Shown here: positions 1-15,637 of the stretch, piece after piece
Layout: the number at the start of each line of letters is the position of its first letter
Numbering within the stretch: the stretch's first letter is position 1
Source: Kiritimatiellota bacterium
GTDB taxonomy: Bacteria > Verrucomicrobiota > Kiritimatiellia > JAAZAB01
Assembly: GCA_008636095.1 (NCBI GenBank)
Contig: VSJD01000135.1
Span: 1-15,637, forward strand
Length of the DNA: 15,637 bases
Direction: 5' to 3'
The notes under the pieces: model-generated
Databases searched by the model: none
What the model saw: only the letters and a program-made list of their open reading frames with translations
What the model was told of the DNA's origin: nothing
Position numbers and translations under genes: made by a program

Positions 1-198
1 GTGGCGCGGGGCCAGGATGACGCGGCCGAGATCGAGCGGCGTCTGAAAAATGCCGGGGACGAAATGGCGGGTGCTTCGCGCTTTCAGTACCGGATTGTTA
101 ACGATTGCCTGGAGGACGCAGTGGCGCGCCTGCGGGATGTTGTGCTGAAAGAGAAGCAAACATCCAACGCTCAACGTCGAACGCCCAACGTCCAATGA
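1..198 (+). CDS. gmk: Guanylate kinase, C-terminal part (5' end outside window)
   Basis: The frame is open from base 1, and the encoded 65 residues match the C-terminal end of guanylate kinase, which phosphorylates GMP to GDP in the cytoplasm. The recognisable pieces are RGQDDAAEIERRL, the family's lid-to-C-terminal helix region (usually RG.D....I..RL), followed by a YRIVNDCLEDAV block (usually Y.vvNddle.Av). The GTG at base 1 is therefore an internal codon, not a start. The last ~14 residues (from about KQTSNAQ) have no counterpart in the family; they are encoded by a 7-nt tandem repeat (160-194) that runs into the stop codon. The gene lies 42 bp upstream of coaC on the same strand, a common bacterial arrangement (gmk, sometimes rpoZ, then coaBC). 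No rpoZ lies between them here. The assignment is secure; the unusual tail is directly visible. Confidence 0.9.
   Translation: MARGQDDAAEIERRLKNAGDEMAGASRFQYRIVNDCLEDAVARLRDVVLKEKQTSNAQRRTPNVQ
160..194 (+). repeat. Heptanucleotide tandem array (five units, consensus ACGYCCA)
   Basis: Five consecutive 7-nt units read acatcca, acgctca, acgtcga, acgccca and acgtcca. The array lies inside the last codons of gmk and supplies its non-conserved C-terminal tail. Two other unrelated arrays in the window (7407-7437 and 11970-11990) also have a 7-nt period. Confidence 0.85.
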
Positions 199-240
199 AA
201 GACGGATAGGACAGATCGGACAGATGGTAAAGCGAGGTGC

Positions 241-798
241 ATGATGGCTGATAACAAACATATTGTTCTGGGAGTGACCGGGTCAATTGCCGCCTACAAG
301 GCCGCCGAGCTGGCACGCCTGATGATTAAAAAAAACTGGGAGGTGTCGGTCGTCATGACCCAGGCGGCCACCCGGTTTGTCGGGGAACTGACCTTCCGCG
401 CCCTGACCCGCCGTCCCGTGGTGCTTGACATGTTCCAGGAAACCGAAACCTGGCGGCCGACGCATATCTCGCTGGCCGACTGGGCCAATGTGCTTGTGAT
501 TGCGCCCTGCACGGCCAACGTTATGGCCAAATTGGCGCACGGCCTGGCTGACGATGCCCTGAGTGCGACGGCGTTGGCCTGTCAGGCTCCGCTGGTGGTG
601 GCGCCGGCCATGAATGAAAAAATGTGGGATAATCCGGCCACCCAGGAAAATGTGCGCGTCCTGAAGTCGCGCGGCGCCGTGGTCGTGGATGTGGAACAGG
701 GTGAGTTGGCCTGTGGCTGTGAAGGCCGGGGCCGGCTGGCCGCGTTGGACACGATTATGGCGGCTGTGGAAGAGTGCCTGAAATCACGGCGGCGATAA
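241..798 (+). CDS. coaC: Phosphopantothenoylcysteine decarboxylase (CoaC), stand-alone
   Basis: This flavoprotein removes CO2 from 4'-phosphopantothenoyl-L-cysteine to give 4'-phosphopantetheine in CoA biosynthesis. At 185 aa it equals the N-terminal half of the usual CoaBC (Dfp) fusion. An N-terminal flavin-binding GVTGSIAAYKAAEL motif (residues 11-24) is followed by the active-site His75 in PTHISLADW, Asn125 in the PAMN motif, and Cys158 in GELACGCEGRGR. As I recall the E. coli Dfp numbering, all three catalytic positions coincide exactly. Tandem ATGs lie at 241 and 244; a GAGG at about 232-236 suits the second slightly better. The protein ends EECLKSRRR and stop, with no CoaB domain attached. 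The CoaB half lies 6.9 kb downstream, and a second copy of this gene's 3' end is at 7282-7374. It is predicted to be a complete, functional decarboxylase. Confidence 0.95.
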   Translation: MMADNKHIVLGVTGSIAAYKAAELARLMIKKNWEVSVVMTQAATRFVGELTFRALTRRPVVLDMFQETETWRPTHISLADWANVLVIAPCTANVMAKLAHGLADDALSATALACQAPLVVAPAMNEKMWDNPATQENVRVLKSRGAVVVDVEQGELACGCEGRGRLAALDTIMAAVEECLKSRRR

Positions 799-848
799 AA
801 ATGGGGCATGACATCTCTAAGGCGCTGTTAGCGAATAAACTATACAAC

Positions 849-991
849 AGAGCCTCTTGCAAAACTCCTACGGACGCGACGGAGCGCGTCCCTCCATTGC
901 CAAAACAGACCGATTTGGCTTTATTTTTGGAGGGCCATCCGGCGCATGCCGGATCGTAGCCGTCTTTTCCGTGAGTTTTGCAAGCGGCTCT
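849..991. repeat. 143-bp MITE-like element with terminal inverted repeats and nested hairpins
   Basis: The outer arms (849-867 and 973-991) are 19-bp inverted repeats with a single mismatch, beginning agagcctcttgcaaaactc. Inside are further hairpins: ggacgcg/cgcgtcc at about 871-890; ccctcca pairing with tggaggg (about 890-936) around a gccaaa/tttggc stem; and atccggc/gccggat at about 938-955. The whole can fold as a branched, cloverleaf-like structure. It has no coding capacity, so it would be a non-autonomous repeat or a structured RNA. No clear target-site duplication is seen. Confidence 0.75.
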
Positions 992-1056
992 ACATGCATC
1001 TTGTAAATGTTGTTTATTAACGCTACCTAAGTCCATGCACAGGAATTTTAATCCGG

Positions 1057-1177
1057 GTAGCCGCGCCGGTAACGGCGTGGACTCGTCTGGCAAGGCCGCC
1101 GAGCGAGATTCTTCCGGCCTGCCCACCATAGCCCCCGGGGCGACGGCAGGCGGCCACGGCGTCACCGCCGCGGCTAC
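1057..1177. repeat. Imperfect 23-bp inverted repeat element
   Basis: Left arm 1057-1079 (starting gtagccgcgcc) and right arm 1155-1177 (ending gccgcggctac) are inverted repeats with about four mismatches. A nested ggccgcc/ggcggcc pair and a gactc/gagtc pair lie around them. Its GC content is much higher than that of the AraC gene that begins 32 bp later. It is probably a second dispersed structured repeat. Confidence 0.6.
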
Positions 1178-1209
1178 AAGAGTCCGCCTGTTAGGGCGAT
1201 AAGTCCACC

Positions 1210-2091
1210 ATGAAACAGAACGAAAATAATTTTAAAACAACATTTTGGCCGTTGCGTGATGTTTTACCTTTTGTCAGGTATGCCGGCGCCGCCGAATTTC
1301 ATCCCGGCGGTAAATATCAAAACTCTCATATTGCGTTGGAAATATGTTATGTCGCTTCCGGCGCCGGGAGTTTCAAACAGGGCAAAAACGCTCGATTTGA
1401 TCTTGGGAAAGGAGATGTCTTTCTAATCAAGCCAAAGCGACGATTTGTTTTTCAGGCCGATTCCAAAGAAGGGCTGTCATCATATTTCTTGGGCATTGAT
1501 TTCGGAAAGCTCAGGAAAAAGGGCTCTTCTTTGTCGGCCGAAGAAGCCCAGCTGTTAACCTTTGAACGGATTTACCTTCAACATAACCAGCAGTCATTCA
1601 AGGACGGAATGAACGTTGGTTTGCTTTCAAAGAAACTTGTCGAGGAAATCAGCGAAAAGAGAACGGATTATCTTGTCCTGGCAAAAGGATATTGTCTGGA
1701 AATTTTATCACTTCTGGCGAGATCCATTCAGCGCGAAAAAATTGAGCAGGACAACAAACCATCCGGTAAAAATTACAAGGCGGTTGAAAAGACGCTGAAA
1801 TTTATCGAGGAAAACCATCAGCGGAAATTGTCTTTGGGCGATTTTGCGAAAAATGTTTTTTTAAGTCCGTACCATTTCAGCCGTATTTTCAAGACCTACA
1901 CGTCTCATTCCCCCATTAAATACTTAAATATGCACAGAATAGAAAAGGCCAAGGAGTTGTTGGCCGATGAAAGCCTGACTTTCGCCGATATCGCCGCCAG
2001 GGTCGGCTTCAACGATCCTTTCTATTTCAGCGCCATATTCAAGCGCATGGAAGGCTTTTCTCCGCTTCAATACAAGAAGCTTCTTCGATAA
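1210..2091 (+). CDS. AraC-family transcriptional regulator
   Basis: A 293-aa cytoplasmic DNA-binding regulator. Residues ~15-110 form an AraC-type cupin sensor domain; the segment around LEICYVASGAGSF and FDLGKGDVFLIKP is typical of the ligand-binding beta-barrel. Residues ~190-293 carry the two helix-turn-helix motifs of the AraC/XylS domain, including LSLGDFAKNVFLSPYHFSRI and, near the end, the signature IAARVGFNDPFYFSAIFKR. The protein ends 2-3 residues past the usual PLQYKK terminus, so it is full length. The DNA is AT-rich (one 60-base line counted at 40% G+C) compared with coaC and coaB. It lies upstream of, and on the same strand as, the DUF4861/UroD/Ldh2 genes, which it probably controls in response to a sugar-like or other small ligand. 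No good Shine-Dalgarno is seen before the ATG. Confidence 0.93.
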   Translation: MKQNENNFKTTFWPLRDVLPFVRYAGAAEFHPGGKYQNSHIALEICYVASGAGSFKQGKNARFDLGKGDVFLIKPKRRFVFQADSKEGLSSYFLGIDFGKLRKKGSSLSAEEAQLLTFERIYLQHNQQSFKDGMNVGLLSKKLVEEISEKRTDYLVLAKGYCLEILSLLARSIQREKIEQDNKPSGKNYKAVEKTLKFIEENHQRKLSLGDFAKNVFLSPYHFSRIFKTYTSHSPIKYLNMHRIEKAKELLADESLTFADIAARVGFNDPFYFSAIFKRMEGFSPLQYKKLLR

Positions 2092-2142
2092 AGACCCGCG
2101 CCAAAACAACCTTAAAGTCAATCCGGTCTGGTTATCATGCTT

Positions 2143-2170
2143 GCAATATAGAATTTCATTTCTATATTGC
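2143..2170. terminator. Perfect 11-bp hairpin downstream of AraC gene (terminator or operator)
   Basis: gcaatatagaa (2143-2153) and ttctatattgc (2160-2170) are perfect inverted repeats around a 6-nt loop, 51 bp after the AraC stop codon. The stem is AT-rich and no T-tract follows, which weakens a classical terminator reading. A binding site for a dimeric regulator is the alternative. Confidence 0.4.
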
Positions 2171-2335
2171 GCGCAAATTAAAGGAATAATCAGCCATTAG
2201 TCCATGCCGCTATCTTGAGTCTGTCTGACTGAGTCTACAAAGAAAGGCCGACATACTGACTTTTGCAACTTGCTCGACAGAATCAGTTTTAACCTCCTAA
2301 TCCCCCGGAACACAGACCGCAAGAATACACATGCG

Positions 2336-2370
2336 TTGAGCAAGATATCTCATGGCGTTTTTATGCTCAA
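2336..2370. promoter_or_regulatory. Hyphenated inverted repeat upstream of DUF4861 gene, candidate operator
   Basis: ttgagca (2336-2342) and tgctcaa (2364-2370) are perfect inverted repeats whose starts are 28 bp apart, ending 18 bp before the ATG at 2389. The position suits a regulator or mRNA hairpin controlling the DUF4861 gene; the short arms make chance possible. Confidence 0.3.
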
Positions 2371-2388
2371 TCAAATACATTTAAGTGC

Positions 2389-3492
2389 ATGAAGACATCC
2401 GTACTGCTTGTGTCCGTGACGTTAAAACTGACCAATCCTCTGTCATTCGACCGAGCGGCTGAACCGGTTGTTATCTCCCTGGATAATTTACCTGAGCTTC
2501 GCGCGGCGCTCACGCCCGCTCGTTCGGCGGTTGTCGCGCATGACGGTGATAAAATCCTTCCGGCCCAGGCGGACGATTTGGATGGCGATGGTATTTTTGA
2601 CGAACTGGTGTTTTTCGCCGATCTTTCCGCGCGCGAAACCCGGACCATAACCCTGATTGCCAACCCCAAACTTCCGCCGTCCACGGCGGAAAAGAAAACG
2701 GCGACAAACCCGAATGGCCCCGGCGGTTTTGGCTGGGAATCGAACCTTATCGCCTATCGAACATATTGCGGCAGAATTGACATTTTCGGAAAAAAGAAAG
2801 CCGCTCTTATATTGCATACCCCATTGGACCATTATCATCGGGAGGCGGATTGGGGAATGGACATTTTCTACATCGGCCCCTCCGTTGGTCTCGGCGGATT
2901 GCTGTTATGGGAGGGCAAGCGGGCCATTCCGGTTGTGAATGAAGCGGGTCAACCCGAGAAAGTGAAAATTACCAATCGCGTGATCGTGGATGGACCGTTG
3001 CGATCCGTCGTTGAGCTGAAGCTAAAGCTTCAAACCCCACAAGGCCAATTTGACCTGACACGGCGGCTGGCGATTTACGCGGACAACCCATACATGGAGG
3101 AACAGCTGACGATCACCGGCGGCAAGGGAAATGAAATCATCTACAGTCCCGGCCTTATTAAAATAGATAAAGGACAATTCGGGCAAGGGCAGGACGGGCT
3201 GACTTACATCTGGAATTGGGGCAACCAGAACCATCCCGATACAGCCGGCGCCGAAGAGATCAGCCTGGCATTGCTTGCGCCGAGCGCGAATGTCATCGGG
3301 ACCGACGCGACGGAGTTCGATCATATTTTACGTTGCAGAACGCAAAGCGGCGTCCCACAGCGGCAATACCTGGTTGCGGGCTGGTCAAAGGGCCTGCCGC
3401 AATACAAAACCGCCGGGAGCTGGAGCGCCTACATTGCCGCCCTCGCGCAACGCCTCGCCGCGCCGGTGCAATGGACGCGAGAGGAGAAATAA
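2389..3492 (+). CDS. DUF4861-like protein
   Basis: A 367-aa protein that I match, from memory of motifs, to the DUF4861 family, which often occurs in polysaccharide-degradation loci and has no settled general activity. The best signature is DDLDGDGIFDELVFFADL (residues ~62-79), an acidic calcium-loop-like motif characteristic of the family, followed by ARETRTITL. Later blocks (Y..Y.GRIDIFGKKK, LDHYHREADWGMDIFYIGPS, IVDGPLRSVVELKLK) look like beta-strand-rich core. The N-terminus has only a weak hydrophobic stretch (VLLVSVTL) and then goes straight into the domain, so a normal signal peptide is doubtful. The reading frame is open upstream to a stop at 2290 but offers no ATG, GTG or TTG, which fixes the start at 2389; the ribosome-binding site is weak. 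The UroD-like gene begins 25 bp after its stop, suggesting one transcript. Confidence 0.7.
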   Translation: MKTSVLLVSVTLKLTNPLSFDRAAEPVVISLDNLPELRAALTPARSAVVAHDGDKILPAQADDLDGDGIFDELVFFADLSARETRTITLIANPKLPPSTAEKKTATNPNGPGGFGWESNLIAYRTYCGRIDIFGKKKAALILHTPLDHYHREADWGMDIFYIGPSVGLGGLLLWEGKRAIPVVNEAGQPEKVKITNRVIVDGPLRSVVELKLKLQTPQGQFDLTRRLAIYADNPYMEEQLTITGGKGNEIIYSPGLIKIDKGQFGQGQDGLTYIWNWGNQNHPDTAGAEEISLALLAPSANVIGTDATEFDHILRCRTQSGVPQRQYLVAGWSKGLPQYKTAGSWSAYIAALAQRLAAPVQWTREEK

Positions 3493-3517
3493 AAAAATTT
3501 ATGAAAAGGAAAATCAA

Positions 3518-4600
3518 ATGAGTTACGCCACCGCCAAAGCCGCATTAAACCTGGGAATGACCGATAGAATCCCCTATTGGGGATGTCTCCCCTTCCAGAC
3601 GGATTTTCTTGGAAAATGTTCTGGAATGGATCCCTGCGCCGATCCGGTGCAAACGTCGTTGAAAGTCATAGAAAAATGCGGAATGTCGGCGGTTGGCGGC
3701 ATCTTTACCGATATCCCCAGGGAAGCGGAGCTACGGGAATCGGAGGCCGAATATGACAAGGAAAACAAAATAGGATATACAAGAAACTTGGGATGGGGAA
3801 AATCCACATGGCGTGAACATACCACCTTTAAGACAATAGAACAGGTGCTGGAATTCGACCCGACCGGATATGATACGAAAAACATTGATGATATAATCGC
3901 CGAATGCAAAAAGAGCATGGAGGACGCCGGGAACATGCAGAAAATTGTCGGGGAACGGGCGTGGTTAATCCCGCCGGCGGGATTCTATAATACGCTTTTT
4001 ATGTGGCCCATAGAATGTTTCGGCTGGGAGATGTTTTTAATGACCGCCGCGCAGGAACCCGAAAAATTCGGAAGACTTCTTGAGAAGTTCGCCCAAATTT
4101 CCCTGAAATATATTTCAGCCTGGGCCTCCTGCGCCAATATTGAATTATTCCAGAGTCACGACGACCTGGCTTCCACGAAGGGACCCATGTTAAACCCTGA
4201 ATGGTACAAGAAATATATTTTCCCCTTATACCCGCAAATATGGAAGCCCCTCAAGGACAAGGGAATAAAAATACTTTTCAGGGGCGACGGCAACATGGAC
4301 GAATTCACCGATGACCTCGTGAAATGCGGTGTTGACGGGTTCCATTTCCGGCGGGAGACGAACCTGAAACGTTTGGCGGAAAAATATGGGAAAGACAAGA
4401 TTATCGTGGGAAACATAAGCACACAGGTGCTCACCTTCAAGGGCAGGAAAGAGATAGAAGACGAAGTCAAAAGATGCGTCTTGGAAGCCGGCAACTGTCC
4501 CGGATATTTTCTTAACGTGGCCGGCGAGATACCCTATAATGTGCCGACGGAAAACATCGAATTTCTTTTTGAAGCGATAAAAAAATATGGAAGAAGATGA
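3518..4600 (+). CDS. Uroporphyrinogen decarboxylase-fold protein (MtaA/CmuA-like superfamily), function unknown
   Basis: A 360-aa protein of the UroD superfamily, which contains heme-pathway decarboxylases and corrinoid-linked methyltransferases such as MtaA and CmuA. Family blocks are visible: GMTDRIPYWG near the N-terminus, SHDDLAS with His214-Asp215-Asp216, NPEWYKKYIFPLYPQIW, GVDGFHF, IIVGNISTQVL, and a C-terminal NIEFLFEAIKKYG. It is too divergent to be HemE. At the position where related proteins usually have HSDGN this one has FRGDGN (Arg255), and the C-terminal glycine/cysteine block expected of zinc-binding MtaA-type enzymes reads NVAGEIPYNVP with no cysteine. Zinc-dependent thiol methylation is therefore doubtful. 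I chose ATG 3518, preceded by AAGGA at suitable spacing; the open frame back to 3275 overlaps the DUF4861 gene and resembles nothing. Confidence 0.85.
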   Translation: MSYATAKAALNLGMTDRIPYWGCLPFQTDFLGKCSGMDPCADPVQTSLKVIEKCGMSAVGGIFTDIPREAELRESEAEYDKENKIGYTRNLGWGKSTWREHTTFKTIEQVLEFDPTGYDTKNIDDIIAECKKSMEDAGNMQKIVGERAWLIPPAGFYNTLFMWPIECFGWEMFLMTAAQEPEKFGRLLEKFAQISLKYISAWASCANIELFQSHDDLASTKGPMLNPEWYKKYIFPLYPQIWKPLKDKGIKILFRGDGNMDEFTDDLVKCGVDGFHFRRETNLKRLAEKYGKDKIIVGNISTQVLTFKGRKEIEDEVKRCVLEAGNCPGYFLNVAGEIPYNVPTENIEFLFEAIKKYGRR

Positions 4601-4635
4601 TCATAGATAAGGTTCACAAAAAGGGACAACAATTC

Positions 4636-4713
4636 TGTCATCCTGAGCATAGCGAAGGATCTCGGGCATATTTATCGATACGGCTGAGATTTCTCGCTAC
4701 GCTCGGAATGACA
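4636..4713. repeat. REP-like inverted repeat
   Basis: Arms at 4636-4663 (starting tgtcatcctgagcat) and 4686-4713 (ending gctcggaatgaca) are 28-nt imperfect inverted repeats. The wording (gtcat.ctgagc.agcga..gatctc) belongs to a palindrome type dispersed in many environmental bacterial genomes. It sits between the UroD-like and Ldh2 genes and could stabilise mRNA or attenuate transcription between them. Confidence 0.75.
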
Positions 4714-4729
4714 ATGTTGACCATGCAAT

Positions 4730-4743
4730 ATTGAAATTTCAAT
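4730..4743. promoter_or_regulatory. Perfect 14-bp palindrome next to the Ldh2 ribosome-binding site
   Basis: attgaaa/tttcaat is perfectly palindromic and ends just before AAGGAGG (4746-4752), the Shine-Dalgarno of the Ldh2 gene. An 11-bp direct repeat, catgcaatatt, occurs at 4722-4732 and again across the start codon at 4758-4768. The arrangement could be a regulator site or could mask the ribosome-binding site; there is no direct proof. Confidence 0.3.
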
Positions 4744-4759
4744 TCAAGGAGGCGCAAAC

Positions 4760-5788
4760 ATGCAATATTTCAATTATGACAAATTATTTGATTTTGGAGT
4801 GCGATTGTTAACCGGCAAGGGGGTTCCCAAGTCGAAAGCCGAATATATCTCCGGGATTGTGGTTGATACCGAAGCTATCGGCATAACAACCCATGGCGTG
4901 GCCGCTTTTCAGTTTTTCGACAATGAAGTGGGGGTGAATATTGACCCGAAAGCGGCCCCGAAAATAATCAAGGAAAAGGACGCCACCGCTCTTATTGACG
5001 GAAACAGCGCCTTCGGCCAGTTGTCAATGAAGCTGGCGAAGGAGTTGGCCGTTAAAAAGGCGAAGAAAAGCGGTATCGCCATGATCGGCGTCAGGAACGG
5101 GTTCTGGCTCGGCGCATTGGCGACTCATTTGATTTCCCTGGTCGAACAGGGTTTCTTCGCCCAGCTTTGGGCCCAGAATTCCACCTGCAAGGATTGCGCG
5201 CCGTACGGGGGAATTGACCCAAGATTCTCAACCAATCCGGTCGCATTGGCGTTTCCGACAAATAAAGACCCGATGATCGCGGATATTTCCACCGCCGCCA
5301 TGTCAATGAGCAAGGTCAACCAATTGATAAGGGATGGCCGGAAAGCGGATGACAAATTATTTCTGGACAAGGACGGCAATCCCACCGATGATCCCAACGC
5401 ATTCCCAAAGGGTGGAACCATCCTGTTTTTCGGCGGGGACAAGCAGGGCTACAAAGGCTACGCCTTTTCATTATGGTGCGAGGCCCTCACTGCCATGGCG
5501 GGCGGCGACTGCAACAATCCCGGCGCAAAACCACGGCAATCGTTTAATTTGCTGGTAATTGATCCGGAGGCGTTTGCCGGGATGGATTATTACCAAAAAG
5601 AGATGAAACGTTTTATTGAACATGTGAAATCAAGCCGTGTAAGAAAGGGGTTTTCCGGGATAAGAATCCCGGGGGATAAAACGATAAGAAAATTAAACGA
5701 GGCGAAAAGCAAGGGTATTCCCCTCGGAGAATTCATGATCGAGAAACTAACCGCCGTGGCCGTAAAAAACAACTTGTCTTTTCCCTAA
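4760..5788 (+). CDS. Malate/L-lactate/ureidoglycolate dehydrogenase family (Ldh2) oxidoreductase
   Basis: A 342-aa protein of the Ldh_2 family of NAD(P)-dependent 2-hydroxyacid dehydrogenases (AllD, ComC, MdhM types), which lack a Rossmann fold. It has the usual length and strong landmarks: DTEAIGITTHGV with the conserved His45, ALIDGNSAFGQL, NPVALAFPT, MIADISTAAMS, GYKGYAFSLWCEALTAMAGG, and FSGIRIPG near the C-terminus. The substrate pocket diverges. The Arg and Tyr usually found shortly after THG are Ala49 and Phe53, and the HFG catalytic motif (normally NSNHFGAA) reads NGFWLGAL, putting Trp116 where the catalytic His belongs. It may reduce an unusual substrate or be repurposed. An excellent AAGGAGG lies 7 bp before the ATG. 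Its stop codon TAA (5786-5788) lies inside the first 127-bp repeat. Confidence 0.87.
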   Translation: MQYFNYDKLFDFGVRLLTGKGVPKSKAEYISGIVVDTEAIGITTHGVAAFQFFDNEVGVNIDPKAAPKIIKEKDATALIDGNSAFGQLSMKLAKELAVKKAKKSGIAMIGVRNGFWLGALATHLISLVEQGFFAQLWAQNSTCKDCAPYGGIDPRFSTNPVALAFPTNKDPMIADISTAAMSMSKVNQLIRDGRKADDKLFLDKDGNPTDDPNAFPKGGTILFFGGDKQGYKGYAFSLWCEALTAMAGGDCNNPGAKPRQSFNLLVIDPEAFAGMDYYQKEMKRFIEHVKSSRVRKGFSGIRIPGDKTIRKLNEAKSKGIPLGEFMIEKLTAVAVKNNLSFP

Positions 5789-5910
5789 CCTGACTTATTC
5801 ATGGAAACTTCGTTTTCATTCATAGTCACTTGCAAATCATGCAATTATGTCAATTGCATGATTTGCAAGTTTCGGCGCGGCGCGTTGCGCCTTGCTCAAG
5901 GTTAGCCCTG
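5784..5910 (+). repeat. 127-bp direct repeat, copy A (multi-hairpin, cassette-like)
   Basis: This copy is 97% identical to copy B at 6825-6951 (123 of 127 bases, no gaps) and in the same orientation. Its ends, ctaacct and aggttag, are inverted repeats. Inside are an imperfect hairpin (tgactt.../...agtca, with atggaaac facing gttttcat), a perfect 19-bp hairpin (acttgcaaatcatgcaatt and its complement, 5-nt loop, about 5828-5870), and ggcgc-gtt-gcgcc. The element begins within the Ldh2 stop codon and ends 12 bp before the MBL start codon. Confidence 0.9.
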
Positions 5911-5922
5911 TAAAGAAATTAA

Positions 5923-6810
5923 ATGAACAATAACTGCGGGGGTGTTATAACTTTAAAGGCTGAAAAAATTTCAGGCGGTATTTTCATGCTCACCGGCTGG
6001 CCTGGCGGCAATGTCGGCGTTGCCGTTGGAGATGACGGCATCGTTCTTGTTGATGATCAAGACGCGGCATTGGCCGGGGAGATTCAGTCCGCGCTCCGGA
6101 TAATCTCCGAAAAGCCTGTTCGTTTTGTCATTAACACCCATCATCACAGCGACCATACGGGTGGTAACGCTGTCTTCCGTGATCATGCGCTCATTATTGC
6201 TCAAACCAGCGTGCGCAAACGTCTTGCTTCCGGTGGTATTTGCGGCAACGGCACGTCAACGGAAGCAGTGTGGCCGCCGGCAAATATCAAGGCTTTACCC
6301 GACTGCACTTTTGACCATGCCATTACCCTGCATCTCAACGGCGAAGATATCCGCGTTCTGCACTTTGCCAATATGCATACTGATGGCGATGCGGTGGTTT
6401 TCTTTTCAAAGTCCAAGGTCGTCCACATGGGCGATGTCTTCGTAACCGGGATAAACGGCTGTCATGGATTCCCATTTGTTGATATTGAGGGGGGCGGCAG
6501 TGTGCGCGGCATGATAGCCGGGATTGAGCAACTTTTGCCGCAGATTCCGAACGACGCCATAATAATCCCTGGCCATGGGCAGATTTCAACTGTACAGGAC
6601 GTAAAGAACTATCTCCGGATGCTCAAAAAAACATTTGCTACGGTCGAAAAAGCAAAGACTAATGGCACGACTCTTAAACAATTGCAACAGGAAAAGATTC
6701 TTGATCCATGGAGGGAGTGGAACGGATATTACGACGCCGACAAATACCTGGAGACCATCTATAACGACCTGAACAGCGCAAAACCGAAAGATTTTATTCG
6801 TCTCGAATAG
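5923..6810 (+). CDS. MBL-fold metallo-hydrolase
   Basis: A 295-aa metallo-beta-lactamase-fold hydrolase with a complete dinuclear metal site. H73-x-H75-x-D77-H78 lies in THHHSDHTGG, the third-strand His152 in NMHTDGD, the bridging Asp171 in HMGDVF, and His218 in IPGHG. The general build (N-terminal beta strands with GWPGGNVGVAVGDDGIVLVD, then the metal site) resembles the broad MBL group that includes SoxH-like and flavoprotein-like hydrolases; the substrate is unknown. There is no evident signal peptide. The ATG at 5923 has only a weak AAAG upstream. The gene sits between two 127-bp direct repeats, its start 12 bp after copy A and its stop 14 bp before copy B, so gene plus one repeat form a unit of about 1,041 bp. 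This is the architecture of a mobile or duplicated cassette. Confidence 0.9.
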   Translation: MNNNCGGVITLKAEKISGGIFMLTGWPGGNVGVAVGDDGIVLVDDQDAALAGEIQSALRIISEKPVRFVINTHHHSDHTGGNAVFRDHALIIAQTSVRKRLASGGICGNGTSTEAVWPPANIKALPDCTFDHAITLHLNGEDIRVLHFANMHTDGDAVVFFSKSKVVHMGDVFVTGINGCHGFPFVDIEGGGSVRGMIAGIEQLLPQIPNDAIIIPGHGQISTVQDVKNYLRMLKKTFATVEKAKTNGTTLKQLQQEKILDPWREWNGYYDADKYLETIYNDLNSAKPKDFIRLE

Positions 6811-6824
6811 AACATCAAAGGAAA

Positions 6825-6951
6825 CCTAACCTGACTTATTCATGAAAACTTCGTTTTCATTCATAGTCACTTACAAATCATGCAATTATGTCAATTGCAT
6901 AATTTGCAAGTTTCGACGCGGCGCGTTGCGCCTTGCTCAAGGTTAGCCCTG
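6825..6951 (+). repeat. 127-bp direct repeat, copy B
   Basis: Second copy of the element at 5784-5910, same length. The four differences are all A in place of G on the + strand: within the first hairpin loop side, at both arms of the central palindrome, and before the GC-rich hairpin. Two of the changes break the otherwise perfect central palindrome. Its left edge reads ACCTAAC and its right edge GTTAGCC. It merges directly into the next structured region (6943-7030). Confidence 0.9.
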
Positions 6952-7030
6952 AGCGAAGGCCTGTCTTCAGGCCGTAGTCGAAGCCCACAGGGTGATCTAT
7001 TCATGGCTTTGCATGAATAGATCAGGCTAA
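6943..7030. repeat. Branched inverted-repeat element abutting copy B
   Basis: The outer pair ttagccctga (6943-6952) and tcaggctaa (7022-7030) encloses two hairpins: ggcctg-tctt-caggcc (6958-6973) and a perfect 13-bp stem tgatctattcatg/catgaatagatca with a 6-nt loop (6993-7024). The ctattcatg stem resembles cttattcatg in the 127-bp repeats, so the two elements may share ancestry. Confidence 0.65.
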
Positions 7031-7107
7031 AGTGAGGAAATCAGATATGCCTGCGGTTAACCTATAACGAGGCTTGTCCGCTGCCAGCGATATTCCTCGA
7101 TTAAGCT

Positions 7108-7143
7108 CCCGCCGTCGTCCGGCATTAGCCGGACTATGGCGGG
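7108..7143. repeat. REP-like hairpin
   Basis: cccgccgtcgtccggc and gccggactatggcggg are 16-bp arms with a central 3-bp mismatch around an atta loop; the inner seven pairs (gtccggc/gccggac) are perfect. No T-run follows, so a terminator is not favoured. Confidence 0.65.
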
Positions 7144-7166
7144 CAGGCGGAATGACCGTTCTTGCG

Positions 7167-7196
7167 TGTCATGTCGAGCGGAAGTCGAGACATCTC
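7167..7196. repeat. Dispersed-repeat motif (tgtcatgtcgagcgg type)
   Basis: The stretch begins tgtcatgtcgagcgg and ends gtcgagacatctc. It is partly self-complementary and has the wording of a REP-like motif that I recall as frequent in environmental bacterial genomes. It is a single half here, without an evident partner arm. Confidence 0.45.
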
Positions 7197-7281
7197 TGCT
7201 TGGGTGGCACAACTTTGGCTGTCCCCCGTAACTTAGGGATTACAATTCACAGTGGAAAATGGTTGCCGATGCGTGCCTGCT

Positions 7282-7374
7282 GTGGCACAGTATTCCTGCG
7301 GCTGTGAAGGCCGGGGGCGGCTGGCCTCCCTGGATACGATCCTGAAGGCCGTGGAGAAGTGTGTGAAATCATAA
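7282..7374 (+). pseudogene. coaC: Diverged duplicate of the coaC 3' end
   Basis: This frame encodes SCGCEGRGRLASLDTILKAV, then EKCVKS and a stop, against ACGCEGRGRLAALDTIMAAV, EECLKS in coaC. From 7294 to 7371 the two copies agree at 62 of 78 bases without gaps (79%), and most changes are at third codon positions or conservative. Homology fades just left of 7290; VAQ at 7282-7290 may still match VEQ of coaC. No start codon, flavin site or catalytic His is present, so it cannot be a working enzyme. It lies 284 bp upstream of coaB, where the end of an intact coaC would be expected. The pattern points to an old recombination or insertion at the coaC 3' end, not recent decay. Confidence 0.85.
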
Positions 7375-7406
7375 AACCATTGCATTAGCATCCCACAGGA
7401 TGCTCA

Positions 7407-7533
7407 GGCTGTAGGCTGAGGGCTGTAGACTGTAGGTAAAATCGCGGAAAAAGCGCAAACTTTAGTTCCGGTTTTTTGCCAATGTATTTTATTGATTCCG
7501 ACCTACAGCCTACGGCCTAAACGGCTACAGTCT
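7407..7533. repeat. Inverted pair of GGCTGTA heptamer arrays
   Basis: The left array (7407-7437) reads ggctgta, ggctgag, ggctgta, gactgta, ggt. The right array (7501-7533) is the approximate inverse complement, containing acctacagcctac and ggctacagtc. They bracket about 63 bp of AT-rich DNA and could form a long imperfect stem. Confidence 0.75.
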
Positions 7534-7534
7534 C

Positions 7535-7632
7535 GGCGTCCCTATGGGACGCCAGTGAAACCATTGGACCATTCTACATCAACCCCGCGAAACGCGGGGC
7601 AAGCCATCAACTTTATCCCGCGTCGCGCGGGA
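7535..7632. repeat. Three compact GC-rich hairpins upstream of coaB
   Basis: Perfect stems occur at 7535-7553 (ggcgtccc-tat-gggacgcc), 7583-7599 (ccccgcg-aaa-cgcgggg) and 7616-7632 (tcccgcg-tcg-cgcggga). None is followed by a clear T-run. They lie in the untranslated lead to coaB, which has no recognisable Shine-Dalgarno. Confidence 0.65.
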
Positions 7633-7658
7633 CATTTGCCATAAATCATTTCCTCGTC

Positions 7659-8333
7659 ATGCGTATTCTGATTACAGCCGGACCGACCCGTGAGGCGATT
7701 GACCCGGTGCGTTTTCTCAGCAACCGGTCCAGCGGCAAGATGGGGTATGCCCTGGCGCGCGTAGCCGTGCGGCGCGGGCATGTCGTCACGTTGATTTCCG
7801 GTCCGGTTGCGCTTCGGCCGCCGCCAAAGGTTTCCTTTGTGGCGGTTACGACGGCGGACGAGATGCTGGCGGCAGTTAAACGCTATCTATCCCAATGCGA
7901 TGCGCTCATCATGGCCGCCGCCGTGGCCGACTGGCGGCCACGGCGGGTCAGTGCGCAAAAAATTAAAAAAGCAACCGGATACCGGTTGTTGTGCCTGGAA
8001 CCGACGCCGGATATTCTCAAACAATTGCGGAGCAAAAAGGGTCGGCGCGTATTTATCGGATTCGCGGCTGAAACGGAACGACTGCTGACGGGAGCTCGAC
8101 GCAAATTGGCGGAAAAGGGGCTGGATCTGGTCGTGGCCAATGACGTGAGCCGTCGCGATGCCGGTTTTGAAGTGGACACCAATCGGGTAACGTTGCTGGA
8201 GGCCGGCGGCGGGGTGCGAGTCTTGCCCCTCATGACCAAGATGAAGGTGGCGGCGCGAATCCTGGACTGGCTGGAGGCGCCTGCCCGCAGAGGCTGCGCC
8301 TCAGGCGCTGCAGGCGGGCGGGTCGGCGCGTAG
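7659..8333 (+). CDS. coaB: Phosphopantothenate-cysteine ligase (CoaB), stand-alone
   Basis: This enzyme joins 4'-phosphopantothenate and cysteine (CTP-dependent in most bacteria) in the CoA pathway, the step before CoaC. The 224-aa protein starts directly at the domain boundary: ITAGPTREAIDPVRFLSNRS then SGKMG is the hallmark nucleotide/dimer region, followed by MAAAVADWRP, KIKK (the conserved lysine segment), GFAAET, and ANDVSRRDAGFEVDTNRV. It corresponds to the C-terminal half of the usual CoaBC fusion. There is no good ribosome-binding site before ATG 7659. The final ~17 residues (after ILDWLEA) are Ala/Gly/Arg-rich and encoded by repetitive GC-rich DNA with a gaggc/gcctc hairpin, so they look like a repeat-derived extension. 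It converges on the E1 beta gene with only 16 bp between stop codons. Confidence 0.94.
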   Translation: MRILITAGPTREAIDPVRFLSNRSSGKMGYALARVAVRRGHVVTLISGPVALRPPPKVSFVAVTTADEMLAAVKRYLSQCDALIMAAAVADWRPRRVSAQKIKKATGYRLLCLEPTPDILKQLRSKKGRRVFIGFAAETERLLTGARRKLAEKGLDLVVANDVSRRDAGFEVDTNRVTLLEAGGGVRVLPLMTKMKVAARILDWLEAPARRGCASGAAGGRVGA

Positions 8334-8349
8334 CATTTAATGCATTTTT

Positions 8350-9324
8350 CTATCGATTGATAATCTTGCGGATGACAGCCGTCAGGGACGCCGCGCTCGG
8401 CAGGCAGGCGTCTTCCAATGGTGGACTGAAAGGCATGGGAACGTGTGCGCTACCCACGACCAGTGGCTCGGCGTCAAGCAGGTCAAACCCCTGCGCTACA
8501 ACCCGCCGCACGATCTCGGCGCCGAATCCGCAGGATGCCGGGGCGTCATGCACGACCACCAGGTGTCCGGTTTTTGAAACGCTGTTCAGAATCGTTTCCA
8601 AATCCAGCGGCGCCAGACTGCGCGGATCAATTACTTCTACCGATACCGTACCTTCCAGTGCCTGGGCTGCGGATAGCGCTAACTTCCGGGCATAGCCGAT
8701 TGCCACAACGGTGATGTCGCGGCCTTCGCGGGCCACTTCGGCGACACCCAGTGGGGTCGTCCATTCCCCGTCCGGAACAGATTCCGTTTCGTAATATAAC
8801 TGCCGGTTTTCGATGTAGAGCACAGGGCAATCGTCGCGGATGGCTGATTTGAGCAGGCCCTTTGCGTCGTAGCTGGTCGCCGGCATGACGACCTTGAATC
8901 CGGGCGTGTGCAGGAACCAGGCCTCCAGACTTTGGGAATGCTGGGCCGCCTCGCGGGTACGGGCGCCGGTCTGAGCGCGGACTGTCACCGGAACCTGTAA
9001 TTGTCCGCCGGACATGCCGGCGATCTTGGCCATTTGATTGACGAGCGGATCCATGGCTACGCCGACAAAATCGAAGTACATGAATTCGACAACCGGACGC
9101 AGTCCCGCCATGGCGGCGCCTGCCGCCAGGCCGGTAAACGCCGACTCCGCAATGGGCGTGCCCCGCACTCTTCGCGCGCCAAAACGCTCGACAAGGCCCT
9201 GGGTGGCCTTGAACACGCCGCCGTTTTGATCCACGTCTTCGCCGATGACGAATACCGATGCGTCCCTTGCCATTTCCTCGTGGAGCGCTTCGTTAATAGC
9301 CTGAATGTATTGCAGCATCCTCAT
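8350..9324 (-). CDS. TPP-dependent 2-oxoacid/acetoin dehydrogenase E1 component, beta subunit
   Basis: A 324-aa beta subunit of a two-subunit E1 enzyme, which with the alpha subunit decarboxylates a 2-oxo acid (pyruvate or branched-chain) or cleaves acetoin using thiamine diphosphate. Visible features are an N-terminal INEALHEEMARD, GEDVDQNGGVFKAT, the RVRGTPIAESAFTGLAAGAA block, EFMYFDFVGVAMDPLVNQ, AQHSQSLEAWFLHTPGFKVV, which carries the conserved His region, and a C-terminal VVVHDAPASCGFGAEI transketolase-C domain. Its ATG overlaps the alpha-subunit stop codon as ATGA (9321-9324), implying translational coupling. No E2 or E3 gene follows; the gene is the last of the minus-strand series. Sequence alone does not separate pyruvate from acetoin specificity. 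Confidence 0.9.
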   Translation of the reverse strand: MRMLQYIQAINEALHEEMARDASVFVIGEDVDQNGGVFKATQGLVERFGARRVRGTPIAESAFTGLAAGAAMAGLRPVVEFMYFDFVGVAMDPLVNQMAKIAGMSGGQLQVPVTVRAQTGARTREAAQHSQSLEAWFLHTPGFKVVMPATSYDAKGLLKSAIRDDCPVLYIENRQLYYETESVPDGEWTTPLGVAEVAREGRDITVVAIGYARKLALSAAQALEGTVSVEVIDPRSLAPLDLETILNSVSKTGHLVVVHDAPASCGFGAEIVRRVVAQGFDLLDAEPLVVGSAHVPMPFSPPLEDACLPSAASLTAVIRKIINR

Positions 9325-10268
9325 ATGTTTGCATGCTCCCGCAGAAAAGCGGCGGGATCCGGATACGGACTGCCGCGCGCAAAAGTCACGGCGGTCTCCA
9401 GTTGCGCTTCCACGTCATGCCACGCCGCGCTGATTACCGCGTCCGAAAGTCCGCCCCCTCGTCGCAGATGCTCCAGGGGATCGCGATCCGGCCGGCCCCA
9501 GCGCTCCAGTTCTTCCTTCGGACGCTTATCGGCGATGATGCCACAGTGCGGCTCCACGCGATAGGTTTTGCATTCCAGCAATGTCGGACCATCCCCGGCG
9601 CGGGCGCGCTCCACAGCGGCCGTTGCCGCGCGATACACCGCCAGGCAATCGTTGCCGTCCACGACGATCCCGGGAATACCGTAACCGGCGGCACGCGGTG
9701 CAATGTCCGCCGTGGGCACGGCGGCGACGAACGGTGTCGTGGCCGCATACTGGTTGTTTTCGCAGACCGCGAGATAGGGAAGCTTCCAGAGCGCGGCCAG
9801 GTTCAGTGCCTCATGAAACGTGCCCTGCTGGGCAGCGCCGTCGCCAAAAAACGCCACGGCGATGCCGTCGCGACCTCGATATTGGGCCGCGAACGCCGCG
9901 CCGAGCGCCAGCGTCAGACCGCCGCCGACAATGCCGTTGCCGCCCATAAAGCCGACCCGCGATTCAAACATGTGCATCGACCCGCCGCAACCGCGCGAAC
10001 AGCCCGTCTGCCGGCCCATGAGTTCGGCCACCATTTCCGGGAGATGGCCGCCTTTGGCGATCAGATGTCCGTGGCCGCGATGCGTGCTGAACACGGCATC
10101 GTCCAGCCTTAAAGCCGAGCAAACGCCGACCGCCACGGCTTCCTGTCCGATTGAAAGATGAATGGCGCCGGCAATCTCGCCGGCCTGGTAGAGCTGTTTG
10201 ACCTTTTCTTCAAACAGCCGGATGGTCAGCATGGACCGATACATTTGGATCACAAGGTCTGGTTCCAT
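9321..10268 (-). CDS. TPP-dependent 2-oxoacid/acetoin dehydrogenase E1 component, alpha subunit
   Basis: A 315-aa alpha subunit that binds thiamine diphosphate. The ThDP motif runs from Gly142-Asp-Gly (FFGDGAAQQGTFHEALNLAA) to Asn171-Asn172 (CENNQYAATTP). Upstream are IHLSIGQEAVAVG, FSTHRGHGHLIAKG and GCGGSMHMF, all typical of PdhA/AcoA-type subunits; LLECKTYRVEPH lies near the C-terminus. The short length and the ENNQYA wording recall the acetoin-type (AcoA) group, but this is only a lean. The start codon has a poor ribosome-binding site. The MttB gene stops 185 bp upstream, and a REP-like palindrome lies in that gap, so the E1 pair may have its own promoter. Confidence 0.9.
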   Translation of the reverse strand: MEPDLVIQMYRSMLTIRLFEEKVKQLYQAGEIAGAIHLSIGQEAVAVGVCSALRLDDAVFSTHRGHGHLIAKGGHLPEMVAELMGRQTGCSRGCGGSMHMFESRVGFMGGNGIVGGGLTLALGAAFAAQYRGRDGIAVAFFGDGAAQQGTFHEALNLAALWKLPYLAVCENNQYAATTPFVAAVPTADIAPRAAGYGIPGIVVDGNDCLAVYRAATAAVERARAGDGPTLLECKTYRVEPHCGIIADKRPKEELERWGRPDRDPLEHLRRGGGLSDAVISAAWHDVEAQLETAVTFARGSPYPDPAAFLREHANI

Positions 10269-10341
10269 AGTCTTTATGCTATCAATTTACCCAAGGTTTC
10301 GGGCACTCCAAAAATATTTTCGCATAGCCGGCCTGAGCGCT

Positions 10342-10409
10342 TGTCATTCCCATGAAAATGGGAATCCAGAAAAAGTCAGTCTGGATTCCCGATCAAGTCG
10401 GGAATGACA
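10342..10409. repeat. REP-like inverted repeat with two nested hairpins
   Basis: Left arm 10342-10369 (starting tgtcattcccatg, ending ggaatccag) and right arm 10381-10409 (starting ctggattcccgatc, ending ggaatgaca) are imperfect inverted repeats; each arm also folds on itself (cccat/atggg and cccga/tcggg). The motif is a widely dispersed type. It lies between the MttB and E1 alpha genes. Confidence 0.8.
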
Positions 10410-10453
10410 GAGTGACTAAAAATTTCAAATATGTTTGGATAGTCTTCCGGCCA

Positions 10454-11935
10454 TCAATTCTTGTGGTTTCCCAGTTGGCTTTTTGCCCGTTCCAGAACTT
10501 GGCGGGCAAGGACTACCTGCGCCTCGTGTCCTGTCGGTTTGCGATACTGCGCCAGCAGGGCCTTGACCTTGGTGCGCGCTCTTTGCATGCTTTCGACTTC
10601 GGCCGCCGCGCCCAAGCCCGATCGGCTAAATAGCTCGGGCATCCAGGACTCCTGCCGACAATACTCCGCCGTGTGCGGATGACTCAGAAAATCACCCTGC
10701 AAACCAAAGCCGATTTCCATAATGGCGTCCAGCCCCAATTGTGCTTTTGTTAATGGCCGGTGTTCCAGCAACCGCAACCCCTCCGTGAATTCATAATCCA
10801 AAAGGAGCTGGGCCGGACTAATCGTGAGGCCGGCATCAATATGGCCAACGCCAATATCCGGATGATAACCGGTGAAGGCGGCCACAATCATGGCAAAATA
10901 GGCCTTTTCCAACGTGGAGACCATACCCGGTGTCTTGGTGGGTGGCCATTCCCCCGGTCCCGGTGTCAGCCGGACATCCGTCCACCGTTGGAAAAAGTCC
11001 CAGATCGCCAGGCGGCGCATCGTCGCGTCGAAGGCCGTGAAACTCACTCCACCCGTGTGCATATCCATGGTGCCGGAGATCGCCATCCCGAGCAACGGGA
11101 TTTTACGGGACTGCATCAGGCGCGCGGCCAAAAAGAGCGCCAAGAACTCGGCGGCGACGATGACGACCGTGCCGCCCACCGTGACCGGCATATTCACACC
11201 GGCAACCGGCATGGCCGCCAGCTTTGCCGGATAGCGGCCGGTTTTAAGCATATACACATACCGTTCCGCCGCTACCTTGTCCAGTTTAAGCGGCGAATTG
11301 GGACAGATATTGGCCATCCAATGCCAGTATGGATCCTTAATGCCGAAAATGTCCTCGATCTCTTGAAGATATTCAATTTGCCGGATATCATGCACATAGA
11401 CACCGCGCGGATTGTGCGAATATTCCAGCAGGGTTAATGCGGCTTCCAATGGCTCAATGGGCGCCGGCGTATCGCCGGCGAGGTTCAACACATGTCCCAC
11501 ACCCTGCTTCGGGTGGAGCATGTCGCCCAGTTTGATCAGGGTGATGAAATCAGCATGATTGCCCATGCGCCGCGCCTGCGTCTCGTCATCATAAAAGAAA
11601 GTGCTCAAATTATGGAACATATAGACTGAAGGCGGCGCTTTAAATTCCGGCAAGTCGCCATAGGGCTGATAGCCGGAATAAATATTTAACCGGTTTTCCG
11701 CTTTCAATTGGTCATACCATCCCGATTTATCCTCCAGTCGGAGTGACTCCACAAAGGCCTGCATCATTTTGCGCGGGAAAAGCGCGGTGCGGGTGGTCAT
11801 ATCCACCTTGGCGCCCGCTTCGCCGTAAGCTCGCAATATCTCGTCATTATCGCAGTGAAACCCAAGCTTCGCCAACACATCAAGCACACCGTCGCCAATC
11901 ACCTCAACTTCGCTGTCGTTAAATATGCGCCACAT
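10454..11935 (-). CDS. MttB-superfamily methyltransferase (non-pyrrolysine trimethylamine methyltransferase homologue)
   Basis: A 493-aa protein of the MttB family. Members transfer a methyl group from a methylated amine, such as trimethylamine, glycine betaine, proline betaine or carnitine, to a cognate corrinoid protein. The N-terminus (DGVLDVLAKLGFHCDNDEIL, GAKVDMTTRTALFPRKMM) matches the family's opening, and the C-terminus (LSHPHTAEYCRQESWMPELF, then a KVKALLAQYRKP helix) matches its end. The length is that of full MttB. There is no in-frame TAG, so pyrrolysine is absent and the protein belongs to the larger non-Pyl group (MtgB, MtpB, MtcB and others of unknown substrate). A strong GGAGGT lies 4 bp before the ATG. 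No MttC-type corrinoid protein or RamA-like activator is in the window. Upstream genes on the same strand encode an aminotransferase, an amidohydrolase and an oxidoreductase. Confidence 0.88.
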   Translation of the reverse strand: MWRIFNDSEVEVIGDGVLDVLAKLGFHCDNDEILRAYGEAGAKVDMTTRTALFPRKMMQAFVESLRLEDKSGWYDQLKAENRLNIYSGYQPYGDLPEFKAPPSVYMFHNLSTFFYDDETQARRMGNHADFITLIKLGDMLHPKQGVGHVLNLAGDTPAPIEPLEAALTLLEYSHNPRGVYVHDIRQIEYLQEIEDIFGIKDPYWHWMANICPNSPLKLDKVAAERYVYMLKTGRYPAKLAAMPVAGVNMPVTVGGTVVIVAAEFLALFLAARLMQSRKIPLLGMAISGTMDMHTGGVSFTAFDATMRRLAIWDFFQRWTDVRLTPGPGEWPPTKTPGMVSTLEKAYFAMIVAAFTGYHPDIGVGHIDAGLTISPAQLLLDYEFTEGLRLLEHRPLTKAQLGLDAIMEIGFGLQGDFLSHPHTAEYCRQESWMPELFSRSGLGAAAEVESMQRARTKVKALLAQYRKPTGHEAQVVLARQVLERAKSQLGNHKN

Positions 11936-11969
11936 AATTACCTCCGGTTAGTTTTTAGCTCGATTCATT

Positions 11970-11990
11970 AACCATCAACCATTAACCATT
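11970..11990. repeat. Heptanucleotide tandem array (AACCATY, three units)
   Basis: aaccatc, aaccatt and aaccatt follow one another without gaps in the 97-bp spacer between the Gfo/Idh gene and the MttB gene, 25 bp upstream of the MttB Shine-Dalgarno. The sequence differs from the other two heptamer arrays in the window but the period is the same. Confidence 0.7.
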
Positions 11991-12032
11991 ATCCGCGCGT
12001 CCTTACGTGCGGATTTGGGGCCCGGGCGCCGG

Positions 12033-13031
12033 TCAGCAGGTCAAGCGCCTTCCCCGGCGGGCGGATTCCGCCGCGCGCCAACCCACGCTGAGCGTCTGCA
12101 TATCGTTCTGCAACCGGGCACGATGATCCAATCGGCCCCGGATGGCGGCAATAAAATCACGGCACGAGCCGGCCACGCCCCAATCGTCAATATACACTTC
12201 GTTGGCCTTGGTCTCGCCGCCATTCCAGATGACCTGAGACTTGGCGGGGCCATGCGACACGACGGTCAATGATCCTGCGGCGCCGTTAAGCCACAATCCC
12301 CGCGGCGAACCCCGGCCGGCCGCGCTGAGATACCACTGAATACAACTGGCGGCGCCGCCGGCATGCTCCAAATGGAGCGTGCCGCCGATCAGTGATTTAT
12401 AGCCCGGCCGGAGATGGTCAGGCCGGCTGTCATCGTGCGCCCTCACCGCCGTCACTGCGCCCAGCAGATGGCGGTAATATTCAATGTGATGATAATGCAG
12501 AGCCGCAAAAACCGGTCCTGTAAACCGTGGATTCATATACCAACACCCGGCGACCGCCTTGTCATGGAAAGCCACCCGCGAGGCGGCGCTGCACAGCGCG
12601 CCCAGTTGCCGACGATGGCGCATGAGATAGCGAAACATGGCCTCATGGATGATCGTATTGCCCACCATGAGCACCCGGCCGTTGCGCACTGCCGCCGCCT
12701 GCAAGACACGCGCCTCAGCCGGGGATAGACACAGCGGGTACTCAACCAGCACATGTCTGCCTGCCCGCAGGGCTTGCAACGCAAACGCCGCATGCAGATG
12801 ATTGGGCAGGCAAATGACCGCCGCTTCAGCGGCTGCGAGCAGGTCGTCGTAATCCGCGCAGGCTTGGGCGCGCGAGCGCGCACAGCACGCGCGCACCTTT
12901 TCAATATGGCGCGCATACACCGCGCTGACCTTCACGCCGGCCATGCGGTTAAAAAGGCTGATCCTTTGCGTCGCCATCCCGCCCGAACCGGCGATGCCGA
13001 TTGTAACGCGTCGTAAAGTCATTGAATTCAT
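12033..13031 (-). CDS. Gfo/Idh/MocA-family oxidoreductase with an EYP motif
   Basis: A 332-aa NAD(P)-dependent oxidoreductase of the Gfo/Idh/MocA family, which usually oxidises or reduces sugars, inositols or related compounds. The Rossmann motif GIAGSGGMA (residues 12-20) and AAVICLPNHLHAAFALQALR, then HVLVE, are clear, with a C-terminal substrate domain from about residue 120. The family's catalytic E-K-P motif reads E97-Y98-P99, replacing the lysine; biliverdin reductase also has EYP, as I recall, so this is not necessarily inactive. The substrate-domain signature usually including D.g.H..D appears as LHYHHIEYYRHLLG. I took ATG 13031, 2 bp after the amidohydrolase stop codon, with AGGA about 11 bp upstream; ATG 13022 is the alternative. 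The open frame further upstream overlaps the amidohydrolase and is not homologous. The near-abutting genes indicate one operon. Confidence 0.85.
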   Translation of the reverse strand: MNSMTLRRVTIGIAGSGGMATQRISLFNRMAGVKVSAVYARHIEKVRACCARSRAQACADYDDLLAAAEAAVICLPNHLHAAFALQALRAGRHVLVEYPLCLSPAEARVLQAAAVRNGRVLMVGNTIIHEAMFRYLMRHRRQLGALCSAASRVAFHDKAVAGCWYMNPRFTGPVFAALHYHHIEYYRHLLGAVTAVRAHDDSRPDHLRPGYKSLIGGTLHLEHAGGAASCIQWYLSAAGRGSPRGLWLNGAAGSLTVVSHGPAKSQVIWNGGETKANEVYIDDWGVAGSCRDFIAAIRGRLDHRARLQNDMQTLSVGWRAAESARRGRRLTC

Positions 13032-13033
13032 AG

Positions 13034-14089
13034 TCAAATTTTCCTGGTTAAAAAAAGATTTTGCGCGTTGGTGCAAAATATTGCCTGTTTCAATTCGTTC
13101 GCGTCTCCCACGGATAGTCCCAGTCCAGCGACAGCATCCTTTAAGGCCTTGATGCAGTGATAGGTGTTGTAAGTCAACTGCTTCCGTTCTGCCGCATATC
13201 GGGCATTCATCGTGGCATCCGACCACGGATAGTCGTCCCGGGTTAAAAAAATAGCGCCTTGGTCCTTGGACCAGCGTTCCACGCCGGTGATCAATCCGAA
13301 CGGCATATCCGAACCGAAGATCAATCGCTTCCACAGGCTGCGGCGCGCCAGAACCCGTTCATAAACTTCTCGGGAACTGGCGGATGACATCTCCAGGTAG
13401 AGTGAAGGACATGCCTCCAATAACCCCTCGTCGAGAAACTGAAAAAAATGGTCTGGTTCGATATAGCGGCCCATATGGGCAAGCAAAATGGGGATCCGCG
13501 GGTAGCATTCGGCCGTCGCGCACAGGAATTGCCGGGTTTCGGGAGCGCCGACGCCGATCCCGGAGGTATGTAACATCATGGCCAACCCTTCACTGTTCAT
13601 AAACTGCAGTAGTTTGTCAGGAATAAATTCCTCCATCCGGGCATCGAAATTGCTCTTCCCGAGACGGTCCGCGTATGGTTTGACCCCGCGAAAACACACC
13701 CCGTTTTTTACGGCTTTTCGGTACGTGGCAATACTTTGATTCACAGCGGTGGGGTGGGATGCCAGGAACCCGGTTATCCGGCTATTCCCTTTCATGAGCT
13801 CGATCAGGTAGTCATTGGAAAGATCCAGATCAACCTCGCGTTGGGGGAATGGGAAGGCAATCAGCCCGACAATGTGTTTGCCGGCATAAACGTGCTGGTA
13901 GCAGTCGTTCAGTTCCTCCCACCGCATATGCATAAAGGTGCTCAAGGCTTGTTTCCGTCGGTCTGCTGTGATCGGGCTGACGATCCCGGGTGGACCCAGG
14001 TGCACATGGGCATCGAATATCCGCTCCGGAACCCATGTTTTGAGTTCGTTGGTCCACAGCGCGATATGATCCTCATATGTGGGGAACAT
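13034..14089 (-). CDS. Amidohydrolase family (amidohydrolase_2) metal-dependent hydrolase
   Basis: A 351-aa TIM-barrel hydrolase of the amidohydrolase_2 type (related to ACMSD and 2-pyrone-4,6-dicarboxylate hydrolase-like enzymes). The metal site appears complete: His28 and His30 in FDAHVHLG, His174 in MLHTSG, His205 in LLAHMGRY, and Asp261 in IFGSDMPFG. The family hydrolyses C-N, C-O or decarboxylates C-C bonds, so the reaction is open. There is no signal peptide. AAGGAAC precedes the ATG at a suitable distance. It starts 27 bp after the aminotransferase gene and ends 2 bp before the Gfo/Idh start, so the three genes are very likely co-transcribed. Substrate specificity cannot be read from the motifs. 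Confidence 0.87.
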   Translation of the reverse strand: MFPTYEDHIALWTNELKTWVPERIFDAHVHLGPPGIVSPITADRRKQALSTFMHMRWEELNDCYQHVYAGKHIVGLIAFPFPQREVDLDLSNDYLIELMKGNSRITGFLASHPTAVNQSIATYRKAVKNGVCFRGVKPYADRLGKSNFDARMEEFIPDKLLQFMNSEGLAMMLHTSGIGVGAPETRQFLCATAECYPRIPILLAHMGRYIEPDHFFQFLDEGLLEACPSLYLEMSSASSREVYERVLARRSLWKRLIFGSDMPFGLITGVERWSKDQGAIFLTRDDYPWSDATMNARYAAERKQLTYNTYHCIKALKDAVAGLGLSVGDANELKQAIFCTNAQNLFLTRKI

Positions 14090-14116
14090 GTTCAGTTCCT
14101 TTGGCGATGAACGCTT

Positions 14117-15499
14117 TTATACGTGAAAGCGGGCCGACGCTTGCCGGATGGCTTTTTCAATCAATGCCAGCATGAAATCGGCTTCGGTTTTGGAAATAAT
14201 CAAGGAAGGGGCGAGGACCAGGATGTCCCCATTATTCCGGAGGATCATACCATGCCGATAGCACCAATCCCGGATCCAACTGCCGACACCAAGCTTTGGA
14301 TTGAACGGTATTTGCGCCTGGCGGTCGGCCATCAGCTTCACGGCCAGTAATAGCCCGATGCCGCTGATTTCCCCCACCATGGCATGGCGTTGCTTCAGGG
14401 CTTCCAGTTTATTCCGGATATACGCACCCCTGACCCGGGCGTTAGCAACCAATTGCTCCTTTTCGATAATGGCGATATTCGCCAGTGTGGCCGCGCAGGC
14501 GACCGTATGCCCGCCATAGGTGCTGCCGGAACGAAATTCACAACCCGGCTTTTGACGGAACACCGCGGCAACCTTCGGGGTCGTCACGGTCACTCCCAAG
14601 GGGATGAATCCGCCGGTTAAACCCTTGCCCAGCGTCATGATGTCCGGTGTGACGCCCCAATGCTCGCAGGCAAACCATTTGCCGGTTTTGCCAAACCCGG
14701 TCTGGACCTCGTCGAAAATCAGTAGAATACCATGCTTGTCGCAGAGCGCCCGGACACCTGCCAGGTATCCTTGCGGCGGCATCGGATAGCCGGTGTTGGA
14801 TCCGGGAAGCGGGTCCATGATCATGGCGGCAATCGATTCCGGACCTTCCTGCTGAATCAGCGCCTCTATCTCGCGCAACAGTTGCCGGCCATAGGTAATT
14901 GAATCCATGTTCGGCGGCCGGTCTCGCTCCCGGGCGGCGGACACAAACAAGCATCCGGGCAAGAGCGGTTCAAAGTATTCCCGGAACCATTTGAGCCCCG
15001 TGACCGACCCGGCGCCCAGCGTGGTGGCATGATAAGAATCCCGGCGCGCAATAAACTTGTAGCGGGTGCGCTGGCCGCGTTCCAGGTGATACTGGCGCGC
15101 CATCTTCATGGCGGTTTCGTTGGCCTCCGAACCGCTGTTGACGAAAAAGCTGACCGAAAGATCCCCAGGCATGATCGCCGCCAGTTTTCTGGCAAGCTCG
15201 ATCAGCGGTACCGTGAACGCGTCCACATAATTTGGGAAAAATTCCAGGCGTTCCATCTGTTCCTTCACGGCCCGGGTGATTTCCGGGCGATTATGCCCGC
15301 ACACCGTGGTGAGCAGTGTTGCAAAGGAATCAAAATATTTTTTACCGTCAATATCCCAGACATAACAGCCTTCCCCGCGCGTAAAGATCTTGGCCCCTTT
15401 GGCCAGTTCCTGGTTGCTTGCAAAATGGGGGATAATGAATTTCAAGGCGTCCCGTTTAAGCTGGGCTTTTTCACGATTGGAGCATTTTCTGGTTTTCAT
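14117..15499 (-). CDS. Class III PLP-dependent aminotransferase
   Basis: A 460-aa class III (omega/ornithine/GABA-type) aminotransferase that moves an amino group from a primary amine or amino acid to a 2-oxo acid. Landmarks are DIDGKKYFDSFATL near residue 50, NSGSEANETAMKMAR (121-135), IFDEVQTGFGKTGKW with the cofactor-contacting Asp263, and the Schiff-base lysine Lys292 in TLGKGLTGG. GSTYGGH and VGEISGIGLLLAVKL complete the fold. The N-terminal extension and the overall length fit the 4-aminobutyrate/diamine-type group, but glutamate-1-semialdehyde mutase-like or other subgroups cannot be excluded. AAGGAA lies 5 bp before the ATG. It is the first gene of a tightly spaced minus-strand series with the amidohydrolase and Gfo/Idh genes, so it probably handles an amine intermediate of the same pathway. 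Confidence 0.92.
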   Translation of the reverse strand: MKTRKCSNREKAQLKRDALKFIIPHFASNQELAKGAKIFTRGEGCYVWDIDGKKYFDSFATLLTTVCGHNRPEITRAVKEQMERLEFFPNYVDAFTVPLIELARKLAAIMPGDLSVSFFVNSGSEANETAMKMARQYHLERGQRTRYKFIARRDSYHATTLGAGSVTGLKWFREYFEPLLPGCLFVSAARERDRPPNMDSITYGRQLLREIEALIQQEGPESIAAMIMDPLPGSNTGYPMPPQGYLAGVRALCDKHGILLIFDEVQTGFGKTGKWFACEHWGVTPDIMTLGKGLTGGFIPLGVTVTTPKVAAVFRQKPGCEFRSGSTYGGHTVACAATLANIAIIEKEQLVANARVRGAYIRNKLEALKQRHAMVGEISGIGLLLAVKLMADRQAQIPFNPKLGVGSWIRDWCYRHGMILRNNGDILVLAPSLIISKTEADFMLALIEKAIRQASARFHV

Positions 15500-15637
15500 A
15501 TGGATTCCTTATGTTGTTAATTGCTCAGATATCATATCAGAAAATATTTTACCACGGATATCACGGATTGCAGGCATGTGGTCTGTCAAGTTGTTTGAGT
15601 AAGAATTATTAATGTTTTTTCTTCAAACTCTTTCAGA
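15500..15637 (-). promoter_or_regulatory. Upstream region of the minus-strand operon (candidate promoter)
   Basis: The sequence before the aminotransferase gene is AT-rich and contains no gene. Read on the minus strand it has a perfect TTGACA (15589-15584) without a convincing -10 at the right spacing, and a TAAAAT (15551-15546) without a good -35. A short direct repeat (atccgtg twice, about 15553-15568) and a small palindrome, gatat-c-atatc (about 15529-15539), lie in between. Promoter and operator assignments are therefore tentative. Confidence 0.35.

Follow-up and report, generated by a model that had tools for sequence, protein, structure and literature searches.

A five-gene stretch between coaC and coaB, bordered by two coaC 3' ends, in an uncultured Kiritimatiellota bacterium

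Genes and repeats at the locus

In an uncultured bacterium, a stretch of five genes lies between coaC and coaB, two neighbouring genes of a vitamin pathway. The features of the window, a stretch of 15,637 nucleotides (contig VSJD01000135.1), are collected in Table 1. In the preliminary description the CoaC half ended at 798 and the CoaB half began at 7659, both intact, and our coordinates and domain matches agree. The two genes are 6.86 kb apart, and each holds one domain and has its own start and stop. A Pfam scan matched PF02441 in coaC (E = 1e-35) and PF04127 in coaB (E = 2.7e-71), and in the model of the fused CoaBC protein, TIGR00521, coaC corresponds to the N-terminal half and coaB to the C-terminal half, each slightly below the cut-off. 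Both CoA enzymes should still be made.

Table 1. Features of the coaC-coaB region, with positions in the window
Feature	Position	Strand	Evidence or remark
gmk (guanylate kinase), 3' part	1..198	+	TIGR03263 partial match; gene start on contig piece C232
coaC, long-tail 3' end type (...CLKSRRR-stop)	241..798	+	PF02441, TIGR00521 N-terminal half, tail types
T1, putative replacement (imported-type) coaC 3' end	710..798	+	710-786 81% to 7295-7371
Left insert edge, dispersed intergenic repeats	799..1209	.	matches across the genus
Left-edge inverted-repeat unit	849-991	.	inverted-repeat comparison
Left-edge ATGCACAGGAATTTTAATCC motif	1035-1054	.	motif search
Left-edge hairpin unit	1057-1177	.	inverted-repeat comparison
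AraC-family regulator	1210..2091	+	PF12833, E 2.8e-21
DUF4861 protein (BT_3233-like)	2389..3492	+	PF16153, E 4.1e-59; NF058564 below cut-off
URO-D superfamily protein (methyltransferase-like)	3518..4600	+	PF01208, E 7.5e-28; nearest other protein 71%
Ldh2/malate-type dehydrogenase	4760..5788	+	PF02615, E 2.2e-75
127-bp repeat element, copy 1, ends CTAACC.../...GGTTAG	5784..5910	.	self-comparison
Metallo-beta-lactamase-fold (MBL) hydrolase, SoxH-related	5923..6810	+	PF00753, E 4.1e-12; TIGR04559 below cut-off
Right insert edge, dispersed intergenic repeats	6811..7281	.	matches reach ~7253
127-bp repeat element, copy 2, 97% to copy 1	6825..6951	.	self-comparison
T2, putative displaced native coaC 3' end, short-tail (...CVKS-stop)	7282..7374	+	certain from 7295
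coaB	7659..8333	+	PF04127, TIGR00521 C-terminal half

By family, the five inserted genes are catabolic or regulatory and, judging from their predicted products, the cluster probably serves the catabolism of a sugar- or methyl-derived substrate. Neither Pfam nor NCBIfam scans revealed a mobility gene, such as an integrase or a transposase, among the five. The AT-richer composition previously noted for these middle genes is real, with a GC fraction of 0.483 (1210-6810) vs 0.604 (1-798) and 0.588 (7282-8333).

Both insert edges consist largely of dispersed repeats that are found genus-wide. In G000, where 40 of 71 candidates were scored, the left edge matches at least 31 places, its own among them, and it occurs also in G001-G004 and G006; for the right-edge query (6811-7290), with 40 of 80 candidates scored in G000, the figure is at least 38, again counting itself, and there are matches in G001-G004 as well. 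No match was found in the literature on these repeats. The sequence ATGCAYRGGAATWTYAATCC, which lies behind the window's coaC and abuts a coaB remnant in G002, was considered as the end of an element and rejected as a dispersed repeat: with at most two mismatches it is present at 18 places in G000 and has matches in seven of the nine genomes searched, while its backwards control had a single match in one genome and none in the other eight. A scan for local direct repeats, covering 60 stretches (1,020,176 bases) of G000, G003 and G004 on the plus strand and for repeats within a stretch only, yielded a few short candidates along with many repeats that lie within large proteins; nine candidates were checked for copy number, and at least two of these are dispersed repeats.

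The two coaC 3' ends

A second coaC end with 79% identity over 78 bp had been placed at 7282-7374. We found a similar value, 81% over 77 bp, for the pair 710-786 and 7295-7371; the homology of T2 is sure from 7295, but arguable for 7282-7294 (GTGGCACAG...). The 7295-7371 copy is not due to chance, since a search of the genome with positions 600-900 of the window matched two places only, the query itself and this copy (E = 1.7e-13). T2 is in frame throughout, has its own stop codon (7372-7374) and is probably inert.

In the genus, coaC endings are mainly of two types, a short one (...KS-stop) and a long one (...KSRR...), and T1 is long and T2 short. Of the 42 coaC proteins compared, among them that of the window, a long tail of the SRR type is present in 12, a short tail (...KS/KA-stop) in 19 and neither in 11. 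At the nucleotide level, identities to T1 were 64/77 for G003, 63/77 for G004 and 62/77 for T2. G002 has 63/77 to T2 vs 56/77 to T1. Of the 42 proteins, 31 are nearer T1 and seven nearer T2 (four ties); the exact T2 tail occurs in none of them. When T2 is extended by six bases past its stop codon (86 bp compared), its identity is 83.7% to G002 and 75.6% to G004, and the homology reaches 7380. These six bases (AACCAT) are identical in T2, G002 and G004 and missing behind T1; the remaining gap between T2 and coaB is unlike the gap in the relatives. Because T1 is long and T2 is short and followed by the relatives' six-base flank, the locus looks like a junction of two coaC alleles rather than a decayed tandem copy.

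The differences between T1 and T2 number 6, 1 and 8 at codon positions 1, 2 and 3, and those between T2 and G002 3, 2 and 9. Although these counts are small (P = 0.019 for at most one of 15 at the second position, 0.088 for at least eight of 15 at the third), the pattern suggests that the bulk of the divergence accumulated under selection, before T2 was reduced to a fragment.

A tree of the 77-bp tails with seven rows had no supported fork, and we therefore treat no sequence as the proven nearest relative of T1 or T2 and claim no donor species. On resampling, with blocks of three bases out of codon register, G003 took first place for T1 in 1113 of 2000 replicates and G004 in 730. The rpoB identity to G004 is 94.6%, and both coaC tails are less close to G004 than rpoB would predict. 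The idea that each lineage has replaced its own coaC end, to be seen as third-position identity falling toward the 3' end, was dropped, as only two of six pairs were strong when codons 1-90 were compared with 141-182 (window-G002, P = 0.00014; G002-G004, P = 0.00026; the other four 0.022-0.078, with window-G004 at 0.051); the control pairs belong to another genus and are too distant to judge by.

coaC and coaB in related genomes

CoaB and CoaC are fused in most bacteria (PMC7794376). We searched 58 genomes of the class and tallied them by hand: the fused form was found in 22 and separate genes in 34, and in two (G048 and G053) both genes were not found. Separate coaB and coaC genes are normal in this class. 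The earlier premise that most bacteria fuse the two thus holds in general but not as a local baseline, and the split itself is no oddity. That coaC and coaB, which most prokaryotes have fused, are often unfused and apart here bears on any annotation of these genomes by CoaBC fusion or gene order.

Uninterrupted gmk-coaC-coaB loci, which the preliminary description had proposed to look for, are present in the same-genus genomes G002 and G004, with gaps of about 0.1 kb. The coaC-coaB gap is about 0.3 kb in G003, where it contains one small gene, and the distance is 6.0 kb in G001; in G005 the two genes are on different contigs. The inserted DNA is absent from the empty-site relatives as far as two of the five cargo genes tell, Ldh2 and MBL being the ones searched in whole relatives. 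These had no close match in G001-G004: for Ldh2 there was no match in G001-G003 and only a 28% match in G004, and for MBL none in G001-G005. In the stretches retrieved from G001-G004, coaB is flanked by none of the six genes that lie to its right in the window, so there is no conserved gene context on that side beyond coaB.

Other interruptions near coaC or coaB were seen in G001, G002, G014 and G041, and differ in contents and places. G002 contains a 360-bp remnant of a coaB 3' end (93.3% identity, one frameshift, with 9, 10 and 14 differences over the codon positions), and G041 a 103-bp copy of a coaB 5' end (97%). In a literature search for coaC/coaB with Kiritimatiellae, the class name was absent among the matches listed.

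Origin of the arrangement

The genes are intact, relatives have an empty site, two tail types are present and a native-type flank follows T2 only. On balance, we lean towards the reading that DNA of a congener recombined within coaC on the left, was joined non-homologously on the right and displaced the native end; we infer a single event, its direction, the congener donor and the mechanism. A donor piece from another species of the genus, with a long-tail coaC 3' end followed by a small catabolic gene cluster, would have undergone recombination with the gmk-coaC-coaB locus of the resident. Homology inside coaC would have served as its left anchor, leaving coaC whole but ending in the tail of the donor. 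The right-hand join would have been made without long homology, at about 7282-7294 in the resident's coaC, and the last 25-30 codons of that gene, together with coaB, would have been pushed about 6.5 kb downstream. Short microhomology is typical at such illegitimate joins. Repeats typical of the genus at both insert edges point to a congener as donor. On the left, homology is confined to coaC, and on the right the join coincides with the edge of the remnant; we found no donor locus, and the informative-site patterns along coaC gave no clean block marking a crossover point.

The best reading of the locus is the pattern of homology-facilitated illegitimate recombination, and it looks like the mark left by an ordinary exchange of DNA among related bacteria, a kind of event that is already known. 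For an uncultured group, the locus offers a readable trace of how genes were gained, probably through one-sided recombination, and it does so at a core metabolic gene, not a toxin locus. The earlier proposal of foreign DNA at the coaC 3' end, with a replacement end and the old end displaced, is strengthened by the empty sites, the unmatched Ldh2 and MBL genes, and the tail types and flank, but not in its likening to an integrative element. It is doubtful that a standing hotspot of recombination surrounds coaC and coaB in the class, with foreign clusters entering repeatedly at gene ends and alternative coaC endings circulating in the genus as interchangeable anchors; if it did, the essential genes would be kept whole and their surroundings would be a landing pad.

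A tandem coaC-coaB duplication is an unlikely origin; in that scheme the first coaB and most of the second coaC would later have been lost, the middle genes would have come in during that time, and there may have been gene conversion between alleles. The partial copies near the gene pair in relatives (the coaB remnant of G002 and the coaB copy of G041) are in its favour. However, T2 has no frameshift and only one of its 15 differences is at a second position (P = 0.019 under an even spread), T1 and T2 are of different tail types, and more steps are needed, so that this explanation, raised in the preliminary description, fits less well.

Some integrative elements, such as e14 in icd, insert into the 3' end of a protein gene and bring a replacement end with them; like here, a whole gene with a foreign end is restored and the old end is displaced to the far side. 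We regard it as improbable that the locus arose from such a site-specific element, whose recombinase would have used a short identical core close to the 3' end of coaC for the crossover and whose integrase would since have been lost or have acted in trans. There are 17 identical bases (715-731 and 7300-7316) near the remnant's left edge, as an att core would be, only one side has coaC restored to full length, and the replacement and old ends are both present as T1 and T2. Yet this candidate core lies within codons for conserved tail residues, for which identity is expected, the interruptions in G001, G002, G014 and G041 differ in contents and places, and the lack of any mobility gene among the five tells against the comparison as such.

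We give little credence to the right side being the newcomer, a piece with a coaC tail and coaB that came from a G002-like congener to lie beside an already separated coaC. T2 is nearest G002 and the separation could be older, given the distance in G001 and the different contigs in G005, but coaC and coaB are close together in three of the four congeners (G002, G003 and G004), order and orientation are kept here, and a second coaB would have been needed meanwhile.

Misassembly or a chimeric contig is very unlikely: although the genome is metagenome-assembled (357 contigs, with a completeness of 87% and several pieces that are exactly 10,000 bases long) and dispersed repeats lie at both junctions, base 1 of the window continues gmk from the end of C232 (residues 1-156 of the G002 gmk product correspond to C232:9563-10000 and residues 157-221 to window 1-195), and the longest contig listed for coaC, the URO-D gene and Ldh2 is 20,705 bases each, a length that the window's piece does not have, either alone or together with one 10-kb piece, so that another assembly probably joins these three, an argument that stops short of the right junction.

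Homology-facilitated illegitimate recombination, the reading that we prefer, is known in transformable bacteria and in conjugation (PMC3240628). As we propose here, foreign DNA is gained through a homologous anchor on one side and a non-homologous join on the other; it has been described in experiments, whereas we deduce it from a locus found in nature, where both anchor and remnant fall within a housekeeping gene. For the displaced orphan immunity genes of the Vibrio cholerae T6SS and for orphan Rhs 3' regions or tips, the authors of PMC5361080 propose the same process. There too a constant 5' part is kept, a new downstream part is inserted and the old part is orphaned downstream, but those are toxin and immunity loci, whereas coaC is a metabolic gene whose two ends, new and old, serve the same function.

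Layout of the locus and the second coaC end

The window spans the whole of contig piece G000:C233; the metagenome-assembled genome to which it belongs has 3,806,325 bases on 357 contigs. As claimed in the preliminary description, coaC and coaB lie about 6.9 kb apart (6.86 kb), and a second coaC 3' end precedes coaB. Positions 7295–7371 match 710–786 at 81% over 77 bp, and a search of the same genome with 600–900 returned two places only, coaC itself and this remnant. The remnant frame is open through to its own stop codon; the match extending back from 7295 to 7282 is too short to be trusted. Behind the stop stands AACCAT, as in the congeners G002 and G004; it is absent behind the window coaC. 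The remnant alignment extends to 7380, and across its 86 bp the identity is 83.7% to G002 and 75.6% to G004; past 7380 the gap before coaB is unlike that of these two genomes.

Features of the coaC–coaB locus in the order of the window
Feature	Position	Remarks
gmk, 3' part		left end of window
coaC	241–798	
Dispersed repeats	799–1209	left edge of insert
Motif ATGCAYRGGAATWTYAATCC	1035–1054	hairpin-like repeats of various kinds often follow it; scattered through the genus and also in G006
AraC regulator		
DUF4861 protein		
URO-D protein		
Ldh2 dehydrogenase		
127-bp repeat, copy 1	5784–5910	perfect inner palindrome
Metallo-beta-lactamase-fold (MBL) protein		
127-bp repeat, copy 2	6825–6951	97% identical to copy 1
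Further dispersed repeats	6811–7290	right edge of insert
coaC remnant	7282–7374	stop codon 7372–7374
coaB	7659–8333	
E1 dehydrogenase alpha/beta, MttB-like methyltransferase, Gfo/Idh oxidoreductase, amidohydrolase, class III aminotransferase	8350–15499	minus strand; last two identified by eye

None of the genes right of coaB was found next to it in the stretches retrieved from the congeners G001–G004. Base 1 of the window is an artificial cut, because gmk continues from piece C232 (to residue 156, the match ending at base 10,000) into the window (from residue 157). Of 20 sampled G000 contigs, five (C105, C220, C195, C55 and C150) have a length of exactly 10,000 bases; with the end of the C232 match at base 10,000, the assembly seems to have been cut into 10-kb pieces before binning.

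Separation of coaC and coaB in the class

Fusion of CoaB and CoaC is given as the general rule in bacteria in a passage of PMC7794376, and to that extent the split is unusual, as had been proposed; in this class, however, 34 of 58 genomes are unfused by hand count. One long frame was found in 22, including G029, whose two frame lengths differ slightly, and two (G048, G053) are without one or both genes in the data. Among the unfused genomes the gap is at most 0.54 kb in 13, the genes lie on different contigs in 16, and five have a gap above 2 kb on one contig (the window genome, G001, G014, G041 and G054). Within the genus, the gap measures 6.0 kb in G001, about 0.1 kb in G002 and G004, and 0.3 kb, holding one small gene, in G003. 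The G001 gap has other contents than the window's, and no coaC or coaB remnant was found in it.

With the window, three of the 13 loci tested (12 genomes) carry coaB or coaC gene-end fragments, the others being in G002 and G041, so the reading of this neighbourhood as a standing recombination hotspot in the class stays alive, if improbable. The G002 fragment (locus L033, 6753–7112) repeats part of the coaB 3' end over 360 bp (93.3%, with a single frameshift). About 2.1 kb, with a long opposite-strand frame, separates this fragment from the complete gene before it, and the dispersed ATGCATGGGAATTTCAATCC motif adjoins the fragment's left edge. In G041 (L184, 9583–9685), the coaB 5' end is present a second time as a 103-bp stretch (97%), 0.8 kb ahead of complete coaB; small DUF433-like and DUF5615-like genes between them, recognized by eye, look like a toxin-antitoxin pair.

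Two coaC endings and the origin of the block

Protein tails were compared in the best 42 of 120 listed coaC proteins, among at least 7,998 found, the first being the window's own. Twelve are of a long SRR-type, 19 stop short at ...KS or ...KA, and 11 are neither. The window coaC is long and the remnant short; that of G003 is long but cut by a stop codon, as read directly from the bases. Of these 42 tails, 31 are nearer the window ending, seven nearer the remnant and four tie; none equals the remnant. The window ending is nearest G003 (64/77; first in 1113 of 2000 resamplings) or G004 (63/77; 730 of 2000), and shares 62/77 with the remnant. For the remnant, identity is highest with G002 (63/77), which took first place in 1579 of the 2000 resamplings. 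A tree of the 77 bp has no supported fork. Differences at codon positions 1, 2 and 3 number 6, 1 and 8 between the two endings and 3, 2 and 9 between remnant and G002, in contrast to 9, 10 and 14 plus a frameshift in the G002 coaB remnant. Small as these counts are, the first two sets fit working alleles more than a decaying copy.

The middle is AT-richer, as had been noted (GC 0.483 in 1210–6810, about 0.6 just outside on both sides). Ldh2 has no match in G001–G003 and only 28% in G004, its nearest relative in the family being at 49% (G008); the MBL protein has none in G001–G005. Comparison of the other three genes was confined to the retrieved loci, except that URO-D was also set against a large collection of proteins, where the closest one apart from itself stands at 71%. 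Both insert edges are patchworks of dispersed repeats with at least 31 (left) and 38 (right) matches in the window's genome, themselves counted. Because these also occur in G001–G004, the block would have come from, or long lived in, the same genus. The 127-bp repeat, with ends CTAACC/GGTTAG, has 27 matches in its own genome and 14 across five others (20 searched), and looks like a non-autonomous mobile element.

Probable course of the event

Most likely, congener DNA recombined one-sidedly with coaC. Its pairing with the resident locus would have taken place within coaC and its joining, without homology, at about 7282–7294, displacing the resident coaC end and coaB downstream. An integrase-type event at the coaC 3' end would look alike, but no integrase is among the five inserted genes, as had been remarked; 17 identical bases near the remnant edge (715–731, 7300–7316) prove nothing, since they encode a conserved stretch. 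Dispersed repeats at both junctions carry a risk of a chimeric contig, against which stand the continuity with C232 through gmk and a longest listed contig of 20,705 bases for coaC, URO-D and Ldh2 alike. Since this length is neither that of the window piece nor of that piece plus one 10-kb piece, another assembly probably also joins coaC to the cluster, an argument from equal lengths that concerns the left junction.

The preliminary observation is thus confirmed and its interpretation supported in part. One-sided recombination of this kind, homology-facilitated illegitimate recombination, is the subject of PMC3240628, and passages of PMC5361080 describe it as rare relative to ordinary homologous recombination; the mechanism is ordinary but well recorded. 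The same passages propose it as the origin of T6SS immunity genes that stand displaced and of Rhs 3' regions left as orphans, with which the coaC locus shares a new end in place and an old end displaced downstream.
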